Source of the DNA: Hahella sp. KA22
GTDB taxonomy: Bacteria > Pseudomonadota > Gammaproteobacteria > Pseudomonadales > Oleiphilaceae
NCBI RefSeq assembly: GCF_004135205.1
Contig: NZ_CP035490.1
Coordinates: 6,439,501 to 6,503,500 of the forward strand
DNA: 64,000 nt
Direction of reading: 5' to 3'
How positions within the stretch are numbered: the first letter of the stretch is position 1; every line of letters begins with the position of its first letter. This document shows, one piece after another, positions 1 to 64,000 of this stretch. Below the pieces are notes generated by a model that saw only the letters and a program-made list of their open reading frames with translations, did no database searches and had not been told where the DNA came from. Both the position numbers and the translations under genes were made by a program.

Positions 1-1
1 C

Positions 2-1504
2 GGGGGCGACGAGTTCGTCATCATTCTTCCGGATATCTCGCCGCCGGAGAAAGTCGCCAGTTTCATATCCCGGCTTATGGACGTGATCGCGCAGCCCATT
101 CAATTGGATCATCGCGACATTCGGGTTTCCGCCAGTATCGGCGTCAGCATTTATCCGCAGGATGGCGACCATCCCGAAGTCCTGATAAAAAATGCGGATA
201 TCGCCATGTATCTGGCCAAAGAAGAGGGCCGCAACCGCTTCCACTTCTTTACTGAAGACCTCAACAAAACCGCGATGGAGCGTCTGGATCTGGAAGTGCG
301 ACTGCGCGCCGCCTTAGAGAAACAGCAGTTTCATCTGGAGTACCAGCCGCAAGTGGATTTGCGCAGCGGCGTTATTACCGGGGTCGAAGCACTGTTGCGC
401 TGGCATGAACCGGAGCTGGGCGATATCCCTCCCGGTAAATTCATTCCCATTGCGGAGGAAACCGGCCTCATCGGCGCCATTGGCGAGTGGGTGCTGCACG
501 CCGCCTGCGTACAGGCGAAAGCCTGGACTGATTTGGTCGCTCATCCGTTGACCATGTCCATCAATCTGTCAGCGAAACAACTGACCATGGCGCGTTTTGA
601 CAGCGCCCTGCACAGCATACTCACAGACACTGGCGTGGACTGCCGCCATATCGAGATAGAGTTGACGGAAAGCGCCATCATGCGCAACGTAGATGAGATG
701 CGCGAGCGCCTGAATCTTTTGAAGGAGCAGGGACTCAAGCTGGCGGTGGATGACTTCGGCGTCGGCTATTCCAGCTTCAGTCATCTGCGCAGTTTCTCCT
801 TTGACCGGCTCAAGCTTGATATTACTTTCGTACGCGACATCACTACCGACCCCAATACCGCCTCCATCGCCCGCACAGTGATGTCCATGGCCAGAAGCAT
901 GCGTATGCAAGTGGTGGCGGAAGGCATAGAAACGGAAGCTCAACTGCGCTACCTGCAACGGCTGGGGTGTGATGTAGGGCAGGGCTTCTTCCTGGGACGT
1001 CCGGCGTCTGCCGAGAACATCGAAGCGCTGCTCGCCAGCCCCCGTATCCGCTCTGTGCGCCCTCCCCCGTCCTCCGCCGCCCGCAACCTGCTGGTGCTGG
1101 ATGATGAGATGAACGTAGGCAGCGCCATCAAGCGGCTGCTGCGCCATCAGTTCAACGTGTTCCACGCCACCACGTCACGGCAGGCGTTCGACATCATGGC
1201 GCGCACACCGATTCAGGTCGTTATCTCTGATCAGCGTATGCCGGACATGTCGGGGACGGAGTTTCTGAATCGGGTGAAAGAGCTACACCCCAACGCAATC
1301 CGCCTCATCCTCACCGGTTATGTGGATATGGAGACGATCACAGAAGCCGTGAACAAAGGCTGGATATTCAAGTTCCTGACCAAGCCCTGGCAGGATGACA
1401 AACTGCTGCAGGTCGTGACGGAGGCCTTTGAGCAGTACGAGAAAGAGCACCAGACGCGACTGCTGGATACAGCGAACGGAGTCAGCGATGCAGCCCGCGC
1501 CTGA
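2..1504 (+). CDS. GGDEF-EAL-REC cyclic-di-GMP signalling protein (5' truncated by window)
   Basis: The frame is open from base 2, so the gene starts before the window. The visible part begins at a GGDEF active-site motif (bases 2-16). An EAL domain follows with EALLRW, DDFGVGYSS and EGIETE signatures, the residues expected of an active c-di-GMP phosphodiesterase. The last ~130 residues form a receiver (REC) domain with a DDE acidic pocket and VVISDQRMPDMSG, whose Asp is the likely phosphoacceptor. A C-terminal REC is less usual than an N-terminal one and resembles the receivers of RpfG-type proteins. The protein is cytosolic in the visible part; sensory domains may lie upstream. The stop overlaps the start of the KaiB-like gene, suggesting co-translation. 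The domain assignments are secure, while net enzymatic direction (cyclase or phosphodiesterase) is not. Confidence 0.93.
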   Translation, partial: GGDEFVIILPDISPPEKVASFISRLMDVIAQPIQLDHRDIRVSASIGVSIYPQDGDHPEVLIKNADIAMYLAKEEGRNRFHFFTEDLNKTAMERLDLEVRLRAALEKQQFHLEYQPQVDLRSGVITGVEALLRWHEPELGDIPPGKFIPIAEETGLIGAIGEWVLHAACVQAKAWTDLVAHPLTMSINLSAKQLTMARFDSALHSILTDTGVDCRHIEIELTESAIMRNVDEMRERLNLLKEQGLKLAVDDFGVGYSSFSHLRSFSFDRLKLDITFVRDITTDPNTASIARTVMSMARSMRMQVVAEGIETEAQLRYLQRLGCDVGQGFFLGRPASAENIEALLASPRIRSVRPPPSSAARNLLVLDDEMNVGSAIKRLLRHQFNVFHATTSRQAFDIMARTPIQVVISDQRMPDMSGTEFLNRVKELHPNAIRLILTGYVDMETITEAVNKGWIFKFLTKPWQDDKLLQVVTEAFEQYEKEHQTRLLDTANGVSDAARA

Positions 1505-1769
1505 ACCGTCGCTGGTAGAGCTGACGCTCTATGTGCAATCCGTATCCAAGGTTTCAATGGGCGCTATCCGCGCAGCCCGCCACCTTTGCGAAAATGTGCT
1601 GGCGGGCCGCTGCACGTTGAACATCGTCGATCTCGATCAGAGCCCCCAGACCGCCGAGCGTGACGCCGTGCTGGCGACGCCGACTCTGGCCTGGGGGAGT
1701 CGACGCATTATCGGCGACCTGTCAGATAGCGCCAGAGTGTTGGAACTGCTGGAGCTGACGGCGCTCTGA
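1488..1769 (+). CDS. KaiB-like thioredoxin-fold protein
   Basis: This 93-residue protein starts at ATG 1488, inside the last codons of the preceding c-di-GMP gene (17-nt overlap), so the two are probably co-translated. The sequence matches the KaiB family: LTLYVQ near the N-terminus, an RAARHLCENVLAG helix, NIVDLDQSPQTAERDAVLATPTL, then RRIIGDLSD and a C-terminal leucine-rich helix. KaiB is a cyanobacterial clock protein, but the same domain occurs as stand-alone proteins and as the sensor of SasA-type kinases in many non-cyanobacteria, where it usually marks signalling or stress roles. No kaiA or kaiC is visible nearby. A longer frame from 1428 exists, but its extra residues are antisense-like and the 1488 start fits the family length. 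Confidence 0.8.
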   Translation: MQPAPEPSLVELTLYVQSVSKVSMGAIRAARHLCENVLAGRCTLNIVDLDQSPQTAERDAVLATPTLAWGSRRIIGDLSDSARVLELLELTAL

Positions 1770-1784
1770 TCGTCGCGTCGTGAG

Positions 1785-2303
1785 TTACTCGTCTTCCAGC
1801 GCGTCCATCTGCTCCTGATACGCTTTGCGCTCTTTGATTTCCTCCAGCAGATAAGCGATGACACAGTCATGAGTGCCAGGAAATTCTTCCTTGATTGTCA
1901 GCAGGTAACCTTTGGCCAGATCCAGATTGCTCTCCCGGCGACGCATATAAGCCACGGAGACATGGTATAAGGCGTGGGAGCGCACTTCCGCCGTCTGGGT
2001 CTTGTCGTTGTAAATATCCAACAGCAGCTCAATGGCCTGGTCCAGGCCATGAGGCGGACGGTTTTTCACAAACTCGATGATTTCCGGACTGATACGGTAC
2101 TGCTGGCGCGGGCAGTCGATACTTTCGAAATCTTCCTGATACTTGGCGTACCCTTCTTTCACCGCATGAACAAAGTCATGTTTTTGCTCCGTACGTTTGA
2201 CGATGGCCACATCCGTCGCCACCGCCGCAGCGCCGGCCCAACACCCCGCCAGTCCCAGGCAGGTCAGCGCAAGCGCCAGTCCCGAAAGCAGTTGTCTCAG
2301 CAT
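1785..2303 (-). CDS. Hypothetical lipoprotein with helical repeats
   Basis: This 172-residue protein has a clear lipoprotein signal: a hydrophobic stretch followed by the lipobox LAGC (Cys at about residue 21), so it is probably anchored to the outer or inner membrane on the periplasmic side. The mature part is mostly helical, with a TPR-like pattern (HALYHVSVAYMRRRESNLDLAKGYLLTIKEEFPGTHDCVIAYLLEEI). It is transcribed toward the KaiB-like gene and separated from it by 15 bp. No enzyme motif is visible and I do not recognise a named family. Confidence 0.75.
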   Translation of the reverse strand: MLRQLLSGLALALTCLGLAGCWAGAAAVATDVAIVKRTEQKHDFVHAVKEGYAKYQEDFESIDCPRQQYRISPEIIEFVKNRPPHGLDQAIELLLDIYNDKTQTAEVRSHALYHVSVAYMRRRESNLDLAKGYLLTIKEEFPGTHDCVIAYLLEEIKERKAYQEQMDALEDE

Positions 2304-2569
2304 AATATCCCTCGCAGTCTTTGCAGGCAGTTCTCATGGACAGTTTTTAGATAGTTATTCCGTTTAAAAAGCCATCAGTAGGCGTTTTTCGCGATCATAC
2401 TGAAATCCACAGCGATTTCAGTGACATTCCGCTACTTATCTGATTTCGGGCAATTTTCTCCAGCTTAGGTGTCAATGCGCATAGGTTCCGCAAACGCACT
2501 GGAGCTATGGCCAAGCCATCAACGCAACCGCTATGATAGTGAGCGTTTTTATTCAGGGAACGCACAACC

Positions 2570-3079
2570 ATGTATGACAGTCTGCCTTTATTGAGCTCCG
2601 AGGAAGAAAAATCCGCTCACTACCAACACACCCTGCGGGCGATCCGTCACGCCATCGAGGGAGAAACGGACTGGACGGCGATTCTTTCCACTGTTGTCTG
2701 CGAGCTTCATCATCGCTTCGAATATTTTCACTGGACCGGTTTTTACCGCGTCGTGGCCCATGAATTAATGAAAGTAGGCCCCTATCAAGGCGGCCACGGT
2801 TGTCTGACTATTCCGTTCAGCCGCGGCGTTTGCGGCGCTGCCGCCCGTGAGCAAAAAGTGCAGCTGGCGCCTGACGTTAACAAGTTTCCCGGCCATATCG
2901 CCTGTTCCGGCACAACGCAAAGCGAAATTGTTCTGCCGCTGTTCAACGCCAATGGCGACGTCGCCGCCGTGCTCGATATCGATTCCGATCACATTGACGC
3001 GTTCGATACCGTAGATGAACGTTTCCTAGCGGAACTGCTGACTGATCTGATCCCCCTGGCTCCCTCCCCCTTGTTCTGA
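2570..3079 (+). CDS. msrC: Free methionine-(R)-sulfoxide reductase (GAF-domain fRMsr)
   Basis: This 169-residue single GAF-domain protein has the full-length size and motifs of fRMsr (E. coli MsrC/YebR). They include VGPYQG, GHGCLTIPFSRGVCG and FPGHIACSGTTQSEIVLP. The three redox cysteines fall at residues 78, 88 and 112, with the 10- and 24-residue spacing of the E. coli enzyme (84, 94, 118). The enzyme reduces free methionine-R-sulfoxide in the cytosol using thioredoxin. It stands alone, with its own start at ATG 2570, and is followed by a ~200-bp gap before a divergently unrelated exporter gene. Confidence 0.9.
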   Translation: MYDSLPLLSSEEEKSAHYQHTLRAIRHAIEGETDWTAILSTVVCELHHRFEYFHWTGFYRVVAHELMKVGPYQGGHGCLTIPFSRGVCGAAAREQKVQLAPDVNKFPGHIACSGTTQSEIVLPLFNANGDVAAVLDIDSDHIDAFDTVDERFLAELLTDLIPLAPSPLF

Positions 3080-3287
3080 GCCCACGAATCACAAGGCCTT
3101 CGGGGTTAAGCCGAGGGCTGTTTAAGGCCTTATCTGTACTCCTCACCGCCGTCATAACAGAGTCCGCGCCGTTAATCTGTATCCCTGCAAACGACAACAA
3201 TCTGTGGCTTATCGTAGATTTAACGCTCCCCTTACAATAAAGATTCTCAATTCAGTAAATTAATGCCGTTGCGGCGATAGAGACAGT

Positions 3288-4178
3288 ATGCAGGCCACCT
3301 ATATCCCTTATCTTTTCGTCTTGTTGTGGGCGACCGGGTTCGTCAGCGCCAAATGGGGCCTGCCTTACGCCGAGCCCTTCACGTTTCTCAGCCTGCGCAT
3401 GTTGCTGGTCGTGCCGCTATTCGCGCTCCTGGCGATCACCATGAAGCGCCCGCGGCTTAACGCCGAGCAGCGCCGCCAGCAGATGATTACCGGTATCGGC
3501 ACTCATGGTCTCTACCTCGGCGGCGTGTTCTACGCCATTGCGGCGGGCATGCCGGCGGGCATCGTCGCTCTGATTGTTGGCGTGCAGCCTTTGCTGACCG
3601 CGCTGGTCAGTTGGCCTTTGGGTATCGGCTCGCCCCTGCGCCCCTTGCAATGGATAGGCGTGATGCTGGGACTGGCGGGGTTAGGCGTAGTGGTGCTGCA
3701 GGGCGGAAAACTATCTGGACATATCACCGGCGCAGGCCTGACCGCCAGTATTATCGCCTTGCTGGGCATCTCTGGATCGACGCTCTGGCAATCGGTTAAA
3801 GGAGGCAAGACGGATTTGATCTCGGGGGGGTTATGGCAATATATCGCTGCGCTGACCATGTTCCTGATCGCCGCCTTCACGCTGGAAACCCGTGAGGTGC
3901 AATGGAACCCCAACTTTATCGGCGCCTGGATGTGGTCTGTGTTCGTGCTTTCACTGGCGGCGGTATTGTTGTGGCTGTATATGCTGAAAATCGGCGAAGC
4001 CACCAAAGTGACGCAGTATCTGTACCTGACGCCACCTACCACAGCAGTTATGGCTTATTTGTTATTTGACGAGCCCTTAACGCTGCAAACCGGTTTGGGG
4101 GTTGCGCTGGTAGTGGCCGGGCTGTATTTGGCGCGACGCGGCGCCATAGCTCGCAAGCCAGCGCTGTCAAAAGCCTGA
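3288..4178 (+). CDS. EamA/DMT-family transporter (10 TM)
   Basis: The protein has 296 residues with about ten hydrophobic segments arranged as two EamA repeats, the layout of RhaT/YdcZ-like drug/metabolite exporters. The first TM carries the family-typical LLWATGFVSAKWGLPYAEPFTFLSLR. The second repeat ends YLTPPTTAVMAYLLFDEPLT, the conserved EamA loop with its Glu. The protein is an inner-membrane exporter of an unidentified small molecule. It is monocistronic, starting at ATG 3288, and its end faces the diguanylate cyclase gene with only ~15 bp between the two stops. The substrate cannot be read from the sequence. Confidence 0.87.
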   Translation: MQATYIPYLFVLLWATGFVSAKWGLPYAEPFTFLSLRMLLVVPLFALLAITMKRPRLNAEQRRQQMITGIGTHGLYLGGVFYAIAAGMPAGIVALIVGVQPLLTALVSWPLGIGSPLRPLQWIGVMLGLAGLGVVVLQGGKLSGHITGAGLTASIIALLGISGSTLWQSVKGGKTDLISGGLWQYIAALTMFLIAAFTLETREVQWNPNFIGAWMWSVFVLSLAAVLLWLYMLKIGEATKVTQYLYLTPPTTAVMAYLLFDEPLTLQTGLGVALVVAGLYLARRGAIARKPALSKA

Positions 4179-4193
4179 GAACGCTCTATGGGA

Positions 4194-5450
4194 TTAAATA
4201 TCCTCATCCGTCGTAAGGCGGTTACGTCCGTTGTCCTTGGACTCGTACAACAGGACGTCCGCCCGCCGGATCAGATTATCCAGTGAGTCCCCCAGAACAT
4301 CCGTGGCGCCAATGCTGACAGTCAGGCGCAGGTGATCGGAAAGAAACGGGATGGCGGTCTGCTCCACTTTGCGCCGGAACGACTCCAGCATTGGCGAGAT
4401 TTTCTCGATACGCATGCCGGGAAACAGCACGCAGAATTCCTCGCCGCCAAAACGGGCTGCGAGATAATCCCCAAAGGTTTCGCCTATCATCTCGGCGAAT
4501 GCACAGATGGCGCGGTCTCCCGCCTCGTGTCCATAGGTGTCGTTGATGCGTTTGAAGTGATCCACGTCAATCATCGCCGCGGTCAACGGTTCGCCATTCT
4601 CCTTGGCGACCCGATACAGCTCCTTGGCCGCGCTGAACAAGTAGCGCCGGTTATACATACCAGTCAGATAATCCCGATTGGCCGCATCATTCAAAGCCTG
4701 AATGTTCTCCATGGCCTCGATGTTATGCATGATGCGACAGTGAAATTCCTCATGAAAAAACGGCTTCATCAGAAAGTCATTGGCGCCGTTCTTGATGAAT
4801 TTGGCGGACAGCGTCGCGCTGCCATATCCAGACAGACCAATGATGACCAGGTCCTTCTTGTCATACTCCCTGCGCAACGCCCTGGTCAGTTCGAAGCCAT
4901 CCATTTCCGGCATGTTGTAATCGGAAATCAGCATTTTGATCTCCGGGTCCGCCTTGATCATTTCCAAGGCTTCGCGCCCATCTTTCGCCAGTTGCACCTG
5001 ATACAGGTGCGTGCCCAACAGTTGCCGCACGTAGTTTCGTGAGGTGTCGGAGTCATCCGCCACCACCACTTTGATGCTGCGATTACGCAGCAAACGACGG
5101 ATCAGACGGGTGACATACTCGTAGGAATAACGGCTTTCTTTGACGACATAATCGACAATAGGTTTCTGCAGAATAGTTTCACGCTTACCTTCGTCGTAGG
5201 TGGCGGTGAGCACGATACAGGGCAGCTTTTTCGACAGCACATAGTCCAGCACTTCGCCATTGGGCGCGTCCGGCAGATGCAGATCCACCACCGTCACGAA
5301 ATAAGCGCCGGGATCTTTTTCCAGAAACTCCTGAGTCTCCTGCAGCGTCCCTGCGCTATCGCACGGCAGGCCAAGCTCAGACTTGATCAGGTGACGCAAC
5401 ACTTTTGTGATCATCACGCTGTCTTCAATTAGAAGAATTCGTTCATTCAT
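4194..5450 (-). CDS. Dual-receiver diguanylate cyclase (REC-REC-GGDEF)
   Basis: The protein has 418 residues in three domains. An N-terminal receiver (MNERILLIEDSVMITKVLR) carries FVTVVDLHLPDAP as its phosphoacceptor region. A second receiver at about 127-245 has VVVADDSDTSRNYVR and MLISDYNMPEMDG, with the Lys in FLMKPFF. A C-terminal GGDEF domain follows, with RDYLTGMYNRRYL and the active motif RFGGEEFCVLFPG, so it should make c-di-GMP when phosphorylated. The double-receiver layout resembles response-regulator cyclases that integrate two kinases. No kinase is adjacent. The protein is cytosolic with no TM segments. Confidence 0.92.
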   Translation of the reverse strand: MNERILLIEDSVMITKVLRHLIKSELGLPCDSAGTLQETQEFLEKDPGAYFVTVVDLHLPDAPNGEVLDYVLSKKLPCIVLTATYDEGKRETILQKPIVDYVVKESRYSYEYVTRLIRRLLRNRSIKVVVADDSDTSRNYVRQLLGTHLYQVQLAKDGREALEMIKADPEIKMLISDYNMPEMDGFELTRALRREYDKKDLVIIGLSGYGSATLSAKFIKNGANDFLMKPFFHEEFHCRIMHNIEAMENIQALNDAANRDYLTGMYNRRYLFSAAKELYRVAKENGEPLTAAMIDVDHFKRINDTYGHEAGDRAICAFAEMIGETFGDYLAARFGGEEFCVLFPGMRIEKISPMLESFRRKVEQTAIPFLSDHLRLTVSIGATDVLGDSLDNLIRRADVLLYESKDNGRNRLTTDEDI

Positions 5451-5742
5451 GCCAGAGTATGTCTTTGCGGCAGTTCGCCAAGAGAGTCGGGTGAGTCTAG
5501 TCTACATCCTATCTTTTAAGATTAGTTGAAGCGCACCGCGCGGCAAGTAATTATGACATCCTGGCTCATTACGCATGCGGGGCGTCAGTACCTCCCCATC
5601 CGCGATGAGCCCGGGGCTCGCCAGAATCTAATAGAACATCCGGCCAATTGGCGTTAAAAAATGCTTCTGCTAGCCTGCCCCGACTTACAATAATCCTATT
5701 GATCTGCTTGGCAAAAAATCAACAATCCGGCATAGGACGTCC

Positions 5743-7506
5743 ATGCGAACCCATACTCAAATCATCTGTCTGGCTGCGGCCGTCATCGGTCTACAGGGAT
5801 GCGCCGGTCTTTCCGGCCCCGCGACTTCAAACGCGCCTGCGTTGGCCTTTTCCGCCCCCGCTGCTGGCGAGACCAAAGCCGCCGCCATCCCTGTCATCAC
5901 CCTTTTCTTTAACGAAGCGCTGGACCCCGCCAGCGTCAACGCCATTGAGTTAAAGCTCGATCCCACGCGAATTATCGATATCGCGGAACGGGAGTACGAC
6001 GCCAAGGCCAGGGTATTGACGTTGCGCCTCGCCGCGCCTCTACCGCTGGCGACACATGTCGCGTTGAACATGAGCGGCCTGAAAAATGAAAAAGGACAAT
6101 CCGTCAGCACTATCGATCTAAAATTCACCACTGACGACACTTATCGCTATCGCGGCATCGAATTCCAGGATGGCCGTATCAGTGGATATTTCGAGGAATG
6201 GAGAGAATCTCACGAAGGCGAGGAGGTTAACTATAACGTTAACTACATAAACTCAGGTTCGGATCAGGTTTGGTTCACCGGCGATGATGAGATCAGCCGC
6301 TATGTTCGCACCCGTTCGACAGCGGAAGGAACCCTGGAGGCGACTTTTGTCGCGCCAGGCGCCGATGGGACATGGCTCACCGACGATGACGTTCCGGAAA
6401 GCTACACCCGTCTTCGTTCATCAGACACGCTCTATCAGTCTGCGCTTTACCAGGGGCCTGGTCCTGACGGGGTCTGGTTCACCGACGACGACGCATCCGA
6501 TAATTGCGCATTGCAAAGCTCCGAAGGCGATGAGGAACAGTCCGTCACCCTTTACAAGCGCAGCCGTCAGGGCGCAGACAATCAATGCTTCACCGCAGAC
6601 GACGTCATCCTTGAAGTCAATCGCGACGAGCAGAAATCCCAAGGCGATAAAGTACGCACCGCCAGCTGGGTGTACAGCCATCCCGGCGCCGATGGCCTGT
6701 GGGAGACGGCGGATGACCAAGTCAGCGCTTTCAGCGTGTCGGACTATGACGACGAGACCAGCGCTGTCGCCAATTACGCCTCACCCGGCAAGGACGGCGT
6801 CTGGCTCACGCAGGACGACCGCCTGAGCGATTACAGCATTACCACCACCAAAGAGGGACTTACCCGCACGGTGTTCTACCGCGACCCCGGTTATGACGGC
6901 CTGTGGCGCACCGCTGACGATATCCCCTACGGCTACTCCGAGGAGCGCAGCGACGCAGACGCGCACAACATCTACAGCAAAGAAGTGAACAATCCCGGGC
7001 CTGACGGCGTCTGGTTCACTCAGGATGATTTGCTGGCCAGCCACGCCAAGAGCGAAACGGATGAGAACGGCAATTTCAGCCGCTGGATCAGCTACAGCTC
7101 TCCAGGCCCTGACCGGGAGCCCTTCACCTACGACGACCTGATTAACGAGTACTACACCTCCACAATCAGCGCAGATCGTGAAAGCATCGAAGAAGCCGGC
7201 TTTCGCGCGCCGGGAGCGGATGGCGTCTGGTTTACCGAAGACGACACGCCAACGACGCTGTCGAGGCGCTGGGAGCGGCAGGATGAGGAGACTCAGCGTA
7301 GCCTGAGCGCCACCTACAACACGCAAACCGCCGCCACCGTGGGACAAATCAGCGATGACGCCATTACCTACTACAGCGTCAGCGAATCGCAGGCGGGGTA
7401 TTACATGGACGCCAGCTATCAGTCCCCAGGCCCGGACGGACAGTGGCTGACCGCCGACGATACGCCGGCCACCATGACGCTGAACTACTCCGACCCGCAA
7501 GAGTGA
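5743..7506 (+). CDS. Large lipoprotein with Big_5-like domain and D-rich repeats
   Basis: The protein has 587 residues. The signal peptide ends in the lipobox LQGC (Cys about residue 20), so it is membrane-anchored and periplasmic or surface-exposed. Residues ~30-130 look like a bacterial Ig-like SbsA (Big_5) domain (ITLFFNEALDPASVN ... LTLRLAAPLPLATHVALNMSGLKN). From about residue 171 to the C-terminus there are eleven clear copies of a ~13-residue D-rich motif of the form PG-x-DG-x-W-x-T-x-DD, spaced about 35-45 residues apart, plus one degenerate position. Each is followed by an SxY/YY-type strand. The D-rich loops could bind calcium, which is inference. It is probably monocistronic, ending at a strong hairpin. 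Confidence 0.85.
   Translation: MRTHTQIICLAAAVIGLQGCAGLSGPATSNAPALAFSAPAAGETKAAAIPVITLFFNEALDPASVNAIELKLDPTRIIDIAEREYDAKARVLTLRLAAPLPLATHVALNMSGLKNEKGQSVSTIDLKFTTDDTYRYRGIEFQDGRISGYFEEWRESHEGEEVNYNVNYINSGSDQVWFTGDDEISRYVRTRSTAEGTLEATFVAPGADGTWLTDDDVPESYTRLRSSDTLYQSALYQGPGPDGVWFTDDDASDNCALQSSEGDEEQSVTLYKRSRQGADNQCFTADDVILEVNRDEQKSQGDKVRTASWVYSHPGADGLWETADDQVSAFSVSDYDDETSAVANYASPGKDGVWLTQDDRLSDYSITTTKEGLTRTVFYRDPGYDGLWRTADDIPYGYSEERSDADAHNIYSKEVNNPGPDGVWFTQDDLLASHAKSETDENGNFSRWISYSSPGPDREPFTYDDLINEYYTSTISADRESIEEAGFRAPGADGVWFTEDDTPTTLSRRWERQDEETQRSLSATYNTQTAATVGQISDDAITYYSVSESQAGYYMDASYQSPGPDGQWLTADDTPATMTLNYSDPQE
6253..7464 (+). repeat. In-frame protein repeat array, PG-x-DG-x-W-x-T-x-DD
   Basis: Within the lipoprotein, units such as PGADGTWLTDDD, PGPDGVWFTDDD, PGKDGVWLTQDD and PGYDGLWRTADD recur eleven times. 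One unit, PGPDREPFTYDD, lacks the Trp. A stretch near residue 530 has kept only the DD. The DNA of the units is diverged, so this is an old array and not a recent tandem expansion. Confidence 0.8.
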
Positions 7507-7516
7507 CGACACTCGC

Positions 7517-7539
7517 TCCGGCGGCGCGACGCCGCCGGA
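7517..7539 (+). terminator. Hairpin after lipoprotein gene
   Basis: A perfect 10-bp inverted repeat (TCCGGCGGCG / CGCCGCCGGA) with a 3-nt loop starts 10 nt after the lipoprotein stop. Only a weak T tract (TAATTT) follows. Confidence 0.6.
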
Positions 7540-7589
7540 TAATTTCAGATTGATGTCGCCGCGCGACCGCATTAAAGTAGTCCGGTGTC

Positions 7590-7804
7590 AAATTTACTTA
7601 GCGTTTTATTCTCGTGCCGAATTTTGCATTCCTGCTCAAACGAAAGACTGGGAAACCGGGGTTCCACCTTGCGGCCGGGATTTGCGCATGCAAATAAAAT
7701 AATTCCTGGGGAATCCAAGAAAAAACCGGTCGCGATTGCTTCGCCGCCGGTTTTTTTTTGTCCGTAACCCAGGTACGTCAATTCTATTGCCAAGGAGTTA
7801 ATTT
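7590..7804 (+). promoter_or_regulatory. Leader region of dapA with intrinsic terminator/attenuator
   Basis: The ~215 nt before dapA contain several self-complementary stretches and then a strong intrinsic terminator at 7720-7759. In it, AAAAACCGG pairs with CCGGTTTTT around a 17-nt loop and is followed by nine T's, ending about 45 nt before the dapA start. A terminator upstream of a gene and 250 nt downstream of the previous stop suggests attenuation of a long leader. I could not match the leader to the lysine riboswitch or to the c-di-GMP-I consensus by eye. Confidence 0.5.
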
Positions 7805-8674
7805 ATGTTTCGTGGTTCCTTAATCGCCATGATAACGCCATTCATCAACGGCCAAGTGGATGAGAAAGCGCTTGCAGGTCTTGTCGACTGGCAAATCAAA
7901 CACGGCGCTCACGGTCTGGTCCCGGTGGGTACGACAGGCGAGTCCCCCACTTTGACGGAAGAGGAACATAAACGGGTAGTGGCGCTGGTGGCGGAGCAAG
8001 CGCAAGGACGTGTCCCGGTAATCGCCGGCGCTGGCTCCAACAATCCCGTAGAGGCTGTACGTTATGCGCAGCATGCGCAACAGGCGGGAGCCGATGCGGT
8101 GCTCTGCGTCGCAGGTTATTACAACCGTCCCTCTCAGGAAGGGTTGTACCAGCATTTCAAAATGGTCCACGACGCGATAGATATTCCCATCATTGTCTAC
8201 AACATCCCTCCCCGCGCAGTGGTGGACATCAAGCCTGAAACCATGGCGCGACTGGCGGAGTTGCCGCGCATCGTCGGAGTGAAAGACGCCACCACCGATC
8301 TGGCCCGCATCAGTCGTGAGCGCATGTTGATCAACAAGCCCTTCAGCTTTCTTTCCGGCGACGATATGACCGCTATCGCCTATAACGCCAGTGGGGGGCA
8401 AGGCTGCATCTCCGTTTCCGCCAATATAGCGCCGGATTTGTACGGTCAAATGCAGACAGCAACGCTGCAGGGCGACTTCCGCGAAGCCTTACGTATTCAC
8501 GACCTACTGGCGCCTCTACACGAAGCGTTATTTCGCGAACCCAGCCCTGCAGGCGCCAAGTACGCCGCTTCGTTGTTAGGCCTTTGCAACGAGGAATGCC
8601 GCTTACCCATCGTTCCGTTAAGTGAGCAAACAAAATCGGATATCAAGAATATAATCAATGAGTTATATAAATAG
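7805..8674 (+). CDS. dapA: 4-hydroxy-tetrahydrodipicolinate synthase (DapA family)
   Basis: The protein has 289 residues, the normal size for DapA. It is a class I aldolase that condenses pyruvate with aspartate semialdehyde in the lysine/diaminopimelate pathway. Visible motifs are the GTTGESPTL loop, [20 protein letters not shown] with the catalytic Tyr, and GVKDAT with the Schiff-base lysine at residue 160. The SGDD and GCISVSAN motifs follow. Its start at ATG 7805 is preceded by AAGGAG, an ideal Shine-Dalgarno. It stands alone just upstream of the prodigiosin operon in the same direction. The DAT after the lysine is more typical of DapA2-type or NAL-family variants, so a related aldolase role cannot be excluded. 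Confidence 0.85.
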
Positions 8675-9059
8675 CTCAATAATCATACAATTAAGCGTCT
8701 AATACCAAATGGTAATATCGTCGAGGAAATATTCGCGATAAGAATATCCCTACTGATACGGATAAAAAATACAAGCAGTAAACTCCTACCGTCTCAATAT
8801 CAGGGCTAACGCGCCGCGAGACGACAAAGTTTAAAATGAAATATTTATTTCAATGATTGTGTTTTGGAATGGCAGTGGTATTTTAAACTTCTCCTACCGC
8901 CTCTCCAGCAGGTCCCGGAAGTACTGACCTGCAGTATTAGTGGGTATATCGAGATTAAGGACGCCCATCGTTACGGAATCGTAACCTGGGCCCGCCGCTG
9001 CGGAGTGTTCCGTCGCGGCTTTCAGAGATCTATGGAAATCCTGAAAGAAGGACTTTGTA
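8675..9059 (+). promoter_or_regulatory. Intergenic region upstream of the prodigiosin operon
   Basis: These 385 bp are noticeably AT-rich between 8675 and 8860. They hold two operator-like inverted repeats: TACCA-AA-TGGTA (8702-8713) and ATATTC-N7-GAATAT (8728-8746). The operon promoter should lie here, but I could not assign a convincing -35/-10 pair. AAGGA sits just before the pigA start (GAAAGAAGGACTTTGTAATG). Small reading frames in the stretch have no ribosome-binding sites and were not called. Confidence 0.4.
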
Positions 9060-10208
9060 ATGGACTTTCGACTCGATGATGAGCAGCTCGCTCGTGTTTC
9101 CCACGTGCGGGAATTCGCTCAACAAGTACTTTCGGAGTCGGCTCGGCGACGTATTGCAGAATCCGCGTTTGATCGCGAACTCTGGAACCGGGCTGCGGAT
9201 CTGGGGCTGTCAGGTCTCCCTATCCCCGAACAATGGAGCGGCTCCGGTTTCGGCGCCCTGGACACCATGCTGACTGTGGAAGCCCTCGGTTTCGGCTGCA
9301 CGGACATGGGACTTGTCTTTTCACTCTGCGCGCACATGTTCGCCTGCGCAGTTCCTCTCTGGCGCTACGGCGATGACGCCCAACGCCAACACTACTTACA
9401 TCGCATATCCAAAGGCGAGCTTATCGCCGCCAACGCCATCACCGAACCGGAATCGGGCTCAGATGCTTTCGCCATGCGCGCCAGCGCCACCCGGGACGGC
9501 GACACTTACATCCTGCGCGGAGAAAAGTGCTTCGTCACCAATGCCCCGGTGGCCGACCTGTTCCTGATATACGCCAAGACAGATCCCAGTCAAAGCTTTT
9601 TCGGAGTCAGCGGCTTCCTGGTTCCCCGGGATACGCCTGGGCTCTCGGTGACCGATGGCGGCTCCAAGACAGGCTTGTGCACCAGCCCATGGGGCTCGCT
9701 GTACATGGACGACTGTCGCGTTCCCGCTTCCGCCCTGTTGGGTGAAGAAGGCGGTGGCGCGCCGATGTTCCATGACTCTATGATCTGGGAGCGCGGCTGT
9801 CTGTTCGCCGCCTATGTCGGCGCCATGGAGCGCGCGTTGCAACAGAGCATCGACCATGCCCGCAACAGAAAGCAGTTCGGCCAGTCCATCGGCCGCAATC
9901 AGGCTATCTCGGACCGGCTGGTGGATATGAAGTTGCGCCTGGAAACCTCCCGACTCCTGCTGTATCGGGCTGGCTGGCTATACGATCAGGCCGAACCTTA
10001 CGAGGAAGCCATCGCCCTCAGCAAACTCTGGATCTCGGAATGTTCCGTGCTAAGCGGACTGGACGCGATGCAGGTCTTCGGCGGAACCGGCGTTTCCAGC
10101 GCCGCCGGCGTCGACCGGCTGCTTCTGGATTCCCTGCCATCGAGAATATTCTCGGGGACCTCTGAGATTCAGAAAGAGCTGATAGCCAGACATATGGGAT
10201 TGCGCTGA
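9060..10208 (+). CDS. pigA: L-prolyl-carrier-protein dehydrogenase PigA (acyl-CoA dehydrogenase family)
   Basis: The protein has 382 residues with full-length acyl-CoA dehydrogenase architecture: an N-terminal helical domain, ITEPESGSDAFAMRASA and GEKCFVTNAPVADLFLIYAKT flavin-site motifs, RKQFGQSIGRNQAISD, and the C-terminal QVFGGTG and SGTSEIQKELIARHMGL. In prodigiosin assembly the PigA flavoenzyme oxidises prolyl-S-PigG to pyrrolyl-2-carboxyl-S-PigG. That is the first step after PigI loads proline. It is the first gene of the collinear pigA-N series; AAGGAC just upstream supports the ATG at 9060. The function is taken from the cluster order plus family. Confidence 0.95.
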   Translation: MDFRLDDEQLARVSHVREFAQQVLSESARRRIAESAFDRELWNRAADLGLSGLPIPEQWSGSGFGALDTMLTVEALGFGCTDMGLVFSLCAHMFACAVPLWRYGDDAQRQHYLHRISKGELIAANAITEPESGSDAFAMRASATRDGDTYILRGEKCFVTNAPVADLFLIYAKTDPSQSFFGVSGFLVPRDTPGLSVTDGGSKTGLCTSPWGSLYMDDCRVPASALLGEEGGGAPMFHDSMIWERGCLFAAYVGAMERALQQSIDHARNRKQFGQSIGRNQAISDRLVDMKLRLETSRLLLYRAGWLYDQAEPYEEAIALSKLWISECSVLSGLDAMQVFGGTGVSSAAGVDRLLLDSLPSRIFSGTSEIQKELIARHMGLR

Positions 10209-10440
10209 CGCGATATTTCATACGGTCTAAAAAAGGAAAATACGGGAAAGGAAGTCTGTAGCAGCCTGTTCGGCTGATTTGCCTGCATTACCCCGTCATT
10301 TAAGTTTTGAAAGCCTTCACCGGCTTTCAGGGGCTGCTTTTGCCTAATGAAAAGTGCAAGCGCGTCAACGCCCCTCGCCAGACTTACAACTAAGAGCCCG
10401 CACTCTTACGGGCCTCACTACAGCGAGCAGAGCAGATCCA

Positions 10441-10854
10441 ATGAAAATAGTTAAGATTCTCAGATATCTATTTGGCGCCCTCTACGTCATGGCGGGCGTC
10501 GCCAAGGCGTTCCCGCAAATTGAAGATGTCGGCGTCACGCTGCAGAAAGCCGCCGCCGCCAACCAGGGAACCTGGCTGGCCGGACTCAGTGAGTGGCTGG
10601 CGGCTCATGCCCAATTAATGGCTTGGGTCAGTGGCGTCGCGCTGCTCGCATCCGGTCTTTGTTATTTATTCAATCGTATGCTGGTTCCCGCTGTCATTGG
10701 CCAATGCGTCATGCTGGCGGGCTTCGTCACCATACTCCACCGGGCGTTTCCACAGATTGTGTTCGTGGATTTGGTCTTTTTGATTGTCGCCCTGCTTGTC
10801 CTGTGGGAGTCCGTCAGTCAGAAAAAGTCTCTGTACGCCATGTCCCACTATTAA
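10441..10854 (+). CDS. DoxX-like four-helix membrane protein inserted before pigB
   Basis: The protein has 138 residues starting at ATG 10441. It carries four hydrophobic helices and the DoxX-like features of a first helix with LYVMAGVAKAF, a central GVALLASGLCYLF and AGFVTILHRAF. It sits between pigA and the FAD oxidoreductase pigB, a place where the Serratia order has no separate gene. Its length plus that of the downstream flavoprotein (565) is close to that of a membrane-helix-bearing PigB. It may therefore be the membrane part of PigB encoded separately, an inference that rests on my recollection of Serratia PigB and should be aligned. It is an inner-membrane protein; a role in anchoring or quinone-linked oxidation of the monopyrrole is plausible. 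Confidence 0.75.
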   Translation: MKIVKILRYLFGALYVMAGVAKAFPQIEDVGVTLQKAAAANQGTWLAGLSEWLAAHAQLMAWVSGVALLASGLCYLFNRMLVPAVIGQCVMLAGFVTILHRAFPQIVFVDLVFLIVALLVLWESVSQKKSLYAMSHY

Positions 10855-10915
10855 TCCGACAGACGAGTAATCCGACAGACGAGTAATCCGACAGACAAGT
10901 AATCCGGCGGACAAA
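10852..10915 (+). repeat. Four tandem 16-bp repeats starting in the stop codon
   Basis: The unit TAATCCGACAGACGAG occurs twice exactly (10852, 10868), once with one change (10884) and once diverged (10900). The first TAA is the stop codon of the DoxX-like gene. The last unit continues into a stretch (10900-10975) resembling the hairpin element at 62821 (TAATCCGGC-GACAAATAGC). Confidence 0.85.
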
Positions 10916-11011
10916 TAGCATCCCTCTTATCTGTCTGTAATCGAAAGGATCTGCGCAGGTCAGACCGTGACCAGGCTTATTTCAACTAAAACAACGGAAG
11001 GGTAGGAACAG

Positions 11012-12709
11012 ATGGAATCACAAGACAACTCACAGTATGCAGGCGAAGCGCCTGTATTTCCGAGCAAAGACTTTGAATGCAATCAAGGCTCCTTTGACGA
11101 AACGGATACATCCGCCCCGCAACACGCTGGCGATTATGATGTGATAATCGTCGGTGGCGGCATGTCCGGTCTGTCTTCCGCGTGGAAACTGCGCGAACGC
11201 AAGCTACTGGTGCTGGATCAGCGAGACCGCTTTGGCGGCGCAGCGCGACTGGAGCAGCGGGATGGTCTGTTATACGCCAGCGGCGCCTCCTGCTTTCAAT
11301 TGCCCACCGGCGACAACGAAGTCTCCCATCTGCTGCAGGATCTGGACCTGTGGAACCAGTGGCGCTCCACTGCGGAAGACACTCTGGTCATCTTTGACAC
11401 CAAGCGCCTGATAAAGGGCCTGGGTGAAGTCACCGCCGCTTTATTGAAACAGCCCAAAGAGCTGCTGAAACCCGCCGTCTGGGGACTGACCGCCAACCTG
11501 TTGTATAGCGCCATGTCCGGCAAACCCTTCATCTCAGCGGAGAAGAAGTTGGGGGATCCCATGTTTGCCGACTTGTTTCAATATCTTAATCGTTTCACTC
11601 CTGATTCCAGCAAACACCCCGCCATGCCTTGGCGGGAAGGCAGCGACTGGACGCGGGAGGAAATGGAGTTGTTCGATTCCGTCTCCCTGCATGACCTGCT
11701 GTTTAACCCGGCCACGCGACGCTCCCTGCCACAGCATCTGGTTCCCAGGCATCGCTTTGGCTCATTAGTGAAAGACGCGGTGGAAACCACGCTACGCGTA
11801 GAGTGCCTTTCTATCAAAGACGTCTCCGCCTACGTCGGCCTGCATTTCCTGGTGGGATACCTTTATCGTCCTCTGGTCACCTTTCCCGGCGGTAACGGTT
11901 ATATCGCGGATCGCATACGCCAGCGCCTGATGAGCACTGGCTCCTGTAAATTCAAGGCAGGTTCCCGGGCTTATTCCATCACCCAGAATCAAGAAGGCGT
12001 AAAGGTCTGTTTTCAGCAGGAAGGCAAAAACTATTACGCCAACGCCAACGCGCTGATCTGGGCTGGAGCCAAACACGGAGCCCTGTCGGTGGTGGATGGG
12101 TTGCCGTCACAGCAAAAATCCGCCATCGCAGAAATTGAACACCGGGATTACGCCATCGCCGGTGTGTATTTGAAAAAAGCCGCGCTGACCAATTACTTCG
12201 GCGGCTACGTCATCGAAGGCGATATCGGCGGTCGCTACCCGAACAGCTGGTGCCGCAGCGGCGTCTGCCTGGCGGCGAACTGGAAAGACCCCGCCTACGC
12301 CGGCGACCTGGGCGTCCTGACGCTGCTGAAGCCCATTTCCGGCTCCGCCGATCAAGGCAAGTTGGACAAAGCCAATTTCCGTAACCTGCAGCAAACCGCC
12401 TACGGTGAAGTGCGCGATATGCTGATCGCCACCGGTCACTCCCCTGACCTGATTGAAGATATCAAATTATGGCGCTGGCCCGGCGGCCTGGTGGTATCCA
12501 AGGTAGGACAAATGAAACATGACGTGTTCGCCAACGCCTCTCAACCCGTCGGCGCGGTGTTCTTCGCCAATCAGGACAGCGTCGGCATGGGCAATATGGA
12601 AAGCGCCATCTGGGCTGGCTGCCACGCCGCAGACCAAGTGCGTCAGCATATCCGCTCTCACCGCAGCGTCGTTTCCCATATCGGCGACTATGCAGCAACC
12701 CAGAGCTAA
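11012..12709 (+). CDS. pigB: FAD-dependent amine oxidase-like oxidoreductase PigB
   Basis: The protein has 565 residues. An N-terminal extension of ~45 residues precedes a classic dinucleotide-binding motif (YDVIIVGGGMSGLSSAWKL, then VLDQRDRFGGAARL). The C-terminal FAD motif is near VFFANQDSVGMGNMESAIWAGCHAADQV. The fold is that of flavin amine oxidases/protoporphyrinogen oxidases. In prodigiosin synthesis PigB oxidises the dihydropyrrole H2MAP to 2-methyl-3-n-amylpyrrole (MAP). GGAAGGGTAGGAACAG gives a good ribosome-binding site for ATG 11012. Hydrophobic helices expected for membrane association are weak here, consistent with their being supplied by the preceding DoxX-like gene. Confidence 0.9.
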   Translation: MESQDNSQYAGEAPVFPSKDFECNQGSFDETDTSAPQHAGDYDVIIVGGGMSGLSSAWKLRERKLLVLDQRDRFGGAARLEQRDGLLYASGASCFQLPTGDNEVSHLLQDLDLWNQWRSTAEDTLVIFDTKRLIKGLGEVTAALLKQPKELLKPAVWGLTANLLYSAMSGKPFISAEKKLGDPMFADLFQYLNRFTPDSSKHPAMPWREGSDWTREEMELFDSVSLHDLLFNPATRRSLPQHLVPRHRFGSLVKDAVETTLRVECLSIKDVSAYVGLHFLVGYLYRPLVTFPGGNGYIADRIRQRLMSTGSCKFKAGSRAYSITQNQEGVKVCFQQEGKNYYANANALIWAGAKHGALSVVDGLPSQQKSAIAEIEHRDYAIAGVYLKKAALTNYFGGYVIEGDIGGRYPNSWCRSGVCLAANWKDPAYAGDLGVLTLLKPISGSADQGKLDKANFRNLQQTAYGEVRDMLIATGHSPDLIEDIKLWRWPGGLVVSKVGQMKHDVFANASQPVGAVFFANQDSVGMGNMESAIWAGCHAADQVRQHIRSHRSVVSHIGDYAATQS

Positions 12710-12736
12710 GACGCCAATCAAGGAAAGGGAACTGAT

Positions 12737-15460
12737 ATGACTTACGATTCGCACATTGTGGAAGTCTCCGGACAACAAAAGTCCAACACGCAAAGTCTGG
12801 GAGGCAAGGCCAGCTCGCTGAATACGCTGGCGGCGGCGGGATTTCCCGTCCCCAGGGCGTACTGCCTGACCGTGGACGCTTACGCCTCCTTTCTGCAGGA
12901 GTCAGGACTGGATCAATGGATCAGCGGCCTGGAGCAATGGGACGCCAGCGCGTTTACGCAAATTCGCCAGCGTATTGAAGATACCCAACTGCCCTCTTCG
13001 TTACGTCAGGCGATCGTCGGCGCATACAAGGACATCGGGGCCGAACGCGTGGCGGTGCGCTCTTCCGCCATCAGCGAAGACAGCGAGGAACACTCCTTTG
13101 CAGGCCAGTACGACACCTACCTGCATGTAGAAAACGAAGAAAACCTGGTGGACTGCGTGAAGCGCTGCTGGGGGTCTTTCTGGACAGAGCGCGCCCACGC
13201 TTACGAAGGCCGTCAGGACCAACGCCGCAGCAACGACGCCAACGCCCCCAAACAAGGCATCGCCGTGGTGATTCAGGCCATGATCGATGCAGACGCCGCG
13301 GGGGTTCTGTTCACCGCCGATCCCCTGAACGGTGATCCGCAGCGTACGGTCATCGAGTCCTGCTGGGGATTGGGCGAAGGCGTAGTTTCGGGTCAGGTGA
13401 CCACCGACACTTTTGTTGTCGACAATCAGAAAATGGAACTGCTGGAGCAAACCCTGCGGGAAAAACCGGTGATGTCCACCCGCGCAGAGAACGGCGGCGT
13501 CTGCCTGCGTAAAACGGCGACAGATAAAATCAACGCCCCTACCCTCAACGAAAATGAAGCCCTGGCCCTCGCGGGTTACGCCAACGCCATCCGCAGTCAC
13601 TATGGACGGGAGATGGATATTGAGTGGGCGCTGAAGGACGGCAAGATCTGGATTCTGCAGGCCCGCCCCATCACCGTCACGCCAACCCGCGGCGACAACC
13701 GACTGTTTGCGGACGCCGATGAAAGCAATAGCTACATACGTGACAACGCTCTGTTCTCACGTATGGATACCGGTGAGATCGTCACCGGACTGATGACGCC
13801 ATTGGGGCTGTCGTTCTGCCGCTTCTACCAGCACAAAGTACATGGCCCTGCGGTCAAAACCATGGGGTTATTGGATATCGGCGATTCTCAGCACTACATG
13901 GGCTACTTACAGGGACATGTGTATCTCAATATTTCCGCGTCGGCGATGCTGTTGACTCAATGCCCTCCAACCCGAGACCCGTTGAAATTCACCAAGCGTT
14001 ACTCTACGGAAGAAGTGGACCTCAACTTCTACACCAACCCCTACGGCAAAGCGCCGCAAGGGCTGCAATATCTCAAGAGCGCGGGTTACTGGACATTGTA
14101 TCAAGTGCGCAACCTGATGACGGCGGAGCGCACCGTGCGCGACATGATCTCATTGCGCAAACGAGAGACCGAACGCTTCCTGAAGCTGGATCTCAGCGCC
14201 ATGTCGCTGAGCGAGCTGAATGCGGAAATGCAACGCATCGACCGTTATTTCCTGGAATCCTGCGCCGCCTATATGCCGTTCTTTCTGCAGTCGTTCGCGC
14301 TATACGACGCGCTCGCCGAGCTGTGTGAGAAGTGGCTGGGCGATACCAGCAAAGGTTTGCAGAATCGCATTAAAGCGTCTCTCAGCAACCTGCGCACCAT
14401 CGAAGTGACCCGCGGCGTTTGCGATCTGGCGGCCTCCATCCAACGTTCAAATCATTTGCGACAACTGGTTCTGGAGACGCCGCTGGAGCAATTGGCGCAG
14501 GCGCTACAGAACGACGCCGAAGGCGCTCGCTTCTGGAACAATGATTTCATGGCGTTTCTGCGCGACTACGGCGCCCGTGGGCGTCAAGAGTTCGAGCTCA
14601 GCATCCCGCGCTGGGCTGACGATCCCAGTTATCTGTTGCAGGTGATTCGAATGTACCTGACCAGTGACGTGCAGTTGGAGTCACGGCTGGAGGAGATCGA
14701 TCGTAAACGGGATGACGATACCCGCGCCCTGCTGTCAGGCCTGCCATTGCGCATTCGCCTGCTGTTCAAGTTCGTCATCTCCACCTACGCCAAAATGGCG
14801 GAGCGACGCGAAGCCACCCGCCCCACTTATATTGCGCAAACCTGGTTCTACCGCAAAATCATCGTCGAAGTGATGCGTCGCCTCAGCGCGGAGAAAGTGC
14901 TGAAAATGGAGGACTTGCCTTACATCGACTTCAACGAGCTGCGCGATTACCTGGCCGGAAAAAAATCAGCGCAACAGGCTTTCTCCGCAGAACTGATTGA
15001 GCGCAACCGCCGCAGCCACTTGTTGAACCAGCGTCTGCAGGAACCGCCTATGGCGATTGTCGGCGGACATACCCCCCAGCGCGAAACGGCGGAAACAGCG
15101 CCCACGGATGACAACCAAGTGTTTCAGGGCATCGGCGCCAGTCCCGGCGTCGCCATGGGCCGCGCCCGCGTCATTACGGATCTGCCCCGGCAGGCGGAAG
15201 AGTTTCAGCAAGGCGAAATACTGGTGGCACGCTTCACCGACGCCTCCTGGACGCCGCTGTTCGTGCTCGCCGCCGGCGTCGTCGCCGACGTAGGATCGAT
15301 GTTATCGCACAGTTCCATTGTGTCCCGGGAATTCGGCATACCCGCCATCGTCAACACTAAAACCACCACTCGCCGCATCCGCACCGGGGATATGCTCTAT
15401 CTCGACGGAGACGCAGGCATCGTGCGCATAGAAGAACGCAAGGAGGACGCCAGCCAGTAG
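12737..15460 (+). CDS. pigC: Prodigiosin condensing enzyme PigC (PEP-synthase-like)
   Basis: The protein has 907 residues. The N-terminal ~320 residues form a PEP-synthase/PPDK-type ATP-binding domain (LGGKASSLNTLAAAGFPVP, AVRSSAISEDSEEHSFAGQYDT, GVLFTADPLNGD, WALKDGKIWILQARPITVT). The C-terminus carries the phosphohistidine domain (EILVARFTDASWTPLF, GSMLSHSSIVSREFGIPAIV, with the likely phospho-His at residue 858). The long middle region is specific to the PigC/RedH family. The enzyme uses ATP to condense MAP with MBC to give prodigiosin, the final step that joins the two arms. The start at ATG 12737 follows AAGGAAAGGG. There is a ~200-bp gap before pigD. Confidence 0.95.
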   Translation: MTYDSHIVEVSGQQKSNTQSLGGKASSLNTLAAAGFPVPRAYCLTVDAYASFLQESGLDQWISGLEQWDASAFTQIRQRIEDTQLPSSLRQAIVGAYKDIGAERVAVRSSAISEDSEEHSFAGQYDTYLHVENEENLVDCVKRCWGSFWTERAHAYEGRQDQRRSNDANAPKQGIAVVIQAMIDADAAGVLFTADPLNGDPQRTVIESCWGLGEGVVSGQVTTDTFVVDNQKMELLEQTLREKPVMSTRAENGGVCLRKTATDKINAPTLNENEALALAGYANAIRSHYGREMDIEWALKDGKIWILQARPITVTPTRGDNRLFADADESNSYIRDNALFSRMDTGEIVTGLMTPLGLSFCRFYQHKVHGPAVKTMGLLDIGDSQHYMGYLQGHVYLNISASAMLLTQCPPTRDPLKFTKRYSTEEVDLNFYTNPYGKAPQGLQYLKSAGYWTLYQVRNLMTAERTVRDMISLRKRETERFLKLDLSAMSLSELNAEMQRIDRYFLESCAAYMPFFLQSFALYDALAELCEKWLGDTSKGLQNRIKASLSNLRTIEVTRGVCDLAASIQRSNHLRQLVLETPLEQLAQALQNDAEGARFWNNDFMAFLRDYGARGRQEFELSIPRWADDPSYLLQVIRMYLTSDVQLESRLEEIDRKRDDDTRALLSGLPLRIRLLFKFVISTYAKMAERREATRPTYIAQTWFYRKIIVEVMRRLSAEKVLKMEDLPYIDFNELRDYLAGKKSAQQAFSAELIERNRRSHLLNQRLQEPPMAIVGGHTPQRETAETAPTDDNQVFQGIGASPGVAMGRARVITDLPRQAEEFQQGEILVARFTDASWTPLFVLAAGVVADVGSMLSHSSIVSREFGIPAIVNTKTTTRRIRTGDMLYLDGDAGIVRIEERKEDASQ

Positions 15461-15494
15461 ATATCCGCCTGACAATAAAAGATGCAATGAGCGT

Positions 15495-15527
15495 AGCGGC
15501 CCGCCACAGACAGAAAAATAGGCCGCT
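15495..15527 (+). terminator. Internal hairpin between pigC and pigD
   Basis: AGCGGCC (15495-15501) pairs with GGCCGCT (15521-15527) around a 19-nt loop; CTGATTTTG follows. It lies in the largest gap between the core pig genes and could attenuate or stabilise the transcript. Confidence 0.4.
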
Positions 15528-15666
15528 CTGATTTTGCGTTAAGTAAACATCGACCTCAGCCAAGTTGTAGTCCGGCTGCAGACAGATTCCAGCTAGCAGG
15601 GATCAGGGGCTTCTTTGCGCCTGAAAAAGTCCCTGGAACAGTGACGAGAATAGAGGGAGATTGATT

Positions 15667-18144
15667 ATGGAAATTACGATAGGGGTCATCGTCGTCACCC
15701 GCAGTCGCGGTTTTTTCGAAACCGGACTCAGCGTTTTGAGCGACATTCGCGGTGAAGTATTCCAGCAAGTATCTCTGGATGCGGATATCGAATTCGAGGA
15801 AAAGCTACCCAGTACGCACCCCGTTTATGAAGAAGCCCGCGACAAAGCGGTGCGTTTCCTGGGCAAGCGCAAGGAACGCATTTCCATGCGGGTGATTCAG
15901 GCGGACAGTCTTGAGCGGGCGCAGGACAAAATCCTGCAAACGCCCCTGCTCGGCGCCAACTTCCAGGTGGGCATGGTGTACGTCGACTACGCTGATCCCC
16001 AGTTTGAAGATCTGGCGCCACAGCAGATCGACATGCAATTACAGACTTTCTACACGACGCTGCGGCAAGCGGATATTCCCGTCTTCCAGTCCTCATTTTC
16101 AACCGTGGTCTACACCCTGCCGCAACGTCCGCGCATACGGCACCAGCCAATGGAGTACATCGAGCGTCAGCTACCGGATGACCGGTCTCTTTTGCAGGCG
16201 GACCTGCTGTGTCTGTGGATGGACTTCTTTGAAATGAGTTACGCCAACCGCCGCGTCAAACCCACAGCCAGGGTGCTGCCACACAACACTCTGGGAGAGC
16301 ATCTGATCAACTTCCTCAGTGAGCGCGCGGGATCGGAATGGCTGGGTTTCTATTTCACCGGCTCGCTGGTCTCCAACATGATCAATCATCTGGAGCAAGA
16401 GGCGGAACGCCGCAATGTGCTGCTGCTGCGCGGCCCCAGCGAGCACAGTCTGGCCTGTGGCGCGATGGCCAACTGGCAGCTGTATCGCCGCCCCTTCATG
16501 ATCGTGGTCACCAGCGGCATGATCGACGAATTCAAAGGCACTATCGCCAACCTGCGGGAAGCGCGGGCGCAAGGCTTCATCGTCTGCGCGGAAAACCGTC
16601 ATGATCAATGGTTCGCTTTTCAGGGCACCGTATCAGCGGAGGAAGATTCACGGGAGGTGATTAAAGCCCGCGGGCTGCCCTGCCTGTACCTCAACGATGT
16701 CGATCGCCTGCAGGAAGACCTGCAGAAGGCGATGGAGCTGTACGACGCCAAGCGCGGTCCAGTGGTGCTGCTGGCCACCCAGGCGGTGCTGGAAGCCTGC
16801 AGCCGCTTTGACATTGCTTATCCGCCCGCTCCGAAAGCGGCGTCGGACATTATTCCCGAATCAGTCCAGCCGGTGCTGGATCAAGTCATGTCATTGCTGA
16901 ATAACGGCCCGGACAAACTGGTCTGGCAGTGCGGCGCCATGGATGATGAAGAGCTGGAGCTGACGTTGTCCATCGCAGAGCGCGCGGGCGTTGCGTTGGT
17001 GGACTCACTCACCTATCCCGGCTCGGTACCCAAGTTCCGTCATTGCCAGCGCAATCGCAATTACCTGGGCACCTTGGCGGTCTATGGCTACAGCCCGCGG
17101 GTGTACAACTTTCTGCACACCAACGACAAAATGAATCCGCAGTCCGAGCAGTGCCTGTTCTTCATCAAGAGCAAGCTGCATCAAGTAAGCACGCCCTTCT
17201 CCGATGGACGCTTGCAGCGCAAGCTGCAGATTGTGCAGTTGACTGAAAACCCCGAGCATATTTCGCCTTACACCGACTTCCCGCTGGTGCTGGAGCACAA
17301 ACAGTTTCTTCGCTACGTGGACCAGCATCTGGCCCCGTCGTCAGAGCTGGTGGCGCGCCGTTATGAAGCCATCGCTTCCGTGCCTGATTCGCCCTCGGAT
17401 ATGGCGAGCCGTTTACCGACCACCCCCATGACGCCGAACTATTTCTTCGCCCGCCTCAACAAGCTGATGGAGAAACTGATCGTCGAACATGGCTATGACT
17501 ACACAGGTCTGTATGACGTCGGACGCTGCGGCATTTCAGCTGTGCGCAATCTGGCGCGCACTCGTCGCGGATTTTCCGGCTGGTATGGACGCGCGTTGAT
17601 GGGCGATGCGCTCATGGCCAGCATCAGTCTCGCGTTCACCAGTCCTTCCAACGTGGTGGCGTTCATCGGCGACGGAGCCAAAGGACTCACTCCCGATGTG
17701 CTCCCCTCGCTGTTGGAGAACGCCTTGAGCTATCCCGGCCGCATGAACCGCAATCTCACCATTTTCTACTTCTGCAATGGCGGGCATTCGGTCATCAACA
17801 CCTATCAGGAACGCATTCTGTTTAATTACACCTCGCGACAAATGCGCCTGGTCAATGTCACCGACCAGGATTGGGAGGACGAACTGGGCGGACTGAGCTT
17901 CACCTCGCGCACGTTGACCACATTCGACCCGGCCGCGCTGACGTCAGCGTTATTGCGTCCAGGATGCGTCAACCTGTTCTCGGTAATGGTCTCCCACAAT
18001 AACGAAGGCGACGGCATCAGTCTGGCCACCGCCACCGGCTGGCAGCGCGACCCGGCCACTCAGCCGCAAGCTGAAACGAAAGCAGAAACGGCAACGGGGA
18101 CGGATACAGAAACGGATAAAGAAAGCGCGCAGCCTGTCGTTTAG
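15667..18144 (+). CDS. pigD: ThDP-dependent 2-octenal acyltransferase PigD
   Basis: The protein has 825 residues from ATG 15667; a TTG two codons earlier is less likely because AGAGGGAGA is well spaced for the ATG. The pyrimidine-binding region has GSEWLGFYFTGSLVSNM, the middle domain spans VQPVLDQVMSLLNNGPDKLVWQCG, and the pyrophosphate-binding region contains VAFIGDGAKGLTPDVLPSLLENALS, with the G-D-G motif of ThDP enzymes. PigD adds a two-carbon unit from pyruvate to 2-octenal to give 3-acetyloctanal, the start of the MAP arm. An N-terminal ~200-residue domain is typical of PigD/MenD-like relatives. The C-terminal ~28 residues are a low-complexity Ala/Glu/Thr tail. The gene ends 39 bp before pigE. 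Confidence 0.93.
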   Translation: MEITIGVIVVTRSRGFFETGLSVLSDIRGEVFQQVSLDADIEFEEKLPSTHPVYEEARDKAVRFLGKRKERISMRVIQADSLERAQDKILQTPLLGANFQVGMVYVDYADPQFEDLAPQQIDMQLQTFYTTLRQADIPVFQSSFSTVVYTLPQRPRIRHQPMEYIERQLPDDRSLLQADLLCLWMDFFEMSYANRRVKPTARVLPHNTLGEHLINFLSERAGSEWLGFYFTGSLVSNMINHLEQEAERRNVLLLRGPSEHSLACGAMANWQLYRRPFMIVVTSGMIDEFKGTIANLREARAQGFIVCAENRHDQWFAFQGTVSAEEDSREVIKARGLPCLYLNDVDRLQEDLQKAMELYDAKRGPVVLLATQAVLEACSRFDIAYPPAPKAASDIIPESVQPVLDQVMSLLNNGPDKLVWQCGAMDDEELELTLSIAERAGVALVDSLTYPGSVPKFRHCQRNRNYLGTLAVYGYSPRVYNFLHTNDKMNPQSEQCLFFIKSKLHQVSTPFSDGRLQRKLQIVQLTENPEHISPYTDFPLVLEHKQFLRYVDQHLAPSSELVARRYEAIASVPDSPSDMASRLPTTPMTPNYFFARLNKLMEKLIVEHGYDYTGLYDVGRCGISAVRNLARTRRGFSGWYGRALMGDALMASISLAFTSPSNVVAFIGDGAKGLTPDVLPSLLENALSYPGRMNRNLTIFYFCNGGHSVINTYQERILFNYTSRQMRLVNVTDQDWEDELGGLSFTSRTLTTFDPAALTSALLRPGCVNLFSVMVSHNNEGDGISLATATGWQRDPATQPQAETKAETATGTDTETDKESAQPVV

Positions 18145-18183
18145 ATGCTGGCGGATAGCAGTTCAGTAAAGGATATCACTGTT

Positions 18184-20723
<2,540 letters not shown>

Positions 20724-20757
20724 ACAACGCCTTTTTTGAACATATGGAGAGATAGCG

Positions 20758-21777
20758 ATGGAAATTAGCAAAGATCAAATTGTCGACCTGATGATGGGTT
20801 TCTTCAAAACCAAAACCCTGACCGCCGCCTTCGACCTGGGGCTGTTCGACGCCATGGCGGAGGGCCCGGCCTCTCTGGAGGACATCTGCGCCCGCGCCAA
20901 TGCGCCAGTCGCTTCGGGCAAGCGCATGCTGATCGCCCTGCAGGCGATGGGGTTGCTCCAACGCGAGGGGGACGCCTATTCCCTGGCTCCGGGCGCAGCG
21001 CCCTATCTGGTCAGCCAGTCGCCGCAATGGCTGGGCTGGCTGGGCCGCCACATCGACGCCTTCCTGTATCCGCTGTGGTCCAACACCGCCCAGGCCGTGC
21101 GCGACGACAAAGATCAACGGGAGGCGGTGTTCGGCGATAAACGCAGCTGGTTCGACATTCTGTATCAGAACCCGTCCGACGTGACGGACTTCCAGGAGTT
21201 CCTGGGCATCTTCGCCAAGCCCTTTATTGACGGCATGGTGGAAGGCGTGGACTTTTCCGCCTACAGCCGCTTCATGGACATTGGCAGCGGCGTCGGCAGC
21301 TTGCCGGTCGCCGTGGCGGAAGCCTGCCCACACCTGGAGATCGCCATCTGTGAATTACCGAAAGCGGCCTGCTACGTGCGCGACAAAATCATGTCCGGCG
21401 ACTTCGCTGATCGCATCAAGGTGGTTGAAGGCGACGTGATCGCCGGAACCATTCCACAGCAGGAGTACGACCTGATCCATCTGGGCTGGATGCTGCACGA
21501 TTACGCCCCTGACACGCAGTTGCAGATTCTGCGCAACATTTACGACGCCCTGCCGTCAGGCGGCGTCTTCATGGCCAGCGAAACGCCTCTGGACGAAGAC
21601 GAAAGCGGCCCGCTGTTCACCTCTCTGCTCTCCATCAACATGCTGGTGTCGACAGATGGCGGCGTGGAGTCCACGGCGCAGCAATATATGCAGCGCTTTG
21701 AAGAGGCCGGATTCAGCAACGTGAGAGTGCTGCGCATCAACGGACCGCGCACGTTATTCGTCGGAGAAAAAGCCTGA
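20758..21777 (+). CDS. pigF: O-methyltransferase PigF (HBC to MBC)
   Basis: The protein has 339 residues of the class I SAM-dependent O-methyltransferase 2 family. An N-terminal winged-helix dimerisation domain (VDLMMGFFKTKTLTAAFDLGLFDAMAEGPASLEDIC) is followed by a SAM-binding motif FMDIGSGVGSLPVAVAEACP, LEIAICELPKA and DLIHLGWMLHDYAPD with the catalytic-loop His. In prodigiosin assembly PigF methylates 4-hydroxy-2,2'-bipyrrole-5-carbaldehyde (HBC) to MBC and acts together with PigN. GGAGAG precedes ATG 20758. The enzyme is cytosolic. Confidence 0.94.
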   Translation: MEISKDQIVDLMMGFFKTKTLTAAFDLGLFDAMAEGPASLEDICARANAPVASGKRMLIALQAMGLLQREGDAYSLAPGAAPYLVSQSPQWLGWLGRHIDAFLYPLWSNTAQAVRDDKDQREAVFGDKRSWFDILYQNPSDVTDFQEFLGIFAKPFIDGMVEGVDFSAYSRFMDIGSGVGSLPVAVAEACPHLEIAICELPKAACYVRDKIMSGDFADRIKVVEGDVIAGTIPQQEYDLIHLGWMLHDYAPDTQLQILRNIYDALPSGGVFMASETPLDEDESGPLFTSLLSINMLVSTDGGVESTAQQYMQRFEEAGFSNVRVLRINGPRTLFVGEKA

Positions 21778-21829
21778 CAAACGGGCTTCGGCCCGTCTTC
21801 CAGTCCCCCCTCAAAAAGGAAGATGCACA

Positions 21830-22072
21830 ATGCTAGAGAACACATTACTCACCTACATTTCCGAGAATTATCTGGGCTCGGACGATCAGGGTTTCAACGC
21901 GGACACCCCGATTCTGGAGCTCAACATTATCGATTCCGGCTCCCTCTTCGATCTGGTGGAGCTACTGCGGCGCGAGACCGGCGCATCGATCCCCCTCAAT
22001 CAGGTTACCCCCGGCAACTTCGCCTCCGTGCGCAAGATGGTGGATCTGGTCACACGCCTGCAACAACACTAG
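21830..22072 (+). CDS. pigG: Peptidyl carrier protein PigG
   Basis: This 80-residue acyl/peptidyl carrier protein has the phosphopantetheine attachment region LNIIDSGSLFDLVELLRRETG, with Ser in the D-S-G motif. It carries proline, loaded by PigI, while PigA oxidises it to pyrrole-2-carboxylate. AAAGGAAG lies just upstream of ATG 21830. A longer reading frame starting at 21823 is out of phase and spurious. Confidence 0.93.
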   Translation: MLENTLLTYISENYLGSDDQGFNADTPILELNIIDSGSLFDLVELLRRETGASIPLNQVTPGNFASVRKMVDLVTRLQQH

Positions 22073-22102
22073 CCCCGAATATTCAAGGAATGAGGTAACA
22101 CC

Positions 22103-24322
22103 ATGACAGAACAAGTATTTGCCGATACGCAACAGGCGGAAGAGTCTCTGCGGGAACTGGTGCTGAGCGCCTTGCAACGCCACACGGAATACGCGCAGGA
22201 AGACTTTGACGACGACGCGGATTTCGAGGGCGACCTGGGTGTCGATTCCATCACCCTGGCTTCCGTGCAGGCGGAAATTTATCAGACGCTGGGCCTGCAG
22301 AATAAGTCAGTGCAAGCGGGCCTGGACAATGTCGGGCAACTGCTGCGCCATATCAGTCAGCGCCTGCAGAAAGAGGGCCTCAGCGTCGCCACAGTTGCGC
22401 AGCAAACGGCGACAGCTCGCCGCGCTGACGCCCAGGACGACGCACTGAGCGCGAACGTGCTCGATGTTTATCAGGCTCACACCGGCTACCGTCGCAGCGA
22501 GCTGGACCTGCAAGCGGATCTGGAGGGCGATTTAGGCGTCGACTCCGTGACTCAGGCTGCTGTGCTGGCGGAGATCGCCAAGCTCATGCGCATGGAGAAA
22601 GCCGGTTTTCCCGCCGGACTGAGCACTATCGCGCAAGTCATCGCCTATCTGCGCGAGATCGGAGCCGACGCCGCCCTGGCCCGCCCCGCCAAGGAAGTAG
22701 GCGCCGCTCCTGAGTCGCAACAGGTTTCCAGGCACCCCGCAGAAAGCCGCGCCAGTGGCGGCGGCATGTGGACGGACTTCATCGACCGTCTAAATCAGGA
22801 AGACGTGAAGGAACCCAGCGACGCTGCGACTGAACTGGCGGACCAGTTCAAGCTGAGCTTCCTCGCCAGCGGTTTCGGGCAGAAGGACATCTCCGCTTTG
22901 CACGACCGTCTGCGCAGCGAACACGGCATGCCTGCTCACCTGAGTCTGGCGGACTGCGATACGCCCGAGAAACTGTTGCAATACATCCGCGCCAGTCGCC
23001 CGCATCAGGTTGAAGCTCTGGGAGCGGAGCATCTGGACGCGGCCTACGGCGCCAATGAAGCGGCGGAAAACGATCCCCGCACCATGAAAGATTTCGTCAA
23101 TCTGCCGGATCGCGATCTGTTTCATAAGACCCGGGAGTTCCGCAAATTCTACGTGGCGAAGCAGCAGGCGCAGCTGTATTGGTACGGCATGCCTCTGGAA
23201 TCCCAATGCCGTAACCGTGCGGTGATCTACGACGAAGTTACCGGACGCCGCCGTGAGTTTCTGATGTTCGCCTCCAACAATTATCTTGGGCTGGCCAATC
23301 ATCCCGAAGTCATTGAAGCCATCGCCGAAGGCGCCCGTCGCTACGGAGCCACCAATACCGGTTGCCGTCTGATCGGCGGCAGTAATGTTCTGCACAAGGA
23401 ATTGGAGCGTCGTCTGGCCAGGCTGAAGGGACGCGAGGCCTGCATCGTGTATCCGTCCGGCTATTCCGCCAATCTGGGCTGTATTTCCGCTCTGGCCGGA
23501 CGCAATGATCTGGTGTTCACCGACTCCATCAACCACATGAGCATTCAGGACGGCTGCAAACTCTCCGGCGCTTCCCGCAAGATTTACCAGCACAGCATGG
23601 AAAGCCTGGAGACCACGCTGAAAAAATACGCCGACCACGACGGCGGCAAACTGATCGTCACCGACGGCGTATTCTCCATGCACGGCGATATCGTCGACCT
23701 GCCGCGCCTGGTGGAACTGGCGCAGCAATACGGCGCACGCGTCCTGGTGGATGACGCCCACTCCACCGGCGTCCTCGGCAAAACCGGTTCCGGCACCACC
23801 GAACACTTCAATATGAAGGGCATGGCCGATCTGGAGCTGGGCACCATGAGCAAGGCGCTGGCCGGCGTAGGCGGCTTCGTGTGCGCGGATGAAGATGTAG
23901 TGGAATACCTGCGCTTCTACTCCAACTCTTACGTGTTCGCAGCCACTATCCCCGCAGCCGTGGCGGCGGGCGTGATCGCCTCTATCGATGTGATGGAGCG
24001 CGAGCCGCAGCGCTTGAGCAAACTCTGGAGCAACATTCATCGCCTGCGTGGTCACCTGCTGGGCGCCGGGTTCGATTTGGAGCATTCCAACAGCGCCATT
24101 ATTCCGGTGGTGGTGGGTGACGATCGCAAAACCCTGGAGCTTGGCCGCGCCGTCCGCGCTCGCGGCATGTACTGCCAGACCGTGGTTTTCCCCGGCGTGG
24201 CGGTGGGCGACGCGCGTCTGCGCATCAGCGTCACCAGCGAACATACCGAAGAAGACCTGGATATGGCGGCGCAGATCATCATCGACGCAGCGAAAGAAGT
24301 GAATATTCCCGTCACGCTGTGA
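22103..24322 (+). CDS. pigH: Tandem carrier protein-PLP synthase PigH
   Basis: The protein has 739 residues. Two tandem acyl carrier domains share the motif EGDLGVDS-x-T, with phosphopantetheine serines at residues 49 and 148. A linker of ~100 residues includes a stretch (about 240-297) that looks like a third, serine-less carrier domain. Residues ~390-739 are an alpha-oxoamine synthase (FASNNYLGLANHPEV, HMSIQDGC, VLVDDAHSTGVLG, GTMSKALAGVGG with PLP Lys584). PigH takes malonyl-derived pyrrolyl-beta-ketothioester from PigJ and condenses it with serine, forming 4-hydroxy-2,2'-bipyrrole-5-methanol (HBM). The start at ATG 22103 follows AAGGAATGAGG. Confidence 0.94.
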   Translation: MTEQVFADTQQAEESLRELVLSALQRHTEYAQEDFDDDADFEGDLGVDSITLASVQAEIYQTLGLQNKSVQAGLDNVGQLLRHISQRLQKEGLSVATVAQQTATARRADAQDDALSANVLDVYQAHTGYRRSELDLQADLEGDLGVDSVTQAAVLAEIAKLMRMEKAGFPAGLSTIAQVIAYLREIGADAALARPAKEVGAAPESQQVSRHPAESRASGGGMWTDFIDRLNQEDVKEPSDAATELADQFKLSFLASGFGQKDISALHDRLRSEHGMPAHLSLADCDTPEKLLQYIRASRPHQVEALGAEHLDAAYGANEAAENDPRTMKDFVNLPDRDLFHKTREFRKFYVAKQQAQLYWYGMPLESQCRNRAVIYDEVTGRRREFLMFASNNYLGLANHPEVIEAIAEGARRYGATNTGCRLIGGSNVLHKELERRLARLKGREACIVYPSGYSANLGCISALAGRNDLVFTDSINHMSIQDGCKLSGASRKIYQHSMESLETTLKKYADHDGGKLIVTDGVFSMHGDIVDLPRLVELAQQYGARVLVDDAHSTGVLGKTGSGTTEHFNMKGMADLELGTMSKALAGVGGFVCADEDVVEYLRFYSNSYVFAATIPAAVAAGVIASIDVMEREPQRLSKLWSNIHRLRGHLLGAGFDLEHSNSAIIPVVVGDDRKTLELGRAVRARGMYCQTVVFPGVAVGDARLRISVTSEHTEEDLDMAAQIIIDAAKEVNIPVTL

Positions 24323-24409
24323 TCCGATTACCCCGGATGGCGTAACGCCAGCCGTCCGGGGTGATGTCGTCACTGCGCCAGCTTAATGCAGGATTGGAGG
24401 AGAGCAGGC

Positions 24410-26035
24410 ATGAAAGTACAAGAAACGGAAAACGGATTTGTCCCTGTCATCGATTATTTACGACGCTCCGCCGTCAACTTTCCCCAGCGTCCGGCGTTTG
24501 TCGGTCCAGAGGAAATAAGCTACGAGCAGTTCTACGCCATGGTGCGCCGCTGGGCTGGCTATTTCCGCTACGCCGGTCTGCAGCCAGGGGATCGCGTGGC
24601 GATCTGGTTGCCCAAACAAATCGATTATGTTGTCGCCCTGTACGCCGCCATGGAGTGCGGCGGTGTGTATGTTCCCATGGATGGCATGCAGCCGGTGGAG
24701 CGGGCGAAGAAAATTTTCACCGGCGCGGAGCCCGCCATTCTCGTTACCGACAGCGCCCGCTTTGAGCAACTGGATGATGCGACTTGCGCGTCATTACGGC
24801 TGGCGCTGGTCACCGACTTCCACAAGGTTCCTGACGCAGCGGCGCCCGGTCGTTTCGCCGTCGCGTCACGGGCGTCGGCGGATACTTTCGAACCTCCGTC
24901 GGAGCAAACGCCGCATCATCCCGGTCCACAGGATCTGGCGGCGATTTTATTCACCTCCGGCTCCACTGGCATGCCCAAGGGGGTACAGATCAGCTACGGC
25001 AATCTGCACGCCTTTATCGGCTGGGCGTTACAAGAGCTTTCTCTGAACGAGCGGGACGTCTTTTCCAACCACGCCGGTTTCCATTTCGATCTCAGCACCT
25101 TCGATCTATTCGCCGCAGCGGCGGCGGGCGCAGGGGTCTGGGTTATCGGCGAAGAACAACAACGGGATGTCGCCGCGCTGGCGGACGGCATTCAGCGCTA
25201 TGACGTCAGTGTTTGGTACAGCGTTCCCTCAATCCTGTCTCTGATGGTGAGCGCCGGAGCCCTGGATACCGACGTCACCGCCTCGCTATGCTATCTGATT
25301 TTCGCCGGCGAAGTCTTCCCGATTCGTCCTTTACGGGAGCTAAGCCAGCGTCTGCCCGGTGATTGTGCGCTCTATAACTTCTATGGGCCGACCGAAACCA
25401 ATGTCTGCCTTTACTATCGAGTGACGGCGGAGGACCTGCAACGGGACAAGCCGGTGTATATCGGCGCTCCGCTGCCCGGGCAAAACGCCCTGGTGCTGGA
25501 CGACCAGGGCCTGCCTGTCAGTACTCCCGGCGCCATTGGCGAACTGATCATTGAAGGCTCCTGCGTCACACCGGGTTACCGCAACCGCGTCGACCCCGCT
25601 AACGCCGACAACCATTTACAGGGACGCCATGCGACCGGCGATCTGGTGGGCTACGAAAACGGCTATCTGTACTACCACGGGCGCAAGGACCGCATGCTGA
25701 AAATCAATGGCTACCGGGTGGAGCTGGGAGAGATCGAAGCGGCGTTGTCGACCATGCCGGGCATCCGGGAAATCGCCGTGGTGGCGGAAATCACCGAGCA
25801 GGCGCAAAACCTCATCGCTTACTTCAGTGCGGTTGATCCGGCCTCTGCGCCCAGCGTGCTCGCCATCAAGCAACACTGTCAGACGCGATTGCCCCGCTAC
25901 ATGATTCCCAAGCTGGTGCGCAGACTGGACGAACTGCCGAAAAGCCGTAACGGCAAAATTGATTACCTGGCGTTAAAAGAGTTGGCGTTCAAGCCGAACG
26001 TTGCGCCACAGACTCACACAGACCCGGTTGCCTGA
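24410..26035 (+). CDS. pigI: L-proline adenylation enzyme PigI
   Basis: The protein has 541 residues from ATG 24410, chosen over an upstream in-frame ATG at 24386 because TTGGAGGA lies 8 nt before it. Adenylate-forming core motifs are present in order: LFTSGSTGMPKGVQ (ATP binding), NFYGPTETNV, ATGDLVGYENGYLYYHGRKDRMLKINGYRVELGEIE, and the C-terminal catalytic Lys in PKSRNGKIDYLAL. It activates L-proline as the AMP ester and loads it onto PigG, the entry point to the bipyrrole arm. The stop overlaps closely with pigJ (1 nt between them), so the two are translationally coupled. Confidence 0.94.
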   Translation: MKVQETENGFVPVIDYLRRSAVNFPQRPAFVGPEEISYEQFYAMVRRWAGYFRYAGLQPGDRVAIWLPKQIDYVVALYAAMECGGVYVPMDGMQPVERAKKIFTGAEPAILVTDSARFEQLDDATCASLRLALVTDFHKVPDAAAPGRFAVASRASADTFEPPSEQTPHHPGPQDLAAILFTSGSTGMPKGVQISYGNLHAFIGWALQELSLNERDVFSNHAGFHFDLSTFDLFAAAAAGAGVWVIGEEQQRDVAALADGIQRYDVSVWYSVPSILSLMVSAGALDTDVTASLCYLIFAGEVFPIRPLRELSQRLPGDCALYNFYGPTETNVCLYYRVTAEDLQRDKPVYIGAPLPGQNALVLDDQGLPVSTPGAIGELIIEGSCVTPGYRNRVDPANADNHLQGRHATGDLVGYENGYLYYHGRKDRMLKINGYRVELGEIEAALSTMPGIREIAVVAEITEQAQNLIAYFSAVDPASAPSVLAIKQHCQTRLPRYMIPKLVRRLDELPKSRNGKIDYLALKELAFKPNVAPQTHTDPVA

Positions 26036-26036
26036 C

Positions 26037-28865
26037 ATGACTGACGCCAGCTTATTTTCCTCCCCCTCACCCGGCTCCCACGACCGGACCTTGCGCGAGC
26101 CTGTCGCTATCGTCGGCATCGCCTGCATTACCCCCTCCGCTCAGGATACGGAATCGTTCTGGCGACTGCTTGAGCGTGGCGAGCGTGCGCCCCTGCGCGC
26201 CATGCCAGCGCACCGGATACCGCAAACCAGTGCAGCGGCCAGGGCGCATCTGGACGCCTGGCGTGGTTCATTTTTCGCCGAGGCGGAAAGCGACTTCAAA
26301 CGCTTCCGCATTCCTCCCGCCTACCGTAAATCCGTTTCCCAGATGATGCTGCTACAGCTGCGCGCGGCGGAGCAATGTCTGCGTGACGCAGGCTATCCCG
26401 ACAAGCTGCCGTCACTGGACGACACCGATGTGTACAGCGGCTCCTGCTTTTGCTTCGACAGCGCGCTTAATAACGCCTTGAAAGTGGAAGGCGTGCGGCT
26501 CGCTTATGAGGCCGCGGAGCAACGCTCAGGAGACTGTGAAGCGGACCTGGACGCTATCCGCGAACATCTGCGCGAGCACTTCGGCTTGTCCTCTCATGAT
26601 CGCGTCGGCGAGATGGCGAGCAGCATCCCCGCCCGCATCGCCTCGCATTTCGGTTTTCGCGGCCGCGCCCAGGCGCTGGAGTCCGCCGACGCCACCAGTT
26701 ATGTGGTGTTGGAGGCCGCCCTGCTGGCGCTGTCAGGAGGCCAGACCAAAGCGGCGCTGGTCATCGCCGGACAGCGCTATGACAGTCTGCTGCCCGCCCT
26801 CGCTCTGGAGAAAAAAGGCTTCGCGTCCGGCGCGCCTTTCACCGCCAGTTCACCTGGAGCGCCGTTAGCGGAAGGGGCCACAGCGTTGTTGCTGAAGAGG
26901 CTCAGCGATGCGCGCCGGGATGGCGATCGCATCTACAGCGTCATTCGCGGCGCCGCCAGCGCTCGTCGCGACTCTCCCTCCGGCTACCGCTACGGCGGCG
27001 ATGCGGCGTTAAAGTATCAGGCCGCTGCGGAAGCCTGCCGTCAGGCCAATATCACTCCCGCCAGACAGCGTTATATTGAGTGTGCGCTGCCAGGGCATGT
27101 GGAAGAAAGCAAAGCGCTACTGACCGCGATGTCGGATTTACGCCATGACGATAGCGTCCCCCTGCATCTGCGCTCTTGCGTCGCCAACCTGGGCTATGCG
27201 TTCGCCAACGCCGGACTCAACGCCATCGCCGCCGCCAGTCTGGCGCTGCGCCACGGTCGCCTGCCCGGCATGCCGCAAGCAGACGGCCAGGAGTTAATAC
27301 TACGTCAGAACATCGATTACGGGGCCGGGCGCTGCGAGTCCTGGCCACAAACGGACGAGCGTATCGCCGGCGTGTGCGGCGGCGGATTGAGCGGCGTCAG
27401 TTGGCATATGGTGCTGTCCAGCCCTGATGCGGTCCCGGCGGACATTGAGACAACTCCGGCGTCCCAGGAACCCATTGCCATTGTCGGCGTCGGAGGTTCT
27501 TTCGGTCCTTGGCGCGACGTGACGGCAATACGCGCAGGCCTGTGGGTTAGCGCTGACGCCGTTCAGCCACTGCCGGAAGCAGTACTGCCCCGTCGCGCCT
27601 TCTTCAGCGCGGACGCATCGCGACCGTTGAGCTGTTACGCGCAGTATGGCGCAGCGCTGGAGCAAAGCGAGTTCGACTTATCCCCTTATAAAATTTTTCC
27701 GCGCCGCGCCGCCGGCATGGACCGCGCCCAAAAACTGGGACTGCAAAGCGCGGCGGAAGCGCTGGCTGACTACGGTCTGTCACGCAAACGACAACGCCAG
27801 GGCGCAGCGGCGGTGTTTATCGCCAGCAATCTGAATCTGGGGCGTGAACGCGCACTTTCGGCGGCGCTCCACTATCCCCAGTTGCAGGCGCTGTTCGCCG
27901 GCTCGCCACAGGCGGCGTACTTTCAGGATGCCTCAGCAAGACAGCGACTCTCCCCCGATGAGGTCGACCACTTCACGCTCGACAGTTTTTCCGCCAGCGG
28001 CATCGCGGCGTTGATCTCCAATTGCTTCCAGCTCAACGCCGCGCCCGCAGCCATTGAAGCGGCTTGCGCATCCTCTCTGGCGGCGCTGCATAACGCGGTG
28101 CTGGCGCTGCGCAGTCATCGCTACGACCTGGTGCTGGCGGGAGGCGTGGAGTTGCCGGTGAACATTCGCGACCTGACGCTGTGCTCTGCGCAAATGATGC
28201 TGTCGCAGCACAAAATCGCGCCTTTCGCGGTGGACGCGGACGGGTTTTCACCCGGTGACGGCGCCGGCATGTTCGTCCTCAAGCGTCTGAGTGACGCATT
28301 GCGGGATGGCGACCGTATTTACGCCGCCATCACCGGCGTCGGCGCCTCCTGCGACGCCCGCTCCATGACGGCGCCGGACCCACAGGGACAGGCGCTGGCC
28401 ATGCGCAAAGCCTTCGCACAGGCCGGTTATTCTCCTGCTCGCGTACAGTACGTGGAAACTCATGGCACAGGCACGCGACTGGGAGATATCGCTGAGCTGA
28501 CCGCACTGAACGAGGTGTACCGGACACAAGAACGGAGCGGTCCGCTTAAGGTCGGTTCGATCAAGTCCAATATCGGACATACCTTCGCCGCAGCGGGGTC
28601 AGCCGGCCTATTGAAAACCCTGCTGGCGATCCGTTACGGTGATATCCCCGCCACGCTGTTACGACGGGAGATGAATCCGGAGCTGCCCCTGGCGGAGATT
28701 CCCACGGAGCCTGTCACCGCCCGGCAACCCTGGCCATTGGGCGAAGACGCCCGATACGCCGCGGTCAGTTCATTCGGCACTGGCGGCGTTAACTATCATC
28801 TGCTCTTACAGTCCGTAACCGATACCCATGCGGCGCCGGACGACTCTCAATACACTGCAAATTAA
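26037..28865 (+). CDS. pigJ: Two-domain ketosynthase PigJ (first KS degenerate)
   Basis: The protein has 942 residues from ATG 26037. The second ketosynthase domain (~490-930) is complete: EAACASSLAALHN with Cys677, VETHGTGTRLGD with His809, and SIKSNIGHTFAAAG with His848. The first domain (~20-470) has the fold motifs but not the residues. The Cys position reads ESADATS (Asp218), the HGTGT box reads YIECALPGHVEES, and NIGH reads NLGYAFANAG. It resembles a chain-length-factor partner. PigJ elongates pyrrolyl-2-carboxyl from PigG with malonyl bound to PigH, releasing CO2. The start comes 1 nt after the pigI stop. Confidence 0.93.
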   Translation: MTDASLFSSPSPGSHDRTLREPVAIVGIACITPSAQDTESFWRLLERGERAPLRAMPAHRIPQTSAAARAHLDAWRGSFFAEAESDFKRFRIPPAYRKSVSQMMLLQLRAAEQCLRDAGYPDKLPSLDDTDVYSGSCFCFDSALNNALKVEGVRLAYEAAEQRSGDCEADLDAIREHLREHFGLSSHDRVGEMASSIPARIASHFGFRGRAQALESADATSYVVLEAALLALSGGQTKAALVIAGQRYDSLLPALALEKKGFASGAPFTASSPGAPLAEGATALLLKRLSDARRDGDRIYSVIRGAASARRDSPSGYRYGGDAALKYQAAAEACRQANITPARQRYIECALPGHVEESKALLTAMSDLRHDDSVPLHLRSCVANLGYAFANAGLNAIAAASLALRHGRLPGMPQADGQELILRQNIDYGAGRCESWPQTDERIAGVCGGGLSGVSWHMVLSSPDAVPADIETTPASQEPIAIVGVGGSFGPWRDVTAIRAGLWVSADAVQPLPEAVLPRRAFFSADASRPLSCYAQYGAALEQSEFDLSPYKIFPRRAAGMDRAQKLGLQSAAEALADYGLSRKRQRQGAAAVFIASNLNLGRERALSAALHYPQLQALFAGSPQAAYFQDASARQRLSPDEVDHFTLDSFSASGIAALISNCFQLNAAPAAIEAACASSLAALHNAVLALRSHRYDLVLAGGVELPVNIRDLTLCSAQMMLSQHKIAPFAVDADGFSPGDGAGMFVLKRLSDALRDGDRIYAAITGVGASCDARSMTAPDPQGQALAMRKAFAQAGYSPARVQYVETHGTGTRLGDIAELTALNEVYRTQERSGPLKVGSIKSNIGHTFAAAGSAGLLKTLLAIRYGDIPATLLRREMNPELPLAEIPTEPVTARQPWPLGEDARYAAVSSFGTGGVNYHLLLQSVTDTHAAPDDSQYTAN

Positions 28866-28879
28866 GGAAAGGGAACGAA

Positions 28880-29197
28880 ATGGAAACCATCATTCACAAA
28901 ATCCGCCTGTTCGATATTGCACAAGCCGACGCCTTCGAGTCCTGGGTGCAAAACGTCGATTACGCCACCTGCCCCGACCTGCCCAGCGTCGTGCGCTTTG
29001 ACGTGCATCGCGCGTCTTTGGAGCCAAACGCTCCTTATCACTATGTGGAGGTGATAAAAATAACCGACCGCGCCGCCTTTGACGCCGATATGGAAACATC
29101 GACGTTCGCCGGATTGGTGCAGGCCTTTTCCCGTATGGCGGAAGTCGTTGAAGAACTGGCGGGCGAGCAGCTGGGCTCAGGCTATGCCGCAGGCTGA
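28880..29197 (+). CDS. pigK: PigK, small conserved cluster protein of unknown role
   Basis: This 105-residue protein stands where pigK lies in Serratia. It is a small alpha/beta protein (ETIIHKIRLFDIAQADAFESWVQNVDYATCPDLPSVVRFDVHR) with a dimeric ferredoxin-like/ABM-type pattern and no visible catalytic motif. The family has no assigned enzymatic step; a chaperone-like or substrate-handling role in bipyrrole formation has been suggested for it. The start at ATG 28880 has AAGGAAAGGG upstream, and the gene end overlaps pigL by 14 nt. Confidence 0.85.
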   Translation: METIIHKIRLFDIAQADAFESWVQNVDYATCPDLPSVVRFDVHRASLEPNAPYHYVEVIKITDRAAFDADMETSTFAGLVQAFSRMAEVVEELAGEQLGSGYAAG

Positions 29198-30005
29198 GCC
29201 TGCTGCGTCTCCCCCCCGGCTGCATTCGGGGAAATTACAGGCATCAGACTGGAACCGCTCATTGATGATCGGTCCCTGGCGTCTGTATGCCGTGTCAGTG
29301 AACCGCTGGCGCAGCCATTTTGCAACGGAGGCTGACCTGCGGCGGGTATTCGACCTGCGCGAACGACGCCATCTGCGCCAGATTCGTTTCGCCAAACGCA
29401 AGCTGGAATGGGGCGCGGGAAGACTGGCCGGGAAACAGGCGCTCCAGCGCTTGCAAGCAGAGTTGGCGGCGCCGCAGCGCGCCTTACGGGACATCATTAT
29501 CAGCAATTGCAAAACTGATCCCCATCAAGGCCGTCCGGAAGCCAACATGGAAGGCTACATCAGCATCAGTCACGCTGACGACTGGGCCGTGGCGGCGGCT
29601 GGGCGTTGCCCCGTCGGCGTCGATATCGAACCCGTTCGCACCTTCTGCGGCTCAGTCTGGGAAATGGCGTTCACCCCAGAGGAGCGGCGCTGGCTGTTAC
29701 GCCGCGGGCGCAACGAACGCGACGCTTCCGCCACCATGGCGTGGGCGTTCAAAGAGGCGCTGCTGAAATGCTACGGACGCAGCATTTTTGGTTGGTTCGC
29801 TGACGTAGAACTGCATCCGCCAGGAGACGCCGGCGCGTTGTCCTGGACATTATCACGGCGGCTCAGCCGGGAACTCGGCGCTGTCGCCAATACGCCTCTG
29901 GTGGCGATTGCAGACCGGTTTCAGGGATGCGCTCTCGTGGTTGTCGGCAGCCCGCCGGAAGTTTGCGACCGACTCCAGGGGCTTAATGCGCAAGGAATTT
30001 ATTGA
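29184..30005 (+). CDS. pigL: Sfp-type 4'-phosphopantetheinyl transferase PigL
   Basis: The protein has about 273 residues from ATG 29184, overlapping the end of pigK. A later ATG at 29265 (MIGPWRLYAV) is a possible alternative because neither site has a strong Shine-Dalgarno. The open frame reaches back to 29079, but that part lies antisense to nothing useful and overlaps pigK. Sfp motifs are visible: GRPEANMEGYISISHADDWAV, GVDIEPV and WAFKEALLKCYGR, with the Mg-binding D/E and catalytic Lys. It transfers phosphopantetheine to PigG and to the two carrier domains of PigH, so it is needed before any chain assembly. Confidence 0.92.
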   Translation: MPQAEPAASPPRLHSGKLQASDWNRSLMIGPWRLYAVSVNRWRSHFATEADLRRVFDLRERRHLRQIRFAKRKLEWGAGRLAGKQALQRLQAELAAPQRALRDIIISNCKTDPHQGRPEANMEGYISISHADDWAVAAAGRCPVGVDIEPVRTFCGSVWEMAFTPEERRWLLRRGRNERDASATMAWAFKEALLKCYGRSIFGWFADVELHPPGDAGALSWTLSRRLSRELGAVANTPLVAIADRFQGCALVVVGSPPEVCDRLQGLNAQGIY

Positions 30006-30023
30006 AAGATTGGAGCTTTATTT

Positions 30024-31151
30024 ATGCCGTCGGATTTCACCCATGAACTTCAGGAAACTGTGGATTTGGCGCGCTGGGCGCCGTCATCCCACAACTCGCA
30101 ACCCTGGACGTTGATACATATTCAGGAGCGCGAGCGGGCCAACGCACTCCTCGGAGACAGGCTTCAGGAAGGAGAACAATGTGTCGTCCTGGCGTTGAAC
30201 AGCGCTCGTAAACTCAAAGCCCTGGAAAGTCTGGAAATCGAAATGCTGATGAGCTGCGGATTATTTCTGGGCTTGTTTTGCATGTCTCTGGGCGTCAAAG
30301 GCCATGACTGGCGTCCGCGCTGGCTCTGCGAGGGCGAAAAAGACGCTCCCCTTACAGCACTGGAGCAGGAACACGGTTGCCTTGCGCTGACGGCGGTGCG
30401 TATCACGCCCGACAGCATTAAACCCGTCAGCGATGCAGAAGAATGGCGGCGACTGGTTCTACACCGGCGCACCCACCGCGGACCTTTTAATCCATTGCGC
30501 ATCAGCGACGACGGATTGCAGAAACTGTTGGCGCGGCGCTGGCCATTGTCCTTAACCGGCGAGCATTTGCTGATGCGGATCGAACGCGATCCCGCGACGA
30601 TTCGTCGCGCAGCGCAACTGGTGAAACAGTATGCGGTGCTGGACTTCGCCAACTATAAAGCCTGGCGCGAGACTTATCGCTATATCCACTTTTCCCTGGA
30701 TGAAGACGCGGAAGACGGATTCTACCTGCAAAGTCTGCTGGGCCCGCAAAGCAAGTGGAGCAGTCTGTTCTATCGTTGCGTACTGGCTCCGCCTGTCATG
30801 CAGGCGCTGCGTCCCTTCGGCGCGCCGCAACGTATGGCGGAACAGCTTGGCGCGCTGGTGGAAGATTCATCCCAGTTGTTGTTCTGCCATCTGGGAGAAG
30901 AGCATATGACGCCGAAAGCGCTGACTCAGGCTGGCGCGCGCTTGATGGAGGTTTGGCTTAACGCTCAGGAGCAGAAGCTGGCCATACATCCGGCCAGCGT
31001 CATGCTGCAGCATGACCAGGCGCGCATTGAGATCGAGCGTCTGCGGGACGAAAACGGGCGCATGATTTTTTTCGCCCGGCTTGGCGCCATCAAAGAAGTT
31101 TTCGACAAAAGTCCCAGAAGAAAAACCAACGGCATCATCGCCACGGGATAA
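30024..31151 (+). CDS. pigM: Nitroreductase-like oxidoreductase PigM
   Basis: The 375-residue protein belongs to the nitroreductase superfamily with weak sequence conservation, as in other PigM proteins. The N-terminal FMN-site motif is visible as LARWAPSSHNSQPW, and WRRLVLHRRTHRGPFNPLRI follows. The downstream part is more Acg-like. In prodigiosin assembly PigM oxidises 4-hydroxy-2,2'-bipyrrole-5-methanol to the aldehyde HBC, the substrate of PigF/PigN. The start at ATG 30024 has AAAGATTGGAG upstream. The function rests on order within the cluster and the superfamily motif. Confidence 0.9.
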   Translation: MPSDFTHELQETVDLARWAPSSHNSQPWTLIHIQERERANALLGDRLQEGEQCVVLALNSARKLKALESLEIEMLMSCGLFLGLFCMSLGVKGHDWRPRWLCEGEKDAPLTALEQEHGCLALTAVRITPDSIKPVSDAEEWRRLVLHRRTHRGPFNPLRISDDGLQKLLARRWPLSLTGEHLLMRIERDPATIRRAAQLVKQYAVLDFANYKAWRETYRYIHFSLDEDAEDGFYLQSLLGPQSKWSSLFYRCVLAPPVMQALRPFGAPQRMAEQLGALVEDSSQLLFCHLGEEHMTPKALTQAGARLMEVWLNAQEQKLAIHPASVMLQHDQARIEIERLRDENGRMIFFARLGAIKEVFDKSPRRKTNGIIATG

Positions 31152-31242
31152 CGACAGGCCCAAAAGAAACCCACATGCAATGGAACCCTAACCCCGTCGC
31201 CAGACGGCTTACTCAAGTTCGATAGAAAAAGGAAAAGGAAAT

Positions 31243-31974
31243 ATGGAGCAACAATGGATAATCATGATCATTGTGATCGAGGCCATGGCCGTCGCTGGCG
31301 TCATCGCCGCTCTGATCACCAAGGACACCAAAGCGCCGTTTATCTTTGGATTTAACACACTGCTGCCGGTAACGCTGGTGTATTGCTGGTACGGCGAGGC
31401 AGATCTGGTGCGTAAAGCCCTGCTATTGGGCATGGTGATTATTTACCAGTTACGCATGAATGTAGTCCTCACGCTTTGGTACAACAACACCGCCGCCGCC
31501 AAGCTCAAGGAAGTCATGCCGCTGTCGGCCATCTACTTTTTACCGATTATTCTCGCCAACGTATTTGGCTGGCTCTACTGCCTGCCATTCCAATGGGCGG
31601 CGGACCGTGTCGGCCCGTTAAACTGGATTGATTACAGCGCTGTCGCCGTCTATCTGGTCGGCACTATCTTCCATTTCGGCAGCGACTATCAGAAGCACTT
31701 ATTCAAGCAACAACCCAACTCCCGCGGCCAGATTCTCGATACCGGCTTCTGGCGCTACTCCCGTCACCCCAACTACTTCGGCGACTTCCTGATCTACGTC
31801 GCCTTCGGCCTCACCGCCGGCAACCCCTGGGGCGTCATCGCGCCATTGGCCAATATCGCGCAGTACATGGCGGACGCCATTCCCAAAAGCGAAAAAATGG
31901 CGGAAGAACGCTACGGCGAAGCCTGGCGGAACTATAAGAAAAAAGCCAAGTGCCTGATCCCGTTTGTGATCTAA
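31243..31974 (+). CDS. pigN: Membrane methyltransferase-family protein PigN
   Basis: This 243-residue polytopic membrane protein has about six TM segments. Its C-terminal half matches the DUF1295/isoprenylcysteine-methyltransferase-like fold (GFWRYSRHPNYFGDFLIYVAFGL and AEERYGEAWRNYKKKAKCLIP). In Serratia, PigN is needed with PigF for O-methylation of HBC to MBC. It is the last gene of the collinear series; AAAAAGGAAAAGGA precedes ATG 31243. A hairpin downstream suggests the operon ends here. Confidence 0.92.
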   Translation: MEQQWIIMIIVIEAMAVAGVIAALITKDTKAPFIFGFNTLLPVTLVYCWYGEADLVRKALLLGMVIIYQLRMNVVLTLWYNNTAAAKLKEVMPLSAIYFLPIILANVFGWLYCLPFQWAADRVGPLNWIDYSAVAVYLVGTIFHFGSDYQKHLFKQQPNSRGQILDTGFWRYSRHPNYFGDFLIYVAFGLTAGNPWGVIAPLANIAQYMADAIPKSEKMAEERYGEAWRNYKKKAKCLIPFVI

Positions 31975-31987
31975 ACCCAATCTGACT

Positions 31988-32075
31988 TCCCAGAAGCCAA
32001 ATGCCTGGGAACAAACACGGCGACTATCCGCCACGAAAGACAGGGCCATGCATACCGCAGGCCCTGTTACTTTCG
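31988..32075 (+). terminator. Two hairpins closing the prodigiosin operon
   Basis: TCCCAG/CTGGGA (31988-32010) is followed by a long hairpin at 32034-32075: ACAGGGCC pairs with GGCCCTGT, extended by CGAAAG/CTTTCG with a 2-nt bulge. There is no strong T tract, but the pair sits just after pigN. Confidence 0.55.
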
Positions 32076-32212
32076 GTCGTCTAATCCCTTGTATTTTGGG
32101 TGCTCAGACGCAAGCTGCGCCAGGATATTGAGGATTACTGGGATTTGAAAGCCGAAAGCTCAACAAATGTGGAAGAGCAGCGCCCACTCTCAAATTTCAC
32201 CAAGTTTGCCCC

Positions 32213-32340
32213 ATATATAGACCACAAGAATAACTACCGGATCACATATAAACCATTTCTACTTGTCGGACAAAGCAAACACTGATATTTTGACTCATAT
32301 ATAGATCACATAGATAGCATATGATTCATTTATAGACCAA
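32213..32340 (+). promoter_or_regulatory. Four direct repeats upstream of hipB (probable operators)
   Basis: The 13-mer CATATATAGACCA occurs at 32213. Near-copies lie at 32244 (two changes), 32297 (one) and 32328 (one, ending 9 nt before hipB). The starts are 31, 53 and 31 nt apart, so the copies come in two pairs of about three helical turns. The repeats are direct, unlike the palindromes bound by E. coli HipB. The flanking 32076-32212 holds no recognisable gene; a 61-residue frame there lacks a ribosome-binding site. Confidence 0.6.
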
Positions 32341-32349
32341 AGACAAGAT

Positions 32350-32688
32350 ATGCCCAAAGTATCGACGCGCACATACTCCCGCTATAGCCTTGAGGCCATC
32401 ACCCTCCTTAGCAACCTGATCCGTGTGGCGAGAATAGAGCGCAAGATGAGTGCGCAAGAGGTTGCCGATCGTGCTGGAATTTCACGTGGCCTGCTGCAGC
32501 GTATTGAAAAAGGCGACCCCAAGTGCGAGCTGGGTGCGACCTTTGAGGTCGCCACCATCGTTGGCGTTAAACTTTTTGATGCGGAAACGAGCACACTCAC
32601 TAAACATATTCGCCAAACAGAAGACAAACTCGCGCTGCTGCCAAAGTCAGTACGCAAGAAAGTCAAGGTTGCTGATGATGACTTCTAA
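32350..32688 (+). CDS. hipB: HipB-like antitoxin (Xre-family HTH)
   Basis: The 112-residue protein has a helix-turn-helix of Xre/Cro type at about residues 20-75 (IRVARIERKMSAQEVADRAGISRGLLQRIEKGD). A C-terminal tail (EDKLALLPKSVRKKVKVADDDF) is the likely region contacting the toxin. It lies immediately upstream of, and overlaps, a HipA-type kinase gene. The start is only 9 nt beyond the last operator-like repeat, so the transcript may have a very short leader. Autorepression by the HipBA complex is the expected regulation. The base composition is more AT-rich than the prodigiosin operon, suggesting acquisition by transfer. Confidence 0.88.
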   Translation: MPKVSTRTYSRYSLEAITLLSNLIRVARIERKMSAQEVADRAGISRGLLQRIEKGDPKCELGATFEVATIVGVKLFDAETSTLTKHIRQTEDKLALLPKSVRKKVKVADDDF

Positions 32689-33958
32689 TACCTCTTCTTC
32701 GAATGCCAGTGACAGAGAAGCTTTTGTCTGGATATGGCTACCCGAAGCCACTGCCCCCATTGTTGCCGGAAAGCTTGAGGCGGACGATCAAGGTAATGTG
32801 CAGTTCAACTATGGTAGAAGCTATCTGGAGCGTATAGCCGCCAGACTTCCAATCATTTCCATTTACGAGCCGGAATTGCCACTGAAAAAAGGCGTATTGC
32901 CCCTGCTTGATGGACTAACCATGCCCGGGTGCATCCGAGATTCTTCGCCGGATGCCTGGGGACGGCGCGTTATCATCAATAAAAAGCTCGGGCGCAAAGG
33001 CAGAGATACGGATACCAATGCATTAGGAGAGCTAACCTATTTGCTTGAATCTGGCTCTGATCGGATCGGCGCACTGGACTTTCAACGCTCCCCCAGTGAA
33101 TACGTTCCGCGTTCGGCAAACAACGTCCCTCTGGAAGAATTGCTTGAATCCGCTGCACGGGTCGAGCAAGGCGTACCTCTGACTCCTGAGCTGGATCAGG
33201 CTCTCTTCCATGGTAGCTCTATCGGTGGCGCACGCCCCAAAGCCTTGATCGAGGATCATGGCATAAAATACGTGGCGAAGTTTTCTTCAAACACGGACCT
33301 TTACAGTGTGGTAAAGGCTGAATATATCGCTATGCGACTAGCCGCAATTGCTGGAATAAATGCAGCCCCCGTAAAGTTGGTTCAAGCTGCACAAAAAGAT
33401 ATCCTTTTGATCAAGCGCTTTGATCGTGAAAAAACTATACACGGCTGGACACGTAAAGCCATGGTCTCCGCACTAACGCTTTTCCGCCTGGATGACATGA
33501 TGGCGCGTTATGCCAGCTACGAAATATTCGCCGAAATTATCCGCCATCATTTCGATGATCCTAAAAAAACACTCAGAGAGCTGTTTTCTCGTCTCGTCTT
33601 CAACATCCTGAGTGGCAATACCGATGACCACGCTAGAAACCATGCAGCATTCTGGAATGGAAAAACGCTGAGCCTAACTCCAGCTTACGATATTTGCCCT
33701 CAAGGCCGCACAGGTAATGAAGCAACGCAAGCCATGCTAATTTCTGGTACAAACAGACTAAGCACACTCAAATCCTGCCTTGATGCAGCGTCATGTTTTC
33801 AGCTTTCTAAAGAGGAAGCCAGAATGATTTTTGACAGACAGCGCGAAGAGATTGAAGCAAATTGGGAGAAAGTTTGCGAGGAGGCAAATTTAAGTGCAGT
33901 TGATCAAAAGCTGCTTTGGAGAAGGCAGTTCCTCAATCCTTTTGCATTTGAGAGTTAA
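32675..33958 (+). CDS. hipA: HipA-family serine/threonine kinase toxin
   Basis: The protein has 427 residues from ATG 32675 (ATG 32678 also possible), overlapping hipB by 14 nt. Family motifs are in order: the N-terminal subdomain, FHGSSIGGARPKALIE (P-loop and Ser autophosphorylation loop), the ILLIKRFDRE hinge, SGNTDDHARNHAAFW (catalytic loop with Asp) and LTPAYDICPQ (Mg-binding Asp). The open frame extends upstream to 32450, but that part is out of register with the family and shadows hipB. HipA kinases typically phosphorylate glutamyl-tRNA synthetase or related targets and slow growth; the target here is unknown. All key residues appear intact, so the toxin is probably active. Confidence 0.92.
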   Translation: MMTSNTSSSNASDREAFVWIWLPEATAPIVAGKLEADDQGNVQFNYGRSYLERIAARLPIISIYEPELPLKKGVLPLLDGLTMPGCIRDSSPDAWGRRVIINKKLGRKGRDTDTNALGELTYLLESGSDRIGALDFQRSPSEYVPRSANNVPLEELLESAARVEQGVPLTPELDQALFHGSSIGGARPKALIEDHGIKYVAKFSSNTDLYSVVKAEYIAMRLAAIAGINAAPVKLVQAAQKDILLIKRFDREKTIHGWTRKAMVSALTLFRLDDMMARYASYEIFAEIIRHHFDDPKKTLRELFSRLVFNILSGNTDDHARNHAAFWNGKTLSLTPAYDICPQGRTGNEATQAMLISGTNRLSTLKSCLDAASCFQLSKEEARMIFDRQREEIEANWEKVCEEANLSAVDQKLLWRRQFLNPFAFES

Positions 33959-34344
33959 CAAAACCGGTCAGTGTAGCTTACTGGCCACAGTTTAGAAAAA
34001 GACCCCAAATCCCTTTGGGTCAAGCGCTGTTCCGTGCGCGCAAGGACATCAACTCAGTGGGGTGAGAAATCCCTATCTCTTACGCCTTCCATTACCACAT
34101 AGACAGCACAGCGGCAGTGGCTTCCCTGCGATGAAACGATCACGCCTTTGACCAACGCCGCTTTACAAGAGACATATTACGTGGCGGAGCGACAGAGGCT
34201 GTCGTCGTACGCATTTAATTGAAAAAAATTGCGTAATCAGGCCGCCCAGTTTGACCGCCATTGATATCAGGCGTTACCATGCCGCCTCTCTTCATGGAGC
34301 CGGACGGGACTCGAAATCCGTTTAAACTTCATAGGAGAAAAAAC
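33959..34344. other. 386-bp intergenic region after hipA
   Basis: It holds a hairpin near 34001-34022 (GACCC-AAA pairing with TTTGGGTC) that may end the hipBA transcript. A short stretch at 34301-34320 resembles an anticodon arm of tRNA-Ser(CGA), but without the rest of a tRNA. No gene was seen. Confidence 0.5.
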
Positions 34345-34962
34345 ATGAAAAAGATCAAGACCTTATTCGTCATCGATCGCCATAGCCACCTGGCGACGGA
34401 GCAGGTGGTTGCAGAGTCCGCCTGGGTGTTGCAAGGCATTGGGCTCGCCACCGAGAAGTTCGACGGCAGCGCCTGTCTGTTCAGAGAAGGTCGTTTGTGG
34501 AAACGCTACGACCGTAAACTGCGCAAGCCATTCGCCGCCAAACTTCGCGCCGGACGTCTCGAAACACTGGACCACGCCATGTTCAAATCGGCGCCGGACG
34601 GCTTTGCGCCTTGCGAGGCGGAACCTGACGCCCTCACCGGACACTGGCCCGGCTGGCTACCGATTTCCGCAGCCAACCCGGAAGATTGCTGGCATTGCGA
34701 GGCGCTTGAGCAGGCCGACGGCAAACTGATCGAAGGCCAGACCTACGAACTGGTCGGCCCTAAAGTTCAGAGTAACCGTTACCAGTTGCAGCGCCATGCG
34801 CTGTGGGCGCATGGAGGCAAGATCCTGACGCCGCCGGAGCGCCTCGACTTCCACTCTTTGCGCGACTGGATGGCCGCGCAAAACATGGAAGGGGTTGTTT
34901 GGCATGCGCCGGATGGACGCATGGCCAAATTGAGACGAAAAGACTTCGGTTTATCATGGTGA
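34345..34962 (+). CDS. RNA-ligase-like nucleotidyltransferase
   Basis: The protein has 205 residues from ATG 34345, chosen because AGGAG lies 7 nt upstream; the frame stays open back to 34261. It shows the covalent nucleotidyltransferase motifs in reduced form: motif I ATEKFDGSACLF, with the nucleophilic lysine at 38 in K-x-D-G, a motif III-like stretch, motif IV EGVVWHAPDG, and motif V KLRRKDFG with its basic residues. This size and motif set match the small RNA ligase families (DUF5565-like) that seal or repair RNA. It is monocistronic and flanked by unrelated genes. Substrate and biological role are not known. Confidence 0.75.
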   Translation: MKKIKTLFVIDRHSHLATEQVVAESAWVLQGIGLATEKFDGSACLFREGRLWKRYDRKLRKPFAAKLRAGRLETLDHAMFKSAPDGFAPCEAEPDALTGHWPGWLPISAANPEDCWHCEALEQADGKLIEGQTYELVGPKVQSNRYQLQRHALWAHGGKILTPPERLDFHSLRDWMAAQNMEGVVWHAPDGRMAKLRRKDFGLSW

Positions 34963-35095
34963 ATACCCGCCTGGGACTCTTCCCAGGCTTTTATTTTCCC
35001 TTATCCAACTCCCCCACTGCTCACTGAATCTCCAGCACACCGCCACTAACTTGTGGTTTTAAAAACGCTTTTTATGCTTGCCAAAGAAACATTAT

Positions 35096-35136
35096 TTACC
35101 GGGTAATATTGACTTCATTTTTTACCCGGGTATTAT
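35096..35136 (+). promoter_or_regulatory. Promoter with paired palindromic operators upstream of the DUF2239 gene
   Basis: TTGACT (35109-35114) and TATTAT (35131-35136) with a 16-nt spacer make a good sigma-70 promoter. The nearly identical elements TTTACCGGGTAA (35096) and TTTACCCGGGTA (35121), each palindromic at its core, lie 25 nt apart and cover the -35 flank and the spacer/-10. This suggests a dimeric repressor site. Confidence 0.6.
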
Positions 35137-35201
35137 TGGCAACATATTTTCCAGGATAGTCGTGGTTACCGGCTATCCGAGCGAGCACAGGAGTGAAACA
35201 G

Positions 35202-35813
35202 ATGAGCGCACTAGAAACTCAGAGTTATACCGGTTTTCACGGCCACCAGCTTTTCGCCGCCGGCGACTTGCCTGAAGTGGCCCTGAAGGCCAAAACCTTA
35301 TTAGAGCAGGACGCCAACGCCCCCGTGGCTATCTACGACAACGCAACCGGCCGGATCGTGGATATTGATTATCGCGGAACGGCTGAAGATGTTATCGCCA
35401 GAATCGCAGCACGTAGCAAAGATGGCGCCCCTAAACCGAAAGCCGGACCTGGACGTCCCAAACTGGGAGTGGTATCGAGAGAAGTCACGCTGTTGCCCCG
35501 GCACTGGGATTGGTTAAGGGCGCAACCGGGCGGCGCGTCCGTAGCCTTGCGCAAACTGGTCGAAGCGGCCAGACGCGACAATGTGGATATCGACAAATCC
35601 CGCCTGGCGCTGGAAGCCGTGTATCGCTTCATGTCCACCGTCGCCGGCGACTTTCCTGGTTTTGAAGAAGCCTGTCGCGCCTTCTTCGCCAAAGACTATG
35701 AGACGTTTGACGATATGATTTCGCTATGGCCTGACGATATTCAGGACCATATCCGGCATCAGACGGAGAACGCATTGCAAATGCAGAAAAAAGCGGAGGC
35801 TCAGCAGGACTGA
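35202..35813 (+). CDS. DUF2239 family protein
   Basis: The protein has 203 residues from ATG 35202, with AGGAG 8 nt upstream; a GTG 9 nt earlier is possible. The central GRPKLGVVSREVTLLPRHWDWLRAQPGGASVALRKLVEAAR is the signature of the DUF2239 family, followed by a helical C-terminal region (FEEACRAFFAKDYETFDDMISLWPDDIQDHI). The family has no established function. Its ribbon-helix-helix-like central segment (strand then ASVALRKLVEAARR) would be compatible with DNA binding, and the palindromic operators just upstream would fit autoregulation; both are inferences. Confidence 0.8.
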   Translation: MSALETQSYTGFHGHQLFAAGDLPEVALKAKTLLEQDANAPVAIYDNATGRIVDIDYRGTAEDVIARIAARSKDGAPKPKAGPGRPKLGVVSREVTLLPRHWDWLRAQPGGASVALRKLVEAARRDNVDIDKSRLALEAVYRFMSTVAGDFPGFEEACRAFFAKDYETFDDMISLWPDDIQDHIRHQTENALQMQKKAEAQQD

Positions 35814-35879
35814 GCTCCGTCCGCTCTTGGCGCTGCGCAGGCCCGGTAAGGGCCTTCCGCAGCCAGTCTCTACCGCATC

Positions 35880-36575
35880 TTAGAACTGATAAGTCACGGC
35901 CACGGACAGGAACCCCTGCGCGCCGCCCAGATCATCTTCAATATCACGACGCTCGCGCTCCAGATTATCCGCAGACAGAACGCCTCCAGGATCTCTGGCG
36001 CTCAACTTCACATCCGGATCGCTAAACGGCGTCATCACCCCAAACTCTGCCTGGAAAGAAAAGCCGGATTCGCTACGAATACGATTCCCCCACCCCAGAC
36101 TCAGATAAGGCGCCCAGGAGGACTGATCAACTTCCGCATCCAAACGCACATTATCGCTACTGCTGACATGCGCGCCGCCAACGTCGAAAGACTGACCTGA
36201 CTTAGTGGTCCCTTTGATATCGTGATCAAAATAAACCAAGCCGCCAGAGAAGAAGATGTTATCCACATACTTACCGGAGAACGGATACCAGTCCACGCCG
36301 CCAGTCAGAGTCCCTGTGCGGAAATCCGCTTTGTATTTGGTTCCGCTCAGCTCAAGATCGTCGACGTCGTCCACATCCAGCCCGCCGAAGGTAAAACGCA
36401 GCTGCAGTTGGTCCTCATCCACCAGACTCCAGTCCGTCCGTTTGGCGGCGGTGACGCCAACGCCCTGCGTCCCCAGCATGCCGCCTACGGAATAGTCCGC
36501 CGCCTGCGCCGAAGTCGCGTAAGCCGCCGCCAGAATAAGTGTCGCCCCCAGGCGAACGATAGAATTGCCAGCCAT
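35880..36575 (-). CDS. Outer-membrane beta-barrel protein
   Basis: The 231-residue protein has a signal peptide (GATLILAAAYATSAQA-A). The mature part is rich in alternating amphipathic strands and ends in an aromatic residue (VAVTYQF), as outer-membrane barrels do. The pattern (YPFSGKYVDNIFFSGGLVYFDHD ... WAPYLSLGWGNRI) matches OmpW/autotransporter-less eight-strand-type barrels of unknown role. It faces the DUF2239 gene, ending 64 bp after it. No substrate can be inferred. Confidence 0.8.
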   Translation of the reverse strand: MAGNSIVRLGATLILAAAYATSAQAADYSVGGMLGTQGVGVTAAKRTDWSLVDEDQLQLRFTFGGLDVDDVDDLELSGTKYKADFRTGTLTGGVDWYPFSGKYVDNIFFSGGLVYFDHDIKGTTKSGQSFDVGGAHVSSSDNVRLDAEVDQSSWAPYLSLGWGNRIRSESGFSFQAEFGVMTPFSDPDVKLSARDPGGVLSADNLERERRDIEDDLGGAQGFLSVAVTYQF

Positions 36576-36955
36576 TGCCCGGCCTCCCTCTTTTTCAAAT
36601 ATTTAAATCTAACTACACAAAAGGAGATGTGATCTTAAGAGGCCAAACGAAAAAGGTATGTGGCTGATTTGGGACAGAATGTGACACGTCTCTTCCCACT
36701 ATGAGCAGATCTGAACTCTGAGATCTCGCCTCAATTTACATCAAGTGAGGAACTGGTCTAGAACTAACCAGCCAAAAGACAGTAGTATTCCAAAGCAAGC
36801 ATTGAAAGCACCTGCTATATTTATACTCATCTATGGAAACTGGTATTTTCATTGCGTATTGGATAGTACTCAGAAATAGAGTCGGCTCATGAGCATACCT
36901 ATTTCAGTCATACTCGTTCTACATAGTGAACATGGAGACATAAAGGAGAATATTT
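36576..36955. other. 380-bp intergenic region, divergent promoters
   Basis: It separates the outer-membrane protein gene (minus) from the AT-rich two-gene island (plus). It contains two AGATCT sites around 36706-36727 and increasingly AT-rich sequence toward 36955. GGAGACATAAAGGAG provides a ribosome-binding site for the gene at 36956. No gene was seen. Confidence 0.5.
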
Positions 36956-37528
36956 ATGAGTTCCACTGAAGCAAAATTGCACTTATCTTTAGAGGATGGA
37001 GTATTCGAAATATCTGGCTCTGAGCTATTTGTGTCTCAGCAAATTGAAAATTTTAAAGATATAATATTGGAGTCACTACATAGCAGAAAGCACTACACCA
37101 TAGAAACCAACCAATTAACAAAAGAGTCCGCGCCACCTGCAGCAGAGCCTTTAGCAGAAGGGGCGAAGTCAGAACATGGTTTTGATAAAAAGTCGTTTCC
37201 AAGAGTTCTTCATATTGAAGGTAAGAATGTAAGGATTATTAAGAAAATGCCAGGGTCGACAAGCTCTAAAAAATCTATAAATACGGCTCTCGCATATCTC
37301 TGGGGCAAAAGATCCGTAGGTGAAGAAGGGATTTCCTATCAGGAAATCCGAGATCTATGCCAACAACAAGGTTGTCTGGATTCCGCCAACTTCTCCGCTA
37401 CGATAAAAGGAGCAAGAGAGTATATAATAATAGAAGGAAAAAAAGGATCATCTGCACAAACCTGCAAACTCACGCTTCCGGGGGTTGAACGGGCAGAAGA
37501 GCTACTGGAAGATCTAAATGGAGAGTAA
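36956..37528 (+). CDS. Hypothetical protein, first gene of AT-rich pair
   Basis: The protein has 190 residues. The N-terminal ~35 residues (LHLSLEDGVFEISGSELFVSQQIENFKDIILESL) form a strand-strand-helix unit of a type I have seen only in uncharacterised proteins. A linker of ~60 polar residues and then a C-terminal region (INTALAYLWGKRSVGEEGISYQEIRDLCQQQGCLDSANFSATIKGAREYIIIEGK) read as a winged-helix. It overlaps the next gene by 11 nt, so the two are translationally coupled. AT content and codon use differ sharply from the neighbours, a sign of recent transfer. AAAGGAG lies before ATG 36956. No function can be assigned. Confidence 0.7.
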   Translation: MSSTEAKLHLSLEDGVFEISGSELFVSQQIENFKDIILESLHSRKHYTIETNQLTKESAPPAAEPLAEGAKSEHGFDKKSFPRVLHIEGKNVRIIKKMPGSTSSKKSINTALAYLWGKRSVGEEGISYQEIRDLCQQQGCLDSANFSATIKGAREYIIIEGKKGSSAQTCKLTLPGVERAEELLEDLNGE

Positions 37529-38276
37529 GGTTAGAAGTATAATAGAAACTGCCTCTGATAAAACCTTATCAGAGCACATAGTTAATTCTTACATGGAAGT
37601 CGAGCGCAATTATTTTCTTCAATCTTGGAAAACAAGTGAACTGGATGCAGGTCACTTCGTTGAATCTGTCCGTCGGCTAATAGAACTGAAACTCCACGGA
37701 AATTACACTCCTATTAATAAGTCGCTTCCTGCATTCAACGACAGCACCATGCTTTCATACATAAACACCCAAGGGGACGACTCTTATAGAATTCACATTC
37801 CAAGAATACTTATTTCAATATATGGAATAAGAAACAAACGAGGAGTCGGCCATATATCAAAAATCTCTCCAAATCACCTTGATGCGACTTTTATATTATC
37901 AAGTGTAAAGTGGGTACTAGCTGAAATAGTTAGATTAAACTCCTCTCACAAACCTGAAGAAACTTTAAAAATAGTAGAGAGAATAATAAATAGAAGCATT
38001 GAGGGGTTTTGGGAGCAGGATGATATAAAGCGAATATTAGTAGATGGACTGAATCTTCAAGAAAAAATAATTTTTATTCTTTATGCCACAAACGAGGTGG
38101 AAGATCAAAAAATACTCAGCATAATTGAATGCAAAAATAAATCGTATTTCAATAAAACGCTTAAGAAATTACATAACTCTAGACTTATTGAGCACAAAGG
38201 AAATGGTGACTGCATTATTTCACCTAAAGGAATTGCATACGCAAAAGACATTATATTGAACAAGGTAATTGCATAG
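37518..38276 (+). CDS. Hypothetical protein with HEPN/Abi-C-like motif
   Basis: The protein has 252 residues. Residues ~85-140 (RIHIPRILISIYGIRNKRGVGHIS ... HLDATFILSSVKWVLAEIVRL) resemble the abortive-infection C-terminal/HEPN domain, in which an R-x(4-6)-H motif at a helix junction (here RNKRGVGH) forms the RNase active site. The last ~70 residues look like a winged helix (LSIIECKNKSYFNKTLKKLHNSRLIEHKGNGDCIISPKG). The start overlaps the preceding gene. A role in phage defence or toxin-like RNA cleavage is inference from this motif and the AT-rich island; no known system is recognised. It is the last gene before the convergent histidine kinase. Confidence 0.7.
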   Translation: MESKVRSIIETASDKTLSEHIVNSYMEVERNYFLQSWKTSELDAGHFVESVRRLIELKLHGNYTPINKSLPAFNDSTMLSYINTQGDDSYRIHIPRILISIYGIRNKRGVGHISKISPNHLDATFILSSVKWVLAEIVRLNSSHKPEETLKIVERIINRSIEGFWEQDDIKRILVDGLNLQEKIIFILYATNEVEDQKILSIIECKNKSYFNKTLKKLHNSRLIEHKGNGDCIISPKGIAYAKDIILNKVIA

Positions 38277-38328
38277 TAATCCAAGCCTCTATTGATGAGC
38301 GAAAAGACTCCCACGTACGCATCATGAG

Positions 38329-39936
38329 TCAACCCGAGGGCGCGCGAGCCGGCCAGGAAATTTCAATCGCGGCGCCGCCCAGTGGGGAATCGCCGACGGT
38401 GACTTCGCCCTGGTGCCACTGCGCGATCTGACTGACGATCGCCAGTCCGAGGCCGTGTCCGCCCGAGGAAGCGCGTTCGGCGTTGCCTAATTGGGCGAAG
38501 GGCTGCAGGATCGTCTCTCGCTCCGCCTGAGGAATGCCCGGCCCGTCATCCTCCACCTTTAAGCGGCAGCGTGCGCCGTCGCGACGCAGGCTGACCCGCA
38601 CACGGGATTGCGCATAGCGGGAGGCGTTATCCAGCAGGTTATGCAGCACTCGACCAATCGCCCGCGAGTCCGCCCATATTCGGGCGCCGCGCAGACTGTC
38701 ATCACAGACAAACTCACACGTCAGCTCAATGCGCTCCGGTTGATGCAAATCCACCTCTTCCTCCACCAGCGCCGCCAGATCAATCTCGCTGAAGTGATTG
38801 ATATCGATGGCGCGGCTATAGCGTGAATGGGTGAGCAATTGATTGATCAGGTAATCCAGTGAGTCGATGCTGGCGTGGATGCTTTTGCGATACTTCTCTT
38901 GCTCTTCCGCCGTGCAGTCTTCCGATTCCAGAATTTCCACCGCGAAACGCAGGCGCGCCAACGGAGTGCGGAGGTCATGGGCGACTGCGTTGGTCAGCTG
39001 TTGATGAGAACGCACCAGCTTCTGAATACTGTCCGCCATGGCGTTGAACGATTGCCCCAAACGGGCGGCGACAGAACCTTTACGCAGCGTCACGCGGTGC
39101 TCCAGCCGACCTTGTCCAAACTCCGACGCAGTACGGTCAAGGCGCTTGAGATCTCGCCACAGCGGCGTCAACCAGGATAATAACCCCAGGGAGGTGGCTA
39201 ACAGCATGGCGGTGAACACCGTGACCAAATAAGAGAGAGCCACCCCGCCGGGCGAAGGCGTTGGCCCCGCCGTCAGAACTTTATCGCTACCGCCAATACG
39301 GTAGTAAAACAAGGATTCATCGTCCTCTGTATTGGTCCACGCATAGCCTTGCGCCATCAGCGCTTCTTTTTTGTCAGCCGAAATATCCAGCTCCGTTAGC
39401 GCCAGCATATCCAGCGGGAAACGAAACTCAGCCTGCAGTTGCGTCAGTAACTGCGGCCACTGCGCCTCCGGCGCGTCAGCAAACAGGTCGCCCAACAGAA
39501 ATAATGTGCCTTTGGCGCTGCGCAGGGTCTCTTCGTCATCCGTCTCATCCAGCACCATTTCAACCACCCAGTCGCTGTCGCCGACTCTGCGCAAGAGCAC
39601 ATCAGTATCCGCCTCCAAATACACATAACCGCCTTCTCGCAAGGTATCGGAATTCTGCGTTTGGGTGAGCAATTCCGCCAGGGGCGTCAGCCGCAATCGA
39701 TAGCCGAAATGGTTATCCAGCGACGCGATTCTGTCTTGCCAGACGCTCTCTGGGCGTGCAGCCAAATCACGCTCGATCAGGAAAAATGTGCCGTTAAAGG
39801 TGTTAACGAAGTAATTGAGGAGAATGCGGTTTTTGATGTAATGAACAGGATTGTAAGACTCTACTGTCAGCAGCAGCCCTACTGGCAATACAATGATGAT
39901 CACCAGACGCAACAGGGTTTTCAGCATCATCTTCAA
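38329..39936 (-). CDS. Sensor histidine kinase, RstB-like
   Basis: The 535-residue protein has an N-terminal TM helix (LLRLVIIIVLPVGLLLTVESY), a ~220-residue periplasmic domain, a second TM (ALSYLVTVFTAMLLATSLGLLSWLTPLW) and a HAMP. The dimerisation/phosphoacceptor region is LTNAVAHDLRTPLARLRFAVEILES with the His, followed by N, G1 and G2 boxes (NLLDNASRYA, VEDDGPGIP, GGHGLGLAIVSQI). It is translated with the response regulator upstream, their ends overlapping by 4 nt. The layout and the periplasmic region start (NPVHYIKNRILLNYFVNTFNGTF) are like RstB. The stimulus is unknown. Confidence 0.92.
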   Translation of the reverse strand: MKMMLKTLLRLVIIIVLPVGLLLTVESYNPVHYIKNRILLNYFVNTFNGTFFLIERDLAARPESVWQDRIASLDNHFGYRLRLTPLAELLTQTQNSDTLREGGYVYLEADTDVLLRRVGDSDWVVEMVLDETDDEETLRSAKGTLFLLGDLFADAPEAQWPQLLTQLQAEFRFPLDMLALTELDISADKKEALMAQGYAWTNTEDDESLFYYRIGGSDKVLTAGPTPSPGGVALSYLVTVFTAMLLATSLGLLSWLTPLWRDLKRLDRTASEFGQGRLEHRVTLRKGSVAARLGQSFNAMADSIQKLVRSHQQLTNAVAHDLRTPLARLRFAVEILESEDCTAEEQEKYRKSIHASIDSLDYLINQLLTHSRYSRAIDINHFSEIDLAALVEEEVDLHQPERIELTCEFVCDDSLRGARIWADSRAIGRVLHNLLDNASRYAQSRVRVSLRRDGARCRLKVEDDGPGIPQAERETILQPFAQLGNAERASSGGHGLGLAIVSQIAQWHQGEVTVGDSPLGGAAIEISWPARAPSG

Positions 39937-40691
39937 CGCCTCCCTGCCAAAACAGGGTCAGCGCATAGCTGGTACCCCTTACCGCGAATCGTCTTAATGA
40001 TCTCCTGTCCTGCCCCGCCGTCTTGCAGCTTCTTGCGCAAACGGGAAATACGTCGGTCTATGGAACGGTCCAAACCGTCATAATCAAAGCCACGCAATTC
40101 CTGAATGATAAAATCGCGGTCCACCACTTCCCCCAGCGACCTCGCCAGCAACAATAACAGCTCGAATTCCGCCGTGGTGAGATCCACCGAACGATCGCCC
40201 AATCTGACCACGCGATTGCGCAGATCGATCGTCAGCGCGCCGGCGCTGATCACGTTTTTATCCTGAGTCGTCGTGGAGCCCCCCTCGCCGCTGCCTGTAT
40301 GCTCCAGCCGACGCAACAACGCGCGAATGCGACTCAGCAATAAACGCGGCTGCACCGGCTTCACGATATAATCGTCCGCGCCAAGCTCCAGTCCCAGCAT
40401 TTGGTCCATATCCTCATCCAGCGCCGTCAGCATGAGAATAAAACCGTTATAGCCCAGCCGCGCCTGCCGACATACGTCCATGCCCGACAGTCCGGGCAGC
40501 ATCACGTCCAGAATCACCAGCGCCGGGCGCTGCGTCAGAATCTCCCGCACCGCATCCAGCCCGTTGGCGACCACCGCCACCTGGAAACCATTTTTGGTCA
40601 GATAATCCTGAATCAAGGAAGCCAGCTCCTGATCATCCTCCACCAGCAGTAAGCGATGATTGTGAGCGCAGTTCGAAAATACGGGTGTCAT
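39933..40691 (-). CDS. OmpR-family response regulator, RstA-like
   Basis: The protein has 252 residues. The N-terminal receiver (LLLVEDDQELASLIQDYL) has its phosphoacceptor Asp in LVILDVMLPGLSG and Lys in DDYIVKPVQP. The C-terminal winged helix is of OmpR/PhoB type (LTTAEFELLLLLARSLGEVVDRDFIIQELRGFDYDGLDRSIDRRISRLRKKL). It is the partner of the adjacent kinase; the first gene of the pair, it is transcribed leftward from a promoter in the 40692-40983 gap shared with the tail-collar genes on the other strand. Confidence 0.93.
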   Translation of the reverse strand: MTPVFSNCAHNHRLLLVEDDQELASLIQDYLTKNGFQVAVVANGLDAVREILTQRPALVILDVMLPGLSGMDVCRQARLGYNGFILMLTALDEDMDQMLGLELGADDYIVKPVQPRLLLSRIRALLRRLEHTGSGEGGSTTTQDKNVISAGALTIDLRNRVVRLGDRSVDLTTAEFELLLLLARSLGEVVDRDFIIQELRGFDYDGLDRSIDRRISRLRKKLQDGGAGQEIIKTIRGKGYQLCADPVLAGRR

Positions 40692-40983
40692 GATGGGAGA
40701 GCGTCGCCTTAACCAACAGGATCAGGGGAAATTCGCTCAGTGTAGGAAAAAATCCGGCGGGAGAATACCTGCCTGTGTAGCAGGTTTGTGACAGTTTGGG
40801 ACAGCCCGACTGTGAATGATGGGCCCGCCTTGCTGTACAAAAAAAGGTCTACTAGGCTTCTGTATACGGCCCGCCTCCGCAAGCGGACCTGTTTTGCTGT
40901 TGAGTATTCAAGCTGCATACCTTCCTAACCGGCCCTCCCAAGCTTCAGGTATGCGCATACAAGGATCAAACAAGGAGCCGCTT

Positions 40984-41493
40984 ATGGAACCCTATCTCGG
41001 ACAGATCAGCATGATGGCTTTTAACTTCCCTCCTAAAGGCTGGGCGATATGTAATGGAGCAATACAAACGATACAACAGAATGCAGCCTTGTATTCTTTA
41101 CTTGGAGTAAAGTTTGGCGGGAATGGAACAACCAATTTCGCATTGCCGGACTTGAGAGGGCGCACGCCTATCAGCTTCGGAAATTACTCTAGCATTTCTT
41201 ATGAAGTGGGGATGTATGGAGGAACTGAACAGGTCACCCTGACCACAGATCAACTCCCAACCCACTCTCATACCGTCTACGCTTCGAGCTTAGACGCGGA
41301 TAAAGGCGGTCCGCGCAATGACCGGGTTTTGGCGAAGACCCCCGATATATACGGCCCCCCCAACAACTTGATAGCAATGTCTCCAGCCGCCATAGGCGCA
41401 ACAGGGTCTAATATGCCGCACAATAATATGCAGCCCTCCCTGGCCATTAATTTCTCTATTGCAGTTACTGGCGCATACCCACAACGCAACTAA
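40984..41493 (+). CDS. Tail-collar-domain protein 1 (type A)
   Basis: The 169-residue protein starts at ATG 40984, with AAGGAG 6-7 nt upstream; the open frame reaches back to 40816 without a site. The phage tail collar (PF07484-like) motif is GQISMMAFNFPPKGWAICNGAIQTIQQNAALYSLLGVKFGGNGTTNFALPDLRGRTPI. The C-terminus is MPHNNMQPSLAINFSIAVTGAYPQRN. This is the first of five paralogues in one run, an arrangement known for 'microcystin-dependent protein' (MdpB) families in bacteria without a phage. No structural phage genes are nearby, so it is not a prophage remnant. The role of these proteins is unknown. Confidence 0.87.
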   Translation: MEPYLGQISMMAFNFPPKGWAICNGAIQTIQQNAALYSLLGVKFGGNGTTNFALPDLRGRTPISFGNYSSISYEVGMYGGTEQVTLTTDQLPTHSHTVYASSLDADKGGPRNDRVLAKTPDIYGPPNNLIAMSPAAIGATGSNMPHNNMQPSLAINFSIAVTGAYPQRN

Positions 41494-41508
41494 CAAGGAA
41501 GTATAATT

Positions 41509-42030
41509 ATGGCGGACTCATACACGGGAGAAATCAGGATCTTCGCCGGTAAATTCGCTCCAGAGAACTGGGCGTATTGCAACGGCCAGATCATAGCAAT
41601 CTCCCAAAATGAAGCGCTGTACAGTCTGACTGGCGTTATTTACGGCGGTAATGGCGTCACAAATTTTGGACTGCCTGACATGCGTGGACGTATACCTATC
41701 AATTTCGGCTCCGCTCCGTGGACAGCAGGATATAACATAGGGGCAACACTAGGAACTGAAGTTGTCACCTTAACCCCAGAAAATATCCCCTCTCATACTC
41801 ACAAACTGATGGCGTCAAATGACGCGATTACGCTCAACATTGATCCTAAGGGACAAGTCACAGGCGTCACAGATATTCCCTTCTACGCCACCTCACCTCA
41901 GACAACTAATCTGGCAGCAGAGGCGATAGGGAATACAGGCGAAAATCAGGCTCACCCAAATATGATGCCCTATTTTGCCCTTAATTTTATTATTTCTCTT
42001 AACGCCACCTACCCGGAAAGAAATCCTTAG
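41509..42030 (+). CDS. Tail-collar-domain protein 2 (type A)
   Basis: The 173-residue protein carries YTGEIRIFAGKFAPENWAYCNGQIIAISQNEALYSLTGVIYGGNGVTNFGLPDMRGRIPI followed by an insertion with ITLNIDPKGQVTGVTDIPFYATS. It is the closest paralogue of protein 4, which has the same insertion. AAGGAAG lies before ATG 41509, 15 nt after the previous stop, so the five genes form one operon. Confidence 0.87.
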   Translation: MADSYTGEIRIFAGKFAPENWAYCNGQIIAISQNEALYSLTGVIYGGNGVTNFGLPDMRGRIPINFGSAPWTAGYNIGATLGTEVVTLTPENIPSHTHKLMASNDAITLNIDPKGQVTGVTDIPFYATSPQTTNLAAEAIGNTGENQAHPNMMPYFALNFIISLNATYPERNP

Positions 42031-42042
42031 GAGGGACTCGTT

Positions 42043-42573
42043 ATGTCAGAGCCATTTATTGGTGAAATCCGCATGTTTCCCTATAGTTTTCCGCCTTATA
42101 GCTGGGCCTATTGCCTCGGTCAAAGACTTGACGTCCGACAATTTCAGGCGCTTTACGCAGTCATAGGCAATAATTTCGGTGGAACGCCAGGGAGTACAAT
42201 GAACACCCCAAACCTAAAGGGCTTGGCGGTCATGCATGCAGGCCAAGGTCCAGGTTTAACCAACCGCCCATTCGCTTACGGAGGCGGTAACGTTACAGAA
42301 ACCATCACCCCCTATCAAATGCCCGCCCATACTCACCAGCTTAATGTTGCATCCGTTGCAGGAACGACCCCTGAACCCGCTAACCAACTGTTCGCCTATC
42401 AGGCTGGAGACCCTCAATCCGACTATAAACAACCTCCATATGGCGACTTGGTGGAGATGTCCCCTAAGATGTTAAGCATGACAGGAGGCAACTACTCCCA
42501 TGAAAACAGGCAACCTTATTTAACTCTGGCTTTTTGTATAGCGCTGGATGGCATTTTCCCAATGAGAAATTAG
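42043..42573 (+). CDS. Tail-collar-domain protein 3 (type B)
   Basis: The protein has 176 residues. The type B N-terminus reads MSEPFIGEIRMFPYSFPPYSWAYCLGQRLDVRQFQALYAVIGNNFGG, and the insertion TPEPANQLFAYQAGDPQSDYKQPPYGDLVEMS distinguishes it from type A. The C-terminus is ENRQPYLTLAFCIALDGIFPMRN. AGGAGGGA precedes ATG 42043. Confidence 0.87.
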   Translation: MSEPFIGEIRMFPYSFPPYSWAYCLGQRLDVRQFQALYAVIGNNFGGTPGSTMNTPNLKGLAVMHAGQGPGLTNRPFAYGGGNVTETITPYQMPAHTHQLNVASVAGTTPEPANQLFAYQAGDPQSDYKQPPYGDLVEMSPKMLSMTGGNYSHENRQPYLTLAFCIALDGIFPMRN

Positions 42574-42634
42574 GAAGCCACGCTATACGGTGCATTTGAC
42601 AGTCTGAGACTTTTCAGCCAAAAGGAGAGCGAAT

Positions 42635-43171
42635 ATGGCCGAATCATTTCTCGGAGAAGTAAGAATTTTCGCAGGCTACTATGTCCCACAGCAGTGGAGT
42701 TTTTGCAACGGACAAATATTAACTATCCAACAAAACACAGCCTTGTTCAGCCTTCTTGGCGCCACCTATGGCGGCGATGCGCGAACAACTTTCGGCTTAC
42801 CGGATATGCGCGGTCGCCTCCCCCTTGGCTCTGGCCAAGGACCAGGGCTAACTGACCGGCCTATAGGCAACCCCACAGGAACCGAAACAGTTATGCTGGA
42901 GCCGAGCAACATTCCCGCCCATATTCATGGTCTCAATGCATCTAACGACGCAATCACTGTGGATGTCGATCCAACTGATCAAGTTACAGGTGTGACGGCG
43001 ATTAGCTTTTACGCCCCCCCAACGCCTGGCGCCATGACATCTTTGGCGCCCGGCTCTATTGGGAATACAGGCGGGTATCAAGGAAATACGCTTCCTCATA
43101 ACAACGTAATGCCCTACTTGGCGCTTAACTTCATCATTTCAATGATGGGGTATTACCCGCCCAAGAATTAA
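42635..43171 (+). CDS. Tail-collar-domain protein 4 (type A)
   Basis: The 178-residue protein is of type A, with FLGEVRIFAGYYVPQQWSFCNGQILTIQQNTALFSLLGATYGGDARTTFGLPDMRGRLPLGSGQGPGL and the VDVDPTDQVTGVTAISFYAPP insertion like protein 2. A 61-nt gap precedes it; AAAGGAGAG is the ribosome-binding site. Confidence 0.87.
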   Translation: MAESFLGEVRIFAGYYVPQQWSFCNGQILTIQQNTALFSLLGATYGGDARTTFGLPDMRGRLPLGSGQGPGLTDRPIGNPTGTETVMLEPSNIPAHIHGLNASNDAITVDVDPTDQVTGVTAISFYAPPTPGAMTSLAPGSIGNTGGYQGNTLPHNNVMPYLALNFIISMMGYYPPKN

Positions 43172-43188
43172 GCTTAGGAGAGGCACAA

Positions 43189-43731
43189 ATGTCCGAGCCA
43201 TTTATTGCTGAAATACGCGTTTTCCCATACTCGTTCACGCCAGCAGGCTGGTCCTCCTGTTTAGGCCAATTAGCGCCGATTCAACAAAACCCTGCTTTGT
43301 ATTCGTTAATTGGCGTCATTTACGGAGGGGATGGTCGTACAACTATGGGTATGCCCAATCTCCAGGGAAGAACTTCTTTGCATTACGGGCAAAGCCAAGC
43401 GCCAGGATTAAGTCCGCACTACCTGGGAGAGAGAGATGGTTATGCTTTTGTTCAAATTTCAGAAGAGCAAATGCCTTCCCACACACATTCTCTCAACGCA
43501 GCCACACTCCCCGGATCAACGCCTGAGCCACAAAATATGCTATTCGCTTACCAACAGGGAGATCTACAACCGGACTATAAACAAAGCCCCGCAGATCCGC
43601 TGGTGGCCATGTCTGAAGATATGATCGCCTACACAGGTCTCAGCGACGGCCATGAAAACAGACAGCCATATCTTGTTCTTAGGTTTTGTATTGCTCTAGA
43701 AGGAATATATCCCCAAAGAAGTCAAACCTAA
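43189..43731 (+). CDS. Tail-collar-domain protein 5 (type B)
   Basis: The 180-residue protein is of type B: MSEPFIAEIRVFPYSFTPAGWSSCLGQLAPIQQNPALYSLIGVIYGGDGRTTMGMPNLQGR, and the insertion TPEPQNMLFAYQQGDLQPDYKQSPADPLVAMSEDM matches protein 3. The order of the run is therefore A-A-B-A-B. TAGGAGAGG precedes ATG 43189, and a hairpin follows the stop. Confidence 0.87.
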   Translation: MSEPFIAEIRVFPYSFTPAGWSSCLGQLAPIQQNPALYSLIGVIYGGDGRTTMGMPNLQGRTSLHYGQSQAPGLSPHYLGERDGYAFVQISEEQMPSHTHSLNAATLPGSTPEPQNMLFAYQQGDLQPDYKQSPADPLVAMSEDMIAYTGLSDGHENRQPYLVLRFCIALEGIYPQRSQT

Positions 43732-43740
43732 AATAAATGC

Positions 43741-43757
43741 AGGGCGCTATGCGCCCT
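43741..43757 (+). terminator. Terminator-like hairpin after tail-collar operon
   Basis: A perfect AGGGCGC-TAT-GCGCCCT hairpin starts 10 nt after the stop of the fifth tail-collar gene, followed by TCTTG. A second short inverted repeat (CCAGCC/GGCTGG, 43769-43788) lies at the 3' side, facing the convergent gene. Confidence 0.65.
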
Positions 43758-43798
43758 TCTTGATATCACCAGCCAAAAAACAGGCTGGATAACCGCTA

Positions 43799-44101
43799 TC
43801 AACTACCCACTTTGTAACTGAATACTGACTCATACAAATAGCAGTCGTCTTTTTCCGCGACGGGTACGATAAAGATATCATGCGCTCCGCAGTTATCGTT
43901 CTTAACCGCACAGGTTTGCTGCGGCATCAGGCCTTTGTCTTTTCCCGCCTTGAAGATGACCGAGAAGCTTTCAAAACCGCCTCCCAGCTCTTTTTTATCC
44001 GACACTTCCACCAACGTTAACTCTAAAGGCGGTTGGCTAGAGTCATAAGTGGCGTAGAAAGTTTTATCTTGATTGGATTGAAACTGGTCGTGGGTAAACA
44101 T
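43799..44101 (-). CDS. Small protein, DUF6916-like
   Basis: The protein has 100 residues from ATG 44101, chosen over 44107 and the longer frame to 44164 because GGGAG is best spaced for it. The sequence (MFTHDQFQSNQDKTFYATYDSSQPPLELTLVEVSDKKE ... ESFSVIFKAGKD ... IFIVPVAEKDDCYLYESVFSY) fits the beta-rich domain called DUF6916, which is commonly found next to tail-collar-domain genes. It lacks a signal peptide. It is convergent to the tail-collar operon and points away from the RiPP genes. Confidence 0.7.
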   Translation of the reverse strand: MFTHDQFQSNQDKTFYATYDSSQPPLELTLVEVSDKKELGGGFESFSVIFKAGKDKGLMPQQTCAVKNDNCGAHDIFIVPVAEKDDCYLYESVFSYKVGS

Positions 44102-44358
44102 CGGCATCTCCCTGCTGAGTTCTATTGAGGTATAACCAGATTGCAGGCGCAGATTAATGCGCACGCCAAGTAAGTATAGACAAACTAATGAAAGCCGGAC
44201 CGACTCAATACACTCCTCGTTAGAGAAAAAACCGCGCGGATGGACTTAACTTGATAAATCAAAAGGTTCGGGTCTATGCTGAAGAAGCGGCTGTACCTTC
44301 TCCGACCGGCCCACACGCTGTATGTGGACCTCCTACTAACCCAATATGGAGGAAACAG

Positions 44359-44643
44359 ATGGAAGCCATCACAAGGGACGATGTGGTCTTGCAGAGCGAC
44401 AAACAGGTTTCTTGCTCCGTCGATAAAGGCATTGTCGTTATGAACGTCAATGCTGGCGAGTTCTACGATTTGAACCATTCCGCGTCCGATGTCTGGAGGC
44501 TATTGGACACCCCAACAAAAGTATCGACTTTGTGCGAGCGTCTTCGCGAAACATTTAATGTCGACGTGGAGCGCTGTGAAAAAGATGTGCTAAACCTGCT
44601 AAATCGTTTGCAGGAAAAAGGCGTCGTCAAAGCGCTAAAATGA
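44359..44643 (+). CDS. PqqD-like peptide-recognition (RRE) protein
   Basis: The 94-residue protein starts at ATG 44359, with TGGAGG 6 nt upstream; the frame is open back to 44251. It has the PqqD/lasso-B1 fold: CSVDKGIVVMNVNAGEFYDLNHSASDVWRLLDTP (three strands, then the winged-helix start) and VSTLCERLRETFNVDVERCEKDVLNLLNRLQEKGVV. PqqD-type proteins bind the leader of a ribosomally made precursor and present it to the modifying enzyme. A 45-residue precursor starts 75 nt downstream on the same strand, which fits that role well. Confidence 0.87.
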   Translation: MEAITRDDVVLQSDKQVSCSVDKGIVVMNVNAGEFYDLNHSASDVWRLLDTPTKVSTLCERLRETFNVDVERCEKDVLNLLNRLQEKGVVKALK

Positions 44644-44718
44644 AAATCCTAAAAGAACAATCTTCACGCCTCTCCTGCTGTGTGGCCAACTTCAATTTAA
44701 ATAAAGGGTATTTACACT

Positions 44719-44856
44719 ATGGATCAGGAAAACGAAGAAACTAAAGTCACGGAAGAATGGGAAACGCCTGACTTCACCGTCATGGACGCCAATCAGGCCC
44801 AGGGGCTTCCTGGAGATGGCGTGGATGGAGGCGCTGGTGGGGATTCGCGTTCTTAA
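44719..44856 (+). CDS. RiPP precursor peptide (lasso-like), 45 residues
   Basis: The 45-codon frame is too short for usual gene callers, but AAAGGG lies ~10 nt before ATG 44719. The leader is acidic and ends WETPDFTVMDANQAQG, a pattern shared with PqqD-recognised lasso leaders (aromatic-x-x-P-x-hydrophobic ... G). The C-terminal part GLPGDGVDGGAGGDSRS is glycine/aspartate-rich and would allow an 8-residue macrolactam between Gly1 and Asp8. It ends with Ser, the site that HPr-like kinases phosphorylate in paeninodin-type lasso peptides. The usual Thr at position -2 of lasso leaders is Ala or Gln here, depending on where the cut is placed, so the exact cleavage site is uncertain. The context (PqqD, kinase, Asn-synthetase-type cyclase, ABC exporter) strongly supports a precursor role. 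Confidence 0.85.
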   Translation: MDQENEETKVTEEWETPDFTVMDANQAQGLPGDGVDGGAGGDSRS

Positions 44857-44873
44857 CGCCAACAATTTTCATT

Positions 44874-44902
44874 AGAGGCGTCGTTAAGACAATGACGCCT
44901 CT
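44874..44902. terminator. Bidirectional hairpin between precursor and kinase genes
   Basis: AGAGGCGTC pairs perfectly with GACGCCTCT around an 11-nt loop. It lies 17 nt after the precursor stop and overlaps the 3' end of the convergent kinase gene, so it probably terminates both transcripts. Confidence 0.65.
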
Positions 44903-45792
44903 TCCACGCTCTCAATACTCTCTGTAACCAACCTCACTACATTTAACGCCTGTGATAGTTTTTTTGGGCGGCGCAATCTGTAGACAGGCGTCCTCTCTGC
45001 AAGTGCGGCGCACATCGCCAAAGCCTGTTGCTTTTGCTCCAATGTCACAAAAAAAGCCTTCCTGAAACATTGCTGGAACAGTTCAGGCACAGCCGATTTC
45101 TGATCGATTCTAACAATAGATGTTTGCTCTTCCTCTTCTAACAGAAAAATACCCCGCAACAGAGCCGTCTTTGTAGAAAAACCATGTATGGCGGGGTAAG
45201 CGTGCTTGATACGCGTTTTAAAGGGGAGCCGCTGAAAGTCGTCGGGAGACTTCTCCATGGCGAGCAAAACCGACGGATCCAACTTAATTCGTGGGAACCC
45301 CGGAGACAAGTAAACGCCGTCAGAGCAAAGCGCCAAAGGGCAAACATCATCATTGAGCAACGCTCGTCCATAATGGTGGAAGAACCCCGCCATGGTTGAT
45401 TTACCTGCTGTCTTATGCCCGCAGAAAATAATCGCGCCACCGTCGGCCGCCCTGACGGCGGATGCATGAAGCACGAGCTGGTTGCGCCATTGCAATACAG
45501 CCCCCATACATGAACCAAGAATATGAGCGAAAACACTCCAACTATTCAGGTCGCCCCCCGGAGTAACCACAATCACACCCGGGCGCACCCAAAAGCGCCC
45601 ACCGTCGTCATCAAATAGCAGTAACTCGCTTTCGGCAGCCTGAAACCAACGGGTTTCTTTTATCTTCCCATCAATGCCTGCGGGCGTATCGCCAGCCCTC
45701 ACCAACAGGTCAGATCCATCCCCTCCTGGCGTTAGCCATGGCGCTTCAAACTCCATTCGCACTTGAAGTCCATATACCCGGTAGTAGTACAT
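44884..45792 (-). CDS. HPr-kinase-like protein of lasso-type clusters
   Basis: The protein has 302 residues. The P-loop GHKTAGKST (residues 125-133) and preceding HASAV (109-113) are as in HPr kinase/ThcK-type kinases; LLNDDVCPL follows as the Asp-containing metal motif. In paeninodin-type lasso clusters such kinases phosphorylate the C-terminal Ser of the precursor, and the precursor here ends in Ser. The gene is convergent to the precursor gene and divergent from the oxygenase gene at 45972. The HPr-type hexamer region is absent, as is usual for these relatives. Confidence 0.85.
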   Translation of the reverse strand: MYYYRVYGLQVRMEFEAPWLTPGGDGSDLLVRAGDTPAGIDGKIKETRWFQAAESELLLFDDDGGRFWVRPGVIVVTPGGDLNSWSVFAHILGSCMGAVLQWRNQLVLHASAVRAADGGAIIFCGHKTAGKSTMAGFFHHYGRALLNDDVCPLALCSDGVYLSPGFPRIKLDPSVLLAMEKSPDDFQRLPFKTRIKHAYPAIHGFSTKTALLRGIFLLEEEEQTSIVRIDQKSAVPELFQQCFRKAFFVTLEQKQQALAMCAALAERTPVYRLRRPKKLSQALNVVRLVTESIESVEEASLS

Positions 45793-45971
45793 ACGCCCCT
45801 TTCCTTCGTAGCACCGTCACTTTATTCCAACGTATTTTGAGCTAGGCTTATAACTTAAAGCGATGGCGATTGTTGGCGGTAAAGCCATTCATAATAAAAA
45901 CTTATAGCCGCAGATACCTTACATCACAAGTCAGGCGCTAGAGCGGCGTAACCCATGCGGAGGCCACCGCC

Positions 45972-46841
45972 TTGAAAGCGTTGGATTTGATTCAACTCGC
46001 CAGAACGTTTATTGCCTACGACGAATATGAAAAAGCCGAGGCGGTACTTAGACAGCAACTACTGGCGTCCCCTGAAAACGTCTATGCCAGAGAGTTGTTG
46101 ACTTCCATTCTCCCTGAGAAGAAAGGCGAAAATCCACAGGTGGGGAAATACCGCCCTGCAGTCATAGCAGCCCCCAGAATCATCGTTCCTGATTTTCTAC
46201 CCAAGCAGGACATAGATGACCTGCTTGGTTTCGCCAGGGCTAATAAAGAACGATTCGAGGCAGGCAAAGTCTCTGGCCCCGATGAATTGCAGCCTCAAAT
46301 AAGAAACAGCCTGCGCCTGAATCTCCCGGGATTACAGGAAACCATCAGCAATTTGCTCACGCCAAAGATTCTTGCCGAACTGGAACGCTATTCCTCTCTC
46401 TTAAACGTTCCCTTTTTTCAAGTAAACGAGTTGGAGATTAAGTTCTGCTGCTACCCTGACGGCGCTTACTTTCATATTCATCGCGACGATCAGGCGACCT
46501 ACACGGATTCTCTCGGCGAACAGGCGTTATGCGGTCGCCAGATCAGCTTCGCCTATTATTTCCACCAGCTCCCCAAACTGTTTTCCGGCGGCGATTTACG
46601 GCTCTACGCCACAGACAGAAAACACAGCATCTATTCACACAAGCGCTTTGAAACTATCGCGCCGCAACACAACTCCCTGGTGCTTTTCCCCAGCGGCTTC
46701 TTTCATGAGGTACTGAAAACCCATGTGCCTTCAGGCGACATAATGAACAGCCGCTTCGCTATCAACGGACACCTATGCGCCGCGGTCAAGTCGCCCTCTG
46801 TCGAGACTGATTGGGCGACGCTCGGAGGCCATCAGGGATGA
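45972..46841 (+). CDS. 2OG-Fe(II) oxygenase with N-terminal TPR-like segment
   Basis: The protein has 289 residues from TTG 45972, supported by GGAGG 8 nt upstream. An N-terminal TPR-like helix pair (FIAYDEYEKAEAVLRQQLLASPENVYARELL) precedes a prolyl-4-hydroxylase-type double-stranded beta-helix. Its Fe ligands appear as YFHIHRDDQ (H-x-D) and the distal His in GFFHEVLK; the 2OG-binding Arg is in NSRFAING. It probably hydroxylates the precursor or another peptide of the cluster. Its stop overlaps the start of the cyclase gene in ATGA, so the two are co-translated. Confidence 0.85.
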   Translation: MKALDLIQLARTFIAYDEYEKAEAVLRQQLLASPENVYARELLTSILPEKKGENPQVGKYRPAVIAAPRIIVPDFLPKQDIDDLLGFARANKERFEAGKVSGPDELQPQIRNSLRLNLPGLQETISNLLTPKILAELERYSSLLNVPFFQVNELEIKFCCYPDGAYFHIHRDDQATYTDSLGEQALCGRQISFAYYFHQLPKLFSGGDLRLYATDRKHSIYSHKRFETIAPQHNSLVLFPSGFFHEVLKTHVPSGDIMNSRFAINGHLCAAVKSPSVETDWATLGGHQG

Positions 46842-48730
46842 GCGGTATCGCCGGCGTTTACCAATGCAGGCAGCCTGTGTCGGAAACAAGCTTGCGCGCT
46901 ATGGCTGACGCAATGAAGCACAGAGGGCCTGACGGCTCAAACATCTGGCTGGATACGCGTATCGGCTTCTGCCACAACATGCTATACACAACGCCAGAAT
47001 CGCTGTTCGAACAGCTCCCAGCTGTTTCTCATGATAATCAGATCGCCATTACCGCCGACGTCCGCTTGGATAACCGGGAGGAACTGTTCGCCCTACTTCG
47101 CCCAGAGCGCCTGCCGTTGAACAGACTCAGCGACAGCCAGCTCATTCTGATGGCTTATCTACGCTGGGGACAGGAATGCCTGGACAGACTACTGGGCGAA
47201 TACGCGCTCGCCATCTGGGACAAACGTAACGACCACCTGCTTATCGCCGTTGACCCCATGGGAACATGCTCTCTTCACTACGTCCAAACCTCTTCTCTAT
47301 TCGCCTTCGCCACAGATATAAAAGCGCTTCTCGCTGTTCCAGGCGTAGAAAAAAAATTGGACGAGTGGGGATTCGCCCTGCAGGTGTCCGGCCATAAGCG
47401 TGAAGCTCCCGAGCGCACGTGCTTCGCCGGCGTGAAGCGACTGGTGGGCGGCGAACTCATGCTTATTAAGCCTCCCGGTGAAAACAGAGCGGCCTGGAAG
47501 GTAAACAAACAAGCCTATTATGAGTTAAAACCTGCAACACTTGTTTGCAAGAGTCCTGAAGAGACACTGGACGCATTCAGAGAAACCTTTCGCCAAGCTG
47601 TGCGCTGCCGCATGCGCAGCGCCTATCCTGTGGCGACCATGCTAAGCGGAGGATTGGATTCATCTTCCGTCACCTGCGTCGCGGCGGAATATAGTCATAT
47701 CACTTCCAGCCCGCTGTTCAGCGTATCTTCGTGCGTGAGCGACGCCGATCCCGAAGAAGATGAGAAACGTTATATCGATATCGTTGCGCGACACAATAAC
47801 CTCCCTGTTCATTACATCACGCCGTCTTCAGGTCCCGCTTCCTGGCTACACCAGGTCCACGATATGACCGCCACCCCGATCAACTCCAATCCTCACGTTT
47901 ACACAGCGTTATACTCAAAGATACGAGAGGGTGGAGGACGTATTGTTCTGGACGGCGTTGCTGGCGAGTGGGGCCCCAGTTACAACGGCGATGGCTACCT
48001 GTTATGGCTGTTGACGAAAGGTCGCTGGAAAACGCTGTTCAATACGATGAGCGAATTGTCCAGCGTATATTCCATCGCCAGAGGACACTTGCTCCGACGT
48101 GAGATTCTTTCGCCTCTGGAGCCAAGTCTTCTCAGACGCATTAGGCATACATTGCGCGGATATAACCAGCAAGAGCGTCTGCCGCCCTTAAACCCCAGAC
48201 TGCATTACAGGAGTCAAACCAAAGCCGGCGGTCAGGGATTCCTGCACAGCGACATGCGAAGCAACCGTCTCCATACGGTTGCGACCGGACGCACGCCCAA
48301 AGAGTGGTACGCCCCTTATTATCAGGTCCGCAGCAGTTTTCCTTATCTTGATCTGCGCGTACAACGTTTTTGCCTGGGGTTAACTGAAGACTGGTTTATT
48401 AAAGATGGCTGGAAACGCTACTTTATCCGCGCCGCCATGGAGAATATTCTTCCCGCGGAAGTGCAGTGGCGCAAGGATAAAAAGCCCTTCTCTCCCAGCT
48501 ACTATCGCCTCATGCAGATGGATAGCGAGAAATACCAGACATTTCTCCAGAGCATTCAGGGCAATGATCCTGTCAGGGATTATATTGACGTAAACAGGAT
48601 ATCCCGAACGATAAAAACGCTTGACCGTAGAGGGTCATGGCGTCCTTATCAAGGCGTCGATTTCGCGCGCAGAGTCGTTGACTATGGCGTGCAAAGCATC
48701 GCATTCCTGCAGTGGTTTCAGCGCCTGTAG
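46838..48730 (+). CDS. Asparagine-synthetase-type lasso cyclase
   Basis: The protein has 630 residues from ATG 46838, which overlaps the preceding stop and matches the family N-terminus MSGIAGVYQ. The glutaminase-type domain lacks the catalytic Cys2 (Ser instead), so ammonia release is not expected. The C-terminal synthetase domain has the ATP-pyrophosphatase motif MLSGGLDSSSVTCVAAEYS. This is the pattern of lasso-peptide C proteins, which adenylate an Asp/Glu side chain and close it onto the N-terminal amine. The TTG-start oxygenase upstream and the minus-strand ABC exporter downstream complete the locus. Whether it closes a ring or activates a carboxylate for another bond is inference. Confidence 0.9.
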   Translation: MSGIAGVYQCRQPVSETSLRAMADAMKHRGPDGSNIWLDTRIGFCHNMLYTTPESLFEQLPAVSHDNQIAITADVRLDNREELFALLRPERLPLNRLSDSQLILMAYLRWGQECLDRLLGEYALAIWDKRNDHLLIAVDPMGTCSLHYVQTSSLFAFATDIKALLAVPGVEKKLDEWGFALQVSGHKREAPERTCFAGVKRLVGGELMLIKPPGENRAAWKVNKQAYYELKPATLVCKSPEETLDAFRETFRQAVRCRMRSAYPVATMLSGGLDSSSVTCVAAEYSHITSSPLFSVSSCVSDADPEEDEKRYIDIVARHNNLPVHYITPSSGPASWLHQVHDMTATPINSNPHVYTALYSKIREGGGRIVLDGVAGEWGPSYNGDGYLLWLLTKGRWKTLFNTMSELSSVYSIARGHLLRREILSPLEPSLLRRIRHTLRGYNQQERLPPLNPRLHYRSQTKAGGQGFLHSDMRSNRLHTVATGRTPKEWYAPYYQVRSSFPYLDLRVQRFCLGLTEDWFIKDGWKRYFIRAAMENILPAEVQWRKDKKPFSPSYYRLMQMDSEKYQTFLQSIQGNDPVRDYIDVNRISRTIKTLDRRGSWRPYQGVDFARRVVDYGVQSIAFLQWFQRL

Positions 48731-48745
48731 ACACATACGCCCAGG

Positions 48746-50500
48746 TCAGCATATATCGGCGAGCGTCTCGCAACCCGTCGTTTTCGTATAGCTTATTACG
48801 CGTCCATTATGCAGGTGCGCAATATAATCCGCACAGGCGAGCAAGCCACTGCGATGGGTAATCACAAGAACGGTAACCTGGTCTTTAAGCTGAACGATGG
48901 CCTGCGCGACTTGCCGCTCGTTATCGCTGTCCAGAGAACTGGTGATCTCATCCAGAATCAACAATGAAGGTCGCCGCAAAAGCGCTCTCGCTATGGATAT
49001 GCGCTGTCTTTCGCCTCCAGACAGGCGCTCGCCCCTATCCCCCACACAGGTATCCAGCCCAGCCGGCAACACACGGACAAAGCCTTCAGCCGACGCAGCT
49101 TTGAGCGCCGCCAGCAACTCCGTCTCTGTCGCGTCAGGCTTGGCCCAAAGCAGATTGTTGCGAATGCTGTCGTTAAACAAGAACGCCTCCTGCGTTACAT
49201 AGCCCACTGATCGTCGCCAGTTTGACGATCCTGGCGACTCAAGGGGTTCGTCATCAATCAGCAACCTTCCCGCCAAAGGGCTAAGCAAGCCGGAAAACAG
49301 ATCCGCCACGGTAGTCTTCCCGGCGCCGGACGGGCCAATCAATGCGGTCACCGTTCCACACGGCAGCGTCAGGCTAAAGCGATGCAGCACGCTCTCATCA
49401 GGCTGTGAGGGATAGGCGTAATCAACCTCAGTCAAGGAGATAGCGCGTTCAGGGGATGACGCATTATCCTGCGCTGTGTCGACGCCCTCTTCCGCCGCAG
49501 AGTTCAGGCTCACACTGAGGGCTTCCACACAGACATAAGAGGGCAAAAAGTTAAGGATTTGTTGATAGCGTTGGCTCAGATCTTTGATCAACGGGGCCAG
49601 GCGCGCAAAAATCAGCAATAAGACAATGAAACCCATCACCTCCAAACGTAAAAAGTAAACCGCCAAAACAAACAAGGCGATCACACTGAGCGCCGCAGCA
49701 ATCTCATAGTACAGAGCCGCCGCAGCCATTGTCTTCCTGAACCGCACTTGCGCGTCTCCAGCCTCCTTACTCGTTTGCTTTAGCCGGGACTCGTGTAGCG
49801 ATTCAGCGTTATAGCTTTTTATTGTTTTCATACCTCCCAGTAATTCTGACAAGTGATTGAATGCCCGCTCTCTGTGCGTGCGCCCTTCCACTCCACGCTG
49901 ATAGCTCAGACGGTTTAAGCGTCTGATCCCTGCATACATAACAACGCCACAAGTTGCGGCCGCCAGCGTCATCGACCAGGAAACGCCAAAGGCGATTAAG
50001 ATATACACGCCACAAACCACCAGAGAGGAGACGTATTGAGCAATCAAAGTGGCAATCTGCCCAGCTCTTTCCGCCTCCTGCGTATAGACATGGTGAATAT
50101 ACGAAAGCCTCTGCCCAATCAGCGCATCCCACCGAGTCGTCGATATGGCCTGGGATAACTGGTTTCTGAGGCCTAAAGTAAAGCCATGTTGAATTCGCGC
50201 CACCAAAACGTCGCGCTGATATCGCAGCGCGGCATGTGTCGCTATCACCCCAAAAAATAGAGTCATTGCCGTCGTGATGCTCAAGCCGATGTCCAAATCA
50301 ATACCCAGAACCGACAACGAGCCTCGTTCAGCTCCGACATCCAATCCGGCAAGTCCGAGTAATGGAATCAACAGGAGAACGCCAATACCTTGAGTTACCC
50401 CCAATACGATAGTCATTAAGCTCACAGCAACTAACTTACTGCGGCCATTTCTCGCCATTTTTCTGATGATATCAACTAGCACACTGGATGGACTAACCAC
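48746..50500 (-). CDS. ABC exporter (fused TM and ATPase), RiPP-type
   Basis: The protein has about 584 residues if started at GTG 50500, which directly follows the stop of the upstream gene; ATG 50458 and TTG 50551 are alternatives. Six TM helices are followed by an ATPase domain with Walker A GPSGAGKTT, signature LSGGERQRIS, Walker B LLILDEITSSLD and the switch His in VITHRSG. The single-chain half-transporter layout is standard for lasso-peptide D proteins. No C39 peptidase domain is present, so it does not cut the leader. It ends 15 bp after the cyclase gene, in convergent orientation. Confidence 0.9.
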   Translation of the reverse strand: MVSPSSVLVDIIRKMARNGRSKLVAVSLMTIVLGVTQGIGVLLLIPLLGLAGLDVGAERGSLSVLGIDLDIGLSITTAMTLFFGVIATHAALRYQRDVLVARIQHGFTLGLRNQLSQAISTTRWDALIGQRLSYIHHVYTQEAERAGQIATLIAQYVSSLVVCGVYILIAFGVSWSMTLAAATCGVVMYAGIRRLNRLSYQRGVEGRTHRERAFNHLSELLGGMKTIKSYNAESLHESRLKQTSKEAGDAQVRFRKTMAAAALYYEIAAALSVIALFVLAVYFLRLEVMGFIVLLLIFARLAPLIKDLSQRYQQILNFLPSYVCVEALSVSLNSAAEEGVDTAQDNASSPERAISLTEVDYAYPSQPDESVLHRFSLTLPCGTVTALIGPSGAGKTTVADLFSGLLSPLAGRLLIDDEPLESPGSSNWRRSVGYVTQEAFLFNDSIRNNLLWAKPDATETELLAALKAASAEGFVRVLPAGLDTCVGDRGERLSGGERQRISIARALLRRPSLLILDEITSSLDSDNERQVAQAIVQLKDQVTVLVITHRSGLLACADYIAHLHNGRVISYTKTTGCETLADIC

Positions 50501-50501
50501 A

Positions 50502-51698
50502 CTAAATACCGTCAGCCTGGTCAGAAATAAACTGCGCCCGCTTGATGACAAGATATCGCCACACCCAGAAGACTGGCCGCAGAAAAAAGTACAAAGAGAA
50601 TAACGCCCCAGGGAGCGGCAACATCACAACATCATTGGAAGACATACCGATCGTGTGCGTCCAATGATAGTACTGATACTTCCAGTTAAAGGAGAAAACG
50701 CTCAACAATAGATACTTGCGTAAAGGCGAACAAAAACGCCCATTTTTATTGCAGCTTATACAGAATCGGGCTAGACGCGAGGCGACTCGATATCGCCAGG
50801 TCCGACGCAGATCTTTCAATGGATCAGGCGTCTTCAGCAGGGCTCCACTGACAAGAAGCGCAGTTTGAACAAGATGGAGCACGCCCCACTGACCAGCCAG
50901 CTTAACGACTGTGCTCCAGTCAATCCTCCCGCTACGCACATAAGCGTCGATATCCGTCACCCAGGACAAACGCGCCCAACACGAGCGTGTCCCATGCGCA
51001 CTCAAGTATATAAACTCTTCCTCAGCAGAAAGTGTTCTCTCCAAGCCAGCATGTTTCCCTCGCGACATCGCGCTTTTTGCGGATAGCTCAGGCAGCAAAT
51101 GAGGATTGTTATCGAGGCGAAAGTGCAACTCCAAAGTAAGCCGCCTCTCAGGATGATAAAAAACCCAGTCCTTATGCAGTTGCAGGTATACCGTGCTGAC
51201 GCGGTCACTCACCTTCTCACTGGGCGTCTGTCTGACATAGCCCAGACTCTTTAGCAAACGACTGAGCGCCAGCTTGCACTCTGGGTCCGCCAATAGATCC
51301 AGATCTCTGCACTGCCGCTGACTGTGGTCTCCATACAAACGCATCGATAGCGCAGGCCCTTTAATAAACATATGCGGCAGGCGGCGCTCTTGCAAAGCTT
51401 GAGAAAGTCGGCTCATTTCCGCGCTATGTTTGAGGGCGGACATACGACTCTCGCGCGCCATGTCCCGCAATTGGGAGATCACTTGCTCAGGAATAGCGGC
51501 TGACGCGGCTTCCAGACGACTCCACAATAGAGGAGCCACCCTGTGCCAACGCAATAAACTAATAACGTCAGCCCATTCAACCTCTTCACAGGCACTAACG
51601 ACGCCTCCTAAATCTTCGCCCTCGCCTCCCAGGCAAAAACAGATAAATCGATGCGGGGACAGCGCCGCCTGTTCACCAGCGAGTGAGGCGTGACTCAT
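50502..51698 (-). CDS. Uncharacterised nucleotidyltransferase-family protein
   Basis: The 398-residue protein matches the NTP_transf_5 family (PF14907-like): LPHMFIKGPALSMRLYGDHSQRQCRDLDLLADPECKLALSRLLKSLGYVRQ carries the G-S/D-x-D-type metal site in RDLDLL. The remainder is helical with an acidic C-terminus. These proteins are frequent companions of lasso/PqqD clusters, where the reaction is unproven. It overlaps the GNAT gene by 4 nt and precedes the ABC exporter, so the three form one minus-strand operon. Confidence 0.82.
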   Translation of the reverse strand: MSHASLAGEQAALSPHRFICFCLGGEGEDLGGVVSACEEVEWADVISLLRWHRVAPLLWSRLEAASAAIPEQVISQLRDMARESRMSALKHSAEMSRLSQALQERRLPHMFIKGPALSMRLYGDHSQRQCRDLDLLADPECKLALSRLLKSLGYVRQTPSEKVSDRVSTVYLQLHKDWVFYHPERRLTLELHFRLDNNPHLLPELSAKSAMSRGKHAGLERTLSAEEEFIYLSAHGTRSCWARLSWVTDIDAYVRSGRIDWSTVVKLAGQWGVLHLVQTALLVSGALLKTPDPLKDLRRTWRYRVASRLARFCISCNKNGRFCSPLRKYLLLSVFSFNWKYQYYHWTHTIGMSSNDVVMLPLPGALFSLYFFLRPVFWVWRYLVIKRAQFISDQADGI

Positions 51699-52210
51699 AC
51701 CATCACACGCTGAACAACCTCAGGACGCCACATCATGCGTTCATAGGGTGGCGAGATGGATTCTGTGACAAACCCCAGTTTCATATAGAGTTTTTTTGCT
51801 GCGACGTTCTGCATCAGCACGCTGAGCGTCAGCGGTGCGCAGACCTGGGCGGCGGCGGCTTGCAGACTGCGCATGACTTCCTCTCCGAACCCCTTGCCGC
51901 GCGCTTGCGGAATAAAGGCGATATCGATGACATGCACTTCGTTGTGGCCGAAATCGATAGTGACCTTACCAATGCGCTCATGTTGCTTTTCAATGATGAA
52001 ATACATGGCGTTGGGAAATTGCGCGCCATATCCCTGCTGTTGCGCTTTAAACTGCATGTCGATTATGGATTCAACGAAATCTCGCTCGCCGTCTATCAGA
52101 CGCAGGTCTTCTCTTGTACTGTTATGAAGTTGCTCCAGAAACGCTTTATCAGAAGCAGTAGAGGGGCGGACAACCATGCCCTGCCCTAATTTCACATCCT
52201 TCACTTTCAT
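51695..52210 (-). CDS. GNAT-family N-acetyltransferase
   Basis: The protein has 171 residues. The GNAT fold is visible as the strand EVHVIDIAFIPQARGKGFGEEVMRSLQAAAA, with the acetyl-CoA-binding Q/R-x-x-G-x-G/A motif (QARGKGFG), and LTLSVLMQNVAAKKLYMKLGFV. GNATs of this kind often accompany tail-collar protein genes, and this one also heads the operon with the nucleotidyltransferase and the exporter. The acceptor is unknown. Confidence 0.85.
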   Translation of the reverse strand: MKVKDVKLGQGMVVRPSTASDKAFLEQLHNSTREDLRLIDGERDFVESIIDMQFKAQQQGYGAQFPNAMYFIIEKQHERIGKVTIDFGHNEVHVIDIAFIPQARGKGFGEEVMRSLQAAAAQVCAPLTLSVLMQNVAAKKLYMKLGFVTESISPPYERMMWRPEVVQRVMV

Positions 52211-52442
52211 AATTCCTTTACCCCTTTCTTATTAGATCCGGCCCATGCAATGAACCGGGACGCGCTCTCATCCATGCAACAAGTATAGCTCGGGCCTGAG
52301 TGATGCAAGGCTTGCTGCGTCATTGGATTCCGGGGCAAAGCGTCCTATGCTAGAAAACAGTCTTCCTGGACGACCATTTCCGTTGTCGGGCCAGCAGAGG
52401 CGCCCGGATTGACAGGAAGCGGAAACGGCATAACGGAGCAAC

Positions 52443-53138
52443 ATGCAACAATTGGAACTTGCCTATTGGGTCGCAGAAGAGCACTTAACGTCTTCCCGAG
52501 TTAATGAGTACGCGGATCGCTTCGCCGAAGATGGTCTGGTTTATCTGGATGGCTTCCTGCGGCGGGAAATCGCTGACAAGCTGGCGCACTTTGTCGCCCA
52601 CGAAGCCTCATATTCTCCGGTGTACGGCGCGTATCAAAATGATATAAAAGTGTCCGCGGAAGAATGGGCGGAGCTCGACGATAAGCGACGATTTTTTCAT
52701 ATGTCGCGCTATCAGGGCCCCAAACCGGAGTTCATGATGACGCCCGCCAGTTTGACGTATATGAGATTTCAACAGCGCCCGGTGCAACGTCTGTTCGCCC
52801 GCTACGCCGCCAGTCTGACGCCCAACCCGCCCAGGGAAATGCTTTGCCAGGATATGCTGTTGACCGCGCTGCGGGAGCAACAATACCTACGCCCTCATAC
52901 CGACAAGGGAACGGGAGTCACAAGACATGTGTGTATCGTGTTTTACCTGTCGCCGGACTGGCGGGAGGAGGATGAAGGCGGACTCAGTATTGAAACGCAA
53001 CGAGGGGAAACCTTGACCCTATCCGCCCTATTTAACCGCTGTATCATCTTCAAGCCCACCCTGCTCCACAGTGTTACGCCCTTCGCCAAATCTGCGGCGG
53101 GCAAAGTGCGTTACAGCCAGACTATCTGGTATGCCTAG
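52443..53138 (+). CDS. 2OG-Fe(II) oxygenase (prolyl-hydroxylase type)
   Basis: The protein has 231 residues. Motifs are LYLDGFLRREIADKL-like N-terminal helices, LRPHTDKG (H-x-D iron ligands), LLHSVTPF (distal His) and KVRYSQTIWY (2OG-binding Arg). Upstream the gene has its own promoter in the 52211-52442 gap shared with the GNAT operon. Its 3' end overlaps the convergent sulfotransferase gene by 17 nt. It is a candidate hydroxylase acting on the RiPP or on one of the collar proteins; the substrate is not known. Confidence 0.85.
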   Translation: MQQLELAYWVAEEHLTSSRVNEYADRFAEDGLVYLDGFLRREIADKLAHFVAHEASYSPVYGAYQNDIKVSAEEWAELDDKRRFFHMSRYQGPKPEFMMTPASLTYMRFQQRPVQRLFARYAASLTPNPPREMLCQDMLLTALREQQYLRPHTDKGTGVTRHVCIVFYLSPDWREEDEGGLSIETQRGETLTLSALFNRCIIFKPTLLHSVTPFAKSAAGKVRYSQTIWYA

Positions 53139-54264
53139 CTTGCAGTAAGCGAGAGTAGAGACCGTCCAGTTTTTGGGAAATCATGCTCGTGTCTTGCGCT
53201 GAGAATACCCGGCGCTTGTCCTCGCTGTCTTCCTGAAAAGAGCGGCTGGGGTCTTTCGAATACTGCCCCGCTCTGCTCTTCAGATGCTGCAGGTCATCTG
53301 CAGAAAAAGATACGCCAAAGTGATCTGCGATGCGGTTCTCTACAGCGCCTGGGAGCTCCGTGTAGTCCACAACCAGTACAGAACTATCCAGCGACTGCGC
53401 CATGCTGTTCATAAGCACGCCCAATACCTCTATCTGGTATGACAGCAACACGTCTGCGGCGGCGTCATCCACTTTCGCAACAAGATGAGACAACACAGAC
53501 AAGTCTGTTGTCGCCATGTGCCTTCCGGCAAGCCTTTGATGAGACGCCAGAACCTCTTCTGGCCGCCGGATAATGAACACCGATGGCGTGTCAGGATAGA
53601 GCCGGTGCAGAAGCGGCCAGAAGCAAATATCCCAGGCGTTCCACTTCACAATCAGATCCTGATCGCCGTCTCCCGCTAGCCCCTGGGCCGCCAGCAGAAA
53701 ACGCAGGGCTTCCGCTTTTTGATTCTCCGTCAGATCCTTATCCAGCAATAGCTCCGTTAATACGCCAGATTCTGAGATCACGCAGTGCGCGGAAGAGACG
53801 GCCAACAGGTTTGACGCCAGCGTCGAGCCGCAACGGGACAAATGAAAAATAAAGCCAGCGGGTCGTACTTCGTTGAACAAATGGGAATGCCGAATCAGAT
53901 ACTCGATACGTGTAGCGGGTTTAATGATACTTCCAATAATCGAACGCGCCCTTTGCGTAGCGATGCGCTCATCCCAAAAAGGCGCCCAGTCTCGCGCAGT
54001 TGGCGCCACGCCCCATATCACACGCTTGCGCGCCGCCACGTAGCGCACTGGCGTCCACTGGCGCAACAGCAAAGGCAGTTCAGGCTCGACTTCCTCATTG
54101 TTACAGGCGATAAGCGCCGATAAAGGGTCAGTTTCTCCTTGCTCCCCGGCGCCGGCATAACGCTTTAGTATAGAGAGTAAATCATCGAACTGATGGCAAG
54201 CCATACACTGGGCTAACGTCTCTTCTGACTCAAGCAGCCGCGAATAGACCTCGCGACTATCCAC
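53122..54264 (-). CDS. Sulfotransferase family protein
   Basis: The protein has 380 residues from GTG 54264, which has GGAGG 6 nt upstream; ATG 54282 in the overlap with the methyltransferase gene is an alternative. Residues ~130-350 form a sulfotransferase P-loop domain: GFIFHLSRCGSTLASNLLA is the PAPS 5'-phosphosulfate loop and SVFIIRRPEEVLASHQR the 3'-phosphate region. The N-terminal ~120 residues are helical and specific to this family. It ends a five-gene minus-strand operon. It could sulfate a tyrosine, hydroxyl or sugar; a hydroxyl installed by a neighbouring oxygenase is a plausible acceptor. Confidence 0.85.
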   Translation of the reverse strand: MDSREVYSRLLESEETLAQCMACHQFDDLLSILKRYAGAGEQGETDPLSALIACNNEEVEPELPLLLRQWTPVRYVAARKRVIWGVAPTARDWAPFWDERIATQRARSIIGSIIKPATRIEYLIRHSHLFNEVRPAGFIFHLSRCGSTLASNLLAVSSAHCVISESGVLTELLLDKDLTENQKAEALRFLLAAQGLAGDGDQDLIVKWNAWDICFWPLLHRLYPDTPSVFIIRRPEEVLASHQRLAGRHMATTDLSVLSHLVAKVDDAAADVLLSYQIEVLGVLMNSMAQSLDSSVLVVDYTELPGAVENRIADHFGVSFSADDLQHLKSRAGQYSKDPSRSFQEDSEDKRRVFSAQDTSMISQKLDGLYSRLLQARHTR

Positions 54265-55573
54265 GTAAAGCCTCCAGCTCATCCATTACCCTGGCGTTGA
54301 TGGAGGAAACCCGGTGAGCGCTGATATCGTCCTCTGACGCCTCCTTAAACCACTGCTCGACATCCTGAAAGCGCCGGCTTTGATATATCGTCGCCAGAGC
54401 CTTTTCCATCGGCGCGCCCAGCAGTTTAAACACTAACTGATCCAGCAGCCACTCTCGACTCCGAACCGCTTCATCCAGCTTCCCCGCCTTGGCGTGTGCG
54501 GCTTTCGACCATATCCGTTTTAGGTGATAAACGCCCAATTCCCCCACTTCCGTGCTGTCAGGCAGTGGCAGGTCCGCTACCGCAGGACGGCTGTGATAGG
54601 AGAACTCAAAATCCGGGTAATCATTCAAGTGATAGTGAAAATTCAGCGTACTGCCAGGAACCGGTCGTATATTTTTCTTGTATCTGGGCAAAGTCAGCTG
54701 CGACTGATTCTCCTGCAGACAATGATCGCCATAAATTCGGATAAACGTCGTAACCTTGAGATCCGTCATATCCTCTTCGCATTGAGGGATTAACAGAGAT
54801 CCCGAGAGACAAGAATCATCGCCGGCGTGAAGCGCCGACGCCATTGAGAGATCCAGCGTGAGCAGCTCGCCCAAGTGGATATTCTTGCCGCTTTCGGAAG
54901 AATGCAGCCAGGCATCCAGCTGCACTGACGCTGGTATCAACACACCGCTCGGTTTTAGAAACTGTTGCAAGTGAGAAAAAATCTTCACTTGCGGCTCCTG
55001 TTGCAGCATATGTTTCATCGTCTCCGATAACAGAATGTCATAGGATTCGCCCTTGGGAGGCGTCCAGACCGTGGCGTCTGCGCAGACGAAATGAGCGACT
55101 CGGTCCGAGACCTTCAGCAGAGAGATCACCTTCTGCAGCGCCTCTAGAGAGGCCTCGTGGATATCCAGCAGCGTCACCCTCAGCCTTTTCGCGGAAAACA
55201 ACGGCGCCAGCGGCGCCAATAAAAGTCCGAATGGCCCGGTCCCCGCATACAGCAGCTCCACCTTTTCCTGCCGCTGCAACACGTCCTGTATCGCCTGATA
55301 GACACCCGCCATGAATATTCGCGTGCGTTCAATATCCCAGGCGCATCTGCCTGCCTCCAGCGGCGAAATCGCCTTGCCGAAACCAGTCTGAGTGGCGAGG
55401 TCTTCTTGGTAACAGGAAGGATAGAGATCGATGCCCGTCACCGTGGCGAGCGCACTGACCAAAGCATCCAAATGGTGTCTGGCGTCGCCGGCGGAGGTCG
55501 CTCCCAGCAACTTTTGCGTTGCATCAATAATAACGTCAGCGCTTATGGGATCATGGGTTCCAGCCTCAATCAT
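54257..55573 (-). CDS. SAM methyltransferase with C-terminal shared domain
   Basis: The protein has 438 residues from ATG 55573. Residues ~90-220 form a class I SAM methyltransferase: VELLYAGTGPFGLLLAPLAPLF (SAM motif I), LRVTLLDIHEASLEAL, and LLSETMKHML, a double-E-like loop as in protein-arginine-type enzymes. The C-terminal ~97 residues (from EVGELGVYHLKRIW) form a domain also found at the N-terminus of the next gene upstream. The gene overlaps the sulfotransferase start, so the two are coupled. A methyl transfer to the cluster product is likely, but the acceptor atom is unknown. Confidence 0.83.
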   Translation of the reverse strand: MIEAGTHDPISADVIIDATQKLLGATSAGDARHHLDALVSALATVTGIDLYPSCYQEDLATQTGFGKAISPLEAGRCAWDIERTRIFMAGVYQAIQDVLQRQEKVELLYAGTGPFGLLLAPLAPLFSAKRLRVTLLDIHEASLEALQKVISLLKVSDRVAHFVCADATVWTPPKGESYDILLSETMKHMLQQEPQVKIFSHLQQFLKPSGVLIPASVQLDAWLHSSESGKNIHLGELLTLDLSMASALHAGDDSCLSGSLLIPQCEEDMTDLKVTTFIRIYGDHCLQENQSQLTLPRYKKNIRPVPGSTLNFHYHLNDYPDFEFSYHSRPAVADLPLPDSTEVGELGVYHLKRIWSKAAHAKAGKLDEAVRSREWLLDQLVFKLLGAPMEKALATIYQSRRFQDVEQWFKEASEDDISAHRVSSINARVMDELEALRG

Positions 55574-55607
55574 CAATGCATTCCTTTTTTGTGTTATTTG
55601 TTATGTG

Positions 55608-56729
55608 TTATTTAGGCAGCGTCGCCTCCGCACAGGGAAGCGGCGTCATGTTCAGATACTGCACGACACGCGGCGTCGCCGCCCTGTTAGGGCTCGCGCC
55701 GTGGGGAAGATAGTGGTGCCAGATGATCAGCGAGCCCGCAGGCGCAGCGACATACTTAAGCTTCAAGTGGGTGAGGTCTTGTTGATTCGGGTCTGCGCCC
55801 GGAGGCAGTTGCGCCATCCAGTCAGTCATTTGGCGGTGAAAACCGGGCGCGCAATGAAAAGCGCCCTGATTCTCGGCGACGTCAGTGAGGTAGATAAGGC
55901 CTTGTGTGCGCAATTCCGGCGCGCGACTGAAGTCCACGTCCCAATGCAGCCGGGTTCCAAAAAACTGATAATGGGGCGCTTCCGGCGGATTAAACCCCGC
56001 CCGATCAATCGAACACTGTAAGCTTTCGGTTCCCCAAATATCTGCAAATGCCTGACGTATTTTTTCGGAAGAACGATTGGCGTCCAGCACGGGATCACGA
56101 AACAATTGCACCATGATGTTTTGCTGCCCCTGATGCGCGCGATACCATGTCTCCGGTCGATCCGGGCTTTTCTGCAAAAAGCGATAAATCACATCCACAG
56201 AAGCCTGACATTGCGCCTTATCTAGCACGCCTTCCACCACCAGGTATCCATTCTCACGCCAGAACGCAACCTGACTCTCGCTTAGAAATTTAGGCGCATC
56301 GCCACACAGCGGTCCTTCCAGGATTTCCCTGGCGTCCAGCGGCTGTGCACAAGACCCGGCCAGATAACCGCCCAGAACCCGGTTGATATCATTAACGCGC
56401 GATTTACTTATACCACCCGGGTTCTGTTGCAAGACCCAGTGTTCAAACTCGCTGAAGCTCGGCTGACCTCCATAAAGAAACCCCAGGCATTGATCAAGCC
56501 CCAGCCCCAGCAGATTCATCAGCGCCACATCCGTTCGCCATTCCTCTTGTCGAAGCCGCGGCTCCAGCCTGCCGCATTTGTTCAGCCGCGTCTTATGCCA
56601 AAGCCGCTTGAGACGGTGCACGCCAAGCTCTCCCACTTCTTCTGCGGGAGGCAGCGATTGGTACATGTGTGAATGAGAGGGCGAGTCAGATAGCGGCGTT
56701 CCAGAACCTGCACTATGGGCATAGCTCAT
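55608..56729 (-). CDS. Phytanoyl-CoA dioxygenase-like protein with N-terminal shared domain
   Basis: The protein has 373 residues from ATG 56729 (AAGGAAGG upstream), overlapping the preceding gene by 17 nt. Residues ~31-127 (EVGELGVHRLKRLWHK ... EEWRTD ... LLGLG) match the C-terminal domain of the methyltransferase gene downstream. Residues ~160-373 are a PhyH-type 2OG-Fe(II) oxygenase with LHWDVD (H-x-D), WHHYLPHG (His) and RVVQYLN (Arg). The Fe site appears intact. It is part of the five-gene minus-strand operon and probably hydroxylates the cluster product. Confidence 0.85.
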   Translation of the reverse strand: MSYAHSAGSGTPLSDSPSHSHMYQSLPPAEEVGELGVHRLKRLWHKTRLNKCGRLEPRLRQEEWRTDVALMNLLGLGLDQCLGFLYGGQPSFSEFEHWVLQQNPGGISKSRVNDINRVLGGYLAGSCAQPLDAREILEGPLCGDAPKFLSESQVAFWRENGYLVVEGVLDKAQCQASVDVIYRFLQKSPDRPETWYRAHQGQQNIMVQLFRDPVLDANRSSEKIRQAFADIWGTESLQCSIDRAGFNPPEAPHYQFFGTRLHWDVDFSRAPELRTQGLIYLTDVAENQGAFHCAPGFHRQMTDWMAQLPPGADPNQQDLTHLKLKYVAAPAGSLIIWHHYLPHGASPNRAATPRVVQYLNMTPLPCAEATLPK

Positions 56730-57333
56730 CAAAATACCTTCCTTGACAGGTTAACAGACTGGTCTCAATTTTTTCCCGCAACCACTCGTCCGCTACGCAG
56801 TCGATGACCAGATTGATGCGGTCACAGTCCCCCCGGTTGAGAACGGCATGCGTTTGATCCACATTCAAGTACCACAACTCCCCTTCCTGCATGGGAACGA
56901 GATGATCATTCACCCAGAATTCCAGCAGCTCATGACTTTCAATAGGGACATGCAGACGGGCTTCGCCGTGCTCCAGGGAAACCCCATGATCACGATGAGG
57001 CTTAATTTCCGCGCCGGGACGCAACCGCATCAAGCGCACGGATTTAAGTGGACAACGAAGTGACGCCAGCAGCCGTTGCAGACCTGGGCTCTGCTCCAGG
57101 ACCGGCAGGTCCACCCAGTCGTCGCAGCTTTCTATGGCGAAGCCTTGCAGAATCGGGTGGGCTTCCCGGTAGTGAGCGGGACAACGCATCGGCATGACAT
57201 CCCATTCACCGCTGTAGTCGCGTTGATTGACGTGGTTTATCCAGGGTAATTCGCGAATGCGTTGCAGATCGGCCTTCAAGGCGGGAAGGTCGACGCGTAT
57301 ATCAAGTCTGGCGAATGAAAGCGGCTCTGTCAT
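56713..57333 (-). CDS. Aspartyl/asparaginyl beta-hydroxylase-like protein, catalytic residues intact
   Basis: The 206-residue protein is of the AspH family. Key residues are visible: LRPGAEIKPHRDHG with His113 and Asp115, RLHVPIESHE, QEGELWYLNVDQTHAVLNRG with His162, and Arg172 in CDRINLVIDC. These form the 2-oxoglutarate/Fe site, so it should be active. The gene is second in the five-gene minus-strand operon, behind a paralogue that has lost the same residues. The precursor core is rich in Asp, the residue these enzymes hydroxylate, which makes it a possible substrate (inference). Confidence 0.87.
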   Translation of the reverse strand: MTEPLSFARLDIRVDLPALKADLQRIRELPWINHVNQRDYSGEWDVMPMRCPAHYREAHPILQGFAIESCDDWVDLPVLEQSPGLQRLLASLRCPLKSVRLMRLRPGAEIKPHRDHGVSLEHGEARLHVPIESHELLEFWVNDHLVPMQEGELWYLNVDQTHAVLNRGDCDRINLVIDCVADEWLREKIETSLLTCQGRYFDELCP

Positions 57334-57474
57334 TCCCTGAGGTCCTTTATGATTTGATTATTCGCGCCAATATCCTTTGCCCTGGCGCAAACAATGCGTG
57401 AGCACACAACCGCGTCTCGTTGGAGGCGCAGTTAAATGAAGCCTTGTAGAGACTGTTTAGCAGCCAACGTTAAA

Positions 57475-58104
57475 TTACGCCGGATAAACGTAAGCCCCCA
57501 TCTCCGCGTCCACCGATTCGAGCTTGGGTATGCGAGCGCGATTAATTTCCGTATACAGCCAGTCGTTGATAACACAGTCTATTTCCAGATAGACCGAGGC
57601 CTCGCCCCCTTCATTTTTCGCCCATTGCGACAAGCCTGGATTGAAATACCAAACCTCTCCCTCCGCCATTTGCGCCGGCGTTTCATTTACCCGGAAGGTC
57701 AGCCCATCGCTTATGGAGATAGGAACCTGCAAACGCACCAAATCTTCTCTTCCCAGCGGGTTCACGGCCAGATAATCAGCAATGGCGACTCCTGGATTCA
57801 GGCGCATGATTCTGGCGGACACCAACGGACATTGCAGGTACTCAAATACGTCCCGCATCTCGCCTTTACGCAGCGAGGCGACCATATCAGAGCCTAGCCA
57901 TGAAGGGGCGATTCCGCTCCTGGACATTAACTCATCTACAGGCAGCGCATCCCACCCGTCGTTGAAGTTGCAGGCGCTGAAATTGCCCTCCCATAAAGCG
58001 ACCAGCAGCATTTCAAGGTCGCGTAATAAACCTCGCACGTCAAAACTCGCAGGAAGACGCGCGCAGTAAACATCAGGGACAATTTGACGACTGACTTCAT
58101 TCAT
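57475..58104 (-). CDS. Aspartyl/asparaginyl hydroxylase-like protein, metal ligands lost
   Basis: The 209-residue protein is homologous to the next gene and has the same framework (MRLNPGVAIAD ... RLQVPISISDGLTFRVNE ... MAEGEVWYFNPG ... YLEIDCVINDWLY). Its catalytic positions are changed: the H-R-D motif reads Y111-L-A113, the distal His is Gln160, and the Arg becomes Ser. It is therefore probably a pseudoenzyme, perhaps a partner or substrate-binding subunit of its active paralogue. It is the first gene of the five-gene minus-strand operon; 141 nt separate it from the second. Confidence 0.85.
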   Translation of the reverse strand: MNEVSRQIVPDVYCARLPASFDVRGLLRDLEMLLVALWEGNFSACNFNDGWDALPVDELMSRSGIAPSWLGSDMVASLRKGEMRDVFEYLQCPLVSARIMRLNPGVAIADYLAVNPLGREDLVRLQVPISISDGLTFRVNETPAQMAEGEVWYFNPGLSQWAKNEGGEASVYLEIDCVINDWLYTEINRARIPKLESVDAEMGAYVYPA

Positions 58105-58808
58105 AATCCAGCACCCTTAACTACCAGCCTGAAACAGAGAGGAGCCGCAGCACGGGCGCAAAGCGCCTTCCAGTAGCTTCTCCCAGAACTTCACAAGCCG
58201 AAAAAGCATCCTATCCTTTCCTACTTCCTCCAGAAGCATTCAACTTGCTTAAAATATAGTCGCAACTTTTCCAAAGTGAGAAGTGAGTCATGGAAACTTT
58301 TTGTTAAAAGCGCAAGCCATACGCCACCGCGCTTCAATAGTTTCGTAGAAAAGAAAAAAGCATTTTTAACACATAGGGTTACATATGGACTCATATTGAC
58401 GCCTACGGCCATGAATGCTTACAGTCCGACTTCTGCACATCAGATCTTGAGCGCCTGCTGGAAAAGGAAAAGAAGACGTAACCTCTCAGAATAAACAGTA
58501 AGCGCACCCACAATCGCCGCAAAAGCCGTATCCGCGGGCTTGCTGCGCCGTCCGCTTTGCTAAACCAACGCACATTTACGATTTATCGCCATCAAATACC
58601 GGCCATATGGCCTACCAGGATCTTACTATTTCGTAATATTTCTTATTTTTCGCGTAAGCGGCGGGAAATTTCTCGTTTTAGGATGAGGCTACCTTAAGTT
58701 TTTCGGCCGCAATGCCGGTTAGGTTTATAGATATTGCGGACTGATCCGAAAAGCCGCGCCGCTGGCGCTTATCTCAAAAGAGAAAACAACAACAGGAAAC
58801 TGGCATTT
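58105..58808. other. 704-bp intergenic region upstream of porin
   Basis: It contains divergent promoters for the hydroxylase operon and the porin gene. A perfect 12-bp palindrome GGCCATATGGCC lies at 58601-58612. AT-rich segments (58250-58420 and 58620-58700) show no supported gene; short frames there lack ribosome-binding sites. Confidence 0.5.
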
Positions 58809-59816
58809 ATGAATAATAAGTATTTCATGAAGACTTTGCCTCTGGCAGTCTCCCTTGCGCTGGGTATCTCACAAGCACACGCGGAATTTGGCATCGGCGC
58901 CAACATCGAGCTCGATACAGACATCATCGACGCTAAAGACAGCGACACTAAGTTCGAACAAGGCGGCCGTATCGAAGTGAATGTGACCGGCAAAACCGAA
59001 CTCAATGGTTATTTTGTTGAAGGCAAGGGATCAGGCCTGTTGAAGAAAAATGGCGATACCGCCACCGACGATATGTGGGTGAAGTTCGGTAACGACACCT
59101 GGGACGTTCAGGCGGGACGCTTTGAAGCGGTCAACCTGTTCCCTCTGGGTAAAGATACGGTTGTCGCCCACGCTGGCGATGGCAAAGGGGCTAGAGTTTA
59201 TGAAGCCAATCTGGTGCGCGGCCGCGCCGGCGATAACGGCGGCCAGTTCGCCCTGCACGTTCGTCCCAGCTCCGCACTGAGCTTTGAGTTGGCCTCTATC
59301 TGGGGCGACTCCGATGAAAATGGTAATAACGAAGAAGTCTTTTCTGGTCTGCGTCCCAGCGTGACGTTCACCGGTGAGATGTTCAGTCTGACGGCTGGAT
59401 ACGAAGTACTGAAGTACGATCAGGAAACAACGACTGGCGGCGTCACCACCAAGACTGAAATCGATAAGAGCGGCTTTGGCCTCACCGGAAACATTCGATT
59501 CAGCGGGGCTAGCATCAATTTGAACGCCGCTCGCGAAGATATCGAGGACGCGGGATCAGACATCACCGTCACCTCCTTCGGCGCAAACGTTACTTACGGC
59601 GCATTTGGTTTGGGCGCGGTGCACTCAATCAGCGACGTAGGCGCTAAAGACGACCCAACGGTATCGACACTGTATGTCGCCTACACGCTGCCTTTATTCA
59701 ACATTGACAACGCCTCCATCACCTTCGCCGGCTCTACTTCCAGCGCAGACAACCTGGCGGGCGACACCGACGACGACCTCCACAAAATAAGGACTCGTAT
59801 TAACTACACTTTCTAA
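58809..59816 (+). CDS. Outer-membrane porin
   Basis: The protein has 335 residues from ATG 58809 (signal peptide MNNKYFMKTLPLAVSLALGISQAHA). The open frame begins 75 nt earlier, but that start lacks a site and would precede the signal. The mature protein is made of alternating strands (FGIGANIELDTDIID, DMWVKFGNDTWDVQAGRFEAVNL) and ends IRTRINYTF, the C-terminal aromatic of outer-membrane barrels. The family is the carbohydrate/general porins. It is monocistronic with strong terminators behind it. Confidence 0.88.
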   Translation: MNNKYFMKTLPLAVSLALGISQAHAEFGIGANIELDTDIIDAKDSDTKFEQGGRIEVNVTGKTELNGYFVEGKGSGLLKKNGDTATDDMWVKFGNDTWDVQAGRFEAVNLFPLGKDTVVAHAGDGKGARVYEANLVRGRAGDNGGQFALHVRPSSALSFELASIWGDSDENGNNEEVFSGLRPSVTFTGEMFSLTAGYEVLKYDQETTTGGVTTKTEIDKSGFGLTGNIRFSGASINLNAAREDIEDAGSDITVTSFGANVTYGAFGLGAVHSISDVGAKDDPTVSTLYVAYTLPLFNIDNASITFAGSTSSADNLAGDTDDDLHKIRTRINYTF

Positions 59817-59856
59817 GAAGAAAGGCCACTCTCGTTCCTTCCTTTCTGTGTTGATT

Positions 59857-59884
59857 GCGCCGCTTCCACGTACGGCGCTTTTTT
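59857..59884 (+). terminator. Intrinsic terminator after porin
   Basis: GCGCCG pairs with CGGCGC around a 10-nt loop and is followed by six T's. Confidence 0.85.
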
Positions 59885-59900
59885 GCGTTTACGCATCTTT

Positions 59901-59938
59901 AGCGTGAAGTTGGAGGCGGCTCCGCTTCACGCTTTTTT
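59901..59938 (+). terminator. Second intrinsic terminator after porin
   Basis: AGCGTGAAG pairs perfectly with CTTCACGCT and is followed by five T's. It lies 17 nt after the first terminator, giving a tandem stop. Confidence 0.85.
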
Positions 59939-60094
59939 GCGCCGGGGCTTCGGCCCGCCGTCTTAACTACGCTCTTCATCGCCATCTACGTAGTAGTACG
60001 GAGACTCATGGTTTTATTTCAGTAGCGCTACGCATCCCGTCAAACCCAATCTGAAAGATATACTTTTCACCATACAGCGTTTTAGGGTCGCGCC

Positions 60095-60940
60095 ATGGTC
60101 TTCTCAAAAGTGGTCAAACTCAACGATACCATTTACGACAAGTACAAGATTAACGAGTTGGAGAACTCCTTAAGCAGTCTCCATCACATGGGTATGTTCC
60201 TGCTGCGCTCCAACAGCCAGTTGGGGCGAATCATCGACTTGCTGGAGGATTACCAGGACACCCAGGACCCATTAGTAATAGCCGCCTCAGTGCAACGCGC
60301 TTTGGCCCACAGCAACATTTCCTATGTCTTTAAAATCGCGCTGCCCCAGCACAGCTATGTTTTCAGCAGCGACTCTTTTGTTTCATTCGCCCAGGAGAGA
60401 ATTATTTCTCATCTGTCGCAGCAGACAATTCGCATGATCCATCACGAGCACTATTGGGCCGTGATCTATCCGCACTTCACGCTTTGCGTCACGCTGACGG
60501 AGGAGCAGCGGGATCAGTACATAGATAATCTATCGAGACTGGCCAGCGTGGTCAGTATGTTGATGGAGAAGCTCGGCACGGAAACATTGGCCAGCCTGCA
60601 AAGAGAAAATCAAAGCCAGCAGAATGTCGAGCGCACGCTCGATCTGCTGGACGACATCATGGCCATTGAAAACACCCGTAGCGACTACACCGTCCAGATA
60701 GTCGCCGACCTGAAGTGGACGATTCAGAACGCCATTCTCAGTATGGGATTAAATGGAGATAAAGAACGACAGATCATGGGCGTCATCGGCCGCCTGCTGA
60801 ATGAATTTGAAGAGCAACAGGCGTCCTATCGACTGATCGAGAGTTACGTGCGCACCGCCAAGAGAAGCCTGACCGAGCTGACGCACCGTGAAGAGAAAAC
60901 TTTTTCCGACCAACCAACCCCGCTAACCAGCGCGAACTGA
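60095..60940 (+). CDS. Hypothetical cytosolic protein
   Basis: This 281-residue protein has no signal peptide or TM segment. It is largely helical, with ELENSLSSLHHMGMFLLRSNSQLGRIIDLLEDY at the N-terminus, a beta-containing middle (VFKIALPQHSYVFSSDSFVSF ... HEHYWAVIYPHFTLCVTLTEEQ) resembling a small sensory or GAF-like fold, and a long helical C-terminus. I do not recognise a family. It is monocistronic, starts at ATG 60095 and ends at a strong terminator. Confidence 0.8.
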   Translation: MVFSKVVKLNDTIYDKYKINELENSLSSLHHMGMFLLRSNSQLGRIIDLLEDYQDTQDPLVIAASVQRALAHSNISYVFKIALPQHSYVFSSDSFVSFAQERIISHLSQQTIRMIHHEHYWAVIYPHFTLCVTLTEEQRDQYIDNLSRLASVVSMLMEKLGTETLASLQRENQSQQNVERTLDLLDDIMAIENTRSDYTVQIVADLKWTIQNAILSMGLNGDKERQIMGVIGRLLNEFEEQQASYRLIESYVRTAKRSLTELTHREEKTFSDQPTPLTSAN

Positions 60941-60965
60941 GGCTGCCTCAGCAGGAATCTGCCTC

Positions 60966-60998
60966 ACCGCCTCGGAGTGATCTCCAGGCGGTTTTTTT
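60966..60998 (+). terminator. Intrinsic terminator
   Basis: ACCGCCT-C-GGAG-TGAT-CTCC-AGGCGGT forms an extended stem followed by seven T's, 25 nt after the preceding gene. Confidence 0.9.
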
Positions 60999-61021
60999 AT
61001 TTCTCCCGCCTCGATAAATAT

Positions 61022-61597
61022 CTACCGTTCGCAGGCCCACAGTTCTGCATACTTTTTCATTGCGTAGATCGGATGCGGCTTGTATATCGAGCGCTGATAA
61101 TCACTCATTTTGCTTATCTGCGAGTTTTCGTATGTCTCAATAATTTTCTCGGCGGGCAAGTCGCAATACACCTCCCTTCGCTTCTTACACTCAGCTATCG
61201 CTTTTTTCTCTTCCTCAAGCATTTTCACTTTGAGGTTATCGCATTTCTTTTGCATCTCCGCTTTGTATTCTTGCACCGCCTGTTCTTCCGCAGGTGAAGT
61301 CTGCTCAGTGTGAACATACTCAACATCAGGCGTCATGCGACGGTTGATCTGACGCGTCTCCTCTACCGCAGCAGGCGTCGGCGCGGCTCTGACTTCTACT
61401 TCTGTCTGCGCGGAAGCGCCAGGACAAGGCGTTTCCTGAAAAGCGACTTTCCCTTTGGCGTTCACACATTTGTATATCTGCCCGTATCCCAGGCCTGAAT
61501 ACAAAACTGCAAAACATAGCGCCCCCATCCGCGCTGTTCGTTTCCAGCGCAGACCAGATTCTTTGTCAGCCATTACCCTACGCGCCATAAAACTCAA
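61022..61597 (-). CDS. DUF4124 domain-containing periplasmic protein
   Basis: The 191-residue protein has an N-terminal signal-like segment (RMGALCFAVLYSGLGYGQ); internal starts at 61588 and 61573 are also possible. The DUF4124 motif IYKCVNAKGKVAFQETPCPG follows. The rest is polar and charged, with a cysteine-bearing C-terminal region (KKCDNLKV, AECKKRREVYCDLP). The function is unknown. It is transcribed leftward toward the terminator of the neighbouring gene. Confidence 0.8.
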   Translation of the reverse strand: MSFMARRVMADKESGLRWKRTARMGALCFAVLYSGLGYGQIYKCVNAKGKVAFQETPCPGASAQTEVEVRAAPTPAAVEETRQINRRMTPDVEYVHTEQTSPAEEQAVQEYKAEMQKKCDNLKVKMLEEEKKAIAECKKRREVYCDLPAEKIIETYENSQISKMSDYQRSIYKPHPIYAMKKYAELWACER

Positions 61598-61708
61598 TAC
61601 CTTATTACCGACGACAAATGAGCCATGTTAAAGGGAGAGGTAAAAGCATAACCAGCGACTGCCGACAGGTTTCACAATCCTTGACGCTTCCCGCCGATGA
61701 AAGGCCTT

Positions 61709-62491
61709 TCAGAACGCGCCCAGGCTAAGATATTTGATAATGATATTGTCGATGACATCCTGGGACTTCAGATTTTCAATCGTCTGATTGATACGTTCAT
61801 CCAGCCCTTTGTTGTCTTCGATGACTTTTCTGGACAGGGCGATCACCACTGGGCGATTCACCACTTCATCGACAATCTCAACATCGTTGAAGTAGCCCAG
61901 CCTGCGCGCCTGATACATAAAGGTAATGTCCTCTGTTATCGCGCAATCTATGCGGCCATACATGGTCAGTTTGACCAACTGCTCGGCGCTGTTCACTTCC
62001 ACTACGCTCTTGAAGTGAGTCATATCCAGATTGGGAAACCGATAGCTGAAGCCCCGCAATACACCCGCCTGATGACAGTTTTTCAGGCGGTCCGCCCGAT
62101 CAGCGCCTTCTTCCTCGGGTTTCTTTTTGAGAACAAATGCAGATACTGTCGACGTATATAGCGAAGAGGAAAGCCACATGGCGTTGAGGGCGTCCTTGTC
62201 GTTATAGCCAGTGGTGGTAAGCAGGCCATCTAACTGGCCCTGTCCCAGCATCAGCGTTATGCGAGGTCGAGGATAGCTTTTCAGCTCGAAGTTCACACCC
62301 GCCCGGGTTAATGCCTCATAGACAATTTCATAATCGATCCCTGTCGCTTTACCGTCCTCCAAGTGATAGACATAGGGCTCAACTTCCTCGGCGACAGCTA
62401 AGTCCAGATGTAGATTTTCGGCGCGGCTGTCCTGCAGAGACAACCCCGCCAAGGTCAGCAGCGTTAAGCTCGTCAGTTTCATTAAGGACAT
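61709..62491 (-). CDS. Periplasmic solute-binding protein (family 3)
   Basis: The protein has 260 residues from ATG 62491, chosen because the signal peptide MSLMKLTSLTLLTLAGLSLQDSRA starts there; a GTG at 62515 adds eight non-signal residues. The mature part resembles amino-acid-type ABC solute-binding proteins (DLAVAEEVEPYVYHLEDGKATGIDYEIVYEALTRAGVNFELKSYPRPRITLMLGQGQLDGLL). No permease genes are adjacent, so it may be a stand-alone binding protein. Confidence 0.82.
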   Translation of the reverse strand: MSLMKLTSLTLLTLAGLSLQDSRAENLHLDLAVAEEVEPYVYHLEDGKATGIDYEIVYEALTRAGVNFELKSYPRPRITLMLGQGQLDGLLTTTGYNDKDALNAMWLSSSLYTSTVSAFVLKKKPEEEGADRADRLKNCHQAGVLRGFSYRFPNLDMTHFKSVVEVNSAEQLVKLTMYGRIDCAITEDITFMYQARRLGYFNDVEIVDEVVNRPVVIALSRKVIEDNKGLDERINQTIENLKSQDVIDNIIIKYLSLGAF

Positions 62492-63016
62492 GTGTTTACC
62501 GCGTTGCAATGACACGACGCCAGGCTCGTCCTTGACCGCCTGTATTCAAATGAGCGTGTTTATAAAGAAGATTAGTAAGCCGCTGTCTGCTTGTCCAACG
62601 GCAAGGCCGCTATCCAGATTAATTTGACCCTCGCTGCATGCTGGATATTTTTTACGCCGCAACTACCCTTAGGAAAAGGCGGTCAAGGCAAAACAAGGGC
62701 CTATCTGTATAAAACCGAGAGCACTTCACCATCAGCGATAGCACTGTGAGCGTCAACGCCTGTGCGGACGTAACGGTTTTAAAGTTGAGATCTCGACCGG
62801 GCTCCGAACCGTCCTTATATTAATCCGGCAGACAAATAGCTTCCTTCTATTTGTCTGCAACGACAGGGCCTGCACAGGTCAGGCCCTGTCTCCCGCGGCT
62901 TGTCGCCGCGCAGGCGCGTCCATGCGCCTGGTGATTAACATGCCAATATCATTGCCATGTTAATATACAAAATTCATAAGAAAAACCGACGCCTCAAGGG
63001 AAGCAGGGTTCGAACA
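62492..63016. other. 525-bp intergenic region with multi-hairpin element
   Basis: Divergent promoter region between the solute-binding gene and the second porin. The part at 62828-62930 consists almost entirely of four adjacent hairpins (separate entry); the rest holds no gene. CGAACAATG gives the start of the porin at 63017. Confidence 0.55.
62821..62930 (+). repeat. Run of four back-to-back hairpins, related to the 10.9-kb repeat
   Basis: Stem 1 GCAGACAAATAG/CTATTTGTCTGC (12 bp), stem 2 GACAGGGCCTG/CAGGCCCTGTC (11 bp), stem 3 CGCGGC/GCCGCG and stem 4 CAGGCGC/GCGCCTG follow each other within 103 nt. The 5' part resembles 10900-10975 (TAATCCGGC-GACAAATAGC then TGTCTG), and stem 2 resembles the hairpin after pigN. 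This is a dispersed repetitive, possibly transcribed, structured element. Confidence 0.8.
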
Positions 63017-64000
63017 ATGAGAATAAAAGAGACTTGTATAAATCTTGGCCTCTCAACACTGTGTATCGTGACCCCGGCCCACGCCGACAACGACAGAATT
63101 CACTTCAACGGATTCGGCAGTATCGTCGCCGCTACTACCTTTGACGATGAAAAACCTTATTTTTCCTACGACGACGACCTTAACTTCAAGAACGAGTCCC
63201 TGTTCGGCCTTCAGGTGCGTGGCGACATGGGAGAAAACCTCTCCGCCACGGCGCAGATCATCGCTCGCGGTTCAGAAGATCATGACGCCGAGTTCGACTG
63301 GGCCTATGTCACCTACGCTATCGACAATAATTGGACCATCAAGGCGGGTCGTTTCAGAACGCCTTTTTTCGAGTACAGCGACACCATTGATGTCGGCTAC
63401 ACTTACCACTGGGTCAGGCCCCCCAAATTTGTTTACGTGCCCCTGTTTAAAAACCTGGACGGTTTGAACATTACCTACGCCTCACAAATTCGTCAGTTCG
63501 ACTCCACCCTGAACTTCTTCTATGGCTCCGTGCAAGAGGATATCCCCATCGGCCAGGTGGATCTGAAGTTCGTCTACGGCGGCTCTTGGCGCATCGGCGT
63601 TGACTGGATCAGCATGCGCTTCTCCTACTTCCGCTCGAAACTCTCCATTCCCGCCATCGCCCCAGGCCTGGACAACATACTGCCCCCGGAAGATCCAAGC
63701 GCTCCAGCGCCTTCCGGCCCAACCGTGTCAGAGGAAGTCGCCGACGCCATCCGCGCCAATGACGATCGCGGCGCCTTCGGCAGCATTTCTTTGAAAGTGG
63801 AATACGATAACTTTTTCGCCGTGGCGGAAGTGACCAGATCGGAAATTGAAGACAGCATCTTCCCTGATCCGTTGGGATATTATGCCTCCATTGGCTACAC
63901 CATGGGTAAGTTTACTCCCCACCTTACTTATGAGGTTTTCGACACCAGTCCGAGAAACAATATTCTCGACGGGGTGTCTGAATCCGATCCTGTTTACTCG
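63017..64000 (+). CDS. Outer-membrane porin (3' truncated by window)
   Basis: The frame is open from ATG 63017 to the window end (328 codons, no stop). The signal peptide ends near TPAHA-DNDRIHF; the mature part alternates in amphipathic strands (SLFGLQVRGDMGENLSATAQIIARG ... WTIKAGRFRTPFFEYSDTIDVGYTYHW) in the manner of general porins of marine gammaproteobacteria. The multi-hairpin element lies upstream in its leader region and may act on its expression. Confidence 0.88.
   Translation, partial: MRIKETCINLGLSTLCIVTPAHADNDRIHFNGFGSIVAATTFDDEKPYFSYDDDLNFKNESLFGLQVRGDMGENLSATAQIIARGSEDHDAEFDWAYVTYAIDNNWTIKAGRFRTPFFEYSDTIDVGYTYHWVRPPKFVYVPLFKNLDGLNITYASQIRQFDSTLNFFYGSVQEDIPIGQVDLKFVYGGSWRIGVDWISMRFSYFRSKLSIPAIAPGLDNILPPEDPSAPAPSGPTVSEEVADAIRANDDRGAFGSISLKVEYDNFFAVAEVTRSEIEDSIFPDPLGYYASIGYTMGKFTPHLTYEVFDTSPRNNILDGVSESDPVYS

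Follow-up and report, generated by a model that had tools for sequence, protein, structure and literature searches.

In the account given in PMC9266682, PadeK phosphorylates the C-terminal Ser of its precursor, and in pseudomycoidin the nucleotidyltransferase-like PsmN attaches a hexose to the phosphate. PMC10368454 describes BsfA of Bradymonas sediminis, whose HPr-type kinase BsfK phosphorylates core Ser3, places YxxPxL at -17 to -12 in BsfA-like precursors, and states that Thr at -2 is not strictly needed in lasso leaders. In canucin, the Fe/2OG lasso hydroxylase CanE is described as acting on the linear precursor with the aid of B1, and in citrulassin a gene for a tailoring deiminase (pad) is reported far from the lasso cluster.

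The window, a stretch of 64,000 nucleotides from Hahella sp. KA22, a marine bacterium not known as a pathogen, contains a gene set that resembles such phosphorylated or phosphoglycosylated lasso peptide clusters, so the precursor's neighbours are not as unfamiliar as the first-pass annotation had held. We read the locus, with a probability of about 0.6, as a RiPP pathway of the lasso type that is split in two, with the B2 protease encoded ~301 kb away and a cassette cut at the leader/core seam.

A conserved precursor gene

A 45-codon ORF at 44719-44856 (+) is flanked by a PqqD ORF and a divergent HPr-kinase-like ORF, exactly where the first-pass annotation had placed it. The search for conserved homologues with the same neighbours, which that annotation had proposed as a check, left the claim standing, as three of the six other Hahella genomes carry the frame at the same position among the same neighbours, 89-93% identical over all 45 codons. 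Compared with the window copy, 15-20 of the 46 codons (stop counted) carry synonymous changes and 3-5 carry non-synonymous ones. This conservation lifts the ORF beyond chance and confirms it as a real, conserved peptide gene. The leader motif and terminal Ser are little proof alone, since among 466 window ORFs of 30-75 aa used as a control, 11 contain [YWF]xxPx[LIVMF] followed by 15 or more residues, and 3 of these 11 also end in Ser.

The 45-aa precursor (A) comprises a leader of about residues 1-28, bearing WxxPxF, and a predicted core of about residues 29-45 (GLPGDGVDGGAGGDSRS; 44803-44856, +, stop included). If the core begins at residue 29, the motif, which is not YxxPxL, occupies -15 to -10, and position -2 is Ala27 rather than Thr in 4/4 precursors. 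Asp36, the predicted core position 8, and the tail GGDSRS are invariant in all four species, and Ser45 is C-terminal in each. Residue 29, the predicted core position 1, is Gly in two species and Asn in two, so that the Gly1-Asp8 ring proposed in the first-pass annotation keeps its Asp and loses a constant Gly. Two other layouts were dropped: G32 as core residue 1 offers no Asp/Glu at 7-9, and ring closure on Asp42 leaves a tail of only 3 residues. None of the four precursors matched NCBIfam, even with the threshold relaxed to E 10 (most matches above 0.1 are removed by the program's own filters), and a precursor profile run against 390 genomes of the order found its own genome (E 1e-32) and eight weak matches (E 0.026-0.094).

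Gene content around the precursor

Upstream of the precursor, the stand-alone PqqD-type RiPP recognition element B1 (94 aa, 44359-44643, +) matches PF05402 with 69.6 bits (cut-off 23.4), and its top PDB match is the lasso PqqD chaperone 9x90_B. It shares 86-88% aa identity with three congeners. The kinase K (44884-45792, -) is assigned to the HPr-kinase/PEPCK fold by structure match, with P-loop and DD kept; it has no Pfam match, its AlphaFold model has a pLDDT of 88.6, and Foldseek against the PDB ranks PEPCK at the top (E 8.4e-10), with HprK/P first appearing at rank 39 (E 3.3e-6). Its LHAS, GHKTAGKS and NDD segments correspond to the His, P-loop Gly-Lys-Ser and Asp-Asp expected of an HPr-type kinase, as listed in PMC10368454. 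The next gene (45972-46841, +) encodes a TPR and 2OG-Fe(II) oxygenase protein (PF13640, 49.5 bits, cut-off 27; the TPR models score under theirs), a possible peptide hydroxylase, in which H170, D172, H245 and R261 are invariant in 6/6 sequences.

The cyclase C (46838-48730, +; likely start ATG 46838, read from the sequence) is a 630-aa asparagine-synthetase homologue resembling lasso cyclases. A Cys directly after the initiator Met is the defining residue of glutamine-dependent asparagine synthetases; here Ser2 replaces it, and both S2 and SGGLDSS are invariant in 4/4 genomes. TIGR01536 gives 200.4 bits, below its cut-off of 267.1; an ordinary asparagine synthetase was dropped as a candidate. 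The best NCBIfam match is the lasso family NF033535 (436.9 bits, E 1.4e-130), which bears out the lasso-like class first assigned to the locus as far as nearest family goes; the curated cut-offs are not reached, either by the cyclase (525) or by B1, which scores 58.9 bits against NF033536 lasso_PqqD (cut-off 80) and 46.2 against another lasso-specific model (cut-off 70). Across 398 genomes of the phylum, the window cyclase is the best match below the lasso cut-off among the matches listed, and 6 pass above it. At E 1e-80 in 369 genomes of the class, the cyclase profile found only its own genome and G539; no PqqD- or HPr-kinase-like neighbour was seen by eye in the 14.9-kb stretch around the G539 cyclase among ORFs of at least 100 aa, a limit under which a shorter PqqD could escape.

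Weak matches to TIGR04352 and TIGR04353 could be taken to indicate an HPr-rel-A type PqqD/kinase system beside an ordinary glutamine-dependent asparagine synthetase, with no RiPP at all. However, HprK_rel_A (TIGR04352 for the kinase) reaches 24.6 bits of 200 and PqqD_rel_X 17.7 of 35, far under cut-off, the cyclase lacks the glutaminase Cys, and a conserved precursor-like gene is present. Such a system is highly improbable, and it was dropped.

The ABC exporter D (48746-50551, -; PF00664 and PF00005) follows the cyclase closely, in keeping with the earlier description of a cyclase and an exporter nearby. Beyond it lies the NTP_transf_5 gene N (50502-51698, -; PF14907, 166 bits, cut-off 31.2), a candidate enzyme for PsmN-like phosphoglycosylation. 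Both genes fall just outside the 44359-48730 interval first annotated, and the cluster reaches 51698. The adjoining GNAT acetyltransferase (51695-52210, -; PF00583, 44.8 bits) is 93-96% identical in the congeners, and a second 2OG-Fe(II) oxygenase (52443-53138, +; PF13640, 49.6 bits), which lies beyond the divergent block described below, has an uncertain tie to the cluster. A plasmid search matched 357 records, all below 60% identity, with the 20 matches listed reaching at most 30.6%, and a scan of contigs returned one locus, in Hahella sp. HN01, which was already among the compared genomes.

A distant B2 protease

The gene combination that the first-pass annotation considered established for lasso peptides, with a PqqD recognition element, a cyclase nearest to the lasso family, a kinase and an exporter, is in place. 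The cluster lacks a B2 protease, a gap that the annotation overlooked: PF13471 is absent from all ten window proteins scanned. The sole PF13471 match found in the whole genome lies ~301 kb from the cluster, outside the window (L009, 9017-9535). It scores 89.3 bits against NF033537 (cut-off 33), conserves the Cys and His, and adjoins a sulfotransferase-like gene. The four genomes that carry the precursor are also those with this B2 (orthologues 86-92%), and 12 of 76, 16 of 81 and 15 of 71 fourfold sites differ. Judging from their sequences, these four genomes look like one close group (pirin is 95-97% identical among them and 67% in G003), and the co-occurrence of precursor and B2 may therefore represent a single event.

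We infer that the precursor of the cluster is processed by the distant B2. It is unlikely that this B2 belongs instead to another pathway, with the precursor cut by a different protease or its leader retained. The distance, the sulfotransferase-like neighbour, the apparent single close group behind the co-occurrence, and a second, weaker cyclase-family match in the genome (209.9 bits, C1:2978265) would fit such a role elsewhere. However, no other PF13471 protein turned up in the genome, a search with the window PqqD found no second PqqD at E 0.001, and the 19.9-kb stretch at the second cyclase match contains an ABC match and no PqqD, kinase or B2 match. The matches listed for exporter D include no peptidase domain, and 2 of the 13 loci used for comparison likewise have their B2 elsewhere. 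These 13 remained of 19 scanned after six without a PqqD match were left out; they were chosen non-randomly, from high-scoring cyclase matches and the PqqD matches of genome G015, and searched by tblastn with window and G003 proteins, so that divergent versions could escape. If the split reading is right, it cautions that cluster-based mining can misjudge lasso-type systems whose B2 lies elsewhere.

As a separate observation, a search of eight genomes located DUF6916 in just the four that carry the precursor locus, and tail-collar genes co-occur as well. No link to the locus is claimed, because those four genomes look like a close group; the tail-collar divergence pairs are not one-to-one, since the best match of each was taken, and a literature search on DUF6916, tail-collar and MdpB genes with lasso peptides found nothing related.

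A divergent block with an edge at the predicted leader/core seam

Gene content, conservation, the position of B2 and the block edges described here were computed directly. Between the window strain and its relatives, a sharply bounded 6.9-kb block is divergent up to the NTP_transf_5/GNAT junction. Change points put its left edge at 44795-44805 (LR 151-172), no more than ~8 bases from the predicted leader/core seam, and its right edge at 51693-51698 (LR 266-326), in three comparisons that all have the window in common. Synonymous divergence is 0.75-0.95 in the core and block genes vs 0.22-0.49 in PqqD, leader and GNAT, the first gene right of the block; a Fisher test confined to the synonymous sites of leader vs core gives only modest p values of 0.06, 0.03 and 0.02. 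The pairwise divergence of the second oxygenase is unreliable because its match is broken in two in G001 and only partial in G002.

These patterns suggest that the core and core-acting enzymes have apparently been swapped between species as a cassette, while the leader, B1 and the distant B2 were conserved. The exchange perhaps occurred more than once, as the same left edge appears, more weakly, between G001 and both G002 and G005 (the pairs H1-H2 and H1-H5 have one genome in common).

The edges could also have arisen without exchange, in a block that evolves fast under diversifying selection. The block exceeds its flanks in divergence among G001, G002 and G005 too, and most pairs of these genomes show weaker edges at nearby positions, as would be expected for a hypervariable locus. 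However, against the window the synonymous sites leap to near saturation at both edges, for which protein-level selection alone is insufficient, making fast evolution without exchange quite improbable. Under cassette exchange, RiPP evolution here would be modular, with leader, B1 and unlinked B2 as a constant module, with core, kinase, oxygenase, cyclase, exporter and NTP transferase being swapped, and with recombination breaking the precursor gene where leader meets core; we hold this modular reading at even odds.

Proposed pathway and comparison with known systems

We infer the chemical steps, the cleavage site, the ring and the threading throughout. B1 would bind the WxxPxF leader of the precursor, and the kinase would phosphorylate Ser45, so that the C-terminal end of the product is probably phosphorylated; the kinase fold and the invariant C-terminal Ser fit PadeK, which uses the same residue of its precursor. 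The NTP_transf_5 protein may attach a sugar to the Ser45 phosphate, and hydroxylation of a residue in the core may fall to the 2OG oxygenase. The distant B2 would cleave near residue 28/29, after which the cyclase would adenylate Asp36 and bond it to the freed N-terminus. The resulting peptide, with a ring of 8 residues and a tail of 9, would leave the cell through the ABC protein. For the window core (1472.65 Da), the predicted [M+H]+ is 1455.646 after ring closure, 1535.612 with HPO3 and 1697.665 with HPO3 and a hexose (hydroxylation would add 15.995 to each); the unmodified rings of the G001, G002 and G005 cores are predicted at 1429.630, 1638.714 and 1602.714. The parts acting on the leader would stay constant between species, and the core would move with its enzymes as one cassette.

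The predicted tail GGAGGDSRS has no bulky plug residue except Arg, which makes a threaded knot doubtful. The same enzymes may yield an unthreaded branched-cyclic or linear phosphopeptide instead of a lasso, and metal binding or signalling would be conceivable roles for the Gly/Asp-rich core (GDGxDGGxGGDSRS). Bulky plug residues are missing in the window and G001 cores, the first core residue is Asn in two species, and the core protein is fairly conserved (pN 0.11-0.23) despite synonymous sites near saturation (pS 0.81-0.95), all consistent with an unthreaded product. However, Asp36 is invariant at predicted core position 8, the cyclase is nearest to lasso cyclases, and a phosphoglycosylated C-terminal Ser could itself serve as a plug; an unthreaded product is possible, if on the unlikely side.

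If the two-piece lasso-type reading is true, the pathway has a natural division of labour, in which the leader readers are fixed and may be unlinked and all core-reading parts travel together with the core, and it would provide a natural precedent for RiPP engineering by swapping core and enzymes behind one leader.

With the paeninodin-type systems as described (PadeA/PadeK; ThcoK, SyanK), the Hahella cluster has in common the PqqD-type B1, the lasso-type cyclase, the HPr-type kinase, the ABC exporter and the C-terminal Ser in the precursor, here invariant; it differs in lacking B2, in Ala at -2, in the Gly/Asp-rich core, in the extra TPR/2OG oxygenase and in an exchange edge within the precursor gene. 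Pseudomycoidin (PsmK and PsmN) likewise pairs a kinase with a nucleotidyltransferase-type gene, a likeness by type only (PF14907 here), whereas B2 is unlinked in Hahella. BsfA, as PMC10368454 presents it, also combines an HPr-type kinase, B1 and an odd -2 residue (Ile), and its YxxPxL motif and proposed Gly1-Asp8 ring resemble the leader motif and predicted ring of the Hahella precursor; in contrast to the Ser3 target of BsfK, the invariant core serines in Hahella are Ser43 and Ser45, and B2 is unclustered. Canucin likewise has a 2OG oxygenase in its lasso cluster; the candidate oxygenase of Hahella differs from CanE in bearing a TPR-like part. As in citrulassin, a maturation gene lies far from the lasso cluster, although the distant gene in Hahella is the leader protease B2. 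The split recurs in the same family in G015, where the nearest B2 lies ~664 kb from a locus (L081) with PqqD, candidate precursor, kinase and cyclase; that B2 (L088) adjoins an ABC exporter, the precursor is different, and two further loci have B2 in cis. Against these systems, what is new in Hahella is the edge of a divergent block at the predicted leader/core seam, with the core apparently exchanged together with the enzymes that would act on it.

Gene content and precursor of the cluster

The 45-codon open reading frame proposed by the first-pass annotation is present at 44719-44856, and an ORF scan placed the PqqD gene to its left and the HPr-kinase-like gene to its right on the opposite strand, as had been claimed. 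In this genome, a single contig of 6.96 Mb, the cluster comprises genes for a PqqD-type recognition protein (44359-44643, forward strand), the precursor, the kinase, a TPR/2OG oxygenase, a cyclase-like protein, an ABC exporter, and an NTP_transf_5 protein (NTP5), beyond which lie GNAT and then a second 2OG oxygenase. A precursor profile matched three of the six other genus genomes (the congeners G001, G002, and G005), so conserved 45-residue homologues do exist, with synteny kept and an identical neighbour order in all three. Cyclase relatives at 58-59% identity occur in the same congeners (E 1e-60; four of 146 genomes, including its own), and this search found none in the remaining three genus members. 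Between the window and the congeners, the precursor carries 15-20 synonymous and 3-5 non-synonymous changes per 46 codons, stop included; by this comparison, purifying selection acts on the encoded protein.

The top family of the cyclase-like protein is the lasso cyclase (436.9 bits, below the cut-off of 525), and the glutaminase Cys is missing. The best PDB match of the PqqD protein is a lasso PqqD chaperone. The kinase has no match in Pfam; its structure model (pLDDT 88.6) matched PEPCK first (E 8.4e-10) and HPr kinase lower down (E 3.3e-6), two related folds, and the P-loop and Asp-Asp are retained. In the 2OG oxygenase, H, D, H, and R are invariant in all six sequences. A locus of polyketide or fatty-acid type may lie upstream, to judge from a ketosynthase-rich protein and, after it, an ORF resembling a phosphopantetheinyl transferase (26001-30005, ORF list read by eye), and a HipA-like ORF lies at 32450-33958 (by eye, from translation).

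Divergence edges and the predicted leader/core seam

Protein identity between the window and the congeners is 86-100% for PqqD, the precursor, GNAT, and a DUF6916 protein, and 39-60% for the kinase, oxygenase, cyclase, exporter, and NTP protein. At the left edge of this divergent block (44799-44800), DNA differences rise from 52-62 per 526-530 sites to 225-229 per 498-505, with support intervals inside 44795-44805 in all three window-congener comparisons (LR 151-172); the first base of precursor codon 28 is 44800, and the core is predicted to begin at 44803. At the right edge (51695), which is the overlap between the NTP5 start and the GNAT stop, differences drop from 343-360 per 669 to 46-64 per 614-616 (LR 266-326). 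Synonymous divergence outside the block is 0.22-0.37 for PqqD, 0.35-0.49 for the leader, and 0.27-0.43 for GNAT, and in the divergent part it is 0.81-0.95 for the core and 0.75-0.82 for the block genes; by these levels, the core appears to have the same history as the enzymes, and the leader the same history as PqqD. Because the leader and core synonymous counts are small when taken alone (Fisher p 0.06, 0.03, and 0.02), the precise location of the seam is based on the full set of nucleotide differences. Among the congeners, G001 shows a weaker left edge at the same place against G002 and G005 (LR 23.9 and 28.4), G002 versus G005 has no such edge (LR 7.0, at 45106), and the three pairs give weak right-side edges at 51694, 51678, and 51754 (LR 15.4, 26.7, and 28.3). 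The simplest account of these alignments would be cassette exchange by recombination, with the left edge within the precursor gene.

The core differs from that of the window at 2, 5, and 3 of 17 residues in G001, G002, and G005, respectively, with synonymous sites near saturation. Among 17-codon windows across the five block genes, 19 of 2091, 423 of 2090, and 79 of 2099 changed as little as the core or less, which places the core within the top 1-4% for conservation in two of the comparisons and within the top 20% in the other.

Five tail-collar (MdpB-like) paralogues occupy 40990-43731 (forward strand; Pfam run on the first paralogue only), with 54-67% identity to their best congener matches. 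The DUF6916 protein beside them (43799-44164, reverse strand) is 98-100% identical in congeners, and the paralogues form a second hypervariable module on the opposite side of the conserved DUF6916-PqqD-leader stretch. Adjoining the RiPP cassette, 52443-58104 holds a 2OG oxygenase, a weak sulfotransferase-like gene, a methyltransferase, a PhyH oxygenase, and two Asp/Asn beta-hydroxylase-like genes, one below cut-off; the middle four genes are 85-95% identical in congeners, and the last is not. The second 2OG oxygenase has a two-piece match in G001 and a match to residues 78-231 only in G002 (4439-5130 of L006 and 14796-15257 of L007, stretches fetched for comparison), so the gene may be dispensable.

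A distant candidate leader protease

No B2 leader protease was found inside the cluster, and the ABC exporter has no peptidase domain among the matches listed. A whole-genome search for PF13471 returned one protein, approximately 301 kb from the precursor; against the curated model for lasso B2 proteins it scores 89.3 bits, above the cut-off of 33. Its orthologues in G001, G002, and G005 are 86-92% identical, each adjoining a sulfotransferase-like gene; the genus members G004 and G006 lack a PF13471 match, and G003 carries a homologue (49% identity) within a different lasso-type cluster, plus a second weak match. The four genomes bearing both precursor and B2 look like one close group, so their co-occurrence is weak evidence of linkage between the distant B2 and this precursor. 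A second, weaker cyclase-family match in the window's genome (209.9 bits, C1:2978265) has an ABC match nearby, and no PqqD, kinase, or B2 matched near it. In a non-random control sample of 13 fetched loci with PqqD and cyclase matches, from 19 scanned, B2 lies within the locus in 11, and the nearest PF13471 match is approximately 664 kb away in L081 (from G015, of the same family) and approximately 1.3 Mb away in L075 (from G932); a split B2 is thus uncommon, not unique, in this sample.

The window genome's distant B2 (L009) also adjoins a sulfotransferase-like gene, below the Pfam cut-off. Sulfotransferase or sulfotransferase-like genes stand beside kinase-type lasso loci in L027 and L079 (Pfam) and L081 (by eye), and the review PMC8498205 notes a putative sulfotransferase for such clusters. 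The G003 cluster (C148, L027) holds two PqqD genes, an HPr-type kinase, a sulfotransferase, B2, ABC, a very divergent cyclase-like gene, and a candidate precursor (6309-6473) of 54 aa that carries WxxPxL, ends in Ser, and may have Thr at -2. G015 has three PqqD-plus-cyclase loci (stretches L079, L080, and L081), one carrying TPR/2OG oxygenases resembling the one in the window's cluster; for its locus with the split B2, the nearest B2 adjoins an ABC exporter (stretch L088).

Predicted product and known lasso peptides

The first-pass annotation had described a lasso-like locus whose precursor would allow a Gly1-Asp8 ring. That glycine (residue 29) is not conserved, being Asn in G002 and G005; together with the missing cis B2, the Ala at leader residue -2, and a core tail with few plug residues, this counts against the reading, but the locus is real and probably lasso-type, of the phosphorylated/phosphoglycosylated kind. 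No paper describing it was found among the matches listed of a limited literature search, and three of its features are new: the unlinked B2, an unusual core that is rich in Gly and Asp and in which Gly1 is not conserved, and an architecture with a constant leader and an apparently swapped core.

The C-terminal residue of the precursor is Ser in all four sequences. According to the reviews PMC9266682 and PMC8498205, the paeninodin kinase targets the C-terminal Ser of its precursor, and in pseudomycoidin a hexose is attached to the phosphate by PsmN. The HPr-kinase-like gene and C-terminal Ser of the window locus parallel the former, and its NTP_transf_5 gene may play the part of PsmN; from the gene set, the terminal Ser, and these two precedents, the predicted product is a lasso-type peptide that is phosphorylated, and perhaps phosphoglycosylated, at its C-terminus.
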